Source: Vreelandella olivaria
GTDB lineage: Bacteria > Pseudomonadota > Gammaproteobacteria > Pseudomonadales > Halomonadaceae
Length of the DNA stretch: 64,000 nucleotides
Direction: 5' to 3'
Assembly: GCF_023507745.1 (NCBI RefSeq)
Contig: NZ_JALPZO010000020.1
Span: 1-64,000 of the forward strand
This document shows, one piece after another, positions 1-64,000 of the stretch. The notes below the pieces were generated by a model that was given only the letters and a program-made list of their open reading frames with translations, did not search any database and was not told where the DNA came from. The position numbers were made by a program, and so were the translations under genes. Positions within the stretch are counted from its first letter, which is position 1; every line of letters starts with the position of its first letter.

Positions 1-1
1 C

Positions 2-172
2 GACGACTGGGCCGCCACCCGGAACGAACGCGGCAACACATCACAGCCGATCCGCTTCCAGGGCCAATGGCACGATGAAGAGAGTGGCCTCTACTACAAC
101 CGCCACCGCTACTACGACCCACAGCAGTGGCGGTATATCATCCAGGATCATAATGCAGTTAACCGAGAGTGA
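2..172 (+). pseudogene. C-terminal stub of an RHS-repeat protein
   Basis: An open frame enters from the left edge and stops at a TGA ending at 172 (about 56 residues visible). It contains the RHS core signature: [19 protein letters not shown], then HRYYDPQQ. In intact Rhs proteins this continues as RYISQDPIGL followed by a variable toxic tip. Here it reads [14 protein letters not shown] and stops, so no tip domain remains. Either it is a truncated or orphan Rhs C-terminus, or the gene was cut by rearrangement. The start lies outside the window. The RHS assignment is secure; calling it a remnant rather than a short natural end is inference. Confidence 0.75.
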
Positions 173-189
173 TGAGCTAACACAATCGC

Positions 190-1083
190 TTATAACGCCA
201 CCAGCAGAAGCCCACCCAACATGATAAGTGTACCCAACGTTTTAGCCCTGGAGGCAGGCTCTTTTAGCCATAGTACGCCCATCAGCACACCTACCGGAAT
301 CGAGAGTTGGCGCAGCGCCACGATATAGCTCACCTCATCGGTGAGCGCCATGGCGATTAGTACCAGTCCATAGGTACTGGTCATCATTAGCCCGGTGCCC
401 ACCAGCATGACCAACCCGTGCTGGCGCAGCGCCGGCAGGCGGCGGCGCTCTGCAGGCAGTAGCACCAGCAACGGCATCGCCCAAGTGAGTGTTACCACCG
501 CTTGCAGCACCATAAATACCGCCCCTGCGGTCAGCCCGCTATGCCCCGCTCCCTGCATTAACCCCAAGGCCTGTTTGTCGATCAGCGAATAGCCGACAGT
601 GCCCACCGCTGCGAGTAGTGCATAACCCATGGCGGGCGTTATGTAGGTGGCAAACCTGCGCGCCTCAGGATGGCTAAGTGGCAGGCACAGGGCACCGGCC
701 ACGACGAGTGCCATCCCAATGCCATCCCAGATATCCAGCACACGGCTGCCCAGTAGCGCAATAGACACCAACGGCACCAGCACCACCGGCAGCGCCCGTG
801 CAATGGGATAAAGCACGCTGACTTCTCCTCGCGCATAGGCCCAGGCCAGTCCTCCCATATAGAGCATTTGGCACAGCCCAGAGAGCGCCAACCAGCCCCA
901 GAATGCACTGGGTAGCGCCGCTAATGGTGGCCCAAGCCACACCAATGGCAGCATCACCGCCCCACCTGCGCCATAAGCCAGAGCAAAAGCCCCCAGTGAA
1001 GGCGCGTTACGTTTGCCCAGAACATTCCAACCAGCGTGCATACATACCGATACCAGCACCAGGGCAAGCGCGGCTGGGCTCAA
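190..1083 (-). CDS. EamA/DMT-family permease at the end of the AEP operon
   Basis: The product is a 297-residue membrane protein with about ten hydrophobic segments, the usual length and layout of drug/metabolite transporter (EamA) proteins with two five-helix repeats. The start codon is TTG at 1083, overlapping the phnX stop as TTGA and preceded by a purine-rich GGGAGAGAAG, so the gene is translationally coupled to phnX and is the last gene of the phosphonate operon. The substrate cannot be read from sequence. A role in moving a pathway metabolite such as acetaldehyde-derived carbon or an amino compound is only a guess. Confidence 0.85.
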
Positions 1084-1898
1084 GGCTTCTCTCCCTGTTG
1101 CAAACGGGTATGAATGGCCTCCACCACGCCGGGCAGCTCAGCGATAGTGGGTATACAATAGTGCGGCTTCGACGGCGCAAACTGGGCGGCCACTCGCTCG
1201 TGGGCCGCGTGGCGCTCTGTATCACTCAGAGCCTGGTACTGCTCATAGTCAAGCCCCAGCGCATTCCCCGAACAGGTGAGCGCTACCGTCCACATTCCAG
1301 CGCTGCATCCTTCAAGGATACCCGGAGCAGTGTCATCCACCTTAATGCAAGCCGCCACATCGCTAATGCCTAGAGCAATCACATTAGCCAGCGCCTGAGC
1401 CGGGTGCGGGCGTCCATTCGGCACCTCGTCGGTCGCCACGATATGATCGACCCGCAGGCCATTATCCTTGGCAAGGGCCGCGATACGCTCCATCACTACT
1501 ACCGGGTAGCCGGAACATGAGCCGACTTTCAGCCCTTGATCGCGTAGCCAGGTGAACGTATGCAGGGCACCGGGTATCACCGCTGAGTGGTCAGTAATTT
1601 TGGCGATCTGCAATGGCATAAACCGCTCATAGAGCGCCGTCACATCATCATTGGTGGGCGCGTGACCGACAGCCTGGGTGAACCTTTCGGCAATCGCGGG
1701 CTGATCGCACAGCGTACGAATATGATCCCATTTGCCCATGCCCATAGGGCCACGGGCTTCTTCCAGGCTAATCGCGACACCCAGTTCGGCAAAGGCTTCG
1801 ACAAAAATCTGGGTGGGTGCAAAGGAGCCAAAATCGACCAGGGTGCCTGCCCAGTCACAAATAACCGCCTGGAGGCGTTGGGGGGAGTGGTAGTGCAT
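1080..1898 (-). CDS. phnX: Phosphonoacetaldehyde hydrolase PhnX
   Basis: PhnX cleaves the C-P bond of phosphonoacetaldehyde to give acetaldehyde and phosphate, the second step of 2-aminoethylphosphonate breakdown in the cytoplasm. The HAD motif CDWAGTLVD places the nucleophile aspartate at residue 15, and GMGKWDHI gives the Schiff-base lysine near residue 56 that separates PhnX from other HAD enzymes. KVDDTAPGI supplies the late acidic motif. A start at 1898 is chosen because ATG overlaps the phnW stop as TGATG with GGAG six bases upstream. Longer TTG and ATG starts at 1922 and 1910 are open. The length, 272 residues, fits the family. Confidence 0.95.
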
Positions 1899-3034
1899 CA
1901 GGCGCTCCATGAGTCTGGACAAGGGGAAACACCCATCTCGATAAGCGCGTCATGAACAGCGGCAAGCAGCGTTTCAATCACAGGGGCGTCCAACTGGCCG
2001 ATACAGCCGATGCGGAAACTCTCCACTGCGATCAGCTTGCCTGGGTAGATCAAAAAGCCGCGCGCCTTTAGCGCTGCATAGAAGGCATTAAACTCAAACG
2101 CCGGGTCGGTGGGGCTTAGAAAGGTGGTGATAATGGGCGACAGCCATGGGTCTTCCAACAGTGTGCTAAAACCTAACGCCCGCATACCGGCTACCAGAGC
2201 ATCGCGGTTGCGAGTGTAACGGGCGCAACGTCCCTGCACACCGCCCTCATCATGGTGCTGGGCAAGCGCCGCCTGAAAGGCCACCACGGTATGGGTTGGT
2301 GGGGTAAAGCGCCACTGGCCGGTACACTCCATGTATTCCCACTGGGCATGCAGGTCAAGACTTAGCGAGTGTGCACGTCCCTTGCCTTCAGCAAGCAGCG
2401 CCTTGCGGATAATCACAAAACCAAAGCCCGGTACACCTTCAATGCACTTGTTGGCCGAGGAGATCAGTACATCAATGGGCGTTTTCGCGAGACTGATCGG
2501 CACGCCACCAAATGAGCTCATCGCATCGACGATGAGCGTTTTACCATGCGCGTGTACCACGTCAGCGATAGCATCCAGTGGGTTCAAAATGCCGGAGCTG
2601 GTTTCACAGTGGACAAGAAACACGGCGGTAATCTCCGGGTTCTGCTGCAGCACGGCGTCAACCTCCTCCGGCTGAGGCGGCAGATAGTCGCCTTTATCCA
2701 GGATTACATAACGGCGGCCCATCGTATGGAGCAACTGCGCCGCCCGCTGGCCGTAAGCACCGTTCATCAGCACCAGTACCTTGCCGCCAGGAGCGACAGC
2801 ACAGGCCAGCGCGCTCTCCACGGCGAAAGTACCGCTACCCTGCATCGGCACACAGGCAAAGGTGTTACTACCTGCCTCTGCCATCGCCAAGAGCTGTGTA
2901 CGCACATTGGCGGTGACACGGTTGAAGTCGTCATCCCAGGAGCCCCAGTCACATAGCATGGCCGCTTTGGTCTCTGGGGAGGTGGTAAGCGGCCCTGGTG
3001 TTAGTAAGTAAGGCGCTGTCATGTTATTCATCAT
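1898..3034 (-). CDS. phnW: 2-aminoethylphosphonate--pyruvate transaminase PhnW
   Basis: This PLP enzyme of the class-V aminotransferase fold moves the amino group of 2-aminoethylphosphonate to pyruvate, giving phosphonoacetaldehyde and alanine. The N-terminus [11 protein letters not shown] and the segment [15 protein letters not shown], with the PLP lysine near residue 196, are typical of Phn[10 protein letters not shown] gives the cofactor aspartate. The length of 378 residues is normal. Starts at 3034, 3031 and 3022 are all possible because the leader holds three in-frame ATGs and no clear ribosome site. A 12-bp palindrome sits only three bases before the first ATG. It is followed by coupled phnX and the DMT permease. 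Confidence 0.95.
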
Positions 3035-3036
3035 AT

Positions 3037-3048
3037 TGGTCTATACCA
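3037..3048. promoter_or_regulatory. Candidate GntR (PhnR-like) operator before phnW
   Basis: The sequence TGGTCTATACCA is a 12-bp near-perfect palindrome. It is the exact reverse complement of TGGTATAGACCA at 6997-7008, before the binding-protein gene of the same locus. A TATTAT -10-like hexamer (3052-3057 on the minus strand) lies just upstream, so a bound repressor would cover the transcription start. Operator function is inferred from symmetry, duplication and the GntR gene at 7124-7834. Confidence 0.65.
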
Positions 3049-3087
3049 GATAATAAACACAGCGTAGCCGCTGCCGCAGTGAGCTGT

Positions 3088-4782
3088 CTAGCCCGCTTGG
3101 CGCCAGCGCTGTGCGTTGTTTAACAAAGCGTGGGTAAGTGCCGCGTGCAGCAGCTTAACCCCTAGCGAGGTCAGGAAAATCAGTACGGCCATGGCCGCAG
3201 CACTGGCAAAGTAGCCCGCTTCGTCCAGGTGCAGAACCGCCACGGAGGCAAGCCGGGTATCGCTGTTATAGAGGAACACTACCGCTGATACGGTCGTCAT
3301 CGCATTGACGAACAGGTAAACCGAGATATCCAACACGGCAGGCAGCGACACTGGCAGTGTTACCCGGCGAAAGGTGGTCCAGAAGGGAACCTTTAGTGAG
3401 GCACCGACAGCTTCAAACTCCGGGTCGAGCTGTTTGAGTGCCGTCACGGAAGTCAGGTGGCATACGGTGTAAAAATGCACCAGCGTGTTTAGCACCAAAA
3501 TGGCCATCGTGCCGTACATCCAGTTAAAGGGATTCCCGGCCTGATTGAAAAAGAAGATATAGGCCAAGCCCAACACCATGCCCGGCACTGCCATGGGCAA
3601 CATCGCCATCAGGTGTAAACCCTGGCGCAGCGGCTGATAGCCGTCGCTTTTTTCGATCAGCCAAGCGTTAAAGAAAATCACCAACGTGCCTACCAGGGCA
3701 ACGCTAAAGGCCAGTTTGAGCGAGTTAAGCCATGCCTCCCAGCCACCGCCCGCTAACCCCTGAAAGGTGTAGTGCTGTAGGGTAAACGTCCGGTTGTAAG
3801 GCCAGAACTGCAACAGCGAGGCATATATCGCCGTGCCGATAACCAGCAAAATAACGCCCGCCACTGCGTAACACATGAGTGCAAATAGCCAGTCTCGTAG
3901 CGGGCTGGGCGTGGGCTGCCATGGCACGGCCCGCGCCGAAAGCTGGGCTACCTGCCGCCGCTGAATCCAGCGGTCAACCATAAACGAAAGCACCGCAGGC
4001 AGTAATAGAATCACGCTGACCACCGCCCCCATCTGGAAATTCTGCTGCCCTACCACCTGACGATACACATCGGTTGCCAGCACACTAAATTGGCCGCCAA
4101 TAATTTTGGGCACGCCAAAATCGGTAATCGCTAAGGTAAACACCACGAACAGGCAAGATATAAGACCATAACGCACGCCTGGCAGGGTAATGGTCAAAAA
4201 GATGCGCCATTTAGGGGTGCCTAACACGTCTGCGGCTTCATAGAGCCGCGCATCACTATGGGTCAGTGCCGTCGTCAGCAGCATTAGCGCATGGGGAAAG
4301 ATCCAAAAGCTCATCCCTATCACGATACCAATCGGCCCATACACCGAGTGGCCCATGAGCAGCTCGCGCAGAAACCCTTGATTTCCGAATAGGTAAACCA
4401 GGCTAATCGCAGGCAGCAGCGATGGCGCCAGGATGGGCAGAATTGCCAACATCCGAAATAGCCGCTTGCCCGGCATACAGGTGCGGGTAACGCCATAGGC
4501 ACATAAAAATGCTAACCCCACCACTACAACAGTGGTGGTGAGCGCCATACGAAATGAGTTAGTTATCGAGTTGACCAGCGCCGGTGTTTGAAAGTACTGC
4601 ACAAAGTTGGCAAGCCCGATAAAGTCACCACTGCGACCCTGCAGGCTCTTCACCAGCATTGCAAACAGGGGGAATAACAGGCCAATCACTAGCAGCGCCA
4701 CCCCGGCCAACAACATCAGCAAGCGAACCAGTGCCTCCAACGATAGCTTGGCAGTTGGCCTGGAAAACAGTATCGCCCTCAT
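3088..4782 (-). CDS. Fused permease of the 2-aminoethylphosphonate ABC transporter
   Basis: The product has 564 residues and about twelve membrane segments in two halves, each with a binding-protein-dependent transport signature: an EAA-type loop starting EAADVLGTPKW in the first half and EAVGASLKVPF in the second. This matches the single-chain permease type found with AEP binding proteins, rather than the two separate PhnU/PhnV subunits. The start at 4782 overlaps the stop of the upstream ATPase gene by four bases (ATGA), so the two are coupled. About 50 bases, containing the phnW operator, separate it from phnW. It imports AEP across the inner membrane. Confidence 0.9.
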   Translation of the reverse strand: MRAILFSRPTAKLSLEALVRLLMLLAGVALLVIGLLFPLFAMLVKSLQGRSGDFIGLANFVQYFQTPALVNSITNSFRMALTTTVVVVGLAFLCAYGVTRTCMPGKRLFRMLAILPILAPSLLPAISLVYLFGNQGFLRELLMGHSVYGPIGIVIGMSFWIFPHALMLLTTALTHSDARLYEAADVLGTPKWRIFLTITLPGVRYGLISCLFVVFTLAITDFGVPKIIGGQFSVLATDVYRQVVGQQNFQMGAVVSVILLLPAVLSFMVDRWIQRRQVAQLSARAVPWQPTPSPLRDWLFALMCYAVAGVILLVIGTAIYASLLQFWPYNRTFTLQHYTFQGLAGGGWEAWLNSLKLAFSVALVGTLVIFFNAWLIEKSDGYQPLRQGLHLMAMLPMAVPGMVLGLAYIFFFNQAGNPFNWMYGTMAILVLNTLVHFYTVCHLTSVTALKQLDPEFEAVGASLKVPFWTTFRRVTLPVSLPAVLDISVYLFVNAMTTVSAVVFLYNSDTRLASVAVLHLDEAGYFASAAAMAVLIFLTSLGVKLLHAALTHALLNNAQRWRQAG

Positions 4783-5903
4783 GGCTGACTGCTCCCGGCT
4801 GGGTACAGACGTGCAGCGTCCGCAGGAAAATGAATGCTTAACACTTGCCCTAGCTGTAACACGAGGGCGGTGCTGTCCCGGCTTGGCACATCGGCAAGCA
4901 GCGTTTGCCCGGTACCCTGTACACGTAGGGCCACCCGCTGAAACGCACCTAAAAACTCGATACCGGTGACCTCCCCCATCAGTTCACTTTGGGTTCGGCT
5001 TAGCGCGACCGCCTCTGGCCGAATAGCCAGCTGGATAGGCAGCCCCTGGGCATAATGATGTGGCTGGCAGTCACAGTGCGTGCTACCCAGCTGTACCCGA
5101 TGGTTGGTCCCTGCGGTCACTTCTAAAAAGTTCATGGTGCCAATAAACGAGGCTACAAAAGCACTGGCGGGCTGGTGATAAATCTCTGCGGGGGTGCCTA
5201 CCTGCTCAATCACGCCATGGTTCATCACCACGATGCGGTCGGCCATGGTCAACGCCTCTTCCTGGTCATGGGTCACCATAATGGTGGTCACGCCAAGACG
5301 CGCCTGCAGAGCTTTAATTTGGCTACGCAGATGGGTGCGCACCCGGGCATCCAGTGCCGATAGCGGCTCGTCCAGCAGCAGTAAGCCAGGTTCCATGGCG
5401 AGCGCTCGCGCCAGCGCGACCCGCTGCTGCTGACCGCCGGAAAGCGCCGCCGGGTACTTATCTTCGCTGCCGCCCAGGTCCACCAGAGCGAGCAACTCAG
5501 TTACCCGGGAGCGGATGCCCACCCGATTTATCCGACGATTGCGCAACCCATACGCTACGTTATCGAAGACGGTCAAATTGGGGAACAGTGCGTACGACTG
5601 GAAGACAATGCCAAAATCCCGCGCCTGTGGAGGCAGCCTGGAAATGTCCTTGCCACGCTGAATCAGCGTGCCCGTGCTCTGTCGGGTCAGCCCTGCAATG
5701 GTGCGCAGCAAGGTGGTTTTACCGCAGCCGGAGGGGCCTAAAAAACAGATAAACTCGCCTTCCTGAATCTCTAACGTAATCTTATCCAGCGCAGTGAAAC
5801 TACCGAAGCACTTAGTGACGTTGTCAATGCTTAGATGGGTGGAGGTTGAGTGGGATGTCGCCGCCGGGTGAGCCGTCAGCGGCGATGTCATTGTCGTTTG
5901 CAT
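4779..5903 (-). CDS. phnT: ATP-binding subunit of the AEP ABC transporter
   Basis: This is a 374-residue ATPase of the CysA/PotA/FbpC type. It has Walker A GPSGCGKTT, the signature LSGGQQQRVALARAL, Walker B LLLLDEPLSALD and the switch histidine in MVTHDQEEAL, followed by a C-terminal TOBE-like region of about 120 residues. The start at 5903 (MQTTM) is preferred over an upstream ATG at 5936, since GGAG lies five bases before it and the longer start would run into an intergenic hairpin. It powers the fused permease encoded next. The gene name follows the Salmonella AEP transporter and rests on context with phnW and phnX. Confidence 0.88.
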   Translation of the reverse strand: MQTTMTSPLTAHPAATSHSTSTHLSIDNVTKCFGSFTALDKITLEIQEGEFICFLGPSGCGKTTLLRTIAGLTRQSTGTLIQRGKDISRLPPQARDFGIVFQSYALFPNLTVFDNVAYGLRNRRINRVGIRSRVTELLALVDLGGSEDKYPAALSGGQQQRVALARALAMEPGLLLLDEPLSALDARVRTHLRSQIKALQARLGVTTIMVTHDQEEALTMADRIVVMNHGVIEQVGTPAEIYHQPASAFVASFIGTMNFLEVTAGTNHRVQLGSTHCDCQPHHYAQGLPIQLAIRPEAVALSRTQSELMGEVTGIEFLGAFQRVALRVQGTGQTLLADVPSRDSTALVLQLGQVLSIHFPADAARLYPAGSSQP

Positions 5904-5914
5904 AACATCTCCAA

Positions 5915-5934
5915 GCCCCGGCCTGAGCCGGGGC
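5915..5934 (-). terminator. Intercistronic hairpin between binding-protein and ATPase genes
   Basis: GCCCCGGC and GCCGGGGC form a perfect 8-bp stem around a 4-base loop, with no U-run after it. It stands between the stop of the binding-protein gene and the start of the ATPase gene. Such hairpins often protect the upstream message or lower downstream expression, so that binding protein exceeds ATPase. That role is inferred. Confidence 0.6.
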
Positions 5935-5947
5935 AACTGATCGGTGC

Positions 5948-6979
5948 TTACTGTTCTGTTTTACTGTCGTAGCGGCGCTGCCACTCGGCCAGCACGCGCT
6001 CGCGGTTAATCGCCGCCCACTGGAAGTCGGCATCAATCATGCGCTCAGTGATATCAGTTGGGTAATTCTCAATCGGCTGTGCTACACCGGGATAAGCCAC
6101 CACTGCGTACCCTTCGTTATAGAGCTCATTAGCGTCACGGGACACAGCCCAGTCCATCAGCGTTTGGGCAGCTTCCATCTTATCGGTACCAGCCACTATA
6201 GCGGCGGCTTCCATGTCCCAGCCTAGACCCTCTTCAGGGAAGACCACCTCAATGGGTGCGCCCTGGGATTTCAAACGCGCACCACGGAAGGCGAAGGAGA
6301 CGCCAACAACGGCTTCACCAGTAGCTGCCAGGCTGCAGGGGGCAGAGCCTGAGTGGGTATAGCGCGCGATATTGTTATGCAGGCGATCCATATAGTCCCA
6401 GCCCTGCTCTTCGCCCCATAGCTGCATCCAACTGGCCACATCCAGGTAACCGGTACCGGATGAGTTGGGGTTGGGCATGATGACATGGCCTTCAAAAGCG
6501 GGCTGAGTCAGGTCCTCCCAGGAAGTGGGCATCGGTACGCCCTGGCGCTCGCCTTCAATGGTGTTGTAGCAAATGGCCGCCACCCAGGCATCCATCCCCA
6601 CCCACGCTGGGTCTTCGCCGTTACGGTAGGCGGCATCGACAAATTTCGGATCCAGGTTCTCAACACCTTCCGGGGCATAGCGTGCCAACATGCCTTCCTC
6701 TTCCAGTACCAGCAGGCTGGTGGCTGCCAAGCCCCAGATGACATCAGCCTGAGGATTCCCTTTTTCAGCCAGCAGGCGGGCAGTAATCACACCGGTGGAG
6801 TCACGCACCCAGTTAATGGTGATGTCAGGATAGGTAGCTTTAAAGCGTTCGGCATATTTTTGCAGGTCATCCGACTCAACAGCGGTGTACACCGTTAACT
6901 CTGTGGCATTGGCAGCCATAGAGAGCGCGGCGGCACCCACTAATAGCATGGGTTGGAACAGGCGGCGAAGCATCGACAT
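5948..6979 (-). CDS. phnS: Periplasmic binding protein of the AEP ABC transporter
   Basis: The product has 343 residues with a signal peptide ending at about residue 26 (ALSMAANAT), then an iron/thiamine-type solute-binding fold beginning ELTVYTAVESDDLQKYAERF. It is the family regularly encoded with the fused permease and ATPase of AEP uptake. GGGAG lies upstream of the ATG at 6979. The gene is first in the transporter-phnWX operon, and a 12-bp operator-like palindrome lies 18-29 bases before it. The AEP substrate is inferred from phnW and phnX; a related phosphonate is possible. Confidence 0.88.
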   Translation of the reverse strand: MSMLRRLFQPMLLVGAAALSMAANATELTVYTAVESDDLQKYAERFKATYPDITINWVRDSTGVITARLLAEKGNPQADVIWGLAATSLLVLEEEGMLARYAPEGVENLDPKFVDAAYRNGEDPAWVGMDAWVAAICYNTIEGERQGVPMPTSWEDLTQPAFEGHVIMPNPNSSGTGYLDVASWMQLWGEEQGWDYMDRLHNNIARYTHSGSAPCSLAATGEAVVGVSFAFRGARLKSQGAPIEVVFPEEGLGWDMEAAAIVAGTDKMEAAQTLMDWAVSRDANELYNEGYAVVAYPGVAQPIENYPTDITERMIDADFQWAAINRERVLAEWQRRYDSKTEQ

Positions 6980-6996
6980 GGTAGGTCTCCCGGCTT

Positions 6997-7008
6997 TGGT
7001 ATAGACCA
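6997..7008. promoter_or_regulatory. Candidate GntR (PhnR-like) operator before the AEP transporter
   Basis: TGGTATAGACCA is identical, in reverse orientation, to the site before phnW at 3037-3048. It lies between the divergence-free regulator gene and the first transporter gene, close to the expected transcription start. Two perfect copies of a 12-bp palindrome at both transcription entry points of one pathway support an operator; the binding protein is presumed to be the GntR/UTRA product encoded next door. Confidence 0.65.
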
Positions 7009-7123
7009 GAAGTCTGCCGACGTTAAATGACAGTGCCGTGACGCTTGCTTGACCGATTTTTTAAGTTCTTATGTCGAGCCTGACAGGAGAAGAGGTGGCT
7101 GCATGAAAGGAGGGATGAATAGC

Positions 7124-7834
7124 TTACTGCTGGCCCGATAGTTCAACGCAGATGCACAGTGAGTCATGCAGCCAGTGCTCTTCGTCATACTCAATGGGGC
7201 ACCGTTGCTCGTCTAGAATCGCACGGCAAATATTGAGCCCGGCGGTGCCGGGGGCGACGAATAGCTCTTCTGCATCCATAGGCGATAAGGCTTCCGATAC
7301 CATGTGGATAGAACGATTGGCTAAATGATGCCCCCAGCGCTCACGCAGAAGCCCCCATAGCGACTGGCCGGTATAAATCGTCAACAGTTCTGGAGCACAT
7401 TCAGGCACTACCCACAGCGACTCTGCCAACACCGCACGATCATCCACATAGCGACGGCGGCGGATATGATGAAACGGCTGGTTATCGGCAAGCCCCAGTG
7501 CGCGGGCGGCAGGCAAATGGGGGCGCGTCTCCAGCTTGAGCACGGCGGTGCGTGGCTGGCGGCCCTGGGCGCGGACATAATCGTTAAAGCCCGCATCACG
7601 CGTAGGGTCGTACATTAACCTTGCCGGAGAAATAAACCAGCCGCGTCGGTTGCTGCGATGGATCAGGCCTTCACCCTCAAGCTGCGCCAGCGCCTGTCGC
7701 AGGGTAACGCGCGTGGTGGAAAAACGCTCGGCAAGCGCTCGCTCGGAGGGCAGTTTACCCTCCCACTCAGCGGCGTGTTGGGTGATCAAATAACGGAGCT
7801 GTTCAGTGAGCTGTAAATAGTAGGCATCAGGCAT
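7124..7834 (-). CDS. GntR-family regulator (HutC/UTRA type), phosphonate locus
   Basis: The 236-residue protein starts with a winged helix-turn-helix (KLPSERALAERFSTTRVTLR at about residues 26-45) and continues with a UTRA effector domain of about 150 residues. It belongs to the group of GntR proteins found beside AEP uptake and phnWX genes, often named PhnR. It overlaps the HAD gene upstream by eight bases, so both share a promoter before 8558. It probably senses a phosphonate and controls the two TGGTATAGACCA sites. The effector and the sense of control (repressor or activator) cannot be read here. Confidence 0.85.
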   Translation of the reverse strand: MPDAYYLQLTEQLRYLITQHAAEWEGKLPSERALAERFSTTRVTLRQALAQLEGEGLIHRSNRRGWFISPARLMYDPTRDAGFNDYVRAQGRQPRTAVLKLETRPHLPAARALGLADNQPFHHIRRRRYVDDRAVLAESLWVVPECAPELLTIYTGQSLWGLLRERWGHHLANRSIHMVSEALSPMDAEELFVAPGTAGLNICRAILDEQRCPIEYDEEHWLHDSLCICVELSGQQ

Positions 7835-8558
7835 GTACCGATTTTCCTGACAAAGCGTTGGCCGATGATGCGCATGAGGGCGCAGCTACCCGCCAGTCTA
7901 AGCGTCGCCACCCTTCAACGCTAGCCACCTCGGCCAGTACCGGGTCGGGGTTCACGGCTACCGCGCAATCGACATACTGCAGTAAAGGCAGGTCGTTGCG
8001 GGAATCGGAATAAAAGGTCGTGTGGCTGGGGGTAATGCCCTGCTCGGCCAGCCACTGCTTAAAACGTATCACCTTGCCACCCCGGTAGGAGAGCACGCCT
8101 TCACTGTGGCCAGTATAACGGGCTTCTTCATTAATTCCGTTTTCGACACTTAATTCAACCGCCAGTACGTGCTCAATCCCCAGTGTAGCGGCAATCGGTG
8201 CAACTATATGGTGCGACGAGGCGGAAATCAGTACCAAGGTATCGCCCGCTTCGCGGTGGGCATGCAAACAGCGCCAGGCATGATCAAAAATACGTGGCTG
8301 GAGGTGAGTGGCAACAAAGCGCTCAACCTCTTTTTGCACGTCTGCCACACGACGGCCACGCAGCGGTGCCAGCGTCATCGTAAGGTACTCTTCCAGTCTC
8401 AGCTTTCCCGCATGGTAGGCCTGCTGCATTTGCTCGGCGCGCGCCATAAAGCGCTCGGCATCACTCACCCACCCTTGTTCAATCATCCATAGGTTCCAGC
8501 GGTCGCTGCAGTCTCCATCCAGAAGGGTGTCATCAAGGTCAAATAGGGCCAGGCGCAT
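7827..8558 (-). CDS. HAD-IB family phosphatase
   Basis: The product has 243 residues with the HAD core: motif I LFDLDDTLLDGD at the N-terminus, motif II SASSH near residue 105, a lysine in the GGKVIRFK segment and motif IV YSDSRNDLPLL. A helical C1 cap lies between motifs I and II, as in SerB-like phosphatases. AAAGGAG precedes the ATG at 8558 by six bases. It overlaps the GntR gene, linking it to phosphonate use, although the known AEP pathway needs no such enzyme. Its substrate may be a phosphorylated side product or be unrelated to phosphonates. Confidence 0.85.
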   Translation of the reverse strand: MRLALFDLDDTLLDGDCSDRWNLWMIEQGWVSDAERFMARAEQMQQAYHAGKLRLEEYLTMTLAPLRGRRVADVQKEVERFVATHLQPRIFDHAWRCLHAHREAGDTLVLISASSHHIVAPIAATLGIEHVLAVELSVENGINEEARYTGHSEGVLSYRGGKVIRFKQWLAEQGITPSHTTFYSDSRNDLPLLQYVDCAVAVNPDPVLAEVASVEGWRRLDWRVAAPSCASSANALSGKSVHA

Positions 8559-8583
8559 AGTGCACTCCTTTCATCGCAGGTTG

Positions 8584-8630
8584 ACGGCGCGTAGCGTAGG
8601 CCACAGATCATGACAAGACGATGACGCCAG
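8584..8630. repeat. Intergenic repeat, copy 1
   Basis: This 47-base stretch between the GGDEF-EAL gene and the HAD gene is related to 12691-12739. The core from GGCCAC to GACGCCA matches with about four differences over 30 bases, and both copies follow the stop of a minus-strand gene. No function is recognised; it may be a leftover of duplication. Confidence 0.5.
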
Positions 8631-8640
8631 CCCGTTATCA

Positions 8641-11349
8641 TCAGTTCAGCCACACTTTAGCAAACTCGTTGGCAGGGAGCGGGCGACCAAACCAGTAGCC
8701 TTGGGCCTGGTGGCATCCCATACGGGCCAACAGGGTAGCCTGAGCTTCGTTTTCCACGCCTTCGGCAAGGGTTTTCATCTCCAGTGCACTCGCCATAGCG
8801 ATAATGGTTTGCACGATCGCCCTGTCATGGTGGTTATCAAGCATATCGCGCACAAAGGAAATGTCGATTTTCAGCGCATCGGCGGCAAAACGGCGCAGGT
8901 AGGAGAGCGAGGAGTACCCAGTACCAAAATCATCGATAAACAGGGCATAACCGGCTTGGCGCATGGTTTGGGTAATCCTGACTGCTTGGCTTGGGTCACG
9001 CATAAAGTCGCTTTCGGTAAGCTCTAAAGCAATCGCACTGGGGGAGATCCCTGCGGTCAGCGCTGCCACATGGGCAGTTAGCTGAGGATCAGCAAACTGC
9101 TGAGCAGATATATTAATCGAGAGCCTTCCCGGTAGCGGCGTACAGCTAGTCTGCCAGGCACTGAGCTGGCGAGCGGCTTCCTCCAGCACCCAGTCACCTA
9201 AAAGCCGAATAAGCCCGCGTTCTTCCGCCAGCGGAATAAACTCACCAGGGCTCACCCAGCCCCACTCCGGGTCGTGCCAACGGCAAAGCGCCTCGGCTCC
9301 GGTCAACGTCTGGGTAGTAAGATCCACCTGTGGCTGAAAATAGAGCTGCAACCGCTGTTCCAAAATAGCCAGGTGCAAACGTTCAGTCATCCACTGGCGA
9401 CGCTCAAGAGCGTGGCGCATGGTTTGGGTATAGGGAGAGATATTGGTATCACGCTTTTTGGCATGATGAAGCGCGATGCTGGCGGCATTAAACAACTCGT
9501 TTACGTCAGCCACATCGCCAGGATAACGGGCGAAACCAATACTCACATCCAGACTAAACACCCGGTGGTCAAGCCGAATAGGTCGTTTGATCAACGCACA
9601 AAGTTGTTTAACAATATCATCCAGCGTTGCGCGCTGAGCACTCGGCAGCAGCAGCGCAAATTCGTCGCCCGCAAGGCGAGCACAGTTCACCTGGGGCAAA
9701 TCAAGATGCCGCAGTCGTTCAGCCACCGTGGCTAACAGCTGGTCGGCCGCCTGGTGGCCATGGAGATCGTTAATCTCTTTAAAGCGGCGCAGATCCAACA
9801 GCAGCAGCGTTAATGGAGAATGCTGCTGACGTGCTTGCTGGCCCAACTCAGCCAGCGTCTCAATAAATCGCACGCGGTTAGGCAGGCCGGTGGTGCTATC
9901 CGTATAGGCAAGGTTATGTATATGCTGGTGATCTCGACGACGTTCCAGTTCAGCGGCGGCCCCTGTTGAAAGAATCCGTAATACAGCCGTTGCAAACGCA
10001 TTCGTTGTTAACGGCGTTTGATAAAACACCATCATGACGCCAATGGCATCGCCATTGGCGTTATCCAAACGCCTGCCGATCCAGGCCTGGACACGCATTG
10101 AAGTACCGGGAAGGATTAAGGCTTCTCCGTTATAAACGACGCTCTCCTGCTCAAGGACAACACGTTCAGCAGGCGTGCCGTGCAATAAAAACGTATGATT
10201 AGCCAGCGTGGTGCCCTGCGTCACCAGACTGACCGTACTCATCGACACAGAGGAAAGCATCGCATCAATGGGTGAGGCGACATGGTTGCCAATGGGTAAA
10301 GGTTGATCCAGCAGTGCTATAAAGCCGGCATCGGCTTCAAGTAGCGCGACCAGCGTGGTGTTCAACTGTTGAAAGTATCCATCGCCCATTCGAGAGGTAA
10401 CGGTAGATGCTACCTGTACGACAGCGCTTTGTACGCGTTGAGACTCTTGCTGATCGGTGACGTCAGAGATAAATCCTTCAAGGCATATAACTTCACCGGC
10501 CTGGTCAAACACGGCCTGACCTTGCTCCCACACCCAGCGGTAATCGCCACTCCGATGCCGCATGCGATAAACCACTCGATAAGGGCGTCGCTGGTTAATG
10601 GCTTTTTGTACCTCCTGGTCGAGGCGCCCCTGATCCTCCTCATGAATCAAAGATATAAAACTTACCTTGCGGTTGCCCTCCAGCTCGTCTGGCCGATAAC
10701 CAGTGAGTGCTTTTGCCCCCTGGCTCACCAGTTGTACGGTCCAGTCACGATCATTCAGGCAACGGTAAGCCATACCGGGCAAGTGGTTCAGTAGCGTATT
10801 TAAACGGCGCTCACTTTCCCGGGCCACTTCCTCGCTTTTGCGCAAGGCGCTTTCTGCCTGGCGGCGGCCTAACTCTGCACCTGCCTGAGCAGCCACAATA
10901 CGCAAGATTTCACTCTCAAGCCCATCAAACTGCATAGGCTTGCTGTGGAGTACAGCCAATATACCAATGGCAGAGCCATCGGGTGCAAACAGTGGCAGCC
11001 CCATATAGCTATCAGCCCCCATCTGGCCTAATAGCTCATCCTCAGGAAACTGCGCCTGAACACCACTGCAATAGAGACAAGGCTCATTGCCAATAATGGT
11101 TTCACAGGGCGTGCCTGCCAACGGGTAACAGATATTGGGCTGATGATGGCCTTTTGACCACACAGCCAGGGTCTCAGCCTCATGCGTCGCTAAGACGGCA
11201 GCTACCAATACGTGATCAACGCTCAGTAGATGGGCAAGCTGCTCCACCAGCATCGTGAAAAAGTGAGGTGTGCCGCTTTGGCCTAACCCTTCCGCTAGCT
11301 GGCGAAAAATATCCGCCGCTTCATTCCTGGTGTGCATTGTCGCGCTCAC
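8641..11349 (-). CDS. Multi-sensor GGDEF-EAL protein (cyclic di-GMP turnover)
   Basis: The 902-residue cytoplasmic protein has, in order, a GAF domain (about 15-165), a PAS domain with PAC motif (about 185-305), a second GAF-like region (about 310-470), GGDEF (about 480-640) and EAL (about 645-895). The GGDEF signature is changed to AGDEF (560-564), which may weaken cyclase activity. The EAL domain keeps EAL near residue 685, DDFGTGYSSL near 805 and the AEGVE motif, so phosphodiesterase activity is likely. No membrane helix is seen. The start is GTG at 11349; an ATG at 11337 is the alternative. It is divergent from an HDOD gene. Confidence 0.92.
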   Translation of the reverse strand: MSATMHTRNEAADIFRQLAEGLGQSGTPHFFTMLVEQLAHLLSVDHVLVAAVLATHEAETLAVWSKGHHQPNICYPLAGTPCETIIGNEPCLYCSGVQAQFPEDELLGQMGADSYMGLPLFAPDGSAIGILAVLHSKPMQFDGLESEILRIVAAQAGAELGRRQAESALRKSEEVARESERRLNTLLNHLPGMAYRCLNDRDWTVQLVSQGAKALTGYRPDELEGNRKVSFISLIHEEDQGRLDQEVQKAINQRRPYRVVYRMRHRSGDYRWVWEQGQAVFDQAGEVICLEGFISDVTDQQESQRVQSAVVQVASTVTSRMGDGYFQQLNTTLVALLEADAGFIALLDQPLPIGNHVASPIDAMLSSVSMSTVSLVTQGTTLANHTFLLHGTPAERVVLEQESVVYNGEALILPGTSMRVQAWIGRRLDNANGDAIGVMMVFYQTPLTTNAFATAVLRILSTGAAAELERRRDHQHIHNLAYTDSTTGLPNRVRFIETLAELGQQARQQHSPLTLLLLDLRRFKEINDLHGHQAADQLLATVAERLRHLDLPQVNCARLAGDEFALLLPSAQRATLDDIVKQLCALIKRPIRLDHRVFSLDVSIGFARYPGDVADVNELFNAASIALHHAKKRDTNISPYTQTMRHALERRQWMTERLHLAILEQRLQLYFQPQVDLTTQTLTGAEALCRWHDPEWGWVSPGEFIPLAEERGLIRLLGDWVLEEAARQLSAWQTSCTPLPGRLSINISAQQFADPQLTAHVAALTAGISPSAIALELTESDFMRDPSQAVRITQTMRQAGYALFIDDFGTGYSSLSYLRRFAADALKIDISFVRDMLDNHHDRAIVQTIIAMASALEMKTLAEGVENEAQATLLARMGCHQAQGYWFGRPLPANEFAKVWLN

Positions 11350-11483
11350 TTTTCGTTCTGGAGCAGTTGGGCTACTGACGCCATCTTACTAACTTACAGC
11401 GACTTACCCCGCAAAAACAGCCATTGACTGTTATTTACACTGTTCCCCAATGAACATACTCCCCCCTTAATTATAAACTTATA

Positions 11484-11489
11484 TATAAT
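11484..11489 (+). promoter_or_regulatory. -10-like hexamer before the HDOD gene
   Basis: A perfect TATAAT lies in an AT-rich tract 42 bases before the chosen ATG. No good -35 hexamer is seen at the usual spacing, so this is a tentative promoter. The 11350-11530 interval must also carry the promoter of the divergent GGDEF-EAL gene. Confidence 0.4.
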
Positions 11490-11530
11490 GGTGCCTGCCT
11501 ACTATGTTAAACAGGGCGCGGGGAGAGGAG

Positions 11531-12595
11531 ATGGCAACAAATTCGACCATGAACGAAGCACTATATGCAACGCTTACTGAGTCAATTCCTGGTTTTCTAA
11601 TCAGCGACTTTCTCAAGTGCCAGCGCCTGCCATCACTTCCCTCTGTGGCATTGCGCATACTTCAGTTAATACAATCTTCAACAGCAACTATCAACGACTT
11701 TTCCGGCTCAATTGAGCATGACCCGGCATTAACGGCTCGTCTTATCGCGCTATCGAATAGCGTTCATCACACACGTTCCGCCATCCCGGCGCTGACATGC
11801 ATTGAGGCTATTCAGCGGCTGGGCCTGGATGCGACCCTGACCGCAGTGCTGAGCTTTAATCTTTTTCAGCATTCTCATCCAGGGGCCCATCATACTTATA
11901 TTTGGCAACGCTCTATTATGTCTGCGCTGATGGCGCGACAGCTGGCTGAGCAAGCTTGTCCTGATCAGGCAGGCAGTGCTTTTACGACAGCGCTTCTGCA
12001 GGACATCGGCATCCTGGCACTTAGCGCCACGTATCCCGAACAAGCTAATGAATTATATGCGAATAAAGCATTGCCACATCATCAGTTAATTAAAGAAGAG
12101 CAGCGTTACTTTGGTTGTGATCATGCCGTGATCGGCGCTTGGCTAGCAGCAAAATGGGGCATCCCATCCTCTATGGTGAATACCATTCACTGTAGCCATG
12201 CTCGCTACACGAACAGCACTCTCAGGGAGCTATGTGTGCGTATATCAGGGCCAATGGCAGACGCCTGCCTATCCTCCGCACCAGAGGAACCACTTGCCGC
12301 ACTCCTCCACGATTTAACCACAACCGTTGGCATGCCCTCGTTTTCACTTGAAAACGTGCTTGAAGATGTTCAGCCCAAAATGGCGATCATTGCCAAGGCG
12401 CTTAACATGGAAGCACCTGCGACTGTCGACTCCAAAGCGTTACTGGATAATGCTCAGCAACTCTTGCTGGACCATACATTAATGCTCAATAGTCGCCGGG
12501 AATCCAAATACAACAAAGAGTTGCGGATACTGCGCAAAATGTACGCCATGCCAGGCAGGGACAGCGACGACTCCCCTTCCAGCGCCAAAACCTAA
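11531..12595 (+). CDS. HDOD-domain protein
   Basis: The 354-residue protein carries an HDOD domain, a catalytically dead relative of HD phosphohydrolases used in signalling, over roughly residues 25-235. Typical pieces are LPSVALRILQLI, IEHDPALTARLIALSNS and LQDIGILAL. The remaining ~100 residues are mostly helical and unassigned. The ATG at 11531 is preferred because GGGGAGAGGAG sits directly before it and an upstream ATG at 11504 would leave almost no leader after the -10 box. It is divergent from the GGDEF-EAL gene, suggesting a shared signalling role. Confidence 0.85.
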   Translation: MATNSTMNEALYATLTESIPGFLISDFLKCQRLPSLPSVALRILQLIQSSTATINDFSGSIEHDPALTARLIALSNSVHHTRSAIPALTCIEAIQRLGLDATLTAVLSFNLFQHSHPGAHHTYIWQRSIMSALMARQLAEQACPDQAGSAFTTALLQDIGILALSATYPEQANELYANKALPHHQLIKEEQRYFGCDHAVIGAWLAAKWGIPSSMVNTIHCSHARYTNSTLRELCVRISGPMADACLSSAPEEPLAALLHDLTTTVGMPSFSLENVLEDVQPKMAIIAKALNMEAPATVDSKALLDNAQQLLLDHTLMLNSRRESKYNKELRILRKMYAMPGRDSDDSPSSAKT

Positions 12596-12700
12596 ACTTC
12601 CAGCCAGCGCATCTGGCTCAGCACCTGCTCTGGCATCGGCATCAATCGCAACCTCAGTGGTAAACTTGCTTTCAGGGCCTTCAAAGGTGAACGGCGCGCA
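12596..12700 (-). pseudogene. Remnant of a dihydropyrimidinase gene
   Basis: Forty bases at 12659-12698 match 17851-17890 of the intact dihydropyrimidinase gene with five differences, encoding APFTFEGPESKF in place of APFTFEGPEGKF. Homology stops abruptly on both sides: the preceding in-frame codons and the following residues do not resemble the enzyme. An open frame can be drawn through this piece (12479-12712, minus) but it overlaps the HDOD gene and has no other family features. It is best read as a scrap left by duplication and deletion. Confidence 0.6.
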
Positions 12701-12739
12701 CGTATAGGCCACCGATCATGGTAAGGCGATGACGCCAAC
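12691..12739. repeat. Intergenic repeat, copy 2
   Basis: This copy of the element at 8584-8630 partly overlaps the dihydropyrimidinase scrap and ends about 25 bases from the stop of the amidohydrolase gene. The shared core begins GGCCAC and ends GATGACGCCA. The two copies are diverged, which argues against a recent mobile element. Confidence 0.5.
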
Positions 12740-12763
12740 GGCTAGTATAAAACTCGGCTGGTG

Positions 12764-14287
12764 CTAGTCATCAAATCGCGCAGCGATAGTGCCCGGGGCG
12801 AGCGGCAATGCTTGGCAGCGCTGCCAAATACGTTCGTAGGCGGGGCGCAAAGTTTCGGTCATTTGTTCGGCATTAGCGATCTCTGGGCGAAGCCGCTGCA
12901 TGGCCTTACTGATCCGTTTGGATATTTCGCGTTGATCAAGCCGCGTTAGTTTACCGTCCGAAACCACGCATTCGCCGTCCACCAGCACGCTATGAATTCC
13001 GTTGCCACTCTCCCCAAATACTAATTGACGCAAAGGGTTATTCAGCGGCGTAAACGCAGGAGCATCCAGCCGATAGAGCACCATGTCAGCACGCTGACCA
13101 ACCTTTATACAGCCCAGTTGATCCTCTAGCCCAAGCGCTTTTGCACCACCTTGGGTGGCGGCATAAAAGGCCTCTTCAGCGCCCACCCAACGGCGATAAT
13201 CATTGCCCCGCAGCTTGTGAATCAGCGCCATATTAGCGACGACGCGTAGCATATCGGTGGTTTCCAATGAGCCGCAGCCGTCAGTGCCTAAGCTGACGTT
13301 AACCCCGGCATCCAGTAGTTGGCGCAGTGGCATCAAGCCCGAACCCAGCTTCAAATTGCTGTTGGGATTATGCTGCACGCTAGCACCACTAGCGGCAATC
13401 CGCGCTATGTCATCATCCGTCAACCACACGGAATGAACAAGCGACGTTCCTGGGGCCAAGAAGCCCAATTCATCCAAATGCTGGAACAGTGTTTTACCGT
13501 GTTGGTTCCATGCGGACGCAGCTTGCAGCCGGGTTTCCTGAACATGAATAATCACTGGCAGGCCGGTTCGATCAGCTAGCGTGCGAACATCTTTCAAGAG
13601 GCCATCGGTACAGCGCTGCGGGGCTGACGGCGCTAATAACACACCGACTCGATTGTCACGCGGGTGACGCGTTGCTGCCAATGACTCAACAAAGTGCAAA
13701 TACTCTGCGGCGGGCGTCACATTACCCGGCGCTAAGCTAGCCAACGTTTCATGGCTACACTCTTCGTGAATAAACGGCACGCTTTCATGAAAAGGCACAT
13801 CGAATAGCGTCGGCCCTACCAGCGCGCGAATACCTATATCTTCATACGCCTTTAAGGCGGCCTGTACATGATCAGGGTTTAAAACCGGTGATGCATTGAA
13901 ATCATCGACAATACAGGTGGTGCCCGACAGCAAGGATTGGCAAGCACCGACCAGCGTACGCAGGTAGATATCATCAGCGGTCAGCGGCAGTGGCTTGGCT
14001 GGCCGTACGTAATTCATCCACAGTTCAAGGGGCAGGCGGTCGTAACGCCCTTTGTGGAAATTTTCATGGGAGTGGTGATGCCCATTAATAAAACCGGGAA
14101 CGGTAAAGGTGTCGGAAGCATCAAGATACTCACCTTCCGCTGGCTGGCTACCCGATGGGCGGATGCTGTCTATCACGCCATTGTGAATGACGATATCCAT
14201 CGGCTCAGTGCCCACTGAAACGCCATCCTCATTCAGCGCCAGCGTTCCCACTAGCGTTATGGTCTTATCCATAGTGGTTTTATCCAT
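12764..14287 (-). CDS. Amidohydrolase, ATZ/TRZ (chlorohydrolase) family
   Basis: This is a 507-residue metal-dependent hydrolase or deaminase of the amidohydrolase superfamily. The metal motif is NGHHHSHENF; a histidine follows in IIHVQETR, another in LVHSVWLTD, and the active-site aspartate in LGTDGCGS. These enzymes deaminate or dechlorinate N-heterocycles such as guanine, 8-oxoguanine or triazines; the substrate here is unknown. It is the last gene of the long operon, after tctC and a hairpin. Starts at 14287 and 14272 are both possible: ATGGATAA occurs three times within 30 bases and no ribosome site is evident. Confidence 0.85.
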   Translation of the reverse strand: MDKTTMDKTITLVGTLALNEDGVSVGTEPMDIVIHNGVIDSIRPSGSQPAEGEYLDASDTFTVPGFINGHHHSHENFHKGRYDRLPLELWMNYVRPAKPLPLTADDIYLRTLVGACQSLLSGTTCIVDDFNASPVLNPDHVQAALKAYEDIGIRALVGPTLFDVPFHESVPFIHEECSHETLASLAPGNVTPAAEYLHFVESLAATRHPRDNRVGVLLAPSAPQRCTDGLLKDVRTLADRTGLPVIIHVQETRLQAASAWNQHGKTLFQHLDELGFLAPGTSLVHSVWLTDDDIARIAASGASVQHNPNSNLKLGSGLMPLRQLLDAGVNVSLGTDGCGSLETTDMLRVVANMALIHKLRGNDYRRWVGAEEAFYAATQGGAKALGLEDQLGCIKVGQRADMVLYRLDAPAFTPLNNPLRQLVFGESGNGIHSVLVDGECVVSDGKLTRLDQREISKRISKAMQRLRPEIANAEQMTETLRPAYERIWQRCQALPLAPGTIAARFDD

Positions 14288-14313
14288 ATCGATTTATCCA
14301 TGGGGCACGCAAA

Positions 14314-14342
14314 CAAGCAGCTCCTGATTAAGGAGCTGCTTG
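14314..14342 (-). terminator. Strong hairpin after tctC
   Basis: CAAGCAGCTCCT and AGGAGCTGCTTG form a perfect 12-bp stem around a 5-base loop just after the tctC stop, followed on the minus strand by TTTG. The U-run is short, so it may be a leaky terminator or message-stabilising end that lowers expression of the downstream amidohydrolase. Confidence 0.7.
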
Positions 14343-14356
14343 GGCAGGAAGCATCT

Positions 14357-15325
14357 TTATTCGCCGAGGTAAGCAGCACCTAATGCCGCCTGCTCAGCGG
14401 CCAAAGCTTCAGCAAAGGCCTCGTGATCAAGGAACTGAACACCCGAGCCAATCTGTCCGATCAAACGTAGAAACCCTTCATCCTGAGTTAAACGCTCAAA
14501 GCCATCGCTGAGTTCAGCCACTACTTCAGGCGGTGTACCTGCGGGTGCCATCACACCCCGCCAAAACTGGAAGACAACATCGTAGCCCTCTTCCTGGCAG
14601 GTGGGGATATCAGCATAGGCTTCAAAACGCTCGGTGTCGGTCACACAAAGGCCCACTAGTGTCCCGGCATCCAAATGCTCACCCACTACGCTAGGATCGC
14701 CTGCATAGGCCATGGTATTGCCCCCCAATAACTGGGTCACTGCGGGACCGCCACCGCCAAGCTCTACGCCGCGCATATCAATCTCAGCAGTCGACTTCAG
14801 CATTTCAAATACGGTAAAGGTAAAACCATTACGGTTATCGGAGCTGTAAACCAGCTCATTGGGATTGCCTTCGGCGTAATCGACTAGCTCTTTAATGGTT
14901 TGGAAGGGTTGATCCGGCGTAGTAACAAAAATGGCCGGACTATAGTTGATACGCGCTACCGCGACAAAATCATCCATTTCGTAAGGCAGGTCCTCCACTT
15001 GGGGGCGCAACGAGTTAATCGTTGGATCACCAAACAACAGCATGGTGCCATTTGGTGTGCTGCGAGCGACCTCTGCCGCGGCAACGACTCCACCACCACC
15101 TCCACGAATGGTAGAAATCAACGGGCGACCTAAAAAGTCCTCTCCCACCGCAGTGATTATGCCGGCATGCAGTGAGTGCGAGCCACCGGCTGGATACGGC
15201 GTGACAAAACGAATGGGTTCATTGGCTAAATGGCTCTCTTGAGCAAGAGTTTGGGCTCCAGTGAGTGCGCTGGTGGCCGCTACTGAAACAGCGATTAGCG
15301 TACGGGCAATGGCAGGACGGATCAT
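14357..15325 (-). CDS. Tripartite tricarboxylate transporter binding protein (TctC family)
   Basis: The 322-residue periplasmic protein has a signal peptide ending around ALTGAQTLAQ, then the Bug/TctC fold opening with PIRFVTPYPAGGSHSLHAG. These receptors bind carboxylates or amides and deliver them to TctA/TctB. AAGGAG lies before the ATG at 15325, twelve bases after the tctA stop. The substrate is not visible, but the operon with dihydropyrimidinase and amidohydrolases suggests a cyclic amide or its ring-opened carboxylate. Confidence 0.9.
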   Translation of the reverse strand: MIRPAIARTLIAVSVAATSALTGAQTLAQESHLANEPIRFVTPYPAGGSHSLHAGIITAVGEDFLGRPLISTIRGGGGGVVAAAEVARSTPNGTMLLFGDPTINSLRPQVEDLPYEMDDFVAVARINYSPAIFVTTPDQPFQTIKELVDYAEGNPNELVYSSDNRNGFTFTVFEMLKSTAEIDMRGVELGGGGPAVTQLLGGNTMAYAGDPSVVGEHLDAGTLVGLCVTDTERFEAYADIPTCQEEGYDVVFQFWRGVMAPAGTPPEVVAELSDGFERLTQDEGFLRLIGQIGSGVQFLDHEAFAEALAAEQAALGAAYLGE

Positions 15326-15336
15326 GAGATAACTCC

Positions 15337-16875
15337 TTAGTGCTTTTGGGACGGGGAAGTAAGACGTTTAAAGCGCTTCTTAATAATCCCTGCCGTCGTT
15401 AGCCCACGCCAAGCCATTACTACGATGACCAGAGCTAATAAGATCAGCAGGATAAGGCTGCCTGGACGCGACCAGAAGATCGTCAGGCTACCGTTTGAGA
15501 ACACCAGCGACTGGCGCAGGGCGCTCTCAAAACCTGGCCCCAGTAATAGGCCAATGATCAGTGGAGCAACGGGAAAACCAGTACGCCGCATGACATACCC
15601 TAGCCCGCCGCCCATGACTAAAATAAGTAAGTCGAATGTGCTGGAGTTGACGGCGTAGGCACCACACAAACAGAGCAGCATGACGCAGGGATACAATACG
15701 GTGGGGGGAATACGCGTGACCTGCTTTAACCAGCGAATCGCCAGCAACCCAAAACCAAGCAGCAGCATATTGGTTACCAGCAACACCAAGAACATCCCGA
15801 ATAGAAAGCCCGGGTTCTGCTGAATCATCAGTGGTCCTGGCATCATGCCCTGAGCCATTAAGGCACCAATGAGTACAGCGGTAATCGTGTCGCCGGGGAT
15901 ACCAAAGATGGTCATGGGAATAAGCGCGGCAGGCACGACGGCGTTGTTACCCGACTCTGCGGCGGCTAGACCTTCCAGTGAACCGTTACCAAATTTTTCT
16001 GGCTCGCGAGAGCGGCCACGGGCCACGCCATAAGCAATCCAGCAGGAAATTTCAGCACCTAAACCAGGGAGCGAACCTAAAAAAGCCCCTAAGGTTGTTG
16101 AACGTAAAATGGTTGGCCTCAGCGCCCAAAACTCGGTCCAGCTTAGAGGTTCACCGCCATGCTCTGCCGCCGTTGTCTTCCTATCCTCTGCGCTGGGTGG
16201 CTGGGTGAGCTGCATCAGGATCTCACTCAGCGCAAACATACCAATCAGTAGCGGAATCAGGGATACGCCCGCTAATAAATCAGTGTTACCAAAAGTGAAG
16301 CGCTGATAGCCTGTCATCGGATCAAGACCAACACAGGCGACCAGCAGGCCTAACCCTGCGGCAATCATTCCTTTGAGAAAGCTTTCGCCGCTCACTGTCG
16401 CGATCATGGTCAGCGCAATCAGATAGAGCAGCGCAAACTCTGGCGATCCAAAGCGAATCGCAATACTGGCCAGCGGTATGGCCACCACAATGAGTAACAG
16501 AGTGGCAATAAAATCAGCTGCCACCGAGCTATATAGGCTTAGCTCCAGCGCTTTACGCGACTTACCCTGCTGGGTTAGCGCATAGCCATCTTTAGCCGTA
16601 GCGGCAGCCGCTGCAGTTCCCGGCGTGTTGACTAAGATGGCAGGAATAGAGCCGCCATAAATGGCCCCTTTGTAGATTCCCAGCAAAAATGGAATGCCGA
16701 TAGTGGCGTCCATAAAGAAGGTAAAAGGGGCAAGAACAGCGACAGCCATGGTGGCGGTAAGCCCCGGCAATGCGCCAATCAAAATACCTCCGGCTAGGCC
16801 TGCGGAAAGTGCCAGGAAGGTCCAAGGGCTGGCCAGCATCGCCAGCCCCTGCTGCAACACACTAAAATCAATCAC
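15337..16875 (-). CDS. Tripartite tricarboxylate transporter large permease (TctA family)
   Basis: The product has 512 residues and about eleven or twelve hydrophobic segments, with the family motifs GALPGLTATMAVAVLAPFTF near residue 35 and PGTAAAAATAKDGYALTQQG near residue 85, mirrored later by GSLPGLGAEISCW and GIPGDTITAVLIG. The start overlaps the tctB stop as ATGA. It works with the neighbouring TctB and TctC proteins. Confidence 0.93.
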   Translation of the reverse strand: MIDFSVLQQGLAMLASPWTFLALSAGLAGGILIGALPGLTATMAVAVLAPFTFFMDATIGIPFLLGIYKGAIYGGSIPAILVNTPGTAAAAATAKDGYALTQQGKSRKALELSLYSSVAADFIATLLLIVVAIPLASIAIRFGSPEFALLYLIALTMIATVSGESFLKGMIAAGLGLLVACVGLDPMTGYQRFTFGNTDLLAGVSLIPLLIGMFALSEILMQLTQPPSAEDRKTTAAEHGGEPLSWTEFWALRPTILRSTTLGAFLGSLPGLGAEISCWIAYGVARGRSREPEKFGNGSLEGLAAAESGNNAVVPAALIPMTIFGIPGDTITAVLIGALMAQGMMPGPLMIQQNPGFLFGMFLVLLVTNMLLLGFGLLAIRWLKQVTRIPPTVLYPCVMLLCLCGAYAVNSSTFDLLILVMGGGLGYVMRRTGFPVAPLIIGLLLGPGFESALRQSLVFSNGSLTIFWSRPGSLILLILLALVIVVMAWRGLTTAGIIKKRFKRLTSPSQKH

Positions 16876-17360
16876 AGCAGCATACCCCGCGGAAAATAAA
16901 TCCCCATCACCCCTTCAAACAAATGGATGACAACGGTAGGAGGAATAACCGCCAAGGCCAGCAGTACATACCAGCGCTGCTCGCCAAAACACACCGCTAA
17001 CAGCGGTACTGCCAGCATGCTGACTAACCAAATACCCAATACGTTGATCGATAGCGCCATCGCCACCATCAGGATGAAAGCGATAAGTGCCAACCCAGTA
17101 CGGCCCCGCTCAAACACTACGTTTGCGTTGGCTCGCCATGTCACCAGCAGCATGATCCCCCCCAAGCCGGTGACCAATAGCGCAACAAGACCAGGGAAAA
17201 ACGCCGCCGAGCCGATATCTCCCGGCGCGCCATACGGGGGTGGTGTGCCGTGCACAATGCGCAAAAAGCTAACCCCAATCGCAATGACCCCTAACGCCAG
17301 CAACGACGTAAGCAGTTTGCCAATAAGCAAAGGGTTACTGGTCAGAGGCTTTCGCATCAT
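16872..17360 (-). CDS. Tripartite tricarboxylate transporter small permease (TctB family)
   Basis: This is a 162-residue protein with four membrane segments, as expected for TctB. The reading frame is open upstream to 17507, but that extension lies inside the dihydropyrimidinase gene and is not TctB-like. ATG at 17360, with GGAG seven bases upstream, is the better start. It overlaps tctA by four bases. Confidence 0.88.
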   Translation of the reverse strand: MMRKPLTSNPLLIGKLLTSLLALGVIAIGVSFLRIVHGTPPPYGAPGDIGSAAFFPGLVALLVTGLGGIMLLVTWRANANVVFERGRTGLALIAFILMVAMALSINVLGIWLVSMLAVPLLAVCFGEQRWYVLLALAVIPPTVVIHLFEGVMGIYFPRGMLL

Positions 17361-17403
17361 GCCTGCTCCACGCGAATCAACAGGAGAGCTAGCGCTGAAG
17401 GCA

Positions 17404-18846
17404 TCACCATGCGACACCCCCTTCCGGGCGCGGTTTAGGCCGCGCGGGAGCAGGTAAATCGCAGCGCAGAAAGGCACCACGCCCAGCAGTGCCCAAATAG
17501 TCGCCATCGCGCCAAACCACTTCGCCTCTCGACAGTGTCAGGGCGGGCCAAGCGGTGACGGGAATGCCTTCGTAAGGGGTGTAATCCACACCGTGATGCA
17601 AGTCGACATTACGGATGGTGCGATCGAGGCCGGTATCCCAAATCACTAAATCTGCGTCAGCGCCGATAGCAATCGAGCCCTTGCGTGGATAGATCCCATA
17701 CATACGCGCAACATTTGTCGCCGTTAACGCCACAAACTGCTGAATGGTAATCCTGCCGGTCTCGACACCGTGGCTAAACAGCAGCGCCAGGCGCGTTTCA
17801 AGCCCTGGGATGCCGTTGGGAATACGATCAAAACTGGTATCCTCCCCGGCGGCAAACTTGCCTTCAGGGCCTTCAAAAGTAAACGGCGCATGATCGGAGG
17901 AGAACACCTGAAAAACGCCATTTTCTAGACCATCCCACACCACCTGCTGATTAGCCTTGTCACGGGGTGGCGGACTGCAAATGCATTTGGCACCCTGAGG
18001 GTCATCATCCAGGCCCAGGTCATCTGCGGTCAGAAATAAGTACTGTGGACAGGTTTCGGCATAGACCCGTAAACCATGCTGGTGAGCCCAACGCAATTGC
18101 TCCATCGCCTCGCGTCCGGAGACATGCACAATCAAGATGGGCACATCGACCAGTTCGGCGTAGGCGATAGCGCGATGAGTGGCCTCACGCTCAACCATCA
18201 TGGGCCTTGCCGCTGCATGGTAGCGGGGAGCCGTGCAACCGTTGGCGAGCATGCGTTCGGTAAGCCAGGCAATACAGTCTGCGTTTTCAGCGTGCACCAT
18301 CACCATTGCCCCATGCTCACGGGCCACCGCCAGCACATCAATGATTTCACGATCTGCCAGCTTTAGGTTGTCGTAGGTCATGTAGATTTTAAACGAGGTG
18401 TACCCTTCGCGGATCAACTCCGGTAGCTCTACTGCCAGCACGTCAGGTGTGGGGTCAGTAACGATGAGGTGAAAGGCGTAGTCGATACACGCTTTACCTT
18501 CCGCACGGCGATGGTAGTCGTCTACGGCAGCGCGCAAGCTCTGGCCTTTTACCTGACAGGCAAAGGGGAACACCGTTGTGGTGCCTCCGCAGGCCGCTGA
18601 ACGTGTCCCGGAGAGGAAGTCATCCGCCATCCTGGAGCCATCGGAAGTGGGTTGATCCAGATGGCAGTGCCCATCAACCCCCCCTGGCAACACCCAGCGC
18701 CCGGCAGCGTCAATTTCCTGATTACCCGCCGCCAAGGCGTTGCCCAATGCCACAATCACGCCGTCACGAATACCGATATCGGCATCGAAAACATCGGCAG
18801 CAGTAGCGCATCGCGCATGGCGAACCACTAAATCAAACTCAGCCAT
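17404..18846 (-). CDS. Dihydropyrimidinase / hydantoinase
   Basis: This 480-residue cyclic amidohydrolase opens dihydropyrimidine or hydantoin rings. It has the metal pair in DGHCHLDQPT, the carbamylated lysine in YTSFKIYMTY, histidines in VHAEN and LIVHVSG, and the conserved aspartate in SSDHAPFTFEG. Length and motif order match D-hydantoinase/dihydropyrimidinase. ATG at 18846 is chosen because homology begins there and it follows the upstream stop by two bases; the frame stays open to 18927. The nearby racemase-fold genes recall hydantoin operons, but no carbamoylase gene is present, so hydantoin itself may not be the substrate. Confidence 0.92.
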   Translation of the reverse strand: MAEFDLVVRHARCATAADVFDADIGIRDGVIVALGNALAAGNQEIDAAGRWVLPGGVDGHCHLDQPTSDGSRMADDFLSGTRSAACGGTTTVFPFACQVKGQSLRAAVDDYHRRAEGKACIDYAFHLIVTDPTPDVLAVELPELIREGYTSFKIYMTYDNLKLADREIIDVLAVAREHGAMVMVHAENADCIAWLTERMLANGCTAPRYHAAARPMMVEREATHRAIAYAELVDVPILIVHVSGREAMEQLRWAHQHGLRVYAETCPQYLFLTADDLGLDDDPQGAKCICSPPPRDKANQQVVWDGLENGVFQVFSSDHAPFTFEGPEGKFAAGEDTSFDRIPNGIPGLETRLALLFSHGVETGRITIQQFVALTATNVARMYGIYPRKGSIAIGADADLVIWDTGLDRTIRNVDLHHGVDYTPYEGIPVTAWPALTLSRGEVVWRDGDYLGTAGRGAFLRCDLPAPARPKPRPEGGVAW

Positions 18847-18848
18847 TG

Positions 18849-19580
18849 TTACAGCGCCCCTTCCATCAAACGTCCCCAGCCGGTTATCGGTGTATTTGCA
18901 TGGCCGGTCATGCGTAGCATTTTCCACACCACCGTTGCGGTGGTATCCAGTACGGGTACGCCAAGCTCAGCTTCCCACTGGGCAACCAACTGGGCGGAAT
19001 TGAGGTTGGTACATGAGACCACAATCGCCGGGGCACCCTGCTCCGCCACCCGCCTCACCTGAGCGGTGAGTGTCTCTTCACTTACTTCAGCAAAAGCGAA
19101 ATTTTCACTGATACTGAGATGATCCTCTGCCACCACACTGAAACCTTGTGCATGGTAATTGGCCATAATGCACTGCTGCACGTCATCGGTGTAAGGCGTC
19201 ACAAGGCCAAACTCACGCAGTTGGCACGCTGCCATGATCTCGTTGAGCGCCAGCATTGAGGTGGTGGCTTGAATACCTGTCTCAGATTCAATGCTCTGGC
19301 ATAGCGCAACATCGTGATCAAAACCGAGCCACCCAGCTGAGGTGCCGCTCCAGCCAATCACATCCACCCTGGCATCGGCGAGCAGCTTGGCTGCAGCAAG
19401 CACATGAGTATTATCAAACTGGCCCAGCGCCCGTTGGCTAAGCGCAATTTCGGTCACACTAAAGCGGGAAAAGTGAGCACTGACTCCTGGCACCTCGGCT
19501 AGCATGGCCGAGGTCAAAGGCTCCAAGGCGGTATTCGAAGAGGGCGTTAAAACACCAAAACGGCTGCGTGGCGTAATCAT
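18849..19580 (-). CDS. Arylmalonate decarboxylase / maleate isomerase-like protein
   Basis: This 243-residue protein of the Asp/Glu racemase superfamily opens with SRFGVLTPSSNTALEP, typical of the maleate isomerase and arylmalonate decarboxylase branch. The first active-site cysteine position reads GWSGTSAGW, with Ser/Thr and no cysteine, while the second keeps a cysteine in VVSCTNLNS. One cysteine plus a GTS oxyanion pocket is the arrangement of arylmalonate decarboxylase, so decarboxylation or a one-base isomerisation is more likely than two-base racemisation. ATG at 19580 with AGGA eight bases upstream is preferred to 19598. It sits between the racemase-like gene and the dihydropyrimidinase. 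Confidence 0.78.
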   Translation of the reverse strand: MITPRSRFGVLTPSSNTALEPLTSAMLAEVPGVSAHFSRFSVTEIALSQRALGQFDNTHVLAAAKLLADARVDVIGWSGTSAGWLGFDHDVALCQSIESETGIQATTSMLALNEIMAACQLREFGLVTPYTDDVQQCIMANYHAQGFSVVAEDHLSISENFAFAEVSEETLTAQVRRVAEQGAPAIVVSCTNLNSAQLVAQWEAELGVPVLDTTATVVWKMLRMTGHANTPITGWGRLMEGAL

Positions 19581-19625
19581 TGTCGTCTTCCTAAACATGA
19601 TGGTTTGTATGCCTTACGGGGCATG

Positions 19626-20366
19626 TTACCGCCCGATTAATTGGCCAAGCGCGGGCGATAAACCAGCCCAACTTTTCTCCGGCGGAGGGGCATAACTACC
19701 TGCCGAAGCTTTCTGGGGGCTCAGCCGTGCCAATAGCTCCGCCTGGCGTACGGCGCAGCTCACACCATCCACAACAGGGATAGGGATACGCTCCGCCACA
19801 CTACGGGCCAACCCTGCCAGCGGCGCGCCGGCAATAATCAACACATCCGCTCCATCTTCGCGTATGGCGGCCTCGCACAGCGCCACCAGTTGCTCTCCCT
19901 TGTCTTGCTGAACAGTGCCGATGTTGGGAAGTGGCTCATCTAAGCAGCGAATACCTGCCAGCCGCGAGAACATCCCGTAGCGGTCGACGGTTTCGCTGTA
20001 CCATGCACGTATACGCCGTGAGATCGCCACAATACCGATACGTCCACCCAGCATCGCGGCACTCATCAGCGCACTTTCAGTCATCCCCACCACTGGAATC
20101 GGCAGCATTTCACGGGCAGCTTCTAATCCCGGGTCACCAAAGGCCGCGATAATTGCGGCATCATGCCCGGCGTAGTGCTCAGCAAGTTCGTTCAGCGTGG
20201 CATACGCCCCCACCGCTGCTTCCGCTCGGGTTTCGATATAAGCCACCCCAAACGCGGCAGTACGTAACGTCAGTTGTGTGGTTGCACTGGCTGAGCGTTT
20301 TGCTTCGGAAGCAATCAGGCCGGTGACACTCTGGGAAATATTGGGATTCACAATCAGTAGTTTCAT
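19626..20366 (-). CDS. Asp/Glu/hydantoin racemase-fold protein lacking catalytic cysteines
   Basis: The 246-residue protein begins KLLIVNPNISQSVTGLI, the standard start of hydantoin and allantoin racemases. The two catalytic cysteines expected in this family are missing: the first region reads IIAAFGDPGL and the second IIAGAPLAGL, each with alanine at the cysteine position. It therefore cannot use the usual two-thiol racemase mechanism. It may be a lyase, a hydrolase or a binding protein. GGAGG lies ten bases before ATG 20366; the extension to 20411 overlaps the neighbouring gene. Confidence 0.8.
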   Translation of the reverse strand: MKLLIVNPNISQSVTGLIASEAKRSASATTQLTLRTAAFGVAYIETRAEAAVGAYATLNELAEHYAGHDAAIIAAFGDPGLEAAREMLPIPVVGMTESALMSAAMLGGRIGIVAISRRIRAWYSETVDRYGMFSRLAGIRCLDEPLPNIGTVQQDKGEQLVALCEAAIREDGADVLIIAGAPLAGLARSVAERIPIPVVDGVSCAVRQAELLARLSPQKASAGSYAPPPEKSWAGLSPALGQLIGR

Positions 20367-20383
20367 AAAGGGCTTTCCTCCGT

Positions 20384-21751
20384 TTAAACCTGGGTTCGCG
20401 CACGCATCCATAGCGCCTCAGCGGCGTGCTGGGCATCAGCTAATAATGCGGGGGTATCGGCTAAACAGAGTTCACCACCCTCAACCACCACCTGGCCGTT
20501 ACATACCACTATCTCGACATCCCGCCCTTGGGCAGTATGCACCAGGTTACCTAGCGCATTGATCAGCGGCACCAAGTGGGGGCGACGGAAATCAAATACC
20601 ACCAGATCAGCGCGTTTGCCGGGAGTAAGAGAGCCCAGTTCCGCCTCAAGACCCAATGCCTTGGCGCCGCTCAGTGTGGCCATTTCCAATACGTGATGTG
20701 GCTGCCAGGTATCATTAATCTCGCTCTCCTGGACCCGGCCCATAATCAGTGCCCAGCGCATCACCTCCACCATATCGCCGTGCATGTTGTCGGTGCCTAA
20801 TGCCAGATTGGCGCCCGCGGCGCGCAAGCGTGTGGTGGGTGCAATACGTCCCCCTGTCGCATTACCACGGGGGATATGGGCAATGTTGGTACCGGTGCGG
20901 CCAATGCGTTCAATATCGCTGTCGGTAACATACATACAGTGAGCAGCAGTAAAGCGTGGCCCGAGCAGCCCAACGTCCTCCAGCAATTCGCTAGGGGTCA
21001 TGCCATCACGCTCAAAGACTCGCCGATTCTCTTTAATGCTTTGGGAGAGGTGACCATTAACGTGAATATCCAGCGCATCACGGGTATTGGCGACTTTGGT
21101 TAATAAGGCACGGGAGCAGGTATCAGGTGCATGGGCGGCAAGCTCCACGCCCAAACGGCCATCCATCTTGCCCTGCCAACGCTCGTAAAGCGTGATGGCT
21201 TCATTCAGCGTACGTTCGCCAATCGCATCGCGATGCTCCCAGACCCCTTCATGCACGCGGCTAAAATCCACATCGTGAATGCGGCCACAGGCAATCACCC
21301 GCATGCCTAATTCGCCCATGGCGGGAAGCGTCAAGTCGGCATGCACATAGCTATCGTTAATTAGCGTGGAGCCAAACAGCAGCGCTTCGGCGGCACCAAG
21401 CCGAGCCAGGGCAACCGCCTCCTCTTCACTCACTTCGTGGCCGTGGGGCACGCCGGGGGTATAGGCGGGCGCAAATCCCATATCTTCAGCCACACCCCGC
21501 ACCATACTCAGAACGGTGTGGGTATGCACATTGATAAATCCGGGGGTTATCACACGACCGGCTAAGTTCAAGGAACGACGCGCAGGCGGTAGCGGGCGTG
21601 ACGGATCGTTTGGCCCCACCTCAATTAAGCGGCCCTGATGAATCACGATACGGGCGTTGGCTATTTCCCCTAGCTGCCTATCCACCGTCAGCACGCGGGC
21701 GCCATAGATAACCAAATCAGCAGGATGTTGCACATCGAAGGCTGGCGTCAT
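20384..21751 (-). CDS. Amidohydrolase, ATZ/TRZ family (second)
   Basis: This 455-residue amidohydrolase-superfamily enzyme has metal motif NVHTHTVLSM, then DIHVNGHLS, AAHCMYV and the aspartate in LGTDNMHGD. It belongs to the cytosine deaminase/chlorohydrolase group and probably removes ammonia from, or hydrolyses, a nitrogen-containing ring or amide. The start at 21751 has GGAG six bases upstream; the ATG at 21769 directly abuts the TRAP permease stop. It lies directly after the TRAP transporter genes, so its substrate is likely what that transporter brings in. Confidence 0.85.
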   Translation of the reverse strand: MTPAFDVQHPADLVIYGARVLTVDRQLGEIANARIVIHQGRLIEVGPNDPSRPLPPARRSLNLAGRVITPGFINVHTHTVLSMVRGVAEDMGFAPAYTPGVPHGHEVSEEEAVALARLGAAEALLFGSTLINDSYVHADLTLPAMGELGMRVIACGRIHDVDFSRVHEGVWEHRDAIGERTLNEAITLYERWQGKMDGRLGVELAAHAPDTCSRALLTKVANTRDALDIHVNGHLSQSIKENRRVFERDGMTPSELLEDVGLLGPRFTAAHCMYVTDSDIERIGRTGTNIAHIPRGNATGGRIAPTTRLRAAGANLALGTDNMHGDMVEVMRWALIMGRVQESEINDTWQPHHVLEMATLSGAKALGLEAELGSLTPGKRADLVVFDFRRPHLVPLINALGNLVHTAQGRDVEIVVCNGQVVVEGGELCLADTPALLADAQHAAEALWMRARTQV

Positions 21752-21769
21752 GATCTGCTCCAGTGTCAT

Positions 21770-23050
21770 TTAATAGCCAAGAGCGCGTGGTAGCGCGGTG
21801 ACGAGCGATGGAACAAAAATACACAGACCAAGCACAGCAAACTGAAAGGCCACAAATGGTAGTGACTCTTTCACAAGCTGCATCATGGGGACCTTGGTGA
21901 TGCCACTTATAACGAAATAGAGTACCCCCACTGGTGGTGTCATCATGCCGACAACCAGGTTGTACATGAACAGAAAGCCGAAATAGAGCGGGTCAATGCC
22001 ATAGGTGAGCGCAACAGGGGCAAACAGCGGCACCAGCATGATGTAAGCGGCGTTTGATTCAATCAGCATGCCCACCACGACCAGCAGCGCCATGGTCAGC
22101 AAAATGAACATCATCGGGTCGCTGGTCAGCCCCTGAATGAAAGAGGACAGCATCATCGGCACCATCTCGATGGTGAAGATGAACGTCAGTACAGAGGCGA
22201 AAGCAATCAGCGCGCCCACCATGGCCGAGGTAACCGCGGCTCGATAGAGGCAGCCCGGCAAGTCGGCAAGCTTTAATCGACGGGTGACCACAAAGCCGAT
22301 CAGCGCTGAATACACCACGGCGATGGCAGCCCCTTCCGTGGCGGTAAAGATACCGCCGACAATACCGCCCACCACAATCACCGGCATCATGATAATGACC
22401 ATGGCGCGCCGTCCCTGGTGAAGCACATTGACCAGGTTTAAGCGCTCTCCGGTCAGGGGATAACCACGTTTCCAGGAGATCCAGCTGGCAATCACCATAA
22501 AGCCGATAGCCAGTAGAATACCGGGCAGAATACCGGCAATAAAAAGCCCCCCTACCGATACTGAAGAGCCCGCCATCAGCGCATATACGATCATGGCATT
22601 GCTAGGTGGGATTACCGGCCCCAGATTCGCCGCCGATGCAATAACAGCGCCTGAGTATGCATCAGGATAGTACTTGCGCAGCGAGGGAACCAAGGTGCTG
22701 CCCATGGCGCTGGCACTTGCAACCGCGGCACCACTAACGGAGGCAAAAATAGTTCCGGAGGTAATCGTTACATGGGCCAAACCGCCGTGCATTCGTCCCA
22801 CCAGGCTATTCGCGAAGGCGATCAGACGATCCATAATACCTGCCCGCACCATCAACTCACCGGCCAGCATAAAGAGCGGAATCGCCATTAAAGGGAAGCT
22901 ATTGACCGCGTGCATCATGCGCTGTGGCATGACTACCAGTTCAAAATCGAGCATCCACAGGCCGGCTAGCGAGCCAAAACCAAGCGCAAATGCCAACGGC
23001 ATACCGAAAAAAGCCAGCCCCAGGAACAAGCCAATTGCCATCCACGTCAT
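21770..23050 (-). CDS. TRAP transporter large permease (DctM), operon 1
   Basis: The product has 426 residues with about twelve hydrophobic segments and family motifs FGMPLAFALGFG near the N-terminus and LGPVIPPSNAMIVYALMAG in the middle, as in DctM/SiaM. A start at 23050 overlaps the small permease stop by four bases (ATGA); an upstream extension to 23122 is inside that gene. It uses the ion gradient with DctQ and DctP encoded upstream. Confidence 0.93.
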   Translation of the reverse strand: MTWMAIGLFLGLAFFGMPLAFALGFGSLAGLWMLDFELVVMPQRMMHAVNSFPLMAIPLFMLAGELMVRAGIMDRLIAFANSLVGRMHGGLAHVTITSGTIFASVSGAAVASASAMGSTLVPSLRKYYPDAYSGAVIASAANLGPVIPPSNAMIVYALMAGSSVSVGGLFIAGILPGILLAIGFMVIASWISWKRGYPLTGERLNLVNVLHQGRRAMVIIMMPVIVVGGIVGGIFTATEGAAIAVVYSALIGFVVTRRLKLADLPGCLYRAAVTSAMVGALIAFASVLTFIFTIEMVPMMLSSFIQGLTSDPMMFILLTMALLVVVGMLIESNAAYIMLVPLFAPVALTYGIDPLYFGFLFMYNLVVGMMTPPVGVLYFVISGITKVPMMQLVKESLPFVAFQFAVLGLCIFVPSLVTALPRALGY

Positions 23051-23616
23051 GCCAGCCCCTCCCATGTACGCGGTCCACCCCATGCCAGCAGTGCCAAGTG
23101 TAAAAAGGCGTGGGCGCCGCAAATCAGTACAGCGATGTAGTAGACGGCAGAGGTCATAGGTAGTGTCGGCATCAGCTCAGGCCAGCGATCGACTGTCGCG
23201 ACCCATGCGCCGATCATCACCATCAGCATCAGAAGCGTGGAAACTCCTGCCATCAGACGAAACAGAATCTCCTTCAACCAAACGGGCATCATCATGACAA
23301 ACAGATCAATGCCAACATGTACCCCGTGTTTCACACCATGGGGAATAGCCAAAAAAATCGCCCACACAAAACACAAGCGCGAGAGTTCATCGGCAGCATC
23401 AATAGAGGAGCCAAGCACATAGCGCCAGAACACCTGAAGCGCGACGATGGTCACCATTAGTGCCATGACAGCAACAATGCCCCAGTAGGTAACGACGTCC
23501 AAACGCTCAACGACCCATTTCGCACGCTGAAAAACAGCGCCTGAATGCGGAGGCTCAGGCCCCCGCTTGGTCAAATCTTGAGTTGGTGCAGAAGTGTTTG
23601 TCATGGACGGTCTCAC
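23047..23616 (-). CDS. TRAP transporter small permease (DctQ), operon 1
   Basis: This protein of up to 189 residues has four hydrophobic segments and the DctQ pattern, including FWRYVLGSSIDAADELSRLC. A GTG start at 23616 overlaps the binding-protein stop as GTGA; ATG at 23604 is the alternative. It forms the membrane unit with the large permease encoded next. Confidence 0.9.
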   Translation of the reverse strand: MRPSMTNTSAPTQDLTKRGPEPPHSGAVFQRAKWVVERLDVVTYWGIVAVMALMVTIVALQVFWRYVLGSSIDAADELSRLCFVWAIFLAIPHGVKHGVHVGIDLFVMMMPVWLKEILFRLMAGVSTLLMLMVMIGAWVATVDRWPELMPTLPMTSAVYYIAVLICGAHAFLHLALLAWGGPRTWEGLA

Positions 23617-24614
23617 AGTGCTGCTTCAGCTTCCTGGATAACCAGCTCAATAAACGCAGGGTCCACACGCTCTTTGAGGCTGGTGGTCACTTCCCGCGTC
23701 GCATCACGCAACTCAGCTCGTAACTCGGCCGAAATTGGCGTGAACTCCATACCTGCCGCCACCAACTGCTCGCGCCACTCTTCCTCTTCCGCCGCGGCGG
23801 CTTCACGTTGCCAGATCATTGCATCTGCCATGGCGGTATCGATGATGGCGCGATGCTCTTCTGAAAGGCGCTCATAACTGCGTTTATTGGCCACCGCATT
23901 GATAAAGTCATAGAAGTGGCCACTATCCGACAAGTACTCCTGAACTTCATTGAAGCGGCGGCTGGCGATGATGTTGTAGGGGTTTTCCTGACCATCCAGG
24001 ACACCTTGCTGCAGCGCTGAATAAAGCTCTGATACATCCATGGAAACCGGATTGGCACCTAGTGCCCGGAACGTCTGCAAGTGCACTTCGTTAGGTTGCA
24101 GGCGAATACGCATGCCCGCAAAATCCTCAACCGACGTAATTGGGCGCAGGCTATTGGTGACATGACGGAAGCCCAGTTCACCGTAACCAAGGTTCACAAA
24201 CCCTAACGTGTCCATTTTGGCATCCAACTGCTCGCCAACGGGTCCATCCATAACGGCAAATGCCTGTTCACGGTTATCAAACAGAAAGGGTAGGCTCACC
24301 GCTTCATACTCGGGTATAGAGCGTGTGAAATAGGCAATCGAGGTGAATACCGCAAAAATCGTCCCGGAACGCACCTGGTCAACGTTCTCGGTCGCACCGC
24401 CTAACTGCATCGCAGGAAACAGATCGATTTGCAGCTCGCCATCCGACTCCCGCTCCACCTGCTCCTTGAACACTTCCATGGCACGGGAAACAGAGTGGTC
24501 GGCAGGAAAATTGCCCGCCACACGCAGCCGCTCAGCCGCCTGCAGTGTTGATGAAAACAGTGTCGTAGCCACCAGCAGGGACGCCAGCGTTAAAACAGTT
24601 GCTTTAGAGATCAT
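23613..24614 (-). CDS. TRAP transporter binding protein (DctP), operon 1
   Basis: This 333-residue periplasmic receptor has a signal peptide ending near SSTLQAAE, then a DctP fold with FPADHSVSRAMEVF and the ligand-binding arginine region GMRIRLQPNEVH. GGAG lies eight bases before the ATG. It is the first gene of the long minus-strand operon that continues through the amidohydrolase, racemase-fold, dihydropyrimidinase and Tct genes. The promoter region contains the 12-mer shared with the operon starting at 31892. Confidence 0.92.
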   Translation of the reverse strand: MISKATVLTLASLLVATTLFSSTLQAAERLRVAGNFPADHSVSRAMEVFKEQVERESDGELQIDLFPAMQLGGATENVDQVRSGTIFAVFTSIAYFTRSIPEYEAVSLPFLFDNREQAFAVMDGPVGEQLDAKMDTLGFVNLGYGELGFRHVTNSLRPITSVEDFAGMRIRLQPNEVHLQTFRALGANPVSMDVSELYSALQQGVLDGQENPYNIIASRRFNEVQEYLSDSGHFYDFINAVANKRSYERLSEEHRAIIDTAMADAMIWQREAAAAEEEEWREQLVAAGMEFTPISAELRAELRDATREVTTSLKERVDPAFIELVIQEAEAAL

Positions 24615-24966
24615 GGGGGAGACTCCAGCAGTTTTATGAAGTAACCATCGCCTGCGGAAACGGGCGAATACTCAAAGGGAAATAGCAAGCCCCATGCCAT
24701 GGATGTCAAAACTGTTAAAAAAATCTTCGTAAAATCACCACAACGCAATGATTTATAATAGAATTAAAAAAAGTACATAAAATATATATAAATCTTGTGT
24801 ATAACATTGCATACAATCAATGAGACAAAATAAGCCGTTTATTTAGCACCAAAATAGCCCTCGCTGCACTAACAGAGTGCACAGCGGCTGGGCTCACAAC
24901 GTTTTTCAAGTAGCACTACTGACTCTCTTCACCTTGCGGCATACTGGACTCAGTTTTTGACAGGAT
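24615..24966. promoter_or_regulatory. Divergent regulatory region of TRAP operon 1 and the GntR gene
   Basis: This 352-base gap is very AT-rich from about 24715 to 24850 and has no gene. It must hold the promoters of dctP (leftward) and the GntR/FCD regulator (rightward). It contains TTGTGTATAACATTGCATACAAT-like dyad sequence around 24795-24817. Confidence 0.75.
24806..24817. promoter_or_regulatory. Candidate GntR/FCD operator, copy 1
   Basis: ATTGCATACAAT occurs here and, identically, at 32057-32068 before the second operon. The ATACAA half is mirrored by TTGTGTAT at 24795-24802. FCD-type GntR regulators often bind short AT-rich dyads of the TTGTATACAA kind, so this is a good operator candidate. 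Confidence 0.55.
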
Positions 24967-25659
24967 ATGATGACCATGGATGCATCTCTGACTACTAAAC
25001 CCGCCATTGAGCAGATCGCTGAGCGGATTACCGATGCCATCATGGAGCATCGGCTACCGCCTGGGGTAAAACTAGGGGAAGACCGCCTCGCCCAGACCTT
25101 TAATGTCAGCCGTACCAAGGTTCGGCAAGCGCTTACCTCGCTCTCCAAAGAAGGGTTGGTCACTCTGCATCCCAACCGGGGTGCCTATGTGACCCGCCCT
25201 ACCCGCCAGGAAGCACTGGATCTCATGGAAACCAGACGCTTGATTGAGCCGGAAATCATCCGTCAGGTGATCGCCCGTGCAACGCCTGCTGACCTGGATA
25301 AACTCAAAGCGCATTTAGAGGAGGAGGATCGCGCCAGGGAGGAGGGTAACCGCCGTCTGATCATCAGCTTAACCGGCAGGTTTCACATGCTGCTGGCAGA
25401 GCTTGGCGGCAATATGTTTATCCAGAAATTAATGTCCGAGCTATGTCCGCTCACCTGTTTGATCATTGCCCTTTACGATGCCCCGCAAATGCCTGCCTGC
25501 CCTGAGGATGAGCATGCACGCATTGTGGAGGCCATCGTCAATAAAGATATCGAAGGTGCCATTCACCTGATGCTCCATCACCTGAATCACATCCAGGATG
25601 CCCTGCACCTTGGGGACCCTGAAGCCCGGGACATTCATTGGGAAACCCTGTTTGGCTGA
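24967..25659 (+). CDS. GntR-family regulator with FCD domain
   Basis: This 230-residue regulator has an N-terminal winged helix (LAQTFNVSRTKVRQALTSL at about 40-58) and a C-terminal FCD ligand domain. Putative metal ligands are the histidines in GRFHMLLAEL, EDEHARIVEA and LMLHHLNHI. Such proteins usually repress catabolic operons until a carboxylate effector binds. It sits between two operons that share the same 12-mer in their promoters, and is divergent from the first. Convergent with the PuuE-type gene downstream. ATG codons at 24967 and 24970 are both possible starts. Confidence 0.9.
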   Translation: MMTMDASLTTKPAIEQIAERITDAIMEHRLPPGVKLGEDRLAQTFNVSRTKVRQALTSLSKEGLVTLHPNRGAYVTRPTRQEALDLMETRRLIEPEIIRQVIARATPADLDKLKAHLEEEDRAREEGNRRLIISLTGRFHMLLAELGGNMFIQKLMSELCPLTCLIIALYDAPQMPACPEDEHARIVEAIVNKDIEGAIHLMLHHLNHIQDALHLGDPEARDIHWETLFG

Positions 25660-25680
25660 TCTCTTGGAACATTATTGGCA

Positions 25681-26616
25681 TCAAGGGTTGGCGTCGGGCG
25701 AGTGGTAACGGTGCCAGTGTCTGGCAATATCACTGCGCCGTGCCACCCAAACTCGCTTGTGGTTCGCCACATGGTCAAGAAAACGCTCCAGCGCCTGCGC
25801 CCTACCCGGCCGACCTGCCAGGCGGCAGTGCAGGCCTACCGACATCATCCGCGGCTGGTGCTCCCCTTCCCGATAGAGCGCATCAAAGGTATCCACCATA
25901 TAGTCGAGCCACTGCCGTGACGTATTAAATCCAGGCGCCTCGGCATAGCGCATATCGTTGGTATCAAACGCATAGGGTAATACGAGATGGGTGCCCTCTG
26001 GGTGCTTCACCCAGTAAGGCAAATCATCATTATAGGCATCCGAATCATATAGGAAGCCGCCCTCGGCAATGATTAACCGCCGGGTCATCTCACTAATGCG
26101 ACCGGTATACCACCCCAGCGGGCGCTGCCCGGTTAACCGGGTTAGCGTGGCAATCGTGCGCCGGATATCATCCACCTCCTGCTCGGGAGTGATCTCTTTA
26201 TAGTCGATCCAGCGCCAGCCGTGAGCGGCGATTTCGTGACCATCGTGCACCAGCCGCCTTGCCACCTCTGGCAGTCGTTCCATTGCCTGGGCAACCGCGA
26301 ATATCGTAAGAGGTAAGCCACGCCGCTTGAAGAGCTCCAACAGCCTCCAGACCCCAACCCGACTGCCATATTCGTAATGGGATTCCATATTAAGATTACG
26401 GCGGTTAAGCCAGGGCTGGCATCGCATGTCACTATTCAGGCTTTCCGCACGGCTGTCGCCATCCAGCAGGTGCGATTCTGCGCCTTCTTCTACATTTAGT
26501 ACGATGGATAGGGCGATGCGGGCATTACCCGGCCAGTTAGCCTGGGGCGGCCGCTCACCATAGCCTTGCAGATCAAGCAGACGCTCCGCCATATCAAGAT
26601 GAATCGCCGATGGCAT
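25681..26616 (-). CDS. PuuE-type polysaccharide deacetylase / allantoinase
   Basis: This 311-residue carbohydrate-esterase-4 fold protein is of the branch that includes the metal-independent allantoinase PuuE: it has the N-terminal RDLQGYGE-like segment (LLDLQGYGERPPQANWPG), LSIVLNVEEGAE in place of the usual catalytic DD pair, and EIAAHGWRWIDY. PuuE opens the hydantoin ring of allantoin; an equivalent C-N hydrolysis is likely here. AAAGAGG lies five bases before the ATG. It overlaps the amidase gene by 23 bases and is the last gene of the second operon. Confidence 0.85.
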   Translation of the reverse strand: MPSAIHLDMAERLLDLQGYGERPPQANWPGNARIALSIVLNVEEGAESHLLDGDSRAESLNSDMRCQPWLNRRNLNMESHYEYGSRVGVWRLLELFKRRGLPLTIFAVAQAMERLPEVARRLVHDGHEIAAHGWRWIDYKEITPEQEVDDIRRTIATLTRLTGQRPLGWYTGRISEMTRRLIIAEGGFLYDSDAYNDDLPYWVKHPEGTHLVLPYAFDTNDMRYAEAPGFNTSRQWLDYMVDTFDALYREGEHQPRMMSVGLHCRLAGRPGRAQALERFLDHVANHKRVWVARRSDIARHWHRYHSPDANP

Positions 26617-28078
26617 AAGGGCCTCTTTCGGTTAATGGCTTCGACACACAAGGGGGCCACTGATGGTGAAACCCGCCTGCTTCCAGTTGCATGGCCGCCT
26701 GCAGGAGCAGATGTTCTTTACCCGGCTTAGCGACCAGTTGAATGCCCACGGGAGGCTCCCCAGGTTCACGCGGCACTGGCAAACAAACCGTGGGAAACCC
26801 CACCAACGAAACCAGAAATGTGCATGCCAGGTAATCGATGATCGACTCACAGGCGTGCCCATCTATCTCCCATACATCATCTTGTGTATTTGGAAACGGC
26901 ATCACACTGGTTGCCGGTAGCACAAGCAGGTCAACCTGTGAAAAGAATGCCTGAAAGCGGCGGTACAGCGTTGTACGGGTGTTTTCAGCGTGTAGATACT
27001 GTGATGCGCTGATGCTCTCCCCCTGCCGTACGTTCCAGGCAAAAGAAGCAGAGAGATGCTGCTCCTGAGCGTTGACCAGCGCACCAAAGGTCGCCCATGA
27101 CTCAGCGGCTCGCAGTGTCTTGAACGCGGCCACTCCCTCTGACACATCCGGATGCCGCCACTCTACACGTCCAAGCAGCATGGCGACCCGCTCCACCGCC
27201 TCGGAGAAAGCCGTGCCTATTGGGTTGGCGACGTGATATGCCCCTCCAAGCGTCAAGGATGCAGCAACCCGCACCACGCCTGAAGCACCCAAGGCCCCGG
27301 TGCTAGCCTCTATTTGCGAATACGCGTCCGTCATGGTGCGCGATGAACTGGGATCATCCGCATGGGGACCCTGCATCACGCTCATCATTAGCGCAGCATC
27401 CCGCACGTTGCGCGCCAGTACGCCCTGAGTGGACAGCATGCTCCACCCACGAGGGCGGCATGGCTCGGCGATAGTGCCAGGGGTTGGCCGCAGTCCCACG
27501 CAACCGCAAAAGGCGGCAGGCGTTCGTACTGAGCCTCCAAAGTCAGTGCCTTGCGCCAAAGGCACCATGCCGGTAGCCACCGCAACGGCTGAACCACCAC
27601 TTGACCCTCCAGAGCTGAGGGCCAGATCCCATGGGTTGGCGGTCGGACCACAGAGGTGATTGGTGCAAACAGCGCCGAAAGCAAATTCCGGCGTGTTGGT
27701 CTTACCCAGTACAATGGCACCCGCCGCCTTTAGCCGCGCTACGGACAGCTCATCCCGCTCAGGCCGGTTGTACGCAAACAAACGTGAGCCTTTGGTGGTG
27801 GGCAGGCCGACAGCGTCGGTCACATCTTTGACAGCTACCGGTAGCCCATGTAAAGCACCCAGAGTGTGGCCCGCACGCTGTTCTCGATCACGCGCTTCGG
27901 CAGCGGCTCGGGCGCCTTCTGCATCCACGCAGATAAATGCCTGCAGCGAATCATTCAGCGCGGCAATGCGCTCTAGTGAGGCTTCCACAAGTGCCAGGGA
28001 TGTTATGCGGCCCTCCGCCAGTTGGCCGCGCAACTCACTCGCTGGCTGGTGCAGCATGTCGTTCAGCGCGTCTTTCAC
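26594..28078 (-). CDS. Amidase (amidase-signature family)
   Basis: This 494-residue amidase-signature enzyme carries the Ser-cisSer-Lys triad: the lysine in PVAVKDVTD near residue 82, the serine-rich LSSGGSSGGSAVAVATG and the nucleophile region GTDFGGSVRTPAAFCG. Members hydrolyse linear amides, including allophanate, carbamoyl groups and peptide amides. The GTG start has AAGGGG six bases upstream. Lying between the TRAP permease and the PuuE-type gene, it probably cleaves the amide left after ring opening. The exact substrate is not apparent. Confidence 0.9.
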   Translation of the reverse strand: MKDALNDMLHQPASELRGQLAEGRITSLALVEASLERIAALNDSLQAFICVDAEGARAAAEARDREQRAGHTLGALHGLPVAVKDVTDAVGLPTTKGSRLFAYNRPERDELSVARLKAAGAIVLGKTNTPEFAFGAVCTNHLCGPTANPWDLALSSGGSSGGSAVAVATGMVPLAQGTDFGGSVRTPAAFCGCVGLRPTPGTIAEPCRPRGWSMLSTQGVLARNVRDAALMMSVMQGPHADDPSSSRTMTDAYSQIEASTGALGASGVVRVAASLTLGGAYHVANPIGTAFSEAVERVAMLLGRVEWRHPDVSEGVAAFKTLRAAESWATFGALVNAQEQHLSASFAWNVRQGESISASQYLHAENTRTTLYRRFQAFFSQVDLLVLPATSVMPFPNTQDDVWEIDGHACESIIDYLACTFLVSLVGFPTVCLPVPREPGEPPVGIQLVAKPGKEHLLLQAAMQLEAGGFHHQWPPCVSKPLTERGPYAIGDSS

Positions 28079-28088
28079 GATCAGCCCC

Positions 28089-29390
28089 TTATAGCAACCG
28101 GTAAGGCAGCCACGTTACAATGCCTGGGAACGCGATAATCAGTGCTGTGGCAAACAGCAAAACAGCGACAAACGGAATAATGCCCCAGTAAACATCGATA
28201 ACCGAACCTGAACGACGCACACCCTGTACCACAAAAAGGTTCATGCCAATGGGCGGTGTGATCAGCGCCAGTTCCATCATCAAGACCAGAAAGATCCCAA
28301 ACCACACCGGGTCGATCCCCATGAACATCACGATAGGAAACACGATGGGGATGGTGCCGACCATCATGGATAGCGTTTCAATAAAGCACCCCAGAATGAG
28401 GTAAAACACCACCAGCACTAGTAAAAAGCCCAGCACACTCAATTCCATGGACGCCACGAAGCTCGTTAGTGCCTGGGGAACGCCAAGTACCCCAACAACA
28501 AACTTCAGAAAAAAGGCCGCTACGATAATCAGCAGAATCATCGCCGTTGTGCGTACGGTAGAGAGAAACGCCTCATGGAGCATCGTGACACTCAACGCAC
28601 GATTCCAGACCGCCAATCCAAGGGCCATTAACACACCCAGCGCTGCCGCTTCGGTTGGAGTCGCCCAGCCCAGATAGATACTCCCCATTACCACCCCGAA
28701 TACCAATAGTGGGGGAATGAGATGTTTTAGACTGGTCAATTTAACCTTTAAGGAGGCCTTCTCCTGAATGGTTCCGGCCAGGTTGGGAAACAGCGTGCAG
28801 ATGATGGCAATAGCCAGCATGAATAGCGTAACGAGCAGCAAGCCAGGCACCAATCCTGCGGCAAACAGTCGCCCAACGGAGGTGCCGGTCAGCGCTCCAT
28901 AAATAATCAGGTTCACACTGGGGGGAATCAAAATCCCCAAAGTGGCCCCGGCCGCAATCGACCCCAGTACCAGACGTTCATTAAACCCCCGCTCTTTAAA
29001 CTCAGGCAGCGCGACGGTCGCGATGGTGGCTGCAGTCGCGACCGATGACCCGGAAACCGCTGCAAACAAACCGCTTGCACCAATATTGGTATGCAGTAGC
29101 CCGCCGGGCAAACGGCCCAACAGCACCGATAACCCGGTATACATCCGTTGAGTGACGCCGCAGCGCAGTAGCAGCTCACCCAGCAGAATAAAGAGCGGTA
29201 TAGCGGTTAACAGAAAATCGTTCATGACTGCCCAAAGTTGAGTACCAAAGGTCCCCAACATGGCAGGCGACAAATAAACCAGGGTGCCAAGCGCACTCGC
29301 CAGAAAAATAGCGACGGCCACATGCACGCCAAGAATCATCAGCCCCAGCATAATGGCAAAGCCAATCAGGGCACCGGTAATGTCGATCAT
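28089..29390 (-). CDS. TRAP transporter large permease (DctM), operon 2
   Basis: The product has 433 residues, about twelve hydrophobic segments and the DctM motifs ATLGILIPPSVNLIIYGALTG and LITPPIGMNLFVVQG. The ATG overlaps the small-permease stop by four bases. It belongs to the cyclase-TRAP-amidase-PuuE operon. Confidence 0.93.
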   Translation of the reverse strand: MIDITGALIGFAIMLGLMILGVHVAVAIFLASALGTLVYLSPAMLGTFGTQLWAVMNDFLLTAIPLFILLGELLLRCGVTQRMYTGLSVLLGRLPGGLLHTNIGASGLFAAVSGSSVATAATIATVALPEFKERGFNERLVLGSIAAGATLGILIPPSVNLIIYGALTGTSVGRLFAAGLVPGLLLVTLFMLAIAIICTLFPNLAGTIQEKASLKVKLTSLKHLIPPLLVFGVVMGSIYLGWATPTEAAALGVLMALGLAVWNRALSVTMLHEAFLSTVRTTAMILLIIVAAFFLKFVVGVLGVPQALTSFVASMELSVLGFLLVLVVFYLILGCFIETLSMMVGTIPIVFPIVMFMGIDPVWFGIFLVLMMELALITPPIGMNLFVVQGVRRSGSVIDVYWGIIPFVAVLLFATALIIAFPGIVTWLPYRLL

Positions 29391-30004
29391 AGTCGGTCCC
29401 CTTTGCCGTCAGACTGACTCTCCAGTTGGCTTTCAGCCTCTGCCAGGCTCTTCTCAACCTCATCTTGTAAAGAGGGAGGACCATAGCAATCATTGAGCGT
29501 CTGGTAGTTAGCTCTTACCAGTAACCACAGGCTATGTATCAGCATGGCAGTGGCAACGAATGCAAAAAGCGCCACACCCAACATCCACAATCCCTGGGGA
29601 ATCCATAAAGGGGTTTGCAGTGGCGTGCTGGCACGACTTCCATAGGCAATGCTCGATTGCCATGTGCCCCATACCTGCAGCAACATAAACACGGTAAAGC
29701 CCGCCAATAACAGTATCGCCACCCCATTCAGGCACGCCTGAATGGCTACGGGGAAACGACTGAGCCCAAGCTCTATACGCGTGTGCATCCGATGCATCAG
29801 CGCGGCAGAAAAGCCAACAGCAGACGTGATCGCCAAAATATAGCCTCCGAGTTCATCCACTCCCTGAACCGAGTGGCCCAGTAACCGGCGAGCCAAGATC
29901 TCGTAACCAATTAACAAACAGAGCCCGAGGCAGGCATAGCCACACATAATGGCGGCGCTGTTGACCAGCCGCTCCAGCCCCGGAAAGAACCTGATTGATC
30001 GCAT
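29387..30004 (-). CDS. TRAP transporter small permease (DctQ), operon 2
   Basis: This 205-residue protein has four hydrophobic segments and the DctQ-type stretch ARRLLGHSVQGVDELGGY. The start at 30004 has AGGAG nine bases upstream; a TTG at 30010 is also in frame. A charged tail of about 30 residues follows the last helix. It pairs with the large permease encoded next. Confidence 0.88.
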   Translation of the reverse strand: MRSIRFFPGLERLVNSAAIMCGYACLGLCLLIGYEILARRLLGHSVQGVDELGGYILAITSAVGFSAALMHRMHTRIELGLSRFPVAIQACLNGVAILLLAGFTVFMLLQVWGTWQSSIAYGSRASTPLQTPLWIPQGLWMLGVALFAFVATAMLIHSLWLLVRANYQTLNDCYGPPSLQDEVEKSLAEAESQLESQSDGKGDRL

Positions 30005-30062
30005 CAGCAACGTCTCCTTATAGACGTCGGACGGGCACTCAATACCCGTCCGGCTGGGATTA

Positions 30063-31112
30063 TCACTCGATGGCTAAACCACGGGCTTCACCGATGGTGC
30101 TATTCCAGAGTGCAGAACACTCTGAGTAGTTGGCATTACACGTTTCGGACCAGGTGGGTAGTATGACTTCGGACACCGCTGCATTAAGCAGCTCCACATC
30201 CTCTGCACTGGGCTCCACCAGGGTCATATCGAAACGGTTGTAGTCTTCACAGCTGTCACTACCGGTCGAGCAATTCACCGCATCCTGGGTGAGCGTTCTG
30301 GCCATATCCCAGTACTGACTTTCCAGGTCCGCATACGCCTCAGCGATGGCTTCCTGCGCCTCTGTCGACATGGCGTTCCAGGTATCCAGGTTCATCATGT
30401 GTGCCTGCACCGACCAGCTCACGCCAAGCGTCAATAAGGAGTCAGTGACTTCCGGCCAGTTACCGGTATTACCCGAGGTGGGTGATGTCACCCCACACTC
30501 CGCGACACCACGCTGTAAAGCGGGATAGACCTCCGCAAACTGTAGCGTGATGGGGGTCGCACCCAAATATTCCAGCAGGGCAGACATGCTGGGGGTAAAG
30601 GAACGGACACGCTTGCCGCGCAAATCAGCCAGGCTTGCGACATCACCAGAGCAGAAAAACACCTGAGGACCAAATGGCCATAGCCCCATGACACGAGCAT
30701 TAAAGCGATCAGCCACTCGGTCGCTAAACACGTCACGATAGGCGTCAACAGTGGTTTGCAACGTGTCGATATCCGGCGACACGCCTATCAGATCAAGGCC
30801 TTCGAGGAAGGGGTCATCACGCGATGCAGAGCCAATCGTCGTTTCGACAACATCGAAACTACCGCTACTGACCATGCGCATGGTGTCTTGCATATTGACA
30901 CCTACTACATCCAGCGGATTGAAGTTGACCCGGATGTCCAGCCCCGTTCGCTCACCAAGGGTAGCGTAGAAATCACGCTCCAGCGCTGTGTGGTGTTGAT
31001 GGGTAGAAACGATGCCAATCGCATTCAAACTGAACTGCTCGGCGTAGAGAGAGCTTGACGACAGTGCTGCAATGGAGAAACCAACAGCCAGAGCCAGATG
31101 ACGTTTTCTCAT
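30063..31112 (-). CDS. TRAP transporter binding protein (DctP-like), operon 2
   Basis: This 349-residue secreted receptor has a signal peptide ending near SSSSLYAEQ. The core includes VYPALQRGVAECGVTSPTSG, typical of TRAP receptors, but the protein carries four or five cysteines in its C-terminal third (NCSTGSDSC, ETCNANYSECSA), more than is usual, and these may form periplasmic disulfides. GGGG lies eight bases before the ATG. It follows the cyclase gene by about 85 bases. Confidence 0.88.
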   Translation of the reverse strand: MRKRHLALAVGFSIAALSSSSLYAEQFSLNAIGIVSTHQHHTALERDFYATLGERTGLDIRVNFNPLDVVGVNMQDTMRMVSSGSFDVVETTIGSASRDDPFLEGLDLIGVSPDIDTLQTTVDAYRDVFSDRVADRFNARVMGLWPFGPQVFFCSGDVASLADLRGKRVRSFTPSMSALLEYLGATPITLQFAEVYPALQRGVAECGVTSPTSGNTGNWPEVTDSLLTLGVSWSVQAHMMNLDTWNAMSTEAQEAIAEAYADLESQYWDMARTLTQDAVNCSTGSDSCEDYNRFDMTLVEPSAEDVELLNAAVSEVILPTWSETCNANYSECSALWNSTIGEARGLAIE

Positions 31113-31196
31113 GACGATCCCCTTCAGGTTTTAACGTATGACTGCATGCGCTGGCGGGAAGAGACTCCCCTGCCCATCGCGGTGGATACAAGGAAG

Positions 31197-31892
31197 TTAT
31201 TCAAGAAATGCCAAGGCTCTGACAGGCGATGCCGAGCCTCCTTTGATACGCAGAGGAATACCCTGAAAGGTAAATTCACCTTTACCGATCAGCGCCTCAA
31301 GGTTCCAAAGCCACTCGTAGTGCACCATGCCCAGGTCACGACAGACCCGATGGTTCTCAAAGATATTTTCATCCACACGGTCGGTGGAGGGTCCCTCCAC
31401 GCCATGCACCATTGAGCCCCTCTCATATAGCCAGAAAGTCGCATCCGCAGTGACTTGGGCATTGTTCGTACAGATTGTGTCGTTAGGCCAATGACGGGCA
31501 TTTAAGCCGGTACACATCAAAACGATATGCCCATCCACCTTTACCCCGGCTTGCTGTTCGGCCGCCTCCAATGCATCCCGGGTGATATCGCCTCTATCGC
31601 CTACGTGACGTAAATCCAGGCATACCGCCTTGCCCATAAACATTTCCACAGGCATTTCGTCGATGGTGGCGCCTTCAGGATTGTTGTGTGACAGCGCATC
31701 AACATGGGTACCGGTGTGGTCCAGCATCCCCATGTAAAAGGTCGTGAATGTTAATAGGTCGTCCGGCGTCCCCTGCTGGAATTTTTTGGAGGCTTCATGG
31801 GTGGTATGCGGGATCACAACAGGACGCGCGAGGCGGCCCAAGGCGGGCAAACCATCCTGAAGTGGCAGGGTAAGATCAATAATGCTGGACAT
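31197..31892 (-). CDS. Cyclase-family metal hydrolase (kynurenine-formamidase type)
   Basis: This 231-residue protein of the cyclase family has the metal motif LDHTGTHVDALSH near residue 55 and further histidine and acidic residues in VDGHIVLMCTG. Relatives hydrolyse N-formylkynurenine, isatin and other amides or lactones with zinc or manganese. It is the first gene of operon 2, directly behind the promoter carrying the shared 12-mer. The likely role is opening or deformylating an N-acyl compound brought in by the TRAP system; kynurenine itself is not supported by any neighbour. Confidence 0.85.
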   Translation of the reverse strand: MSSIIDLTLPLQDGLPALGRLARPVVIPHTTHEASKKFQQGTPDDLLTFTTFYMGMLDHTGTHVDALSHNNPEGATIDEMPVEMFMGKAVCLDLRHVGDRGDITRDALEAAEQQAGVKVDGHIVLMCTGLNARHWPNDTICTNNAQVTADATFWLYERGSMVHGVEGPSTDRVDENIFENHRVCRDLGMVHYEWLWNLEALIGKGEFTFQGIPLRIKGGSASPVRALAFLE

Positions 31893-32211
31893 GTAAATAC
31901 CTTGGCTAATTCAACGACTGAGATTCAGTGGTAGAGATAGCCAGCTATCAGCACTTTCCATGCCAACCATATTAAAGATATCAAAAAAACAAAAAACACT
32001 TTAAATTTCAAAATATTATAATAACACAGCCGCAACAGTAAAAACTTACATGCAATATTGCATACAATTTATTTTAAAATAAATTGCACAATTATTGTGC
32101 CAGTTAAGCGAAAGCGCTCCTGTTTTGTGCATAAAATCAGGCAGACATAGCCAGGATGAAGAGGAGCGCGCCGACTCTAATGAAGAGGGATAACCGAAGG
32201 AGAGGTAAGAC
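31893..32211. promoter_or_regulatory. Promoter region of operon 2
   Basis: This gene-free gap is very AT-rich between 31970 and 32100. It holds a perfect palindrome TGCAATATTGCA (32051-32062) overlapping the shared 12-mer. The right-hand part, up to the terminator of the LysR-TRAP operon, shows nothing recognisable. Confidence 0.7.
32057..32068. promoter_or_regulatory. Candidate GntR/FCD operator, copy 2
   Basis: ATTGCATACAAT is identical to 24806-24817. Here it is part of ACATGCAATATTGCATACAA, which is strongly dyad-symmetric. It is about 165 bases before the cyclase gene, leaving room for a promoter and leader. Confidence 0.55.
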
Positions 32212-32213
32212 TT

Positions 32214-32252
32214 GAAAAGCCCCCTGTAAGACAGACACTGCCCTACAGGGGG
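32214..32252 (-). terminator. Rho-independent terminator of the LysR-TRAP operon
   Basis: CCCCCTGTA (32220-32228) pairs with TACAGGGGG (32244-32252) in a 9-bp stem with a 15-base loop, followed on the minus strand by CTTTTC. It begins a few bases after the stop of the DctM gene at 32258. Confidence 0.8.
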
Positions 32253-32257
32253 AAAGC

Positions 32258-33562
32258 TTAGCGGTTCATCGCCTGGGGTAGATACAACGCTATTTCGGGG
32301 AAAATATGCATCAGCGCAATGGCCAGCATCATAAGCAGGAAGAACGGCAAGGTAGCTTTGGTAATGGTCAGAATATCCTTACCGGTTAACCCTTGAATAA
32401 CAAACAGGTTGAAGCCTACCGGAGGGGTAATCTGCGACATCTCCACCACAACGACGAGGTAGATACCGAACCAGATCAGATCAAAACCAGCGGCGCTCAC
32501 CACCGGCATGATAATCGCAGTCACCAGCAGTATCAGCGAGATACCGTCCAGAAAGCAGCCCATTAACAATAGCAGTAACGTTAAGGTAACCAGTAGCATG
32601 GTGGGCGACAGCCCCATTTCACCAATCGCCCTGGCCAATTGCATGGGTACCTGGGTAAATCCCATCGCGGAGGTTAAAAACGAGGCACCCGCAATAATAA
32701 AGGCGATCATGCAGGCAGTACGTATTGCGGCAAACAGTGACGCCTTAAACATGCCAAGGGTAAAGCCACCGCTCCAGCGTGCAATCAGAATGGAGAGCAC
32801 AACCCCCACCGCCGCTGCTTCCGTTGGCGACGCCAGGCCACCATAAATCGACACGATAATGCCGCCCATCAGCAACAAAATCGGCACCAATGCCAGGGTA
32901 TTACGCAGTTTTTCGACGAATCCCATGCTCGATTCATCGACACCGGTCAACCCTTCCCGATTCCCTTTGAATAACGCCCATAGCACCAGATAGGTCATAA
33001 ACAGCGCCAGGATCATCAATCCTGGCCCGATACCCGCCATAAACAGGCGCGAGATGGACTGCTCCGTTACCACACCGTAAACAATCAATACGATAGAGGG
33101 CGGAATCAGCAACCCCAGCGTCGATGCACTGGCCAGCGTACCAATCGCCATATGGCTGTCATAACCACGGCGCTCAAGTTCTGGCAGGGTCATTTTGCCT
33201 ACGGTTGCACAGGTGGCTGCTGAGGAGCCACACACAGCAGCAAACATGCCGCTCCCAATAATATTGGTATGTAGTAAACGTCCAGGCAGGCGGTTTAACC
33301 ATGGAGAGAGACCACGAAACATGTTGTCTGCAAGCCCGGAGCGAAACAAAATCTCGCCCATCCAGATAAACATCGGCAACGCCGTTAAGTCCCAGCCGTA
33401 GCTAGCCCCCCAGAAATCCGAAGCCAAAATCGGTCCAGGGGAAAAGGGGCTAAAAAACTCCAGTGCAATCCATGCGGTACCAATGAGTGCGAAGGCGATC
33501 CATACCCCGCTGCCCAACAGGAGCAATAACGTAAATATCGTAACCAAACTGAGTAGTAACAC
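32258..33562 (-). CDS. TRAP transporter large permease (DctM), operon 3
   Basis: The product has 434 residues, about twelve hydrophobic segments and the motifs STLGLLIPPSIVLIVYGVVT and MSQITPPVGFNLFVIQGLTG. The start is GTG at 33562, with GGAG seven bases upstream. It is the last gene of the LysR-DctPQM operon and is followed by a good terminator. It resembles operon 2 more than operon 1 in motif detail. Confidence 0.92.
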   Translation of the reverse strand: MLLLSLVTIFTLLLLLGSGVWIAFALIGTAWIALEFFSPFSPGPILASDFWGASYGWDLTALPMFIWMGEILFRSGLADNMFRGLSPWLNRLPGRLLHTNIIGSGMFAAVCGSSAATCATVGKMTLPELERRGYDSHMAIGTLASASTLGLLIPPSIVLIVYGVVTEQSISRLFMAGIGPGLMILALFMTYLVLWALFKGNREGLTGVDESSMGFVEKLRNTLALVPILLLMGGIIVSIYGGLASPTEAAAVGVVLSILIARWSGGFTLGMFKASLFAAIRTACMIAFIIAGASFLTSAMGFTQVPMQLARAIGEMGLSPTMLLVTLTLLLLLMGCFLDGISLILLVTAIIMPVVSAAGFDLIWFGIYLVVVVEMSQITPPVGFNLFVIQGLTGKDILTITKATLPFFLLMMLAIALMHIFPEIALYLPQAMNR

Positions 33563-33591
33563 GGAGGTTCTCCAGAATAGAAGGCTTAGGC

Positions 33592-34155
33592 TCAGTGCAT
33601 TTCACTGTCATCAGTCGCCGTCACCTCTCGAAAACTTGAGGGATCACGGGCGGCGATACGCAGCGCTATGAACAAGGCTTCAGAAAGCGCCAAGCACAGC
33701 AATCCTACGCTGGTGGCCAGAACGGTCTGCGGAATCCACAACGGGATGGAAAGAAACCCCGACGATACATCGTTATAGTGCAGGCTTTCCCTTGCCAACT
33801 CGATTAAGCCGTATCCCAATAACAGGCTAATGGCCAATGCGATGATCAAGCCAAAAACCTCAAACCATACGCGTATAGCCGACGGCAGCCGTGAAATAAG
33901 CAGTGTCACCCGGATATGTGCGTGATGCACAAAGGTGTAGGCCAAACCAAGAAACGTTGCGCCAACCAGGAGATATGAGGCCATCTCAGACACGCCAGTA
34001 ATACTGATACCCAAGCGGCGCATCCCAACCAAAATAAGCAGTGCATCAATCAATCGAAAAGAGACCTGCAGTGCGATGAGCGTACAAATAGCGATCATGC
34101 ACGCCGCTGCCCCCCAAGCACCAAGGCGGTAGAGTTTGTCGAATTTAAACGTCAT
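33592..34155 (-). CDS. TRAP transporter small permease (DctQ), operon 3
   Basis: This 187-residue protein has four hydrophobic segments, with GISITGVSEMASYLLVGATF resembling the DctQ core. No strong ribosome site is seen before the ATG. It lies between the receptor and large permease genes of the same operon. Confidence 0.88.
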   Translation of the reverse strand: MTFKFDKLYRLGAWGAAACMIAICTLIALQVSFRLIDALLILVGMRRLGISITGVSEMASYLLVGATFLGLAYTFVHHAHIRVTLLISRLPSAIRVWFEVFGLIIALAISLLLGYGLIELARESLHYNDVSSGFLSIPLWIPQTVLATSVGLLCLALSEALFIALRIAARDPSSFREVTATDDSEMH

Positions 34156-34227
34156 GTTCGCAGTCTCGCAGAGCGCGTGGGTGGAAGAGGCGACAGCACG
34201 GCCGCCCCTTAAACGTCACGAAAGGGC

Positions 34228-35217
34228 TTAGTTGTTGAGCTGTTCGCGGTAGTTTTCGATCGCTGCTAGCGCTTCTTCATCAGCACGGGATTGCCAGTCA
34301 GCGAACAATTCATCACCTGCTGCCTGCAAGGCAGCTGCAACAGCTTCGTTAGGTTGGGAAACAGTAATACCATGCTCTTCCAGTGCTGCCATGCTGGTAT
34401 CATTGTTCTCGCGGCTCATCTCCCAGCCACGCTCTTCAGCACGTGCAGCAGCCTCCATTAATGCCTCTTGAGTCGCTTCGTCCAAACGGTCAAAGCTACG
34501 CTGGCTGATGAAGACAATGTTCTTCGGCAGCCACAGGTTGGCATCGGTGTAGTCAGAGACGTAATCCCAGGCGGCCATTGAGTTCCCGGTAGAGCTGGAG
34601 GTAATCATGGCATCCACACGGCCAGTGCTGAAGGCAGTGGGGATATCGGACTCTTCGGTTTCCGTCGGATTCCCTCCCAGGTTACTGACAAAGCGCTGGG
34701 TATTGATATTGGGTGCACGTACACGTAGCCCTTCGAACTGCTCCGCTTCGGTGAGAGGCTCTGCGGTATAAATACCCTGAGCAGGCCAGGCGATCGCATA
34801 TAACGGAATCAGTCCTTCGTAGGCAAATAGCTCCGTGATCATCGGCTTTGTCGCTTCCCACAATGCAAAGGCATCATCGTAGCTGCCAGCGACGCCCGGC
34901 AGGGTATCAACCTCGAAAATCGGATCATCATTGGAGAGAATAGACAGGAACACTTCGCCAGCATCAATCGTACCGCGACGCACTGACGGTTTAATTTCAC
35001 CATGAGATACCAATGAACCACCGCTATGCACGGTAATGGTCAACTCACCGTTGGTAGCCTCGGCAACATCCTGGGCAAACTGCCTGTTGTTTTGAGTGTG
35101 GAAGCTGGCATCGCCGTAAGGAGTTGCCATCGTCCATTCAGCAGCGTGTGCTGTTGCAGCGGCAGCAAGGCTACAGGCAGTCGCAAGAAGTAATGGAGTC
35201 ATAATACGTGTACGCAT
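34228..35217 (-). CDS. TRAP transporter binding protein (DctP), operon 3
   Basis: This 329-residue receptor has signal peptide MRTRIMTPLLLATACSLAAA ending at AHAAE, then the DctP fold with the ligand-contact region FEGLRVRAPNINTQRFV. ATG at 35217 is chosen because GAGGG is eight bases upstream and it gives a clean signal peptide; the open frame runs to 35292 inside the LysR gene. The position behind LysR and opposite pxpABC suggests 5-oxoproline or a similar cyclic amide acid as ligand. Confidence 0.9.
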   Translation of the reverse strand: MRTRIMTPLLLATACSLAAAATAHAAEWTMATPYGDASFHTQNNRQFAQDVAEATNGELTITVHSGGSLVSHGEIKPSVRRGTIDAGEVFLSILSNDDPIFEVDTLPGVAGSYDDAFALWEATKPMITELFAYEGLIPLYAIAWPAQGIYTAEPLTEAEQFEGLRVRAPNINTQRFVSNLGGNPTETEESDIPTAFSTGRVDAMITSSSTGNSMAAWDYVSDYTDANLWLPKNIVFISQRSFDRLDEATQEALMEAAARAEERGWEMSRENNDTSMAALEEHGITVSQPNEAVAAALQAAGDELFADWQSRADEEALAAIENYREQLNN

Positions 35218-35234
35218 TGAGAAAACCCTCTTAT

Positions 35235-36224
35235 TCATAGTAATGGAGGTGTTGCTTGGGGGGTGGAAAAAGCAGCATTGGGCTGTACCCAACGCCCGGT
35301 GAAATGGGTAGCTGTCATTTCAGCGAGTCGTGCATTGGCATAGTGTGAAGCACACTCCTGGGCAAGGCGCCCCACACTGCGGCAAAAACGGGGGTGATTG
35401 GCGCTGCGCCAAATCACATCATAGTGCATTGGCGGTAACGGCTCCGGTAATGCCAGGCGGCATAGGTCACCACGCCGCCACTCCTCCAGCACGGTCGCCA
35501 CCGGTAGCGCGCCAATGCCCAGTCCTTCTATCGTCATACGCACAATGGTCATCAACGTACTGACGCTATGAATACGTGGTTGTTTTACGCCCTGACCTGC
35601 CAAATAGCGCAACAGTTCTTCGTACGGGCGCGCCTGCTTGCCAAAGGAGATAAACGGCAGTGTCCGGCACCAGGCATCACCACTTTCCTTTAGCATTTCC
35701 ATATGCCGGGGCGCCACAAACATGCCCATTTCGTAGGGGCTAAGTGCGCCGTCCTCAATTTGCTCTGGGGATAAGTAACCATTCATCGCCAGCAAAATAT
35801 CCAGCTCATTACTCATCAGCCGTTCATTCAGCACCGGTGAGTAGTCAACGGTCAGTTCAATAATCAATCTTGGATAGCGCTCGGTCAGTCGCTGCATAAA
35901 GACCGGAAACCAGCTATGGGCAATGGTTTCAATGGTCCCGAGTCTCAGTGGTGCAGAAAATGCCTCTTTGCTATCGAAAAGCTTTAAGGCTTCATCGCGC
36001 TGGTGCAGCATGCGTTCGGCATGCAGAAAAAACTCCCTACCGCGCATGGTGGGCTGAATAGGACGTGCCGAACGTTCCAGCAGTAACTCACCTACCGTTG
36101 TTTCCAAGCGTGATATGCGTTCAGACACAGATGGCTGTGTGATATGCAAGCGCACAGCAGCCTTGCGGAAGGAGCCCAGCTGCACTGCCCACACAAAGGC
36201 TTCGAGTTCCTTAAAATCGAGCAT
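35235..36224 (-). CDS. LysR-family regulator, cotranscribed with TRAP operon 3
   Basis: The 329-residue protein has the LysR winged helix (FRKAAVRLHITQPSVSERIS near residues 19-38) and a C-terminal effector-binding domain. It ends 17 bases before the DctP start, so it is likely the first gene of the TRAP operon rather than divergent from it. It faces pxpABC across a 618-base gap and probably controls both directions. Confidence 0.88.
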   Translation of the reverse strand: MLDFKELEAFVWAVQLGSFRKAAVRLHITQPSVSERISRLETTVGELLLERSARPIQPTMRGREFFLHAERMLHQRDEALKLFDSKEAFSAPLRLGTIETIAHSWFPVFMQRLTERYPRLIIELTVDYSPVLNERLMSNELDILLAMNGYLSPEQIEDGALSPYEMGMFVAPRHMEMLKESGDAWCRTLPFISFGKQARPYEELLRYLAGQGVKQPRIHSVSTLMTIVRMTIEGLGIGALPVATVLEEWRRGDLCRLALPEPLPPMHYDVIWRSANHPRFCRSVGRLAQECASHYANARLAEMTATHFTGRWVQPNAAFSTPQATPPLL

Positions 36225-36842
36225 AATGTTTGCCTAACCAGCGTTTGCAGTGGCATTAACGAGGATGTCGGATAGGCGCCGGTAACACGGCCTGTCCTGC
36301 CGATCCATGACGCAATGTCCCACCTTTTTGGGCAGCGGCATTGCGTAGTAATGCAATTTTAAGGCCAGCATACTGCTGTTGGTGTGAATACGCGTAGAAA
36401 AATAACCTCCACACCGCTCACTTCCCCGGGCAGGCTGTACCATGGCATGGCTGGCGACCACATGATGCGCTCCTCTGAAATCGCTCACTCATTGCCGTTT
36501 GTTATTTACAACGGTTCTATGACAGATCATGGCTGGCGTGGGCGTTTCTTTTGTAATCTTTTATCGAGTCGTTTTATTAGTTGATAATCGTATCGACCTA
36601 CAGGGTCAACTATTTTTCCACTTAATAACAGCATGATAGGAAGCGCCGATACTAAATATCGCTAAAAACGATTGGAACTTAACGAGCCAGCTCAATATAT
36701 TGGTTTTACGCCAATAATTAAGTAATCGCGCTAACCAGTTTCATTATTCATCTCCAACAATGATTAACACTGCTTTTTTAACTACCCGCGTTACCCAAAA
36801 AGATGTGAATCACAAATAAATCTCAAACACCCAGGAGACGTT
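36225..36842. promoter_or_regulatory. Intergenic region between LysR-TRAP and pxpABC
   Basis: No gene is supported in these 618 bases; short open frames on both strands show no family features. The half next to pxpA is AT-rich. Two small dyads, GATA-ATCG-TATC at 36583-36594 and CGATA-CTAAA-TATCG at 36647-36661, could be regulator half-sites. AGGAG precedes pxpA by five bases. Confidence 0.55.
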
Positions 36843-37595
36843 ATGGCAATTCCGCTGCTTAACTGCGATATGGGCGAAAGTTTCGGTAACTGGTCAATCG
36901 GCCTGGACGCCGACGTTATGCCCTACGTTGACTGTGCCAACATTGCTTGCGGCTATCACGCCTCCGACCCCCACGTTATGCGCCGTACTGTCGCCCTCGC
37001 CGCCAGACACGGGGTGCGCATTGGCGCACATCCTGGGTACCCGGACCTAATGGGCTTTGGCCGCCGCTCCATGGCCTGCTCACCTGGCGAAGTGGAAGAC
37101 ATGGTGCTGTATCAGGTAGGTGCGCTTGCCGGCATCTGCCAGGCAGAGGGCACCGCACTTAGCTACATCAAACCTCACGGTGCAATGTATAACGATATGG
37201 CAGCCAATCTCGACCTTTTAGAGGGGGCCATGCGCGCTGTGCGTGCTTACGATGCCACGCTTCCCCTCATGGTGATGGCCACAGCAGATCCCGAGCCTCA
37301 CCGCGCACTAGCGAAAAAACTGGGGGTAACCATCTGGTTTGAAACGTTTGCCGACCGTGCCTACGAAGCCAATGGCCACCTCGCCTCTCGCCGCTTACCC
37401 GGCGCTGTTCACCATGATCAGGCCACCATAGTCGCCCAGGCTGTCGCATTGGCCAAAGGCGAGCCACTGACAGCCCTTGATGGCACTACGCTTAACCTGC
37501 CTTGCGATACCCTTTGCGTACATGGTGACAACCCCGAATCCGTGGCTGCCGTGCGCGCTATTCGTGATGCATTTTCGTCGTTGGAGTCAGTGTGA
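36843..37595 (+). CDS. pxpA: 5-oxoprolinase subunit A
   Basis: This 250-residue LamB/YcsF-family protein begins [13 protein letters not shown] and has [12 protein letters not shown] and IGAHPGYPD, the metal and active-site regions of PxpA. With PxpB and PxpC it hydrolyses 5-oxoproline (pyroglutamate) to glutamate with ATP. It starts the pxpABC operon, with AGGAG five bases before the ATG. The next gene overlaps by four bases. Confidence 0.95.
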
Positions 37596-38296
37596 AACTG
37601 TGCTTGGAAACCGCAGCGATGGATGCACTCACGGTGCGGCTGTTCGATGAGATCAATGAGTCGAACATGGCATGGATCATCGCCGCCGACCATGCCTTAC
37701 GAGATGCCTTTGGTGAGGCGTTGATCGACCTGATTCCTTCATACACAACGCTACTGGTGCATTACGATTGCCAGGTACTATCCTTTGCCCAGGCCACCTC
37801 GTTGACACGTAAGGCCCTGCTTCATCTGGAGCCTACCGCTATACAAAACAGCCAGTTACACGAAATTCCTGTTTGGTACGATGAAAGTGTCGGGCCGGAG
37901 CTGCCGTTGGTCGCCAAGCGGGCAGGGCTTAGCGTGGAGCAGCTTATTAAGCAACACGGTAGCCACGACTACTGCGTTTTCGCGCTAGGGTTTGCTCCTG
38001 GCTACGGTTTTATGGGGCTGGTGGATGAAGCCATCGCCACCCCCCGGTTAAAAACCCCCCGGCGCCGCGTCGCGGCAGGCAGTGTAGGCATTGCTGACCG
38101 GCAAACCGCCATCTACCCCCTGCTATCTCCCGGCGGTTGGAATATTCTGGGCCGCACGGCGGTGCCACTTTTTGAGTATGCCAAACGGGGAGCCCCCCTG
38201 TTCCGCCCTGGTGATAAAGTCCGCTTTAAAGCCATCTCCAAGGCCGAGTTTACAGCAGTTGGGGGAGATACGACGCCGATAGAGGAGCGCCCATGA
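37592..38296 (+). CDS. pxpB: 5-oxoprolinase subunit B
   Basis: This 234-residue KipI/AHS1-family protein has [13 protein letters not shown] and [20 protein letters not shown], the allophanate-hydrolase-subunit-1 signature. The start is GTG, overlapping the pxpA stop as GTGA. It forms the ATP-using PxpBC complex with the next product. Confidence 0.94.
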
Positions 38297-39222
38297 GCCA
38301 GCCTACCCTTACCGTCAAGCAGGCAGGGCCATTGGCGTTGATTCAGGATGCGGGGCGTTTCGGTGTTGGTCATCTGGGCATTACCCAGGGCGGTGCTGCC
38401 GACTGGATCTCGTACCGCTGGGCCAATTGGCTACTGGGAAACCCGCTGGAGTGTGCCGCCCTTGAAATCGTCATGGGCGGCAACCTGACCCTGGAGGCCA
38501 ACGCGGAGGTTCGCTTGGCGCTGGCCGGTGCTGATTTGGCGGCAACCATTAACGACCAACCACTGATGCCCAATGTCAGTTTCAAACTGCAGCCCGGCCA
38601 GCAGTTGATGTTTCGCCAGCCACGCAAAGGCTTGCGCGCCTATTTGGCGTTCTCAGGTGGTTTAAACGCCCCCAACGTACTGGGCAGCCACTCCTGCACC
38701 GCTCGTGAACAAATTGGCGGCCTTCATGAAGATGGCAAACCACTAAAAACCGGCGACCAGTTAACCTGGAAAGGGGCAGCAGCCACACCCCGCACACTGC
38801 CAAAAGGCCTGGAACCTGCCATGCCGGAACCGCAGTGCGAGCTCACCATGGTGCTCGGTTCGCAGGTTGCCCACTTTGCCGGGAGCAGCCTCTATGACGC
38901 CTTCAATCAAACCTGGAAGGTAGATAACCGCGCTGACCGTATGGGCATCCGCTTAACCGGGCAGCCACTGCGCAGCTCTCTTGGCGGCATCATCTCTGAA
39001 GGCATCCCCTTGGGGGCGGTACAGATCCCTCCAGATGGACAACCCATTATTCTGATGAATGACCGTCAAACCATTGGCGGCTACCCGCGTTTAGGGGCAT
39101 TAACCCCCATGGCCTGCGCAAAACTGGCCCAATGCCTTCCTGGCGCGGAGGTACGTTTACGCTCGATCAGCGCGACTCAGGCACAAGAGCAGTACCAAAA
39201 CCAATTGGCAGCATGGCGTTAG
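38293..39222 (+). CDS. pxpC: 5-oxoprolinase subunit C
   Basis: This 309-residue KipA/AHS2-family protein has LALIQDAGRFGVGHLGITQG at the start and RMGIRLTGQPL and MNDRQTIGGYPRLG later. It overlaps pxpB by four bases. It is the last gene of the operon and converges with the TauE-type gene at 39281. Confidence 0.94.
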   Translation: MSQPTLTVKQAGPLALIQDAGRFGVGHLGITQGGAADWISYRWANWLLGNPLECAALEIVMGGNLTLEANAEVRLALAGADLAATINDQPLMPNVSFKLQPGQQLMFRQPRKGLRAYLAFSGGLNAPNVLGSHSCTAREQIGGLHEDGKPLKTGDQLTWKGAAATPRTLPKGLEPAMPEPQCELTMVLGSQVAHFAGSSLYDAFNQTWKVDNRADRMGIRLTGQPLRSSLGGIISEGIPLGAVQIPPDGQPIILMNDRQTIGGYPRLGALTPMACAKLAQCLPGAEVRLRSISATQAQEQYQNQLAAWR

Positions 39223-39280
39223 CAATTGCATACCAGACTGATCGTCACCACCAGGGGAGCGTCAGCCTATTCTCTCCTGT

Positions 39281-39985
39281 CTAAGCAATCAAGACCAGTC
39301 CACCCAGAATCGAGAATACGAGGACGGCAAGCCTCAGCCGCGCCGCCGGAACATGGGAGTGGGCATAACGCGACAGAAAGCTGCCCAGAACCACCGCCGG
39401 CATCAACAGGGCAGCCGCGATAAGGTGATCGCGGCCGACCCTGCCACCAAGCGCCAGCACGACCAGCGAGAAAACTTCTCCGATCAGAAAACAAGCCGCG
39501 ACGGTCGCGCGCAGGCGCGGACCGGGAGCGTGCTGATAGAGAAGTGCAAGCGGCGGGCCGCCGATTCCGGTCGCGGTCTCGCTGATGCCAGTGAATAGGC
39601 CGACACCCGCGGCCGATGACCGGCGTGGCATAAATGGCTGCGCGAAAAGGGCAACCAGTGCGGCAAGAATAGTAAAAAGCCCAACGGTGATTTCCATCTG
39701 CCGCACACTCAGCGCCAGCAATAAGGCTAGGCCCGCGAAGGTGCCCAGAAACCGGCCAAGCGTGATCCATCCGGTACCGCGCCAATCGATAGCCGTGTGC
39801 TCGCGCCACGCCACATGGGCATTGAGCGGCAACATCAGGACAAGCAGCGTGACCGGCAGATAGGTTGGGTCGACCATCGCGAATACCGGCGCGACAATCA
39901 GAGCAAAGCCGATCCCGACCGTGCCCTGCACCAACGCGGCCACCACTACCACCACCCACAGCAACCCCAGAAGCGATAGTGTCAC
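39281..39985 (-). CDS. TauE/SafE-family membrane protein
   Basis: This 234-residue protein has about eight hydrophobic segments and the TSUP-family pattern (VQGTVGIGFALIVAPVF near the start and GISETATGIGGPPLALLY in the middle). Members move sulfite, sulfoacetate or other organic anions. It overlaps the amidohydrolase gene by four bases (ATGA) and ends the five-gene operon. GC-rich codons are used more heavily than in the nearby pxp and nic genes. Confidence 0.85.
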   Translation of the reverse strand: MTLSLLGLLWVVVVVAALVQGTVGIGFALIVAPVFAMVDPTYLPVTLLVLMLPLNAHVAWREHTAIDWRGTGWITLGRFLGTFAGLALLLALSVRQMEITVGLFTILAALVALFAQPFMPRRSSAAGVGLFTGISETATGIGGPPLALLYQHAPGPRLRATVAACFLIGEVFSLVVLALGGRVGRDHLIAAALLMPAVVLGSFLSRYAHSHVPAARLRLAVLVFSILGGLVLIA

Positions 39986-41376
39986 GACCGCCCCGCAAGT
40001 ACGCTGTCCGCTGTAGGGTGAATACGGGTGATCGGCGCAGCGGCAATCGCCGGGGCAGCAAGCTCACGTATTTCACGCATCAGTTCACGGGCATCCCAAT
40101 CAACCGGCCAGCCGTGCAACAGACGCAGTCTGCCATTGGTGAACACTGCGTCGATCTGCTCACGGTTGCCATAACGCACCAGCTCCCATGTCAGATCATG
40201 TGAAGGCGTGAACTCGGGCCGCTCAAGGTCCACCAGTAGGAAATCGGCAGCCAACCCCGGTGCAATCCGTCCGGTCACGGCGCCAAGGCCCGAGGCATCG
40301 GCGGCCATCCGTGTGGCCGCCTCCAGCCACAGCCAGCCACCGCCGCAGGAACTGTCGCCCGAGGCAAGGCCATAAGCCGCGCGCTGAAGCGATTCCGCAG
40401 CATCCATCAGCCGGAACCCGTCGGCGCGCGTACCATCGGTACCCAGGCCGAAACGGATACCGAGCGCCTGCAACTGCAAGGCAGGTGCAATGGCATTACC
40501 CTTCCAGACCGAGGCAATGGGGTTATAGGCCACGGCGGTGTCGCTGTCCTTCAACAGGTTTATCTCATGCGGGGTGATCAGTGTCGAATGGGCAATCAGC
40601 GCCTGTGGTCCCAACGCACCAATCTGGGCCAGATGCTCCAGTGGGCGGCGGCTTTTAGCGACCAGCGAGCGTTCCACCGCAACCAAATGTTCATTCACAT
40701 GAGTTTGGAAGGTCACGCCCGCCTCCGCCGCCATGGCCGAGATACGCTTGAGCATCCAGTCCGAGCCCACTTCAGGGATCGAGATCGCCAGTGACGGGTG
40801 AACCAGCCGGTCACCCACGAAGGCAGCCAGATGCGCTTCTGCGATCCGGATGATCTCATCGCGCTCGGGGCGCAAGGCCGCGCCGCCCAGGTCATTGCAG
40901 ATCTGGCCCACGACAAGGCGCAGCCCGGTTTCACGCGCCGCCTCGACCAGACTACCGATATGCCCGGCTGAGCGCGTGCCCGCATCCACCGCGGCGGTAA
41001 AGCCGCCGCGCAGGCATTCAAGCGCGGCGAGTTTTGACGACAGATAGACCATATGCTCGTCGAGGCTGCCTTCCAGCGGCACCCAGATGCGGCGAAAGAT
41101 CTCGGAAGGTTCCCCGAAAACCAGCGATTTGCCAAGCGATTGGGTCAGATGCGTATGCGTGTCGATGAAGCCTGGCATCACCAGATGCTCTGGCAATTGC
41201 ACCAATGTTGCATCCGGGTGACGCCATGCCAATGCCTCGGGATCGCCGATCTCGGCGAAGAGCCCGTCGCGCACAAGAACCGCCCTGCCTGGCTGGGGAC
41301 CGTTATCCAGAAGTAAATAACCGGGGGCAAGTATCAGCGGGCCGTCGGCCTCAAAGGCTTTGCGAAGATCAATCAT
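39982..41376 (-). CDS. Amidohydrolase, ATZ/TRZ family (third)
   Basis: This 464-residue amidohydrolase-superfamily enzyme has metal motif FIDTHTHLTQSLG, then QTHVNEHLVAVE, IAHSTLITPHE and GLGTDGTRADG. It belongs to the deaminase/chlorohydrolase group. It is coupled to the TauE-type gene and follows an ABC uptake system with a NitT/TauT-type receptor, so its substrate is probably what that system imports. Pyrimidine-like or guanidino compounds are possible but unproven. Confidence 0.87.
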   Translation of the reverse strand: MIDLRKAFEADGPLILAPGYLLLDNGPQPGRAVLVRDGLFAEIGDPEALAWRHPDATLVQLPEHLVMPGFIDTHTHLTQSLGKSLVFGEPSEIFRRIWVPLEGSLDEHMVYLSSKLAALECLRGGFTAAVDAGTRSAGHIGSLVEAARETGLRLVVGQICNDLGGAALRPERDEIIRIAEAHLAAFVGDRLVHPSLAISIPEVGSDWMLKRISAMAAEAGVTFQTHVNEHLVAVERSLVAKSRRPLEHLAQIGALGPQALIAHSTLITPHEINLLKDSDTAVAYNPIASVWKGNAIAPALQLQALGIRFGLGTDGTRADGFRLMDAAESLQRAAYGLASGDSSCGGGWLWLEAATRMAADASGLGAVTGRIAPGLAADFLLVDLERPEFTPSHDLTWELVRYGNREQIDAVFTNGRLRLLHGWPVDWDARELMREIRELAAPAIAAAPITRIHPTADSVLAGRS

Positions 41377-41426
41377 AAGGGCTCCGGCGATATTCGGAAG
41401 TCGGAGTGATGGGCCGGGAGCATACG

Positions 41427-42380
41427 TTAGTCAAGATCGACCGCCTCAGGTGCAACCGCGCTGAGGGGCGCAGGGTCAAAGAAGGATTTGACCGCCTCAA
41501 GCGTCGGCGCCTCTCCCCGGACCACTCCTTGCGATAGAATCCATTCGGTCTCACCATGCAGAAGCTCAGCCAGGTCGGAGCCCAATCGCACATCGAAAAC
41601 GCTGTCAGCCCACAGATCCGCCAAAACCTCGGGCGTGACGATGCCCTGCATGGCGGCGGCGGTAGCGTCCATCGCTGCTGTTGGGTCAGCCGCGACATCC
41701 GCATTCGCCCGAACCAGCGCGCCGAGGAAGCCTTCCATTACGGCGGATTTTTCCTCGCTCATGCCGGAGTTCACAGCCAGCACATAGTGGGTTTGATATC
41801 CGGGTGCTCGCCACTCCTGATAGCTATCACCAAGTGTCGCGGCGGCGGGGCCGTAATAGGTGGGAAAGGGAACGATCACATCCACATCTCCACGGGCCAG
41901 CGCCGCCACCAGGTCAGATGCCGCGGCATTGACGATTTCGGCCTCGACATTCTCAGATGCCAGCACGTTCGAGAGGTAGAAATCGGTATTGGTGCCAATA
42001 GATGTACCGACCCGCTTACCTTCCAGATCCGCGGCCGAGGCCAGCGGCTCATCTTTGCTAATGATGCGCATGCCCTGATAGCGGGTCAGGTCGGCGATGA
42101 TAGCAAACGGCTGTCCGGTCAGAATGCCGGTAGCAGCAGGAAATTCGGCCATAAAAGCCACATCCACCTGCCCACCCAACAGTGCCTCGAACGCCTCACG
42201 CCCCGAAACGAAGGGCACAATCTGCACATTGAGACCGGCATCCTCGAAATAGCCATTGGCCATTGCAACATCGACCTGCGGGGTCGAGGGGTTGGGATTC
42301 CAGCCAAACACGATGTCCTGCGCCATAACCGGCAGTGGGATCAGGACCGCAGCGGCGGCGAAAGCTTTCAGAATACGCAT
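41427..42380 (-). CDS. ABC transporter binding protein, NitT/TauT (NMT1-like) type
   Basis: This 317-residue receptor has a signal peptide ending at PLPVMAQD, then WNPNPSTPQVDVAMANGYFE and GGQVDVAFMAEFPA, the aliphatic-sulfonate/nitrate/thiamine-precursor receptor pattern. The start at 42380 has GAGG six bases upstream; an ATG at 42392 abuts the ATPase stop. The ligand is not evident from sequence. Confidence 0.88.
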   Translation of the reverse strand: MRILKAFAAAAVLIPLPVMAQDIVFGWNPNPSTPQVDVAMANGYFEDAGLNVQIVPFVSGREAFEALLGGQVDVAFMAEFPAATGILTGQPFAIIADLTRYQGMRIISKDEPLASAADLEGKRVGTSIGTNTDFYLSNVLASENVEAEIVNAAASDLVAALARGDVDVIVPFPTYYGPAAATLGDSYQEWRAPGYQTHYVLAVNSGMSEEKSAVMEGFLGALVRANADVAADPTAAMDATAAAMQGIVTPEVLADLWADSVFDVRLGSDLAELLHGETEWILSQGVVRGEAPTLEAVKSFFDPAPLSAVAPEAVDLD

Positions 42381-42392
42381 GGTGAACCTCAT

Positions 42393-43166
42393 TTAGTGGG
42401 AGGGATGAAGAAGCGCGATGATCTCATCGCGGGTTTCCAGCAGATGAATATTGTCGCGGTTGAGCTTGCGCGGGCGCGGCTCGGTTAGCGGATAGTGCTT
42501 GATGATCCGTCCCGGCCCCGAGGACATCAGTTGGATATCGTCAGTCAGAATCAGCGCCTCATCCACGTCATGGGTGACGAACAGCACTGTCGCCTTATGT
42601 TTTTCCCAGATCCCCAGCAGCAGGTCGTGCATCACCAGCCGGGTTTGTGCATCCAGCGCGCCGAAGGGCTCATCCATCAGCATGACCTGCGGCCCGAAGG
42701 CGAAGGTGCGGGCGATGGCGACGCGCTGCTTCATTCCACCTGAAAGCTCTTGCGGGTATTTCTGGGCATGTTTTTCCAACCCTACCTCGGCGATGGCAGC
42801 ACGGGCGCGGTCGATCTCTTCGGATTTCGACAGTTTCAGCCGCTTTAGCCCGAACCGCACGTTATCGAGTGCGGTGAACCAGGGAAACAGTGCATATTGC
42901 TGAAAGATGACACCGACCTTATCCGAGGGGCCGTTGATTGGCGTACCGTCGATGGTAATACGACCGGTGGTAGCCGGCACGAAGCCCGCGACCGCATTCA
43001 TTAACGTTGACTTCCCGCAGCCCGACGGGCCAATCAGGGCGGTAAAGCTGCCCGGCGCCAGTTCCAGCGAGGTAGGCTCCAACGCGACCATCGAACCGCC
43101 TCGCACGTCAAAGGTGATGGACAGGTCATCTATACAGACATGGCCCTGGGTTACTTGCTGTGTCAT
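42393..43166 (-). CDS. ABC transporter ATPase, NitT/TauT type
   Basis: This 257-residue ATPase has Walker [11 protein letters not shown]-loop FQQYALFPW, signature [14 protein letters not shown], Walker [12 protein letters not shown] and the histidine in [13 protein letters not shown] at 43166 lies just beyond the permease stop. The open frame continues upstream to 43925, but that part is the permease gene read in another frame. Confidence 0.92.
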
Positions 43167-43171
43167 GGCGA

Positions 43172-43951
43172 TCACCCCTGCTGCCAGTGGACTAGGCGCT
43201 GGCCGATGCGCTGGACGATCACATCCGTCACCGCACCTAGAATGCCCAGAATAATGAGAAGCGAGAACATACGGTCGGTGCGGATATATTGCCGCGCCTC
43301 TTGCAAGCGATAGCCAATCCCTGACGAGGCCCCCGAAAGCTCTGCCGCAACCAGGCTGAGAAAGGCCAATGCGACGCCCAGTCGAATCCCGGCAAGGATA
43401 TAGGGTGCGGCAGCGGGAATAATCACCGTCAGGAACTCGCGCACCCGCGACACGCCAAGCGAACGCGAGGCGCGCAGATAGATATCGGGAACGTACTGCA
43501 TTCCGTGGTGGGTGTTGAACCAGACGGTCAGGAACACGGTATAGCTGATAACGAAATACTTTGATCCTTCGCCGATGCCGAACCAAACAATAGCCAGCGG
43601 AACCAGCGCAATGGCGGGGATCGGGCGCAGCAGCGTCAGCGCAGGGGCCAGCAGCACCTGCATCAGCACCAGACGTCCGGTCAGCAGCCCGACTAGAACG
43701 CCAAGGCTGGTGCCGATCGCAAAACCGATCACCGCCCGTGACAGCGATGCCCTGAGGTCGAGCGCCAACGTGCCGTTCCGGGCCATCTCGACTGTCGCGG
43801 ACCAGACGGAAGCGGGCGAAGGCAGGATTGCCTGCGGCACGATGTTCAGCGCCGAGAAAAGCGTCCAGATCAGAAGGACAAAAAGGATCGAGACAACGGC
43901 ACCCGACTGGCGCGCAACACGCCACAGAAAGTGGGGTGACTGGGCCATCAT
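43172..43951 (-). CDS. ABC transporter permease, NitT/TauT type
   Basis: This 259-residue permease has six hydrophobic segments and the binding-protein-dependent transport loop [22 protein letters not shown] at 43951 with GAGGAG just upstream is preferred to the TTG at 43969. It is the first gene of the operon permease-ATPase-receptor-amidohydrolase-TauE, divergent from the LysR gene at 44269. Confidence 0.92.
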
Positions 43952-44268
43952 AATCTCCTCACTGGCCAAGCCATTATTTTTCTTTCTGCAGTTCGTTGCG
44001 CCGACATGCGCTCACATGCCATAGCCTCGGCGGTCAGAATGGACGTCAATTGTTTGTCTGTCATCAGTCATTACCCTTGAGAATGATCCCGTTAGATTGC
44101 CTCAGTCTGTGACCAACACTTCCCCTGTAAAGCGGCGTCACAAGCAACGGCCTTATCTTATGCACCTCATACCGTACTGGTCTATAACCAATTTTCGATA
44201 CCACTGTTGCCAAAAATGCTACAGTTAAACGCCTATATGCTTAACCAGCCACACGGGGGCCACCACAG
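43952..44268. promoter_or_regulatory. Divergent region between the ABC operon and LysR
   Basis: These 317 bases hold no supported gene. A sequence TGGTCTATAACCA at 44178-44190 resembles the phosphonate-locus operator with one inserted base. It is about 80 bases before the LysR start and could also be part of its promoter. Confidence 0.5.
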
Positions 44269-45186
44269 ATGTCATTAATTCTGTTGTCTTTACGCTATTT
44301 CGAAGAGGTGGCCCGTCACGGGTCACTTCGCAAGGCGGCTGACCACCTTCATGTCGCTGCATCGGCGGTCAACCGACAGATACTGAAGTTGGAAGATGAG
44401 TTGGGGGTACCTCTTTTCGAACGCATGCCACGCGGCATGAGGCTCTCTCCCGCAGGTGAAATCATTCTCTACCAGGTGCGCCAGTGGCAGCGCGATGAGC
44501 GTCAATTGCAGGGGTATCTTGGGGATATAAGAGGGGCTGGCAGTGCAGAAATCCGCATTGCCACCATTGAGTCGATGACTGACCGGGTACTTCCGGAAGT
44601 TCTACAGCGCTTTGGTCAACGTTTTCCGAGGGTACGCTTCGTCATCAGTACAGGGGTCACCGCTACCATTCTGGAGCAGGTTATAACGGGAGAGTCAGAT
44701 ATCGGGATTTGCATGAATGCCACACACACACGCAAAGTAAGATTCGTCGAGAAAGTTAACCTGTCCTTTGGCGCAGTGGTTGCGCCAAACCACCCTCTCG
44801 CTCAAAAACCATCTCTTAAACTGCGGGACTGTACGCCGTTCCCGCTGATTCGGCCTGATACCGAGATGTTTGCCGGCTCCACACTGCAAAGGTTGCTGAA
44901 CACTACCGACCTGCAATTTTCCACCCTGGCGCATTGCAACCGTATCCTTTCCATCAAGTCCCTGGCTCGCTCTGGGCTGGGCGTTGCATTTTTAACGCGC
45001 CTGGACATTGCCAGAGAAATTGAACAACAGGAACTCGCCTTTAACGTATTGGCCGACCATCGCCAAGTTAAGTCTCATCTAGCACTGTGCGTCGCTGCTG
45101 ATCGCCCATTACCCATGGCCACAACGGTGATTCTGGAGCAGATCCGTCAAGCTATTACTGCTGTCGAAGACGGTCCCACAAACTGA
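44269..45186 (+). CDS. LysR-family regulator
   Basis: The 305-residue protein has the N-terminal helix-turn-helix SLRKAADHLHVAASAVNRQI near residues 18-37 and a substrate-binding-fold effector domain. It diverges from the ABC-amidohydrolase operon and converges with nicX, so it most likely controls the former. Codon use is closer to that of the nic genes than of the ABC operon. Confidence 0.9.
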   Translation: MSLILLSLRYFEEVARHGSLRKAADHLHVAASAVNRQILKLEDELGVPLFERMPRGMRLSPAGEIILYQVRQWQRDERQLQGYLGDIRGAGSAEIRIATIESMTDRVLPEVLQRFGQRFPRVRFVISTGVTATILEQVITGESDIGICMNATHTRKVRFVEKVNLSFGAVVAPNHPLAQKPSLKLRDCTPFPLIRPDTEMFAGSTLQRLLNTTDLQFSTLAHCNRILSIKSLARSGLGVAFLTRLDIAREIEQQELAFNVLADHRQVKSHLALCVAADRPLPMATTVILEQIRQAITAVEDGPTN

Positions 45187-45332
45187 CCTTCACTGACTTG
45201 CTAAGCGCGCAAGACACCCACCAGGGTGCCTCGCAATCACATGCACTAGGAAGGCATATTATAAAACTGCCGCTAACCTTCATCTCGCTCTAAAGGATGA
45301 CGGCAGCAATGAGCTATCGGATGGCTAGTCAT

Positions 45333-46364
45333 TTATGCGCTATCCATCTGAATCTCTTTCACCACGATATCGCCATCGACCACAATTGGCTCATCGTCGA
45401 GGAACAGCGAACAGTTGCGCATGGGAATATCCAAATGGCAGGCCGTATCGTTAGGGCCACCCAACTCATTGTTTGGGCCGGTTGAGAACATCACATTGCC
45501 ATAGAAGCTGCGCGGCTCCATCCCCATTCCTCCGGGGAACTCTCCTGGCACCATGCGGTGCCATTTGGCATCCGGGTTCATTCCCCATCCCACATGGCTC
45601 ATCCCCAGGCCACGTTGGTCGTTGAAGCTGTCCATGTAGGATTTCACCAGCTCAGCGTCCAGGCCGCCGCGAATATCCGTAATCCAGCCCTTCTCGATGG
45701 TGTAGGTGATGGGTTCGCGGACGTAGATATTCTGTGGCAGCAGAATATCGCCAGGTGCTACCACAATCGTACCGTCCACACCGTCATCATCCCCGCCTGT
45801 AAACACGAAGCCGGATGGCCAGTGATCCCAGCGACCGGGTTCGTCGGTACAGGCATACTCCGCCACGGTGGGGTAGGTATTAAGCTGGTAGGTCACATCC
45901 GTGCCATGGTGGGAGGTAATGCGCATGATCTTGGCCTTGGCGAGCAGCTCTGCGGCTATTTCGACCTTCTCTTTCAGCTCCTTGGATGGCAGCATGCGGG
46001 CCAGTAGCTCGGGAGGCTCCACAGCAGTAAGCACACGTGTGCCCGCTGCCTGGATCGCCATCTGCTCGGGTGAAAAGAGCAGGAAAATACAGTCGATAAG
46101 CATGTCGCAGTTTTTAAGCGCCTCAACAGCTTCAGGCATACTCGCCAACCCCGTTGTACCTACATTCCAACCTCCCACCGCCAGGGGAGCGGGTAGCCGC
46201 ATGTGATACATATTGGCACCCAGCCGCTGCCCAGCTGCCATAAAGGCATCAGCATAGTCGAGCCGATCATTGCCCTGGGTCAGCACAATGAGTTTCTCGC
46301 CGTCTCTTACACCGGACATTTTCAACTGGTGAAGACAGATTTCAGCAAAGCTCGCGTGATCCAT
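45333..46364 (-). CDS. nicX: 2,5-dihydroxypyridine 5,6-dioxygenase NicX
   Basis: This 343-residue non-haem iron dioxygenase has the aminopeptidase-related NicX fold. It opens 2,5-dihydroxypyridine to N-formylmaleamate. Strong marks are AVEPPELLARMLPS, DEPGRWDHWPSGFVF, MSHVGWGMNP and CHLDIPMRN; the latter His-x-Asp and an upstream Glu are the known iron ligands of NicX. AGGAG lies five bases before the ATG. It ends the minus-strand nicA-nicB-symporter-nicX operon. It could be mislabelled a leucyl aminopeptidase, but the context with nicC and nicD fixes the role. Confidence 0.93.
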   Translation of the reverse strand: MDHASFAEICLHQLKMSGVRDGEKLIVLTQGNDRLDYADAFMAAGQRLGANMYHMRLPAPLAVGGWNVGTTGLASMPEAVEALKNCDMLIDCIFLLFSPEQMAIQAAGTRVLTAVEPPELLARMLPSKELKEKVEIAAELLAKAKIMRITSHHGTDVTYQLNTYPTVAEYACTDEPGRWDHWPSGFVFTGGDDDGVDGTIVVAPGDILLPQNIYVREPITYTIEKGWITDIRGGLDAELVKSYMDSFNDQRGLGMSHVGWGMNPDAKWHRMVPGEFPGGMGMEPRSFYGNVMFSTGPNNELGGPNDTACHLDIPMRNCSLFLDDEPIVVDGDIVVKEIQMDSA

Positions 46365-46478
46365 AAAAACTCCTGCGTTTCGTCAGTCAGATTTGTTGCT
46401 CACGGCCAGAGAAATCCTGCCTGGGGTGCTTGAATTCAGGCTGAACATCAAGCACCGGGCAGGTTATCGGTGGAAGAA

Positions 46479-47990
46479 TTATGCAGGCGCTTTCTGTGGT
46501 GCCGACGAGATAGCGGGTTTGCTTTTTCTGCGTCCCAGCTCTTCAGCGATGGCATTCAAGAAGGCATCCGTTGACGCCTGATGCGGCTTGGTAACGAGGC
46601 TAACACCCACGAACAGAACCGTAGACACAATGATCCCCCAAATACCGGCAGGCATTCCGAACAGAGAGTTACCGGTGGCATACATCAGCAATACGAAAGC
46701 GCTGGTACCCAACACACTGGCCAAGGCGCCCGCAGCGGTGCCACGTTTCCAGTAGAAAGCACCGATGATGGAGGGCACCATGGCGACCAGACCGGAAGAT
46801 GCCGCAACGGAGAGCACTGCAATCAGGTCGAGTTGCAACTCCGCAAAGGCCAGTGCCATCAGTGCAATCACCGGTATGACGATTTTGCCCATCAGCAACT
46901 GACGTTTTTCATCAACATTGGGTTTAAGATTGGCGTATACATCCCGCGACAGCATGGAGGCCAGCGTCAGCATGATGGAGTCGATCGTGGAGACAGCGGC
47001 AGCCATGATGCCAATCATCACAATCACGCCCAACACAGGGGGCACAAAATCGGAAGCCAGCAGCGATGGTGTTGCCAGGTCGGCACGCTCCAATCCTGGG
47101 AAGGCGGCCAGAGCAGAGAACCCCCACAGCACCGAAACCAGTGTGTAGATAAACCCGAAAACCAAAAAGCCGATCAGCATCTGGCGCATGGAGCGCAGCG
47201 AGGAAGGCATAAACAGACGCTGGCTGACCTGGGGGTTGGAAAGACTGAAAAAGAACCACGGAATACTCAGGCCCAGAAAGGTCACCAGACTAAAGAGTCC
47301 CGGCCCTGGTACGGTTAATGACGCAGAATGGTCAGTTGCCAGCGTACCGAATAATCCACTGAAACCACCCAGCCCCTGGATCACCAGAAACGCGACCAGT
47401 GTCGAGGCAACAATCATCATTAAGGCCTGCAGCGAGTCTGTCCACATAACGGAACGAATACCGGCAATGTAGGAGAAGAAAATGGCAATCACTGTCGCCA
47501 TCACCACGCCCGTTGTGAAGGTGATGGCACCATCCGTCATCCCCTGTAGCAGATAACCCACCCCTGCCAACTGCACCGCAGAATAAGGAATCAGGAAAAT
47601 ACAACTGGCAACAGAGACAGCGGTCGCCACATGCTTATGGTTGTAACGGTGCCCCAGCATTTCACTGGGCGTTACAAATCCAAACGCCTTACCCACTGCC
47701 CAAAATTTAGGGCCGAAGATAGCCACCAGCGAAACACCGGCGAAATAGATAATTTCGAACCCCAGAGCACCCACCCCACCGGCGTAGGTTAATCCCGCCA
47801 GGCCGACCATCATAAAGGCACTGTAGGTCGTGGCACTGTAGCTCAACGCCGATACAAAGCCGTTCATCTGCCGGTTGCCCAGGAAGTAACCGGACATGCT
47901 TTCGGCAGGCCCCTGGCGTGACAGCACCGCGATACCCACGGCAATTACCAGGTAGATGGCAATCGACCACCAGATCATTGACTCAGTCAT
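46479..47990 (-). CDS. Sodium:solute symporter
   Basis: This 503-residue SSS-family symporter has about thirteen hydrophobic segments and the signature stretch IAGIRSVMWTDSLQALMMIV; the region GFVTPSEMLGHRY is typical of the pantothenate/proline branch. It overlaps the small membrane-protein gene by eight bases and lies between nicB and nicX, so nicotinate or a hydroxylated nicotinate is the likely cargo. A separate Tct system exists in the right-hand operon. Confidence 0.9.
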   Translation of the reverse strand: MTESMIWWSIAIYLVIAVGIAVLSRQGPAESMSGYFLGNRQMNGFVSALSYSATTYSAFMMVGLAGLTYAGGVGALGFEIIYFAGVSLVAIFGPKFWAVGKAFGFVTPSEMLGHRYNHKHVATAVSVASCIFLIPYSAVQLAGVGYLLQGMTDGAITFTTGVVMATVIAIFFSYIAGIRSVMWTDSLQALMMIVASTLVAFLVIQGLGGFSGLFGTLATDHSASLTVPGPGLFSLVTFLGLSIPWFFFSLSNPQVSQRLFMPSSLRSMRQMLIGFLVFGFIYTLVSVLWGFSALAAFPGLERADLATPSLLASDFVPPVLGVIVMIGIMAAAVSTIDSIMLTLASMLSRDVYANLKPNVDEKRQLLMGKIVIPVIALMALAFAELQLDLIAVLSVAASSGLVAMVPSIIGAFYWKRGTAAGALASVLGTSAFVLLMYATGNSLFGMPAGIWGIIVSTVLFVGVSLVTKPHQASTDAFLNAIAEELGRRKSKPAISSAPQKAPA

Positions 47991-48171
47991 TGCTATGCTC
48001 CTCGAAATCCTTGGTGATGTAGATATTCAGGGCAATCACGACGAGTCCTGCGCAGGTCCAGAACAGAAAACTGCCGTACCACATAGCGACATTGGTTAAG
48101 AAGGTGTAGGGCACCAGATAGCAGAGCAGGACCACTGCCCAGACTGCCCATATCCATTTACTGCGTTTCAT
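47983..48171 (-). CDS. Small two-helix membrane protein paired with the symporter
   Basis: This 62-residue protein has two hydrophobic segments (about 8-28 and 34-52) and a charged tail (TKDFEEHSND). Such short proteins (DUF3311-like) often sit directly before sodium:solute symporter genes and overlap them, as here. It may be an accessory subunit. The family label rests on size, topology and position. Confidence 0.75.
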   Translation of the reverse strand: MKRSKWIWAVWAVVLLCYLVPYTFLTNVAMWYGSFLFWTCAGLVVIALNIYITKDFEEHSND

Positions 48172-48192
48172 AGTCCACCTCGTTTTGTATCA

Positions 48193-51100
48193 TCAGGGAG
48201 TAGAGTAAGTATTGTTGTGGTGAGGCTGGCGTAGTTCGGCAACGCGTTGTTCAAGTTGTTGCCAAGAAGGTGCATCAGGGGCAAAGCGCGCCCTGAGATA
48301 GGCTGCCAGTGTGGCAACCTGGGTGTTGCTGAAACTGTCGGCAAAGCCAGGCATGGCGCCAATACCAACAACGTGTTCGGCATGGACACCCCCCAGGATC
48401 GACTGAATAACGTTATCGGGCCGTTCACTGTGCAGATTGGTATTCAATGCCAGCGAAGTAGCCGCGCGATTGAACGAAGGCAACCCGCTATCGACGTGAC
48501 ATGAGGCGCAGGCACCGGCGAACAGCTGTTCCCCCTGCTCCATGCCGGGCGGGCTTGTCATGGTGCGGGATATGCGCTGCTGCGCCTCCGCCAGCTCAGC
48601 TTCACTGTTTCCCGCCGGGGCACCCATCTGGGCGGCAACATAGTGTGCAATAGCGCGCACATCATACTCGGGCAGCTCGCCCAACCCAGCCACCACCGGC
48701 GCCATGGGGCCAGAAGCGACCCCATGCAGCGGGGACTCCCCATGACGCAGGTAGTCATAAAGCGAATGCTCGCTCCAGGGAATCGGCGCCCTGGATAAGG
48801 TGTTGAGCGGTGGTGCCTCCCAGCCGTCCACCATCGCACCGGCAAAGTAGCGCTCACCGCTCTGCTCAGCGCCCATGGCGTTACGCGGCGTATGGCAGGC
48901 ACTGCAATGCCCCAGCCCTCCGGCTAAGTAAGCGCCACGATTGTAGAGTTCGCTTTGTTCTGGATCAGGCTGGAAGGGGGTCGGGTCATGATAGAGCGCA
49001 TTCCACCCGGCCATCAGGGCACGCAGGTTATAAGGGAAGGAGAGAGCATTGGCAGGCGTGTCCGCTGAGACAGCGGGCTGCGCCATCAAGTAGGCATAAA
49101 GGGCTTGTAAATCGGCATCACTGGTTTTGGCAAAGGCGGTGTAAGGAAAAGCAGGATACAGGTGGCTGCCATCACGGCTGATCCCATGGCGCATCGCACG
49201 CTCAAAGGCTGCGTATGACCACTGCCCTATTCCCGTCGCCTCATCCGGCGTGATGTTGGTGCTATACAGGGTGCCAAATGGTGTTTCGAAGGCACGTCCA
49301 CCGACATTCTCAACGCCTCCTTCGGCAGTATGGCATGCGGCACAGTCTCCAGCGGCAGCAACTAAACGCCCACGCTCAATGGTTTCAGCTGAGTACAGCG
49401 TGGGGGCTGGCCTTGATACAGGAGCGATAGCCCCCTTCCACGGCCATGCCATGGCAGCACTGCCTGCTATCGTCGTCAATGCCGCTGCCGCAAACCAACG
49501 ACGGCGTAAACGACGTGTCGCGGGCGAGGGAGATAGCGTCTCATCGCCCGCGACCTGCTCCTGCAAGGCCTGGCGCACCCGATTGGCCGTAAACGGTGGT
49601 TGCCGAAAGCGCACGCCGGTTGCATCGAACAGGGCATTGGCAATCACGGCTACCCCTGGCGCAAAATCCACCTCCTTCAATGGGGACGCGGGTTCAGTGG
49701 TCGCTAGCTGATCGTTTCTGGTGGGTTCTATTGCCGGAGACGTCAGCCGTGACAGCGAGGTTCGTTCCTGCTCTTTTTTGTCAACCGTGCCGTTTGGCTC
49801 ATCGCTCCATTGGTCAAAAGCCGGCGTATGCCCCAGCAGTGGCCGTGCCTCTCCTAACACTCGCTCCTGTAGTGTCTGCTGCAAACGGGCCGTATCCACG
49901 TACTCACCGGCATCCTGGCCTACTACCAGGCGGGTTATCCGCACCCCACCGGTAATACGATTGACTTCAATATCCGCAATCCAGGCCGAACGCACCCCCG
50001 ATTTCTGGCGCTGCTCCCGGTCAGGTAACTGGGCATAGGCAACACCACGCCCTCTAAGCATTTCGCTCGGTCCACGAGGCGCCTGCTGCGGGGGCGTCTG
50101 CCACTGCACTTGCCTGGCAACCGACTCGATTAATTCAATACCCCGCTTGTCCTCCAGGTGGCGAAGACGAAAATCCAGTGGGTCCTGGCCGCTCTCCCTG
50201 GCCATTTCATCAATAAAGGATTCCCGGGCGAAGGTCTGCTGAACATTCAACAGGGTGGGATTGGTCGGGGCGCCAGCGGGGTAACCGGTGTGGGCCGTCA
50301 GAGTCTCCTGGCGAAACACATAGGGTTCATTAAACGCATAGGAAGCGGTGGCGGTAGGTTCATCTGCACTGGTCTGGAGCTTAAGCCGCCCGCTGAGCCA
50401 TAGGCCAACCGCGGCCACCTCGCTGGGGGCCAGGGTCTGGCGGTAGCTGTACTCTTCGATACGGCCCTCTTCACTTACTACAGCACTCAACTGCATCCGC
50501 TGCGCCAATCCCAGCGCGGTCATATCCCTGGCATAGCGCTCATCCAGCCAGACCGCCACGGGGCATGCCAGTATCTGCGAAAGCAGCGCCGCATCAATGG
50601 CGGCGTCGTCACCACAGTGGCGGCCCAAGCCAGTCGCACACAGAGGTGCCTCCGTGTTACTGGAGAACAGCGCTATCTGATCCTCATCCAACCCGGTCAG
50701 CATCTTCAGGTCATGTTTGAGCGTATTTGGCGTTGTTGTTTGCCCCCATACGTTCAGCTGGTTTTGCTGGTAATCAGCAACGACCCAACCCGGCTGTTCC
50801 CCCCAGCGCATTCGGCCTGGCCAGCCGTAATGATGGCTGGCTTCACGGTGAGCGCCCGCTGACGAGACCCCCTTAGCCTGGGGCGCCAGGGCATCGGTTG
50901 GCGTCTGAATGCCTTTCAGCGGAGACACCAGGGAGACCTTGGTCGGTTGCTGCCAACGAAGATGGAGACGCGCAGCAGCGTCATAAGCAGCCTCCAGGCT
51001 ATCCGCCACCACGCCGACAAAGTTGTTCTCAATCACCACGTCGGCCCGGTAGGGCAAGGCTGCCACCTCCGACTTATCCACATGCTCAAGCCGGGCACTT

Positions 51101-51222
51101 TCAAACTGCTCACCATCCCACACATAGAAAGGCGGCCTGACCACGACTCCATAGTGGACATGGGCAAGCCCTACCGGTAAGGCTTGGCGCCGTGGCGTAG
51201 AGGACAACGGTGAATCACTCAT
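48193..51222 (-). CDS. nicB: NicB-like protein: shortened molybdenum domain fused to three cytochrome c domains
   Basis: This protein of about 1009 residues corresponds to NicB, the large subunit of nicotinate dehydrogenase. The first ~550 residues resemble a molybdopterin-binding chain but begin at the hammerhead region: about 200 N-terminal residues, with the HVDLGTGIRTSL-type cofactor motif, are missing, and the QxHGN-like segment is replaced by LQERVLGEAR. A membrane segment (about 572-595) leads to three periplasmic haem motifs CAACH, CSACH and CASCH near residues 626, 772 and 904. ATG 51222 overlaps nicA by eight bases, with GGGAG upstream. Pseudomonas NicB is longer (about 1187). Confidence 0.85.
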   Translation of the reverse strand: MSDSPLSSTPRRQALPVGLAHVHYGVVVRPPFYVWDGEQFESARLEHVDKSEVAALPYRADVVIENNFVGVVADSLEAAYDAAARLHLRWQQPTKVSLVSPLKGIQTPTDALAPQAKGVSSAGAHREASHHYGWPGRMRWGEQPGWVVADYQQNQLNVWGQTTTPNTLKHDLKMLTGLDEDQIALFSSNTEAPLCATGLGRHCGDDAAIDAALLSQILACPVAVWLDERYARDMTALGLAQRMQLSAVVSEEGRIEEYSYRQTLAPSEVAAVGLWLSGRLKLQTSADEPTATASYAFNEPYVFRQETLTAHTGYPAGAPTNPTLLNVQQTFARESFIDEMARESGQDPLDFRLRHLEDKRGIELIESVARQVQWQTPPQQAPRGPSEMLRGRGVAYAQLPDREQRQKSGVRSAWIADIEVNRITGGVRITRLVVGQDAGEYVDTARLQQTLQERVLGEARPLLGHTPAFDQWSDEPNGTVDKKEQERTSLSRLTSPAIEPTRNDQLATTEPASPLKEVDFAPGVAVIANALFDATGVRFRQPPFTANRVRQALQEQVAGDETLSPSPATRRLRRRWFAAAALTTIAGSAAMAWPWKGAIAPVSRPAPTLYSAETIERGRLVAAAGDCAACHTAEGGVENVGGRAFETPFGTLYSTNITPDEATGIGQWSYAAFERAMRHGISRDGSHLYPAFPYTAFAKTSDADLQALYAYLMAQPAVSADTPANALSFPYNLRALMAGWNALYHDPTPFQPDPEQSELYNRGAYLAGGLGHCSACHTPRNAMGAEQSGERYFAGAMVDGWEAPPLNTLSRAPIPWSEHSLYDYLRHGESPLHGVASGPMAPVVAGLGELPEYDVRAIAHYVAAQMGAPAGNSEAELAEAQQRISRTMTSPPGMEQGEQLFAGACASCHVDSGLPSFNRAATSLALNTNLHSERPDNVIQSILGGVHAEHVVGIGAMPGFADSFSNTQVATLAAYLRARFAPDAPSWQQLEQRVAELRQPHHNNTYSTP

Positions 51223-51703
51223 CAACTGTCTCCCGCCTTGCCGCCGCATCGGCTAATACGGCTTGCCGGGCAGCTTCAAGAATTTCCAGGTGGGTACCAC
51301 AGCGGCAGAGATTATGCTCAAGGGCAGCTCGAATCTGCTCTTGGGTAGGCGAGGGGTGGTGATTCAGCAGCGCCCGAACACTGATGATCATGCCATTCAG
51401 GCAGTAGCCACACTGTGCGGCCTGAGCATCAATGAAGGTTTGCTGAACGGGGTCGAGCCGATCCCCCCGTGCCATACCCTCCAGGGTGATCACCTCATGG
51501 CCTGCCACCGCAGTCACAGGTAGCACACAGGCGCGTGCTGCTTTGCCGTCCACCAGGACACTGCATGCACCACATTCGCCCAGCCCACAGCCATATTTTG
51601 GGCCATTAAGTGCCAGGTCATTGCGCAGCACGTCAAGCAGTGACGTATTAGCGGCTACTGACAGTTCGCAAGACTGCCCATTTACGTTCAGCTTCAGTGT
51701 CAT
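51215..51703 (-). CDS. nicA: Nicotinate dehydrogenase small subunit NicA
   Basis: This 162-residue protein carries two [2Fe-2S] clusters: a plant-type one with YGCGLGECGACSVLVDG and a later cysteine, and an all-helical one with CGYCLNGMI and CRCGTH. It passes electrons from the molybdenum site that hydroxylates nicotinate at C6. It is the first gene of the leftward nic operon, divergent from nicC. Confidence 0.93.
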   Translation of the reverse strand: MTLKLNVNGQSCELSVAANTSLLDVLRNDLALNGPKYGCGLGECGACSVLVDGKAARACVLPVTAVAGHEVITLEGMARGDRLDPVQQTFIDAQAAQCGYCLNGMIISVRALLNHHPSPTQEQIRAALEHNLCRCGTHLEILEAARQAVLADAAARRETVDE

Positions 51704-54171
<2,468 letters not shown>

Positions 54172-54186
54172 ACAAGGCCAAAGATC

Positions 54187-54954
54187 ATGACACACACCAC
54201 CCTGACCAAGACCTACCGTATCGGCCAGATAGTGCCAAGCTCCAACATTACCATGGAAACGGAAATTCCAGCCATGCTCACAGCGCGGCAACTCATCCGG
54301 TCTGAGCGCTTCACTTTCCACTCCAGCCGTATGCGCATGAAAACCGTCAGCAAAGGCGAACTGGCCGCCATGGACGCTGAATCGGACCGCTGCGCACTGG
54401 AGCTTTCCGATGCTGCCGTGGATGTGATGGGGTATGCCTGTCTGGTTGCCATTATGGCAATGGGTCCCGGTTATCATCGCGAGTCGCAAAAGCGCCTGCG
54501 CAGCCGCACCGCAGAGAACGGCTGCGACACTCCCGTGGTATCAAGCGCAGGCGCACTGGTCGATGCCCTGGGTGTCATGAAGGCCAAACGGGTAGTAGTG
54601 GTGGCGCCCTATATGAAGCCACTGACCGAGCTGGTGGTGGATTACATTCGCCAGGAGGGCATAGAAGTACTGGACTACCGGGCGCTGGAAATTCCCAACA
54701 ACCTGGATGTCGCCCGCCACGACCCCGCCAATTTGCCGGACATCGTCGCCAGCCTTGATCTCAGCAACGTGGATGCCATCGTGCTTTCCGCCTGTGTTCA
54801 GATGCCCTCACTGCCTGCCGTTGCCAAGGTAGAGGCGCTAACGGGTAAACCGGTGGTTACAGCTGCCATTGCCACGACCTACGCCATGCTGAAAGCGCTC
54901 GATTTAGAGCCTATTGTGCCCGGCGCGGGCGCTTTACTGTCTGGCGCTTACTAG
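54187..54954 (+). CDS. nicE: Maleate isomerase NicE
   Basis: This 255-residue maleate cis-trans isomerase makes fumarate, which enters the citric acid cycle. Both catalytic cysteines are present: one in VMGYACLVAIM and one in VLSACVQMPS, unlike the related protein at 18849-19580, which keeps only the second. It opens with GQIVPSSNITMETEIP, a family hallmark. Confidence 0.93.
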   Translation: MTHTTLTKTYRIGQIVPSSNITMETEIPAMLTARQLIRSERFTFHSSRMRMKTVSKGELAAMDAESDRCALELSDAAVDVMGYACLVAIMAMGPGYHRESQKRLRSRTAENGCDTPVVSSAGALVDALGVMKAKRVVVVAPYMKPLTELVVDYIRQEGIEVLDYRALEIPNNLDVARHDPANLPDIVASLDLSNVDAIVLSACVQMPSLPAVAKVEALTGKPVVTAAIATTYAMLKALDLEPIVPGAGALLSGAY

Positions 54955-54963
54955 GGAGTAGCC

Positions 54964-55647
54964 ATGATGACGCACTCCAACCAGGCATCCCACGCCAACG
55001 ATGTGGGCGATAACTCCTTAAACCATAACTACCAAGGGGTATGGGATGGGCGTATTGGCTTTGGTAATAAGGCCGTACTGCTCATCGTCGACTTTATGCA
55101 GGGCTATACCACACCAGAGTCGCCGCTGTTTGCCCCTGGAGTGGTGGAAGCCGTCGCCAATATGCCACCGTTGCTTGGTGCTGCACGGCGTACGCATACC
55201 CCCGTCATCCATACCAATATTCTCTATCACGCCCCGGATCAGATGGATGGCGGCATTTGGGTCAAGAAAGCGCCGGTGATGCGCGCCATGGTGGCAGGTA
55301 ACCCGTTCGCTGAATTTTGTCCGGAAGTTACCCCCCGGCAGGATGAACTGGTGATTACCAAACAGTATGCCAGTGCCTTCTTTGGCACCTCGCTGGCCAC
55401 CACACTGGTTGCCATGGGTATCGACACCCTGATCATCACAGGGTGCTCAACCAGCGGCTGCATTCGTGCCACCGCGGTGGATGGCCTTCAGCATGGCTTC
55501 CGGGTGATGGTCGTGCGTGACTGCGTGGGTGATCGTCACCCCACGCCTCACGAAGCCAACCTGTTCGATATTGATAGCAAATATGGCGATGTCATCAATA
55601 GCGACGAGGCCATCCACCATCTATTGGCCCATCCGTATCACCCATAA
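54964..55647 (+). CDS. nicF: Maleamate amidohydrolase NicF
   Basis: This 227-residue isochorismatase-fold amidase releases ammonia from maleamate. The Asp-Lys-Cys triad is seen in LLIVDFMQGYT, VITKQYASAF and ITGCSTSGCIRAT. GGGAG lies upstream of the ATG. It is the fourth enzyme gene of the operon. Confidence 0.92.
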   Translation: MMTHSNQASHANDVGDNSLNHNYQGVWDGRIGFGNKAVLLIVDFMQGYTTPESPLFAPGVVEAVANMPPLLGAARRTHTPVIHTNILYHAPDQMDGGIWVKKAPVMRAMVAGNPFAEFCPEVTPRQDELVITKQYASAFFGTSLATTLVAMGIDTLIITGCSTSGCIRATAVDGLQHGFRVMVVRDCVGDRHPTPHEANLFDIDSKYGDVINSDEAIHHLLAHPYHP

Positions 55648-55793
55648 CCCGCTGCGGCAGCAGAGCGACATTGTTATATGGCCTGGCTGCCGATCCAAAG
55701 AGGAGACAAAAACAGCATCAACGCACGCCAGCAAGCACCCATAACCATAAGACGCACCGCGTTGAACCCTGACAAATCGTATAGGTAACTATC

Positions 55794-56768
55794 ATGAAAG
55801 CACCACATCTGATCATATCATCCACACTGCTGCTGAGCCTGCTGTGGACAGCACCTCTGTTGGCGGATGATTTTCCTGAAAAGCCCATCAACATTGTTGT
55901 TCCCTGGCCGACGGGGGGGGCGTACGACCTTGCTGCACGACTGATGGCTGAGCATGCCAGTCACACCTTTTCGGTACCGTTAGTCGTCCAGAACGTTACC
56001 GGCGCGGCAGGATCAACCGGGGTAAGGCATGTGGCAGATGCCACTGCCGATGGCTATACCATCGGTGTCATGGGTACCCATGCGATCGCCCAGAGTTATA
56101 TGAACCCCAACGCGACTGCCTTGGATGATCTCACACCCTTGGTATTCATTGGCCCGGAACCTGCCGCGCTGGCAGTCACTCAAGATGCGGATATTGACGA
56201 TGTAGCGGCTTACCTCGACACGCTCAACGAGGCACCGGGCAGTGTCATCAACGGCAACGATTCTCCCGGCGGGTTCTCTTATATTGCCGCCACCATGCTT
56301 GAAAACCAGTTTGATGTGGAACTGACCAAGATTCCCTATCAAGGGTATGCACCTACCGTTTCGGCACTGCTGTCCGGCGAAGTGATGTCAGCGCTGTTAC
56401 CTATCCCGCTATTGGCCGACCAACATGCTGCCGGGCAACTGCGCCTTTTAGGCGTGGCCGCACAAGAGCGCCATCCTTTCACGCCTGAAGTGCCTACCTT
56501 CCAGGAGCAGGGCTATGACTTCATCGCGGAAGATTTCTTCATGCTCTATCTGCCCGGTGACGTGCCCGAAGAACGCAGAAACAAGCTGGCAGAGATGTTC
56601 TATGCACTGCTCCAGGATGCATCGTTCCAGGAAGCCGCCAGCGATATCGGCCTGATGATTCAACCCAGGCCCCAAGACGAGACAGCACGCTACCTGGAGC
56701 AGCGTGCTGACGAAGTCTACGACATTCTAGCCGCGTCGGGTTTAGTGGATGATTCACTGACACGCTAG
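55794..56768 (+). CDS. TctC-family binding protein in the nic operon
   Basis: This 324-residue receptor has a signal peptide ending near APLLADD, then the Bug-type opening PINIVVPWPTGGAYDLAARL. Receptors of this family bind aromatic or heteroaromatic carboxylates as well as citrate. The nic context suggests nicotinate or 6-hydroxynicotinate. It is 146 bases downstream of nicF and may share the nicC transcript. Confidence 0.9.
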   Translation: MKAPHLIISSTLLLSLLWTAPLLADDFPEKPINIVVPWPTGGAYDLAARLMAEHASHTFSVPLVVQNVTGAAGSTGVRHVADATADGYTIGVMGTHAIAQSYMNPNATALDDLTPLVFIGPEPAALAVTQDADIDDVAAYLDTLNEAPGSVINGNDSPGGFSYIAATMLENQFDVELTKIPYQGYAPTVSALLSGEVMSALLPIPLLADQHAAGQLRLLGVAAQERHPFTPEVPTFQEQGYDFIAEDFFMLYLPGDVPEERRNKLAEMFYALLQDASFQEAASDIGLMIQPRPQDETARYLEQRADEVYDILAASGLVDDSLTR

Positions 56769-56788
56769 CGTTGAGCGGAGCACAGCCA

Positions 56789-57331
56789 ATGACCACTTTA
56801 GCTTTCCGGCCAGTCGCCGCTTGGCGCGATATGGCCTGTGGCACCTTGTTCTGTGGGTTTGCCCTGGTGGGACTGGTTAGCGTCGCTAATAGTCCGGCAC
56901 TTATGAACAGTCTGGGCCAAGGGCTGGACCCCGGCCCCGCCCTACTGCCACTAGTCACACTGGGACTGCTGCTCACCGGTGGCACGTTGATTCTGGCGAA
57001 GGGTGCGTGGCGGTGGGTGCAACACACTCGTAACCACGGCCCTACCATAGCAAGCACCCTTCCCGCCGTAGCCGAAAGATCCCCACCGGCCATCAGCCAA
57101 CACCTTCATGCGGCGGCACTGCTGGGAACACTTGCGCTCCTGCCAAACATTGTTCAATGGCTGGGCTTCTTCCCTGCTGCGCTTTCCGTCGCGACGCCCT
57201 GGCTGGTCTGGCTGGGCTACCGACGCACCCGACGGTTCGCCCAGGCCGTGCTGCTGGGTTGTCTGATATCCAGCCTGCTATGTCTCAGCCTCTATCTGAT
57301 CTTTATCACACTGCTTGACGTCCCTTTGTGA
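56789..57331 (+). CDS. TctB-family small permease in the nic operon
   Basis: This 180-residue membrane protein has four hydrophobic segments in TctB layout (FCGFALVGLVSVANSP and two late helices). ATG at 56789 has GGAG eight bases upstream and is preferred to a TTG at 56771. It overlaps nothing upstream and lies between the receptor and tctA. Confidence 0.86.
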   Translation: MTTLAFRPVAAWRDMACGTLFCGFALVGLVSVANSPALMNSLGQGLDPGPALLPLVTLGLLLTGGTLILAKGAWRWVQHTRNHGPTIASTLPAVAERSPPAISQHLHAAALLGTLALLPNIVQWLGFFPAALSVATPWLVWLGYRRTRRFAQAVLLGCLISSLLCLSLYLIFITLLDVPL

Positions 57332-57353
57332 TGCCCCAGTGCAGGAGCCGAAC

Positions 57354-58874
57354 ATGCTGATTGAAAGTTTTATGTCTGCCCTGATAGAGACACTGCTTTC
57401 CCCCTGGGGATTGTTACTCGCCGCGCTGGGTGCACTACTAGGCATTATCCTCGGGGCACTGCCAGGCGTCAGTTCTACGATGGCGCTGGCCATTTTGTTA
57501 CCACTGAGCTTCAGCATGGATGCCCATCTGGCAATCCTATTCCTGCTGTGCGTCTTTGTCGCCAGCGTTTACGGAGGCTCGATATCCGCCATTCTGATCA
57601 ATATTCCAGGCACCCCAGGCGCCATTGTGACCCAACTGGACGGCCATCCAATGGCCAAGGCAGGCAAAGCCAGAGAAGCACTAGTGTATGCACTGGTTGC
57701 CTCCACGGTAGGTGGCGCCTTTGGTCTGGGCCTGCTGGTGATGACTGCCCCCCTGCTCGCAACCGTCGCCATGAGCTTCCGCAGCCCTGAATTCGCTGCT
57801 GTCGCCGTTTTCGGGTTGGTACTGCTGGCTTATGCTTCCCCCGGCACTACCGTTCGCGGCTTGCTGGTCGGTGCCATTGGCCTGATATGCGGCATGGTCG
57901 GTTTCGATACGTTAACCGATGTTCCACGCTTCACTTTCGACACCCGCACCTTACAGGGGGGCGTGGAGCTGGTGCCGCTCTGCGTAGGATTATTTGGCCT
58001 GGCGGAAGTGCTTAAACATCTCCACGCTTCCCACCAGGCCGCGCCTGCGGTCAGCATACAGGCGACGCAGCGCTCCCAGCTGAAAGTGCGGGCACTGCTA
58101 AAACGTTGGAAATCCATGCTACGGGGGTCACTGATTGGTGCCTTTGTTGGCGCTATCCCTGCCGCCGGTTCGGCCATCGCTGTCGCGATTGCCTACGCCC
58201 AGGAAGTGCGTTTTTCCAAACACCCTGAACAGTTCGGACAGGGTGCCGTTGAAGGAGTGGTCGCCCCGGAGGCCGCCAACAGTTCGAGCATTGGAGGCAC
58301 CATGATTCCCATGATGACACTGGGCGTACCAGGGGATGCCATCACGGCGGTGCTGATGGGGTCGCTATTGATTCATGGTTTACGACCGGGGCCGATGCTA
58401 TTTGCTGAAAACCCCCACATTGTTTCCAGCATCTATGCAGGCTTTTTTATCGCGCTGCTGCTAACCCTCATCATTGGCCTTCTGCTGATGCGCTGGCTTC
58501 CCCTGATTCTGCGTATTCCTTCCCATGTGCTACTGATCGGCATTGCCCTGCTCTGCGTTGTCGGCGCCTATGCTATCCGCAACAGCATGGCCGATGTGTA
58601 TATCATGCTGTTTTTCGGAGCACTGGGGTATTTGCTACACCTGTTATCGCTGCCCAGCGCACCGCTGGCGTTCGGCCTGATTCTGGGGCCACTGCTGGAA
58701 GAGAACCTGCGCCGCAGTCTGATTCTTGGGCGTGGCTCCTGGGATATTTTCCTACACAGTCCAATTGCCATGAGCCTCTTTGCTCTGTCGATCTTTGCCA
58801 CTGCCCTACCGTTACTGGCCCCTCTGTGGGTGCGCCTGAAAAGCGACCTCCAGCGCATGAAGGTGCCTTTTTGA
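57354..58874 (+). CDS. TctA-family large permease in the nic operon
   Basis: This 506-residue protein has about twelve hydrophobic segments and the duplicated motifs GALPGVSSTMALAILLPLSF and IPGTPGAIVTQLDGHPM. ATG at 57354 with AGGAG six bases upstream is preferred; the frame is open to 57315 inside tctB. It ends eight bases from the convergent nicR gene. Confidence 0.92.
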   Translation: MLIESFMSALIETLLSPWGLLLAALGALLGIILGALPGVSSTMALAILLPLSFSMDAHLAILFLLCVFVASVYGGSISAILINIPGTPGAIVTQLDGHPMAKAGKAREALVYALVASTVGGAFGLGLLVMTAPLLATVAMSFRSPEFAAVAVFGLVLLAYASPGTTVRGLLVGAIGLICGMVGFDTLTDVPRFTFDTRTLQGGVELVPLCVGLFGLAEVLKHLHASHQAAPAVSIQATQRSQLKVRALLKRWKSMLRGSLIGAFVGAIPAAGSAIAVAIAYAQEVRFSKHPEQFGQGAVEGVVAPEAANSSSIGGTMIPMMTLGVPGDAITAVLMGSLLIHGLRPGPMLFAENPHIVSSIYAGFFIALLLTLIIGLLLMRWLPLILRIPSHVLLIGIALLCVVGAYAIRNSMADVYIMLFFGALGYLLHLLSLPSAPLAFGLILGPLLEENLRRSLILGRGSWDIFLHSPIAMSLFALSIFATALPLLAPLWVRLKSDLQRMKVPF

Positions 58875-58882
58875 TGAACCGC

Positions 58883-59365
58883 TTAGGAGGCAGGGTCCGC
58901 ATTCATCTTTTCCAGCAGATGCATCAAAGCAACCCGCTCTGCCGGATTCAGGTTGCGCATCGTCTGATCGCTGATCAGCTTGGCATTAGGCACCATGTCT
59001 TCAACCAGCACTGCGCCTGGCTCGGTAATCACGACCATGACTTTGCGCTGATCCTTGGGGTCGGTGGTCAACGTAATCCATCCACGGGCTTTGAGTCGTT
59101 TGATCACGCCGCGGATTGTCGCCGGATCAATGGCCGTGGCATTAACAATATCCGTCAACGAACTTGGGCCTCTTTCCATCACCGTACACAGGGTCACGAA
59201 CTGAATAGCCGTCAATTGCTTGTCACAGCTATGGCGCTGAAAGATGGCAATATGCCGCTGATACGCCTTGCGCAACAGATGCCCCACCTGCTCAGAAAAG
59301 TCATACCCCTGCTCATACGGGGTCGGGTGCTCATTGGCGGCGCGCACAGAACTGTCCTTTATCAT
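58883..59365 (-). CDS. nicR: MarR-family regulator NicR
   Basis: This 160-residue winged-helix protein has the MarR core (PSSLTDIVNATAIDPATIRG as recognition region and RGWITLTTDPKDQRKVMVVI as the wing). Nicotinate clusters in other proteobacteria carry a MarR repressor, NicR, released by 6-hydroxynicotinate; position and family support the same role. ATG 59365 with AGGA upstream is chosen; the frame is open to 59458. It diverges from the large-subunit gene at 59600. Confidence 0.82.
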   Translation of the reverse strand: MIKDSSVRAANEHPTPYEQGYDFSEQVGHLLRKAYQRHIAIFQRHSCDKQLTAIQFVTLCTVMERGPSSLTDIVNATAIDPATIRGVIKRLKARGWITLTTDPKDQRKVMVVITEPGAVLVEDMVPNAKLISDQTMRNLNPAERVALMHLLEKMNADPAS

Positions 59366-59599
59366 TCCATATCCTTGGCAAGTGAACGAGAAATGAGGGC
59401 GGGCATAGTGCCGGAGAGTCAGCGGTGAACGTAATGAATACACTGAAACTTGATGCACTTAGCTACCCGTCAGGCTTGAAGGCCGTCCTATTAGGCCCCC
59501 TGCATTTATGGTGTACACATTATAATTTTATATTAGACTCGGGCAAGCTCTCTTCGTGGTATGTGCCCGATCACAACCAACTTGAACAAGGAGGCACAC
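59366..59599. promoter_or_regulatory. Divergent region between nicR and the second molybdenum-subunit gene
   Basis: This gap of 234 bases includes GTGTACACATTATAA at 59511-59525, of which GTGTACAC is a perfect palindrome and TATAAT (59521-59526) could be a -10 element. It resembles boxes in the nicA-nicC gap. AAGGAGG precedes the gene at 59600 by six bases. Confidence 0.6.
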
Positions 59600-61861
59600 A
59601 TGAAATCCTATGACCGACAGTCACTTCTGTATGGAGAAGACCTTCTTGTTGTTTACAGAGACCCGGTCATCACCCCCACGCCAGCACCAGGACAACCCGG
59701 TACACGCTCGGATTTTGTACCCACAGAACCCGAGCTGTTTATTGCGATACTGAACAGTGGGCACGTTATTGCCTTTAACGGCCATGTTGATCTGGGTACC
59801 GGCATTCGCACATCGCTCTCCCAAATTGTCGCCGAAGAGCTTGAGGTGCCTTTAGCTTCCGTGACCATGGTACTGGGTGACCCCTTCGAGGTACCCAACC
59901 AAGGCCCCACCATCGCCAGCGCCACCATCCAGATAACCGCGGAACCGCTGCGCCGGGCAGCAGCACAGGCGCGGGAGTACTTATTGTCACTGGCGAGCCA
60001 ACATTTCAACATGCCTGCGGACACTTTACGTTGCCGCGAGGGACAGGTTGCTCCCGTAGACGCCAGTCAGTCGGCCATAGGCTACGGTGAATTACTGAGC
60101 GGTAAACGGCATGCCCTGAAGCTGGCCGACACGGTTGTACTGAAACAGGCCAAGCACTACACCCTGGTGGGCAAAGCGGCACCGCGGGTGGATATTCCTG
60201 ACAAGGCTACCGGACGCCTGACCTTCGTACATGATCTCAGGGTGCCCAATATGCTGCATGGCCGGGTTATCCGCCCGCCCTATAGCGGCCATGACCGGGG
60301 AGCATTCGTAGGCAATAGCCTGCTATCTGTCGATGAAACGACTGTTATTAATATGCCGGGCGTGATTAAGGTAGTGGTCATCGGCGACTTTGTTGGTGTA
60401 GTGGCAAAAAGAGAAGAACAGGCAGCCGAGGCAGCGAAGCACCTGAAAGTCACCTGGCGCCATCCTGATGGCCTGCCGGATTTGTCCGATATCGCCCGAG
60501 CCCTGGATGCGTTACCGGCCCAGCGCCGCCTGCTTCTCGAAGAGGGTGATATTGCGAAGACGCTGCAAAGTGCCCATTACCGCGTTCAACGCACTTACCT
60601 CTGGCCTTTTCAGCTTCATGGCTCCATCGGCCCCTCATGCTCGGTTGCCGATTGGCAGAATAACCAACTGCATGTATGGTCCGGCACCCAGAACCCCCAC
60701 AGCTTAAGAGCGGACTTGTCACGCCTGATGGCGTTGGATGAGGGCGCCATCACCATTACCAGAATGGAGGCTTCCGGCTGCTATGGCCGTAACTGCGCTG
60801 ATGATGTAGGTGCCGATGCGGCCCTTTTGTCCCGGGCGGTGGGATGCCCTGTGCGGGTTCAGCTGACTCGCGAGCAGGAACACCTCTGGGAGCCCAAGGG
60901 AGCCGCCCAGCGTATGGATGTGGAGGCGGGTATCGATAACCAGGGCAACCTCTCTGGCTACCGCTTTGTCTCACGCTACCCTTCCAATAATGCACCTACC
61001 CTGGCATTGCTGCTGACCGGTCAGGAAGCGCCCAGTGACATCCCCTTTCAAATGGGGGACCGAACCTCCGTTCCCCCCTATCACTATCCCCATCGGAGCA
61101 TCGCCTGTGATGATGTTCCCACACTCGTTCGTGCTTCCTGGTTACGCGGCGTTTCCGCCCTTCCTAACGCCTTCGCCCATGAAAGCGTGATAGATGAACT
61201 CGCTTATGCCGCCCAGCAAGACCCGGTGGCCTATCGGCTGGCGCAATTGCGCGACACCCGTGCCATAGCGCTTATTGAAGCATTAGCCGAACGAGCCAAC
61301 TGGCAACCTCGGGTTGCCTGCTCGTTCCCCCAGGACGCTGCTGACTGGCTTTATGGACGCGGTTTCGCCTATGCCCAATACGTGCATAGTAAATTTCCAG
61401 GCTTCGGAGCCGCTCTGGCAGCCTGGGTTGTCGAACTCAAAGTACACCGTGGCAGTGGCAAAATCGTGATTGAGAGGGTGCTTGTTGGGCAGGACGCCGG
61501 GCTGATGGTCAATCCATCGGGCGTGCGCCATCAGGTACATGGCAATATTATTCAAACGCTTGGGCGCACGCTGAAAGAGCGGGTGACGTTCGAGGATGGC
61601 TTGCCGACCAGCCGTGAATGGGGAGGCTACCCGCTATTACGTTTTTCCGAGTTACCCGATATTCAGCTTATGCTGCTTGATCGACCCGACCAGCCCCCGC
61701 TGGGAGTGGGTGAGTCCACATCGCTGCCTGGAGCACCGGCCATCGCCAATGCCCTGTTTGATGCGACCGGTATACGCTTCACCCAACCACCGTTTACACC
61801 TGAAACGGTGCGACAACACTTGACTCAGCGTGTTGAACGTTCTGCACAGGTGGCAATGTAA
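59600..61861 (+). CDS. Molybdenum-hydroxylase large subunit, NicB/IorB type, without cytochrome domains
   Basis: This 753-residue protein holds a complete cofactor-binding chain of the permuted IorB/NicB order. An N-terminal domain has GHVDLGTGIRTSLSQIVAEE (about 60-80) and DPFEVPNQGPTIASATIQIT; next come the hammerhead region, GCYGRNCADD, VHGNIIQTLG and the catalytic glutamate in LGVGESTSLPGAPAIANAL. It has no haem motif. It may supply the true molybdenum site for nicotinate hydroxylation with NicA, or act on another heterocycle. AAGGAGG fixes the start at 59600. xdhC-like gene follows, overlapping by one base. Confidence 0.88.
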   Translation: MKSYDRQSLLYGEDLLVVYRDPVITPTPAPGQPGTRSDFVPTEPELFIAILNSGHVIAFNGHVDLGTGIRTSLSQIVAEELEVPLASVTMVLGDPFEVPNQGPTIASATIQITAEPLRRAAAQAREYLLSLASQHFNMPADTLRCREGQVAPVDASQSAIGYGELLSGKRHALKLADTVVLKQAKHYTLVGKAAPRVDIPDKATGRLTFVHDLRVPNMLHGRVIRPPYSGHDRGAFVGNSLLSVDETTVINMPGVIKVVVIGDFVGVVAKREEQAAEAAKHLKVTWRHPDGLPDLSDIARALDALPAQRRLLLEEGDIAKTLQSAHYRVQRTYLWPFQLHGSIGPSCSVADWQNNQLHVWSGTQNPHSLRADLSRLMALDEGAITITRMEASGCYGRNCADDVGADAALLSRAVGCPVRVQLTREQEHLWEPKGAAQRMDVEAGIDNQGNLSGYRFVSRYPSNNAPTLALLLTGQEAPSDIPFQMGDRTSVPPYHYPHRSIACDDVPTLVRASWLRGVSALPNAFAHESVIDELAYAAQQDPVAYRLAQLRDTRAIALIEALAERANWQPRVACSFPQDAADWLYGRGFAYAQYVHSKFPGFGAALAAWVVELKVHRGSGKIVIERVLVGQDAGLMVNPSGVRHQVHGNIIQTLGRTLKERVTFEDGLPTSREWGGYPLLRFSELPDIQLMLLDRPDQPPLGVGESTSLPGAPAIANALFDATGIRFTQPPFTPETVRQHLTQRVERSAQVAM

Positions 61862-62829
61862 TGCAGCATCTCGATTTACAGGTGATCGAACGAGCACTGC
61901 AATGGGCCAACCAGGGACAGCCGCTATGGCTATGTACGGTATTGGCAACGTTTGGCTCTGCACCCAGAGAGCCTGGCGCCATGATGGTGGCTTGCTCTGC
62001 CCAGGAGCACACCGGCTCGCTATCAGGAGGGTGTGTCGAAGAGGATTTCCTGACACGGCTGCATAATGGGGAGTTTTCAGACCCGGTTCAGGTCATTCAC
62101 TACGGCGGAGGCGAAGGGGCCAGTCAGGTGCAGCTACCCTGTGGAGGCCGCCTGGATGTATTGGTGGAGTATCTGAAACCCAATGAGTCCACCCTTACCC
62201 ACCTGGAGGTCATACACGCCACCCTGCTGGGGCGCCACCCCCTGATTCGCCGCATCAAGCTGGATGGCAGCGGCAGAAACTTGCTACCCGCCGATGCACC
62301 AGGGCCTGCTGTCACGCGGGATGCCCACACGGTGGCTATCCGCATAGGCCCTGCATTACGGCTGGTCATTGCGGGTATTTCAGCCATTGCCACCCCCTGC
62401 GCCCTGTTCGCCACTTCCCTTGGCTTTGAAGTTATCGTTTGCGACCCACGGGACGATATCCGGCGGCGGTTCGCCGCTCCAGGCGTGGAAGTTCAGGCAG
62501 TGCATCCCGCCACCTTTATCGCCTCCGGTGGTTGCCATGCCGGTACTGCGGTGGTGGCGCTTACCCATGACCCCCGCCTGGACGACCTGGTGATGATGGA
62601 AGCGGTACGTACCGATGCGTTTTATATTGGCGTGATGGGTTCGACAGCGAACTCTCACAAACGGGCCGAACGACTGCAACGCTCTGGAGGGCTGAGTGAA
62701 GCACAGCTACAACGCATCACCATGCCAATCGGCCTGGCACTGGGCAGTAAAACACCGGCTGAAATTGCCCTGGCGGTGATGGCCGATATCGTACGAACCC
62801 ACCGTGGCAAACACCGCCAGGAGCTGTAG
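61861..62829 (+). CDS. XdhC/CoxI-family molybdenum cofactor maturation protein
   Basis: This 322-residue protein has the XdhC N-terminal region (LATFGSAPREPGAMMVACS, SGGCVEEDF) and a Rossmann-like C-terminal domain ending with IGVMGSTANSHKRAERL and PIGLALGSKTPAEIALAV. XdhC proteins sulfurate and deliver the cofactor to the molybdenum hydroxylase encoded beside them. Coupling to the large-subunit gene (TAATG) supports this for the 59600 protein. Confidence 0.88.
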   Translation: MQHLDLQVIERALQWANQGQPLWLCTVLATFGSAPREPGAMMVACSAQEHTGSLSGGCVEEDFLTRLHNGEFSDPVQVIHYGGGEGASQVQLPCGGRLDVLVEYLKPNESTLTHLEVIHATLLGRHPLIRRIKLDGSGRNLLPADAPGPAVTRDAHTVAIRIGPALRLVIAGISAIATPCALFATSLGFEVIVCDPRDDIRRRFAAPGVEVQAVHPATFIASGGCHAGTAVVALTHDPRLDDLVMMEAVRTDAFYIGVMGSTANSHKRAERLQRSGGLSEAQLQRITMPIGLALGSKTPAEIALAVMADIVRTHRGKHRQEL

Positions 62830-62980
62830 TGACCGAAATGTACCGATGGTAACAACCAGGCAATAACCACAGAGTAATGATGATACAACAGCTAAAAAAC
62901 CGGAGTACCTACCATTCACTATCAAATTAATCTGCTATCTGCTGTTAATAACCTTAAGTAATAAAAATATGCGTACTGCC

Positions 62981-63015
62981 CATTGATGGGAGGGTTCTCC
63001 CTTCACCCATTAATG
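62981..63015. repeat. Inverted repeat before the chemoreceptor gene
   Basis: CATTGATGGG and CCCATTAATG pair in nine of ten positions; an inner GGGAG/CTCCC pair competes with it. It could end the upstream transcript or shape the leader of the chemoreceptor message. No U-run follows. Confidence 0.4.
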
Positions 63016-63042
63016 CTCATCCTACCTAAATAGAGGCATCCG

Positions 63043-64000
63043 ATGATCAGGTTTTCTCGTTTCTCCCTGACACAAAAACTACTCGCTGCTGTGGCACTTC
63101 CGCTGCTGATAGTGGCACTCATACTTGGCCTGATCGTTAATCAGCAGCTCAATCATGCCATTTCTGGAATGATCGACAACGCCAGTACCCGCCAGGTGGC
63201 AGCCCGCGCTGATGAAGTCAGCCGCTGGATTACCGGCTACCGAAACTGGATTGATGTCCTGGCGCAGGACGAACGCCTATCTGCAGACGTCCCTCTCTCC
63301 GAACACCTTGGATGGTTAGAGAAGCGCTACCCTCCCGGTGGCACTATCGAGTCACTGTTCTTCACTGACGCCACCGGGGCGACGCTGACCCATGCCGATG
63401 TGCGCCTCGAAATTGCCGAGCGCGGCTATTTTAAAACACTGGTGAGCGACGGCACCGCCGACAGCCTGTTGACGGACCCGGTTGTCTCAATGGTCAGTGG
63501 GCTGCCTACCGCCATCGTGGCGGATACGGTCTTCGATGAGCGTGGTAACCGTGCTGGCCTGTTAGGTATTACCGTTTCCATGGCAGCAGTTTCTGATGTG
63601 ACCTCCTCCATTAATGTTGGCGAAGGGAGCTATGGCTGGCTGATTGACAGCAGCGGCACGGTGATTGCCCATCCCAATGAGGCGTATCGCATGAACCTGA
63701 ACTATACCGACGCCGATAGCCAGGGCTACCAGGGTATGAACGCCTTGAGCCAGGAAATGCTCAGCGGTCAGCCAGGCTCTGGTGAAATCACCCTTCCCAA
63801 TGGTGAACGTAACGTCGTAATGTGGAACCCGGTAGAGGGCACCTCCTGGGTGGTGGGTGTCACGGTTCCTGTTAGCGCCTTTACCACCGTGACCAGTAAC
63901 CTGCTGACATCGCTACTGGTGGCAGGCACACTCCTGCTGGCTATTTTGCTGGTCATCGTCGGCTATGCCACCCGGCGCGCCCTCGCCCCTATCAAGCAGA
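63043..64000 (+). CDS. Chemoreceptor with dCache sensor (cut by window end)
   Basis: Only the first 319 residues are visible, and the frame runs off the right edge. An N-terminal helix (about 14-32), a periplasmic region of about 245 residues with FFTDATGATLTHAD, ERGYFKTLVS and GWLIDSSGTVIAHPN, and a second helix (about 287-310) are typical of double-Cache methyl-accepting proteins. A HAMP and signalling domain would follow. AGAGG lies six bases before the ATG. A GGDEF-type output is possible, since the output domain is not seen. Its place beside the nic genes suggests attraction to nicotinate or a related compound. Confidence 0.85.
   Translation, partial: MIRFSRFSLTQKLLAAVALPLLIVALILGLIVNQQLNHAISGMIDNASTRQVAARADEVSRWITGYRNWIDVLAQDERLSADVPLSEHLGWLEKRYPPGGTIESLFFTDATGATLTHADVRLEIAERGYFKTLVSDGTADSLLTDPVVSMVSGLPTAIVADTVFDERGNRAGLLGITVSMAAVSDVTSSINVGEGSYGWLIDSSGTVIAHPNEAYRMNLNYTDADSQGYQGMNALSQEMLSGQPGSGEITLPNGERNVVMWNPVEGTSWVVGVTVPVSAFTTVTSNLLTSLLVAGTLLLAILLVIVGYATRRALAPIKQ

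What the first reader, a model, noticed from the sequence alone, without database searches (positions are those of the whole stretch)
48193..61861. Nicotinate hydroxylase large subunit split between a degenerate cytochrome fusion and a separate intact molybdenum chain
The NicB-like protein (48193-51222) keeps the middle of the molybdenum chain, a membrane segment and three haem motifs, but starts at the hammerhead region. It lacks about 200 N-terminal residues with the HVDLGTG cofactor motif, and its VHGN-like loop is lost. The catalytic-glutamate position still aligns (ASPLKEVDF against LGVGESTSL). The protein at 59600 has all of these but no haem. With one NicA and one XdhC, a three-part enzyme (NicA, intact chain, cytochrome carrier) is plausible. 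This layout differs from the single large NicB known from Pseudomonas.
Basis: partly seen in the sequence, partly recalled or inferred. Interest (0 to 1): 0.72.

Follow-up and report, generated by a model that had tools for sequence, protein, structure and literature searches.

The report
Three-part nicotinate hydroxylase with dead domain
This vitamin-B3-degrading gene cluster appears to build its first enzyme from three proteins, one of which carries a worn-down copy of the catalytic domain fused to a membrane cytochrome; a three-part enzyme of this kind is already in print for other bacteria, but I found no description of the worn-down domain or of the likely move of the catalytic part into the cytoplasm.

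Summary
The NicB-like protein (48193-51249, -) lacks the N-terminal Mo domain (NicA overlaps its start), has lost cofactor and active-site motifs, and ends in a membrane segment and three haem motifs. The 59561/59600-61861 (+) protein is an intact Mo chain without haem. It is not an error: the fusion and the Mo chain occur together in 21 of 151 family genomes, and 49 of 80 named loci show both. The tripartite form is already in print as NicA/NicB1/NicB2 (PMC10269826, PMC4572682).

The detail looks new. The remnant ("pMo") forms one clade inside the NicB clade and is under purifying selection (dN/dS 0.13-0.32), yet has the catalytic Glu in 4 of 25 rows against 54 of 54 Mo chains. Mo chains beside a plain cytochrome have Tat signals (13 of 15 rows by script, all by eye); fused NicB has none in 50, split Mo chains one doubtful hit in 81. 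Best reading: NicA and the Mo chain catalyse in the cytoplasm; NicB2 is a membrane cytochrome whose dead Mo-like domain docks them. Docking, topology and activity are inferred; how electrons reach periplasmic haem is unexplained.

The parts
48193..51249 (-). NicB2-like protein (pMo-cytochrome fusion), 1018 aa; likely start 51222
49543..51150 (-). pMo: degenerate Mo-chain domain, aligned to residues 234-761 of the intact chain; proposed cytoplasmic dock (inferred)
   Evidence: E 8e-75; key sites lost; dN/dS 0.13-0.32
49672..49674 (-). codon at the catalytic-glutamate position (E here, not conserved among relatives)
49447..49497 (-). predicted signal-anchor / membrane segment (moderate in this protein: hydropathy 1.41, net charge +3 before, +2 after)
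   Evidence: clearer in relatives: charge higher before than after in 56 of 61 fusions of this kind and 40 of 40 fused NicB
48196..49422 (-). triheme cytochrome c domain (CxxCH at 49330-49344, 48892-48906, 48496-48510)
   Evidence: (8gy3_A E 1e-110)
51215..51703 (-). NicA, two [2Fe-2S] domains (Fer2, Fer2_2), no Tat-like motif found
59561..61861 (+). intact Mo chain (NicB1-like), likely start 59600, no Tat signal, no haem motif
59783..59803 (+). HVDLGTG motif of the N-terminal Mo domain
   Evidence: invariant in A2 (21 rows); 0 of 61 pMo rows
61532..61546 (+). QVHGN motif
61712..61714 (+). catalytic glutamate E718 (GVGE); role recalled from the xanthine oxidase family
   Evidence: E in 25/25, 16/16, 3/3 and 10/10 Mo rows
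61861..62829 (+). XdhC-family Mo-cofactor maturation protein
58883..59458 (-). NicR-like MarR regulator, divergent from the Mo chain
52187..55647 (+). nicC, nicD, nicE, nicF: rest of the maleamate pathway (names by context and recall; domains by Pfam)
45333..46364 (-). NicX-like protein (2,5-dihydroxypyridine dioxygenase; name from context and recall, no Pfam or NCBIfam hit)

Best explanation
The cluster encodes a tripartite nicotinate 6-hydroxylase. NicA (two [2Fe-2S]) and the intact Mo chain (NicB1) form the catalytic unit in the cytoplasm: water-derived oxygen is put on C6 of nicotinate at the Mo centre and electrons pass to NicA. The cytochrome fusion (NicB2) is not a catalyst. It is a membrane-anchored triheme cytochrome c whose N-terminal, cofactor-less Mo-like domain faces the cytoplasm and docks the NicA/NicB1 pair, standing in for the Mo domain of a fused NicB. 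The fusion most likely descends from a fused NicB that was duplicated; one copy kept catalysis and lost the haems, the other kept anchor and haems and lost catalysis. Shown: gene content, conservation, loss of sites, one clade each for pMo and split Mo, purifying selection, and the split of Tat signals by architecture. Inferred: nicotinate as substrate, docking, topology, the duplication. Not explained: how electrons cross from cytoplasmic FeS to periplasmic haem.
For: Both genes in all 21 of 151 family genomes that have the fusion; both in view in 49 of 80 named loci and in five loci of other families (L114 only at its edge, and L114 is by length the same contig as named L185). Sites on one alignment: E718 25/25 split Mo against 4/25 pMo; H353, R529, H660, G661 and N662 25/25 against 0/25. 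Motifs: HVDLGTG 81/81 against 0/61, GCYGRN 81/81 against 0/61. pMo one clade (25 rows, SH-aLRT 99), split Mo one clade (25 rows, 98), both inside the NicB clade. AU test does not reject pMo and split Mo together as one clade (p 0.45). Split haem domains lie among fused-NicB haem domains. dN/dS in 15 close pairs: pMo 0.13-0.32, cyt 0.08-0.16; Mo chain 0.07-0.15 in 14 of them. Of 81 split-clade Mo rows 62 show the fusion in view, none a plain cytochrome and none a fused NicB. Tat signal: separate-cytochrome type 4/4 rows (3 distinct places) plus 9/11 by script and 11/11 by eye in Pseudomonadaceae, where the cytochrome match follows the Mo match within 48-125 bases, too little room for a pMo; fused 0/40 and 0/10; split 1/81 (L172, upstream of the likely start).
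Against: pMo has two to three times the dN/dS of the Mo chain, and in many Burkholderiales only about 0.42-0.44 of it aligns to the window's pMo, which also fits a fading relic; but NicA has a similar dN/dS (0.07-0.26), so the value is not telling by itself. The pMo branch is long and its place unsure; split haem domains do not form one clade. Two of 33 outgroup Mo rows (L029, L059) gave no Tat hit either. In the window protein itself the anchor and its charge bias are weak. A cytoplasmic Mo/FeS unit with periplasmic haems and one helix leaves electron crossing unexplained. Substrate rests on gene context.
Confidence: 0.7

Rival explanations
1. The cytochrome fusion with NicA is the active hydroxylase and the 59600 protein acts on another substrate.
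For: NicA and the fusion overlap; in this protein a glutamate still aligns with the catalytic one.
Against: The fusion lacks the N-terminal Mo domain and the cofactor motifs tested, apart from a G-R pair kept in about half of the pMo rows (R410 in 12 of 25). The Mo chain lies with at least two other nic genes in 48 of the 49 named loci that show both proteins, and the search of this genome with the NicB-like protein found no fused NicB.
Confidence: 0.05
2. pMo is an inert relic: the complex forms through NicA and the haem domain alone, and pMo is only a tolerated linker.
For: Higher dN/dS than the Mo chain, insertions, and weak alignment of much of it in many Burkholderiales.
Against: dN/dS well below 1; no split-clade Mo chain has a plain cytochrome in view (0 of 81 rows, 62 with the fusion in view); shortest open frame before the anchor about 405 residues (Pandoraea) among 61 rows with three haem motifs (frames not cut to a start codon, and rows were chosen for having some pMo match). 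Inside the NicB clade, Tat-less Mo chains go with a haem protein that has a Mo or Mo-like domain before its anchor wherever the partner is in view.
Confidence: 0.2
3. The whole complex works in the periplasm through an unrecognised export route, so there is no electron-crossing problem.
For: Relatives of the separate type have Tat signals; c-type haem is attached in the periplasm (established knowledge).
Against: No convincing Tat signal on split or fused Mo chains (1 of 81, 0 of 40, 0 of 10) or on NicA in the 20 split and 11 fused loci scanned by motif; charge higher before than after the anchor in 56/61 and 40/40. Sec signals were not tested with a dedicated program.
Confidence: 0.12
4. Sequencing or assembly error split one NicB gene.
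For: None beyond the truncated look.
Against: The same layout in 20 other family genomes and 49 named loci, the two genes several kilobases apart, and NicA upstream of the start.
Confidence: 0.01

Closest known systems
Tripartite NicA/NicB1/NicB2 of Burkholderia gladioli, Bordetella and Delftia acidovorans Cs1-4 (PMC10269826, discussion section read; PMC4572682, passages read)
   Same: Three genes for nicotinate hydroxylase. Delftia lists nicB2 next to nicA and nicB1 next to nicF; loci L190, L197 and L198 have the fusion next to nicA and the Mo chain next to nicF in the same gene order. That nicB2 is the fusion and nicB1 the Mo chain is inferred from this order; their sequences were not compared.
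   Different: This one is in Halomonadaceae with the Mo chain divergent from nicR and next to xdhC. The passages read describe neither a degenerate Mo domain nor the missing Tat signal.
Fused NicB with NicA (Pseudomonas putida KT2440 type; P. putida NicB itself is recalled; fused NicB seen in 40 rows and 10 Pseudomonadaceae loci)
   Same: Same domains, no Tat signal, anchor and three haem motifs, Mo domain homologous.
   Different: One protein with an intact Mo domain; here catalysis and haems are on two proteins.
Three-gene type with plain triheme cytochrome (L117, L123, L124, L221-L231; subunit sizes resemble NdhS/NdhL/NdhM of the review PMC10331938, passages read, where the third is called a flavoprotein)
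   Same: Separate Mo chain, NicA-like protein and triheme cytochrome.
   Different: Mo chain has a Tat signal and the cytochrome has no Mo-like domain.
Membrane aldehyde dehydrogenase, PDB 8gy3 (sequence hits only; organism recalled as Gluconobacter)
   Same: Mo large subunit and triheme cytochrome subunit: haem domain E 1e-110, Mo chain E 1e-49.
   Different: The match on its cytochrome chain covers only the haem part of the fusion; substrate differs.

Membership tests
Tripartite nicotinate hydroxylase NicA/NicB1/NicB2 | NicA, an intact Mo chain and a separate cytochrome-bearing NicB2 | tested here: met
Tripartite nicotinate hydroxylase NicA/NicB1/NicB2 | Linked to the maleamate-pathway genes nicC, D, E, F, X, R | tested here: met
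Tripartite nicotinate hydroxylase NicA/NicB1/NicB2 | Converts nicotinate to 6-hydroxynicotinate | not testable with these tools
   no assay; context only
Xanthine oxidase family Mo chain (59561-61861) | MoCoBD_1 and MoCoBD_2 domains, catalytic Glu, cofactor motifs | tested here: met
Xanthine oxidase family Mo chain (48193-51249) | Complete Mo-binding fold with catalytic Glu and cofactor motifs | tested here: not met
   N-terminal domain absent, motifs lost, Glu in 4 of 25 pMo rows
Fused NicB (P. putida type) | N-terminal Mo domain, rest of the Mo chain and haems in one frame | tested here: not met
   two genes
Exported three-gene Mo dehydrogenase (AlDH/NdhSLM type) | Tat signal on the Mo chain and a plain cytochrome | tested here: not met

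The most novel reading that the evidence does not exclude
Nicotinate hydroxylases of the NicB clade have moved their Mo centre from the periplasm to the cytoplasm while keeping periplasmic c-haems, so electrons cross the membrane at a single-helix protein with no known carrier. In the tripartite branch a catalytically dead paralogue domain, born by duplication and complementary loss, has become the cytoplasmic dock that makes this possible.
Probability: 0.35. Interest if true: 0.72.

Novelty: new member of a known kind. Interest (0 to 1): 0.5.

Why it matters
The three-gene layout has been listed in genome papers, and in the Delftia paper the nicB1 product is called an aldehyde dehydrogenase. 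The data here say which protein should be catalytic and which very probably cannot be. They also give a clean pattern of gene architecture against Tat signals, which turns the question of where a membrane-bound, cytochrome-linked nicotinate hydroxylase works and how it passes on electrons into a testable one. It is also a candidate case of complementary degeneration after duplication of a multidomain redox enzyme.

Tried and rejected
Sequencing-error rescue: rejected, because NicA occupies the upstream DNA and the layout recurs in other genomes. NicB-like protein alone active: judged unlikely from lost sites. Regex counts of GVGE, and of the Glu position in the Mo chains, were unreliable because of variant motifs (for example GVGE in 55 of 81 split Mo rows), so alignment columns were used. 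A first IQ-TREE run hit the time limit and was replaced by a quick tree. Mirror-tree distances (pMo-Mo r 0.92; partial given cyt 0.41 for pMo-Mo, 0.22 for pMo-NicA) were not used as proof of contact, since shared ancestry gives the same. A plasmid search listed 224 records with Mo-chain-like matches and was not followed up. Paper searches gave no listing that I recognised as describing the dead domain or the Tat pattern; (8GY3) returned only unrelated papers. Only open-licence papers are held; the 2008 P. putida paper was not held, and the Bordetella paper cited in PMC10269826 was not looked up. Other papers seen only as passages: PMC6837509, PMC6460240, PMC10293998, PMC7688666.

The 81 split-clade rows include 22 without three haem motifs of a partner in view, assigned by neighbours or identity, not all by tree. 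One search scored at most five candidates a genome and at most two, so misses are possible. Three rows (L047, L112, L137) with fewer than three haem motifs in frame were dropped from the pMo sets. The tree and the site table use 79 chosen rows (25 pMo, 25 split, 16 of 40 fused, 3 separate, 10 of 33 outgroup). One saturated pair (window with L033) was left out of the dN/dS ranges, and L020-L021 has no Mo-chain value.
Full report
What is there. The window holds a nicotinate (maleamate-pathway) cluster: nicX-like, a sodium/solute symporter, the NicB-like fusion, nicA, then nicC, D, E, F, a tctCBA transporter set, nicR, the Mo chain, xdhC and a dCache protein.

The two proteins. The fusion aligns to the intact chain only over residues 234 to 761. 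Its likely first codon overlaps the NicA stop. Pfam finds a sub-threshold match to MoCoBD_1 plus cytochrome c domains, while the 59561 chain has both Mo domains above threshold. Among solved structures the haem domain is nearest to the cytochrome chain of the aldehyde dehydrogenase 8gy3, and the Mo chain to that entry's large chain.

Conservation. In the family, 21 of 151 genomes have the fusion and the same 21 have the Mo chain. All 20 fetched regions hold nicA next to the fusion, nicC, nicR and the Mo chain; in two of them (L049, L050) my coordinates cut the fusion. Beyond the family the same layout appears in L111, L112, L114, L115 and L116 (L114 shows only the edge of the fusion) and in 49 of 80 named loci, among them Alloalcanivorax, Endozoicomonas, Caballeronia, Achromobacter, Cupriavidus, Pandoraea and Comamonas. 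25 of the 80 have a fused NicB. No locus shows both forms within its flanks. The call returned the best 80 of at least 580 relatives, so these are not frequencies in nature.

Dead domain. On one alignment of 79 rows, 25 split, 16 fused, 3 separate and 10 outgroup Mo chains all keep E718, H353 and R529. Of 25 pMo rows, 4 have E at E718, none has H at H353 and none R at R529; Q658 survives in 4 and R410 in 12. Functional roles of these columns (pterin contact, substrate arginine, base) are recalled from xanthine dehydrogenase and were not derived here. The aligned glutamate in the window protein is therefore weak evidence of activity.

Selection and history. dN/dS in close pairs is 0.13-0.32 for pMo, 0.08-0.16 for the haem part and 0.07-0.15 for the Mo chain; NicA, a working subunit, shows 0.07-0.26, so pMo is only somewhat more relaxed than NicA. 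pMo and split Mo each form one clade. The tree warns of long branches. A joint clade of the two, expected if a fused NicB was duplicated and the copies lost complementary halves, is neither shown nor rejected (p 0.45). Split haem domains fall among fused ones but not in one clade, which suggests exchange or weak signal.

Compartment. Mo chains whose cytochrome is a plain separate protein carry a Tat signal: 4 of 4 rows (3 distinct places), and 9 of 11 by script and 11 of 11 by eye. In those 11 the cytochrome match begins 48-125 bases after the Mo match, so there is no room for a pMo. 31 of 33 outgroup rows also carry one; L029 and L059 do not by this test. Fused NicB has none in 40 rows and 10 further Pseudomonadaceae rows. 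Of 81 split-clade rows one (L172) passed the pattern, in frame upstream of the likely start. The segment before the haems is hydrophobic in 59 of 61 fusions and 40 of 40 fused NicB, with more positive charge on the Mo or pMo side in 56 of 61 and 40 of 40 (the best window was picked in each row, which favours a hit). In the window protein the bias is small (+3 against +2) and the hydropathy moderate. Since c-haem is attached in the periplasm (established knowledge), pMo and the Mo chain should be cytoplasmic. Inside the NicB clade a Tat-less Mo chain goes with a haem protein that carries a Mo or Mo-like domain before its anchor wherever the partner is in view (62 of 81 split rows, none with a plain cytochrome; all fused rows by definition). 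This is the main argument for a docking role. The price is an unexplained electron crossing.

Literature. The discussion of PMC10269826 calls the hydroxylase tripartite in B. gladioli and Bordetella. PMC4572682 (passages) lists nicB1 and nicB2 for Delftia. PMC10331938 (passages) reviews other subunit make-ups. None of the searches listed a paper that I recognised as describing the dead domain or the Tat pattern; only open-licence papers are held, and most listings were judged by title and abstract start.

Verdict. The layout is a known kind, and the Halomonadaceae case is a new member. The interest lies in the dead, probably docking domain and in the compartment shift. After the recount only the confidence of the best explanation was changed, from 0.72 to 0.70, because of the weak anchor in the window protein and the NicA comparison.

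Noticed in passing
L047 (about 1863-4866) and L137, Cobetia crustatorum: The fusion gene is broken into three search pieces in different frames, in both records of what is by length the same contig; sequencing error or pseudogene.
   Followed up: no
L135 1-13836 against L149: The nic locus of Marinobacter azerbaijanicus is 97.7% identical over 13.8 kb to that of Billgrantia lactosivorans: recent transfer or contamination.
   Followed up: partly
window 63043-64000: A dCache-domain protein (chemoreceptor-like, cut by the window end) lies beside the cluster and is kept at 73-78% identity beside it in L033-L036, L038 and L045: a candidate nicotinate receptor.
   Followed up: no
window 45333-46364; L042-L044, L046, L047, L052: NicX comes in two forms: the window form (no Pfam or NCBIfam hit) beside the symporter, and a form 44-48% identical placed between nicA and nicC in other genomes.
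   Followed up: no
25 fused-NicB loci within L160-L207: None of the 25 fused NicB loci (23 by title Paraburkholderia) has nicC, D, E, F or X within the fetched flanks, whereas L122, L129 and L130 do; some fused enzymes may have other substrates.
   Followed up: partly
window 55794-58874: A tctCBA tripartite transporter set sits between nicF and nicR here and in some relatives (L034, L041, L045) but not in others: a variable uptake system.
   Followed up: no
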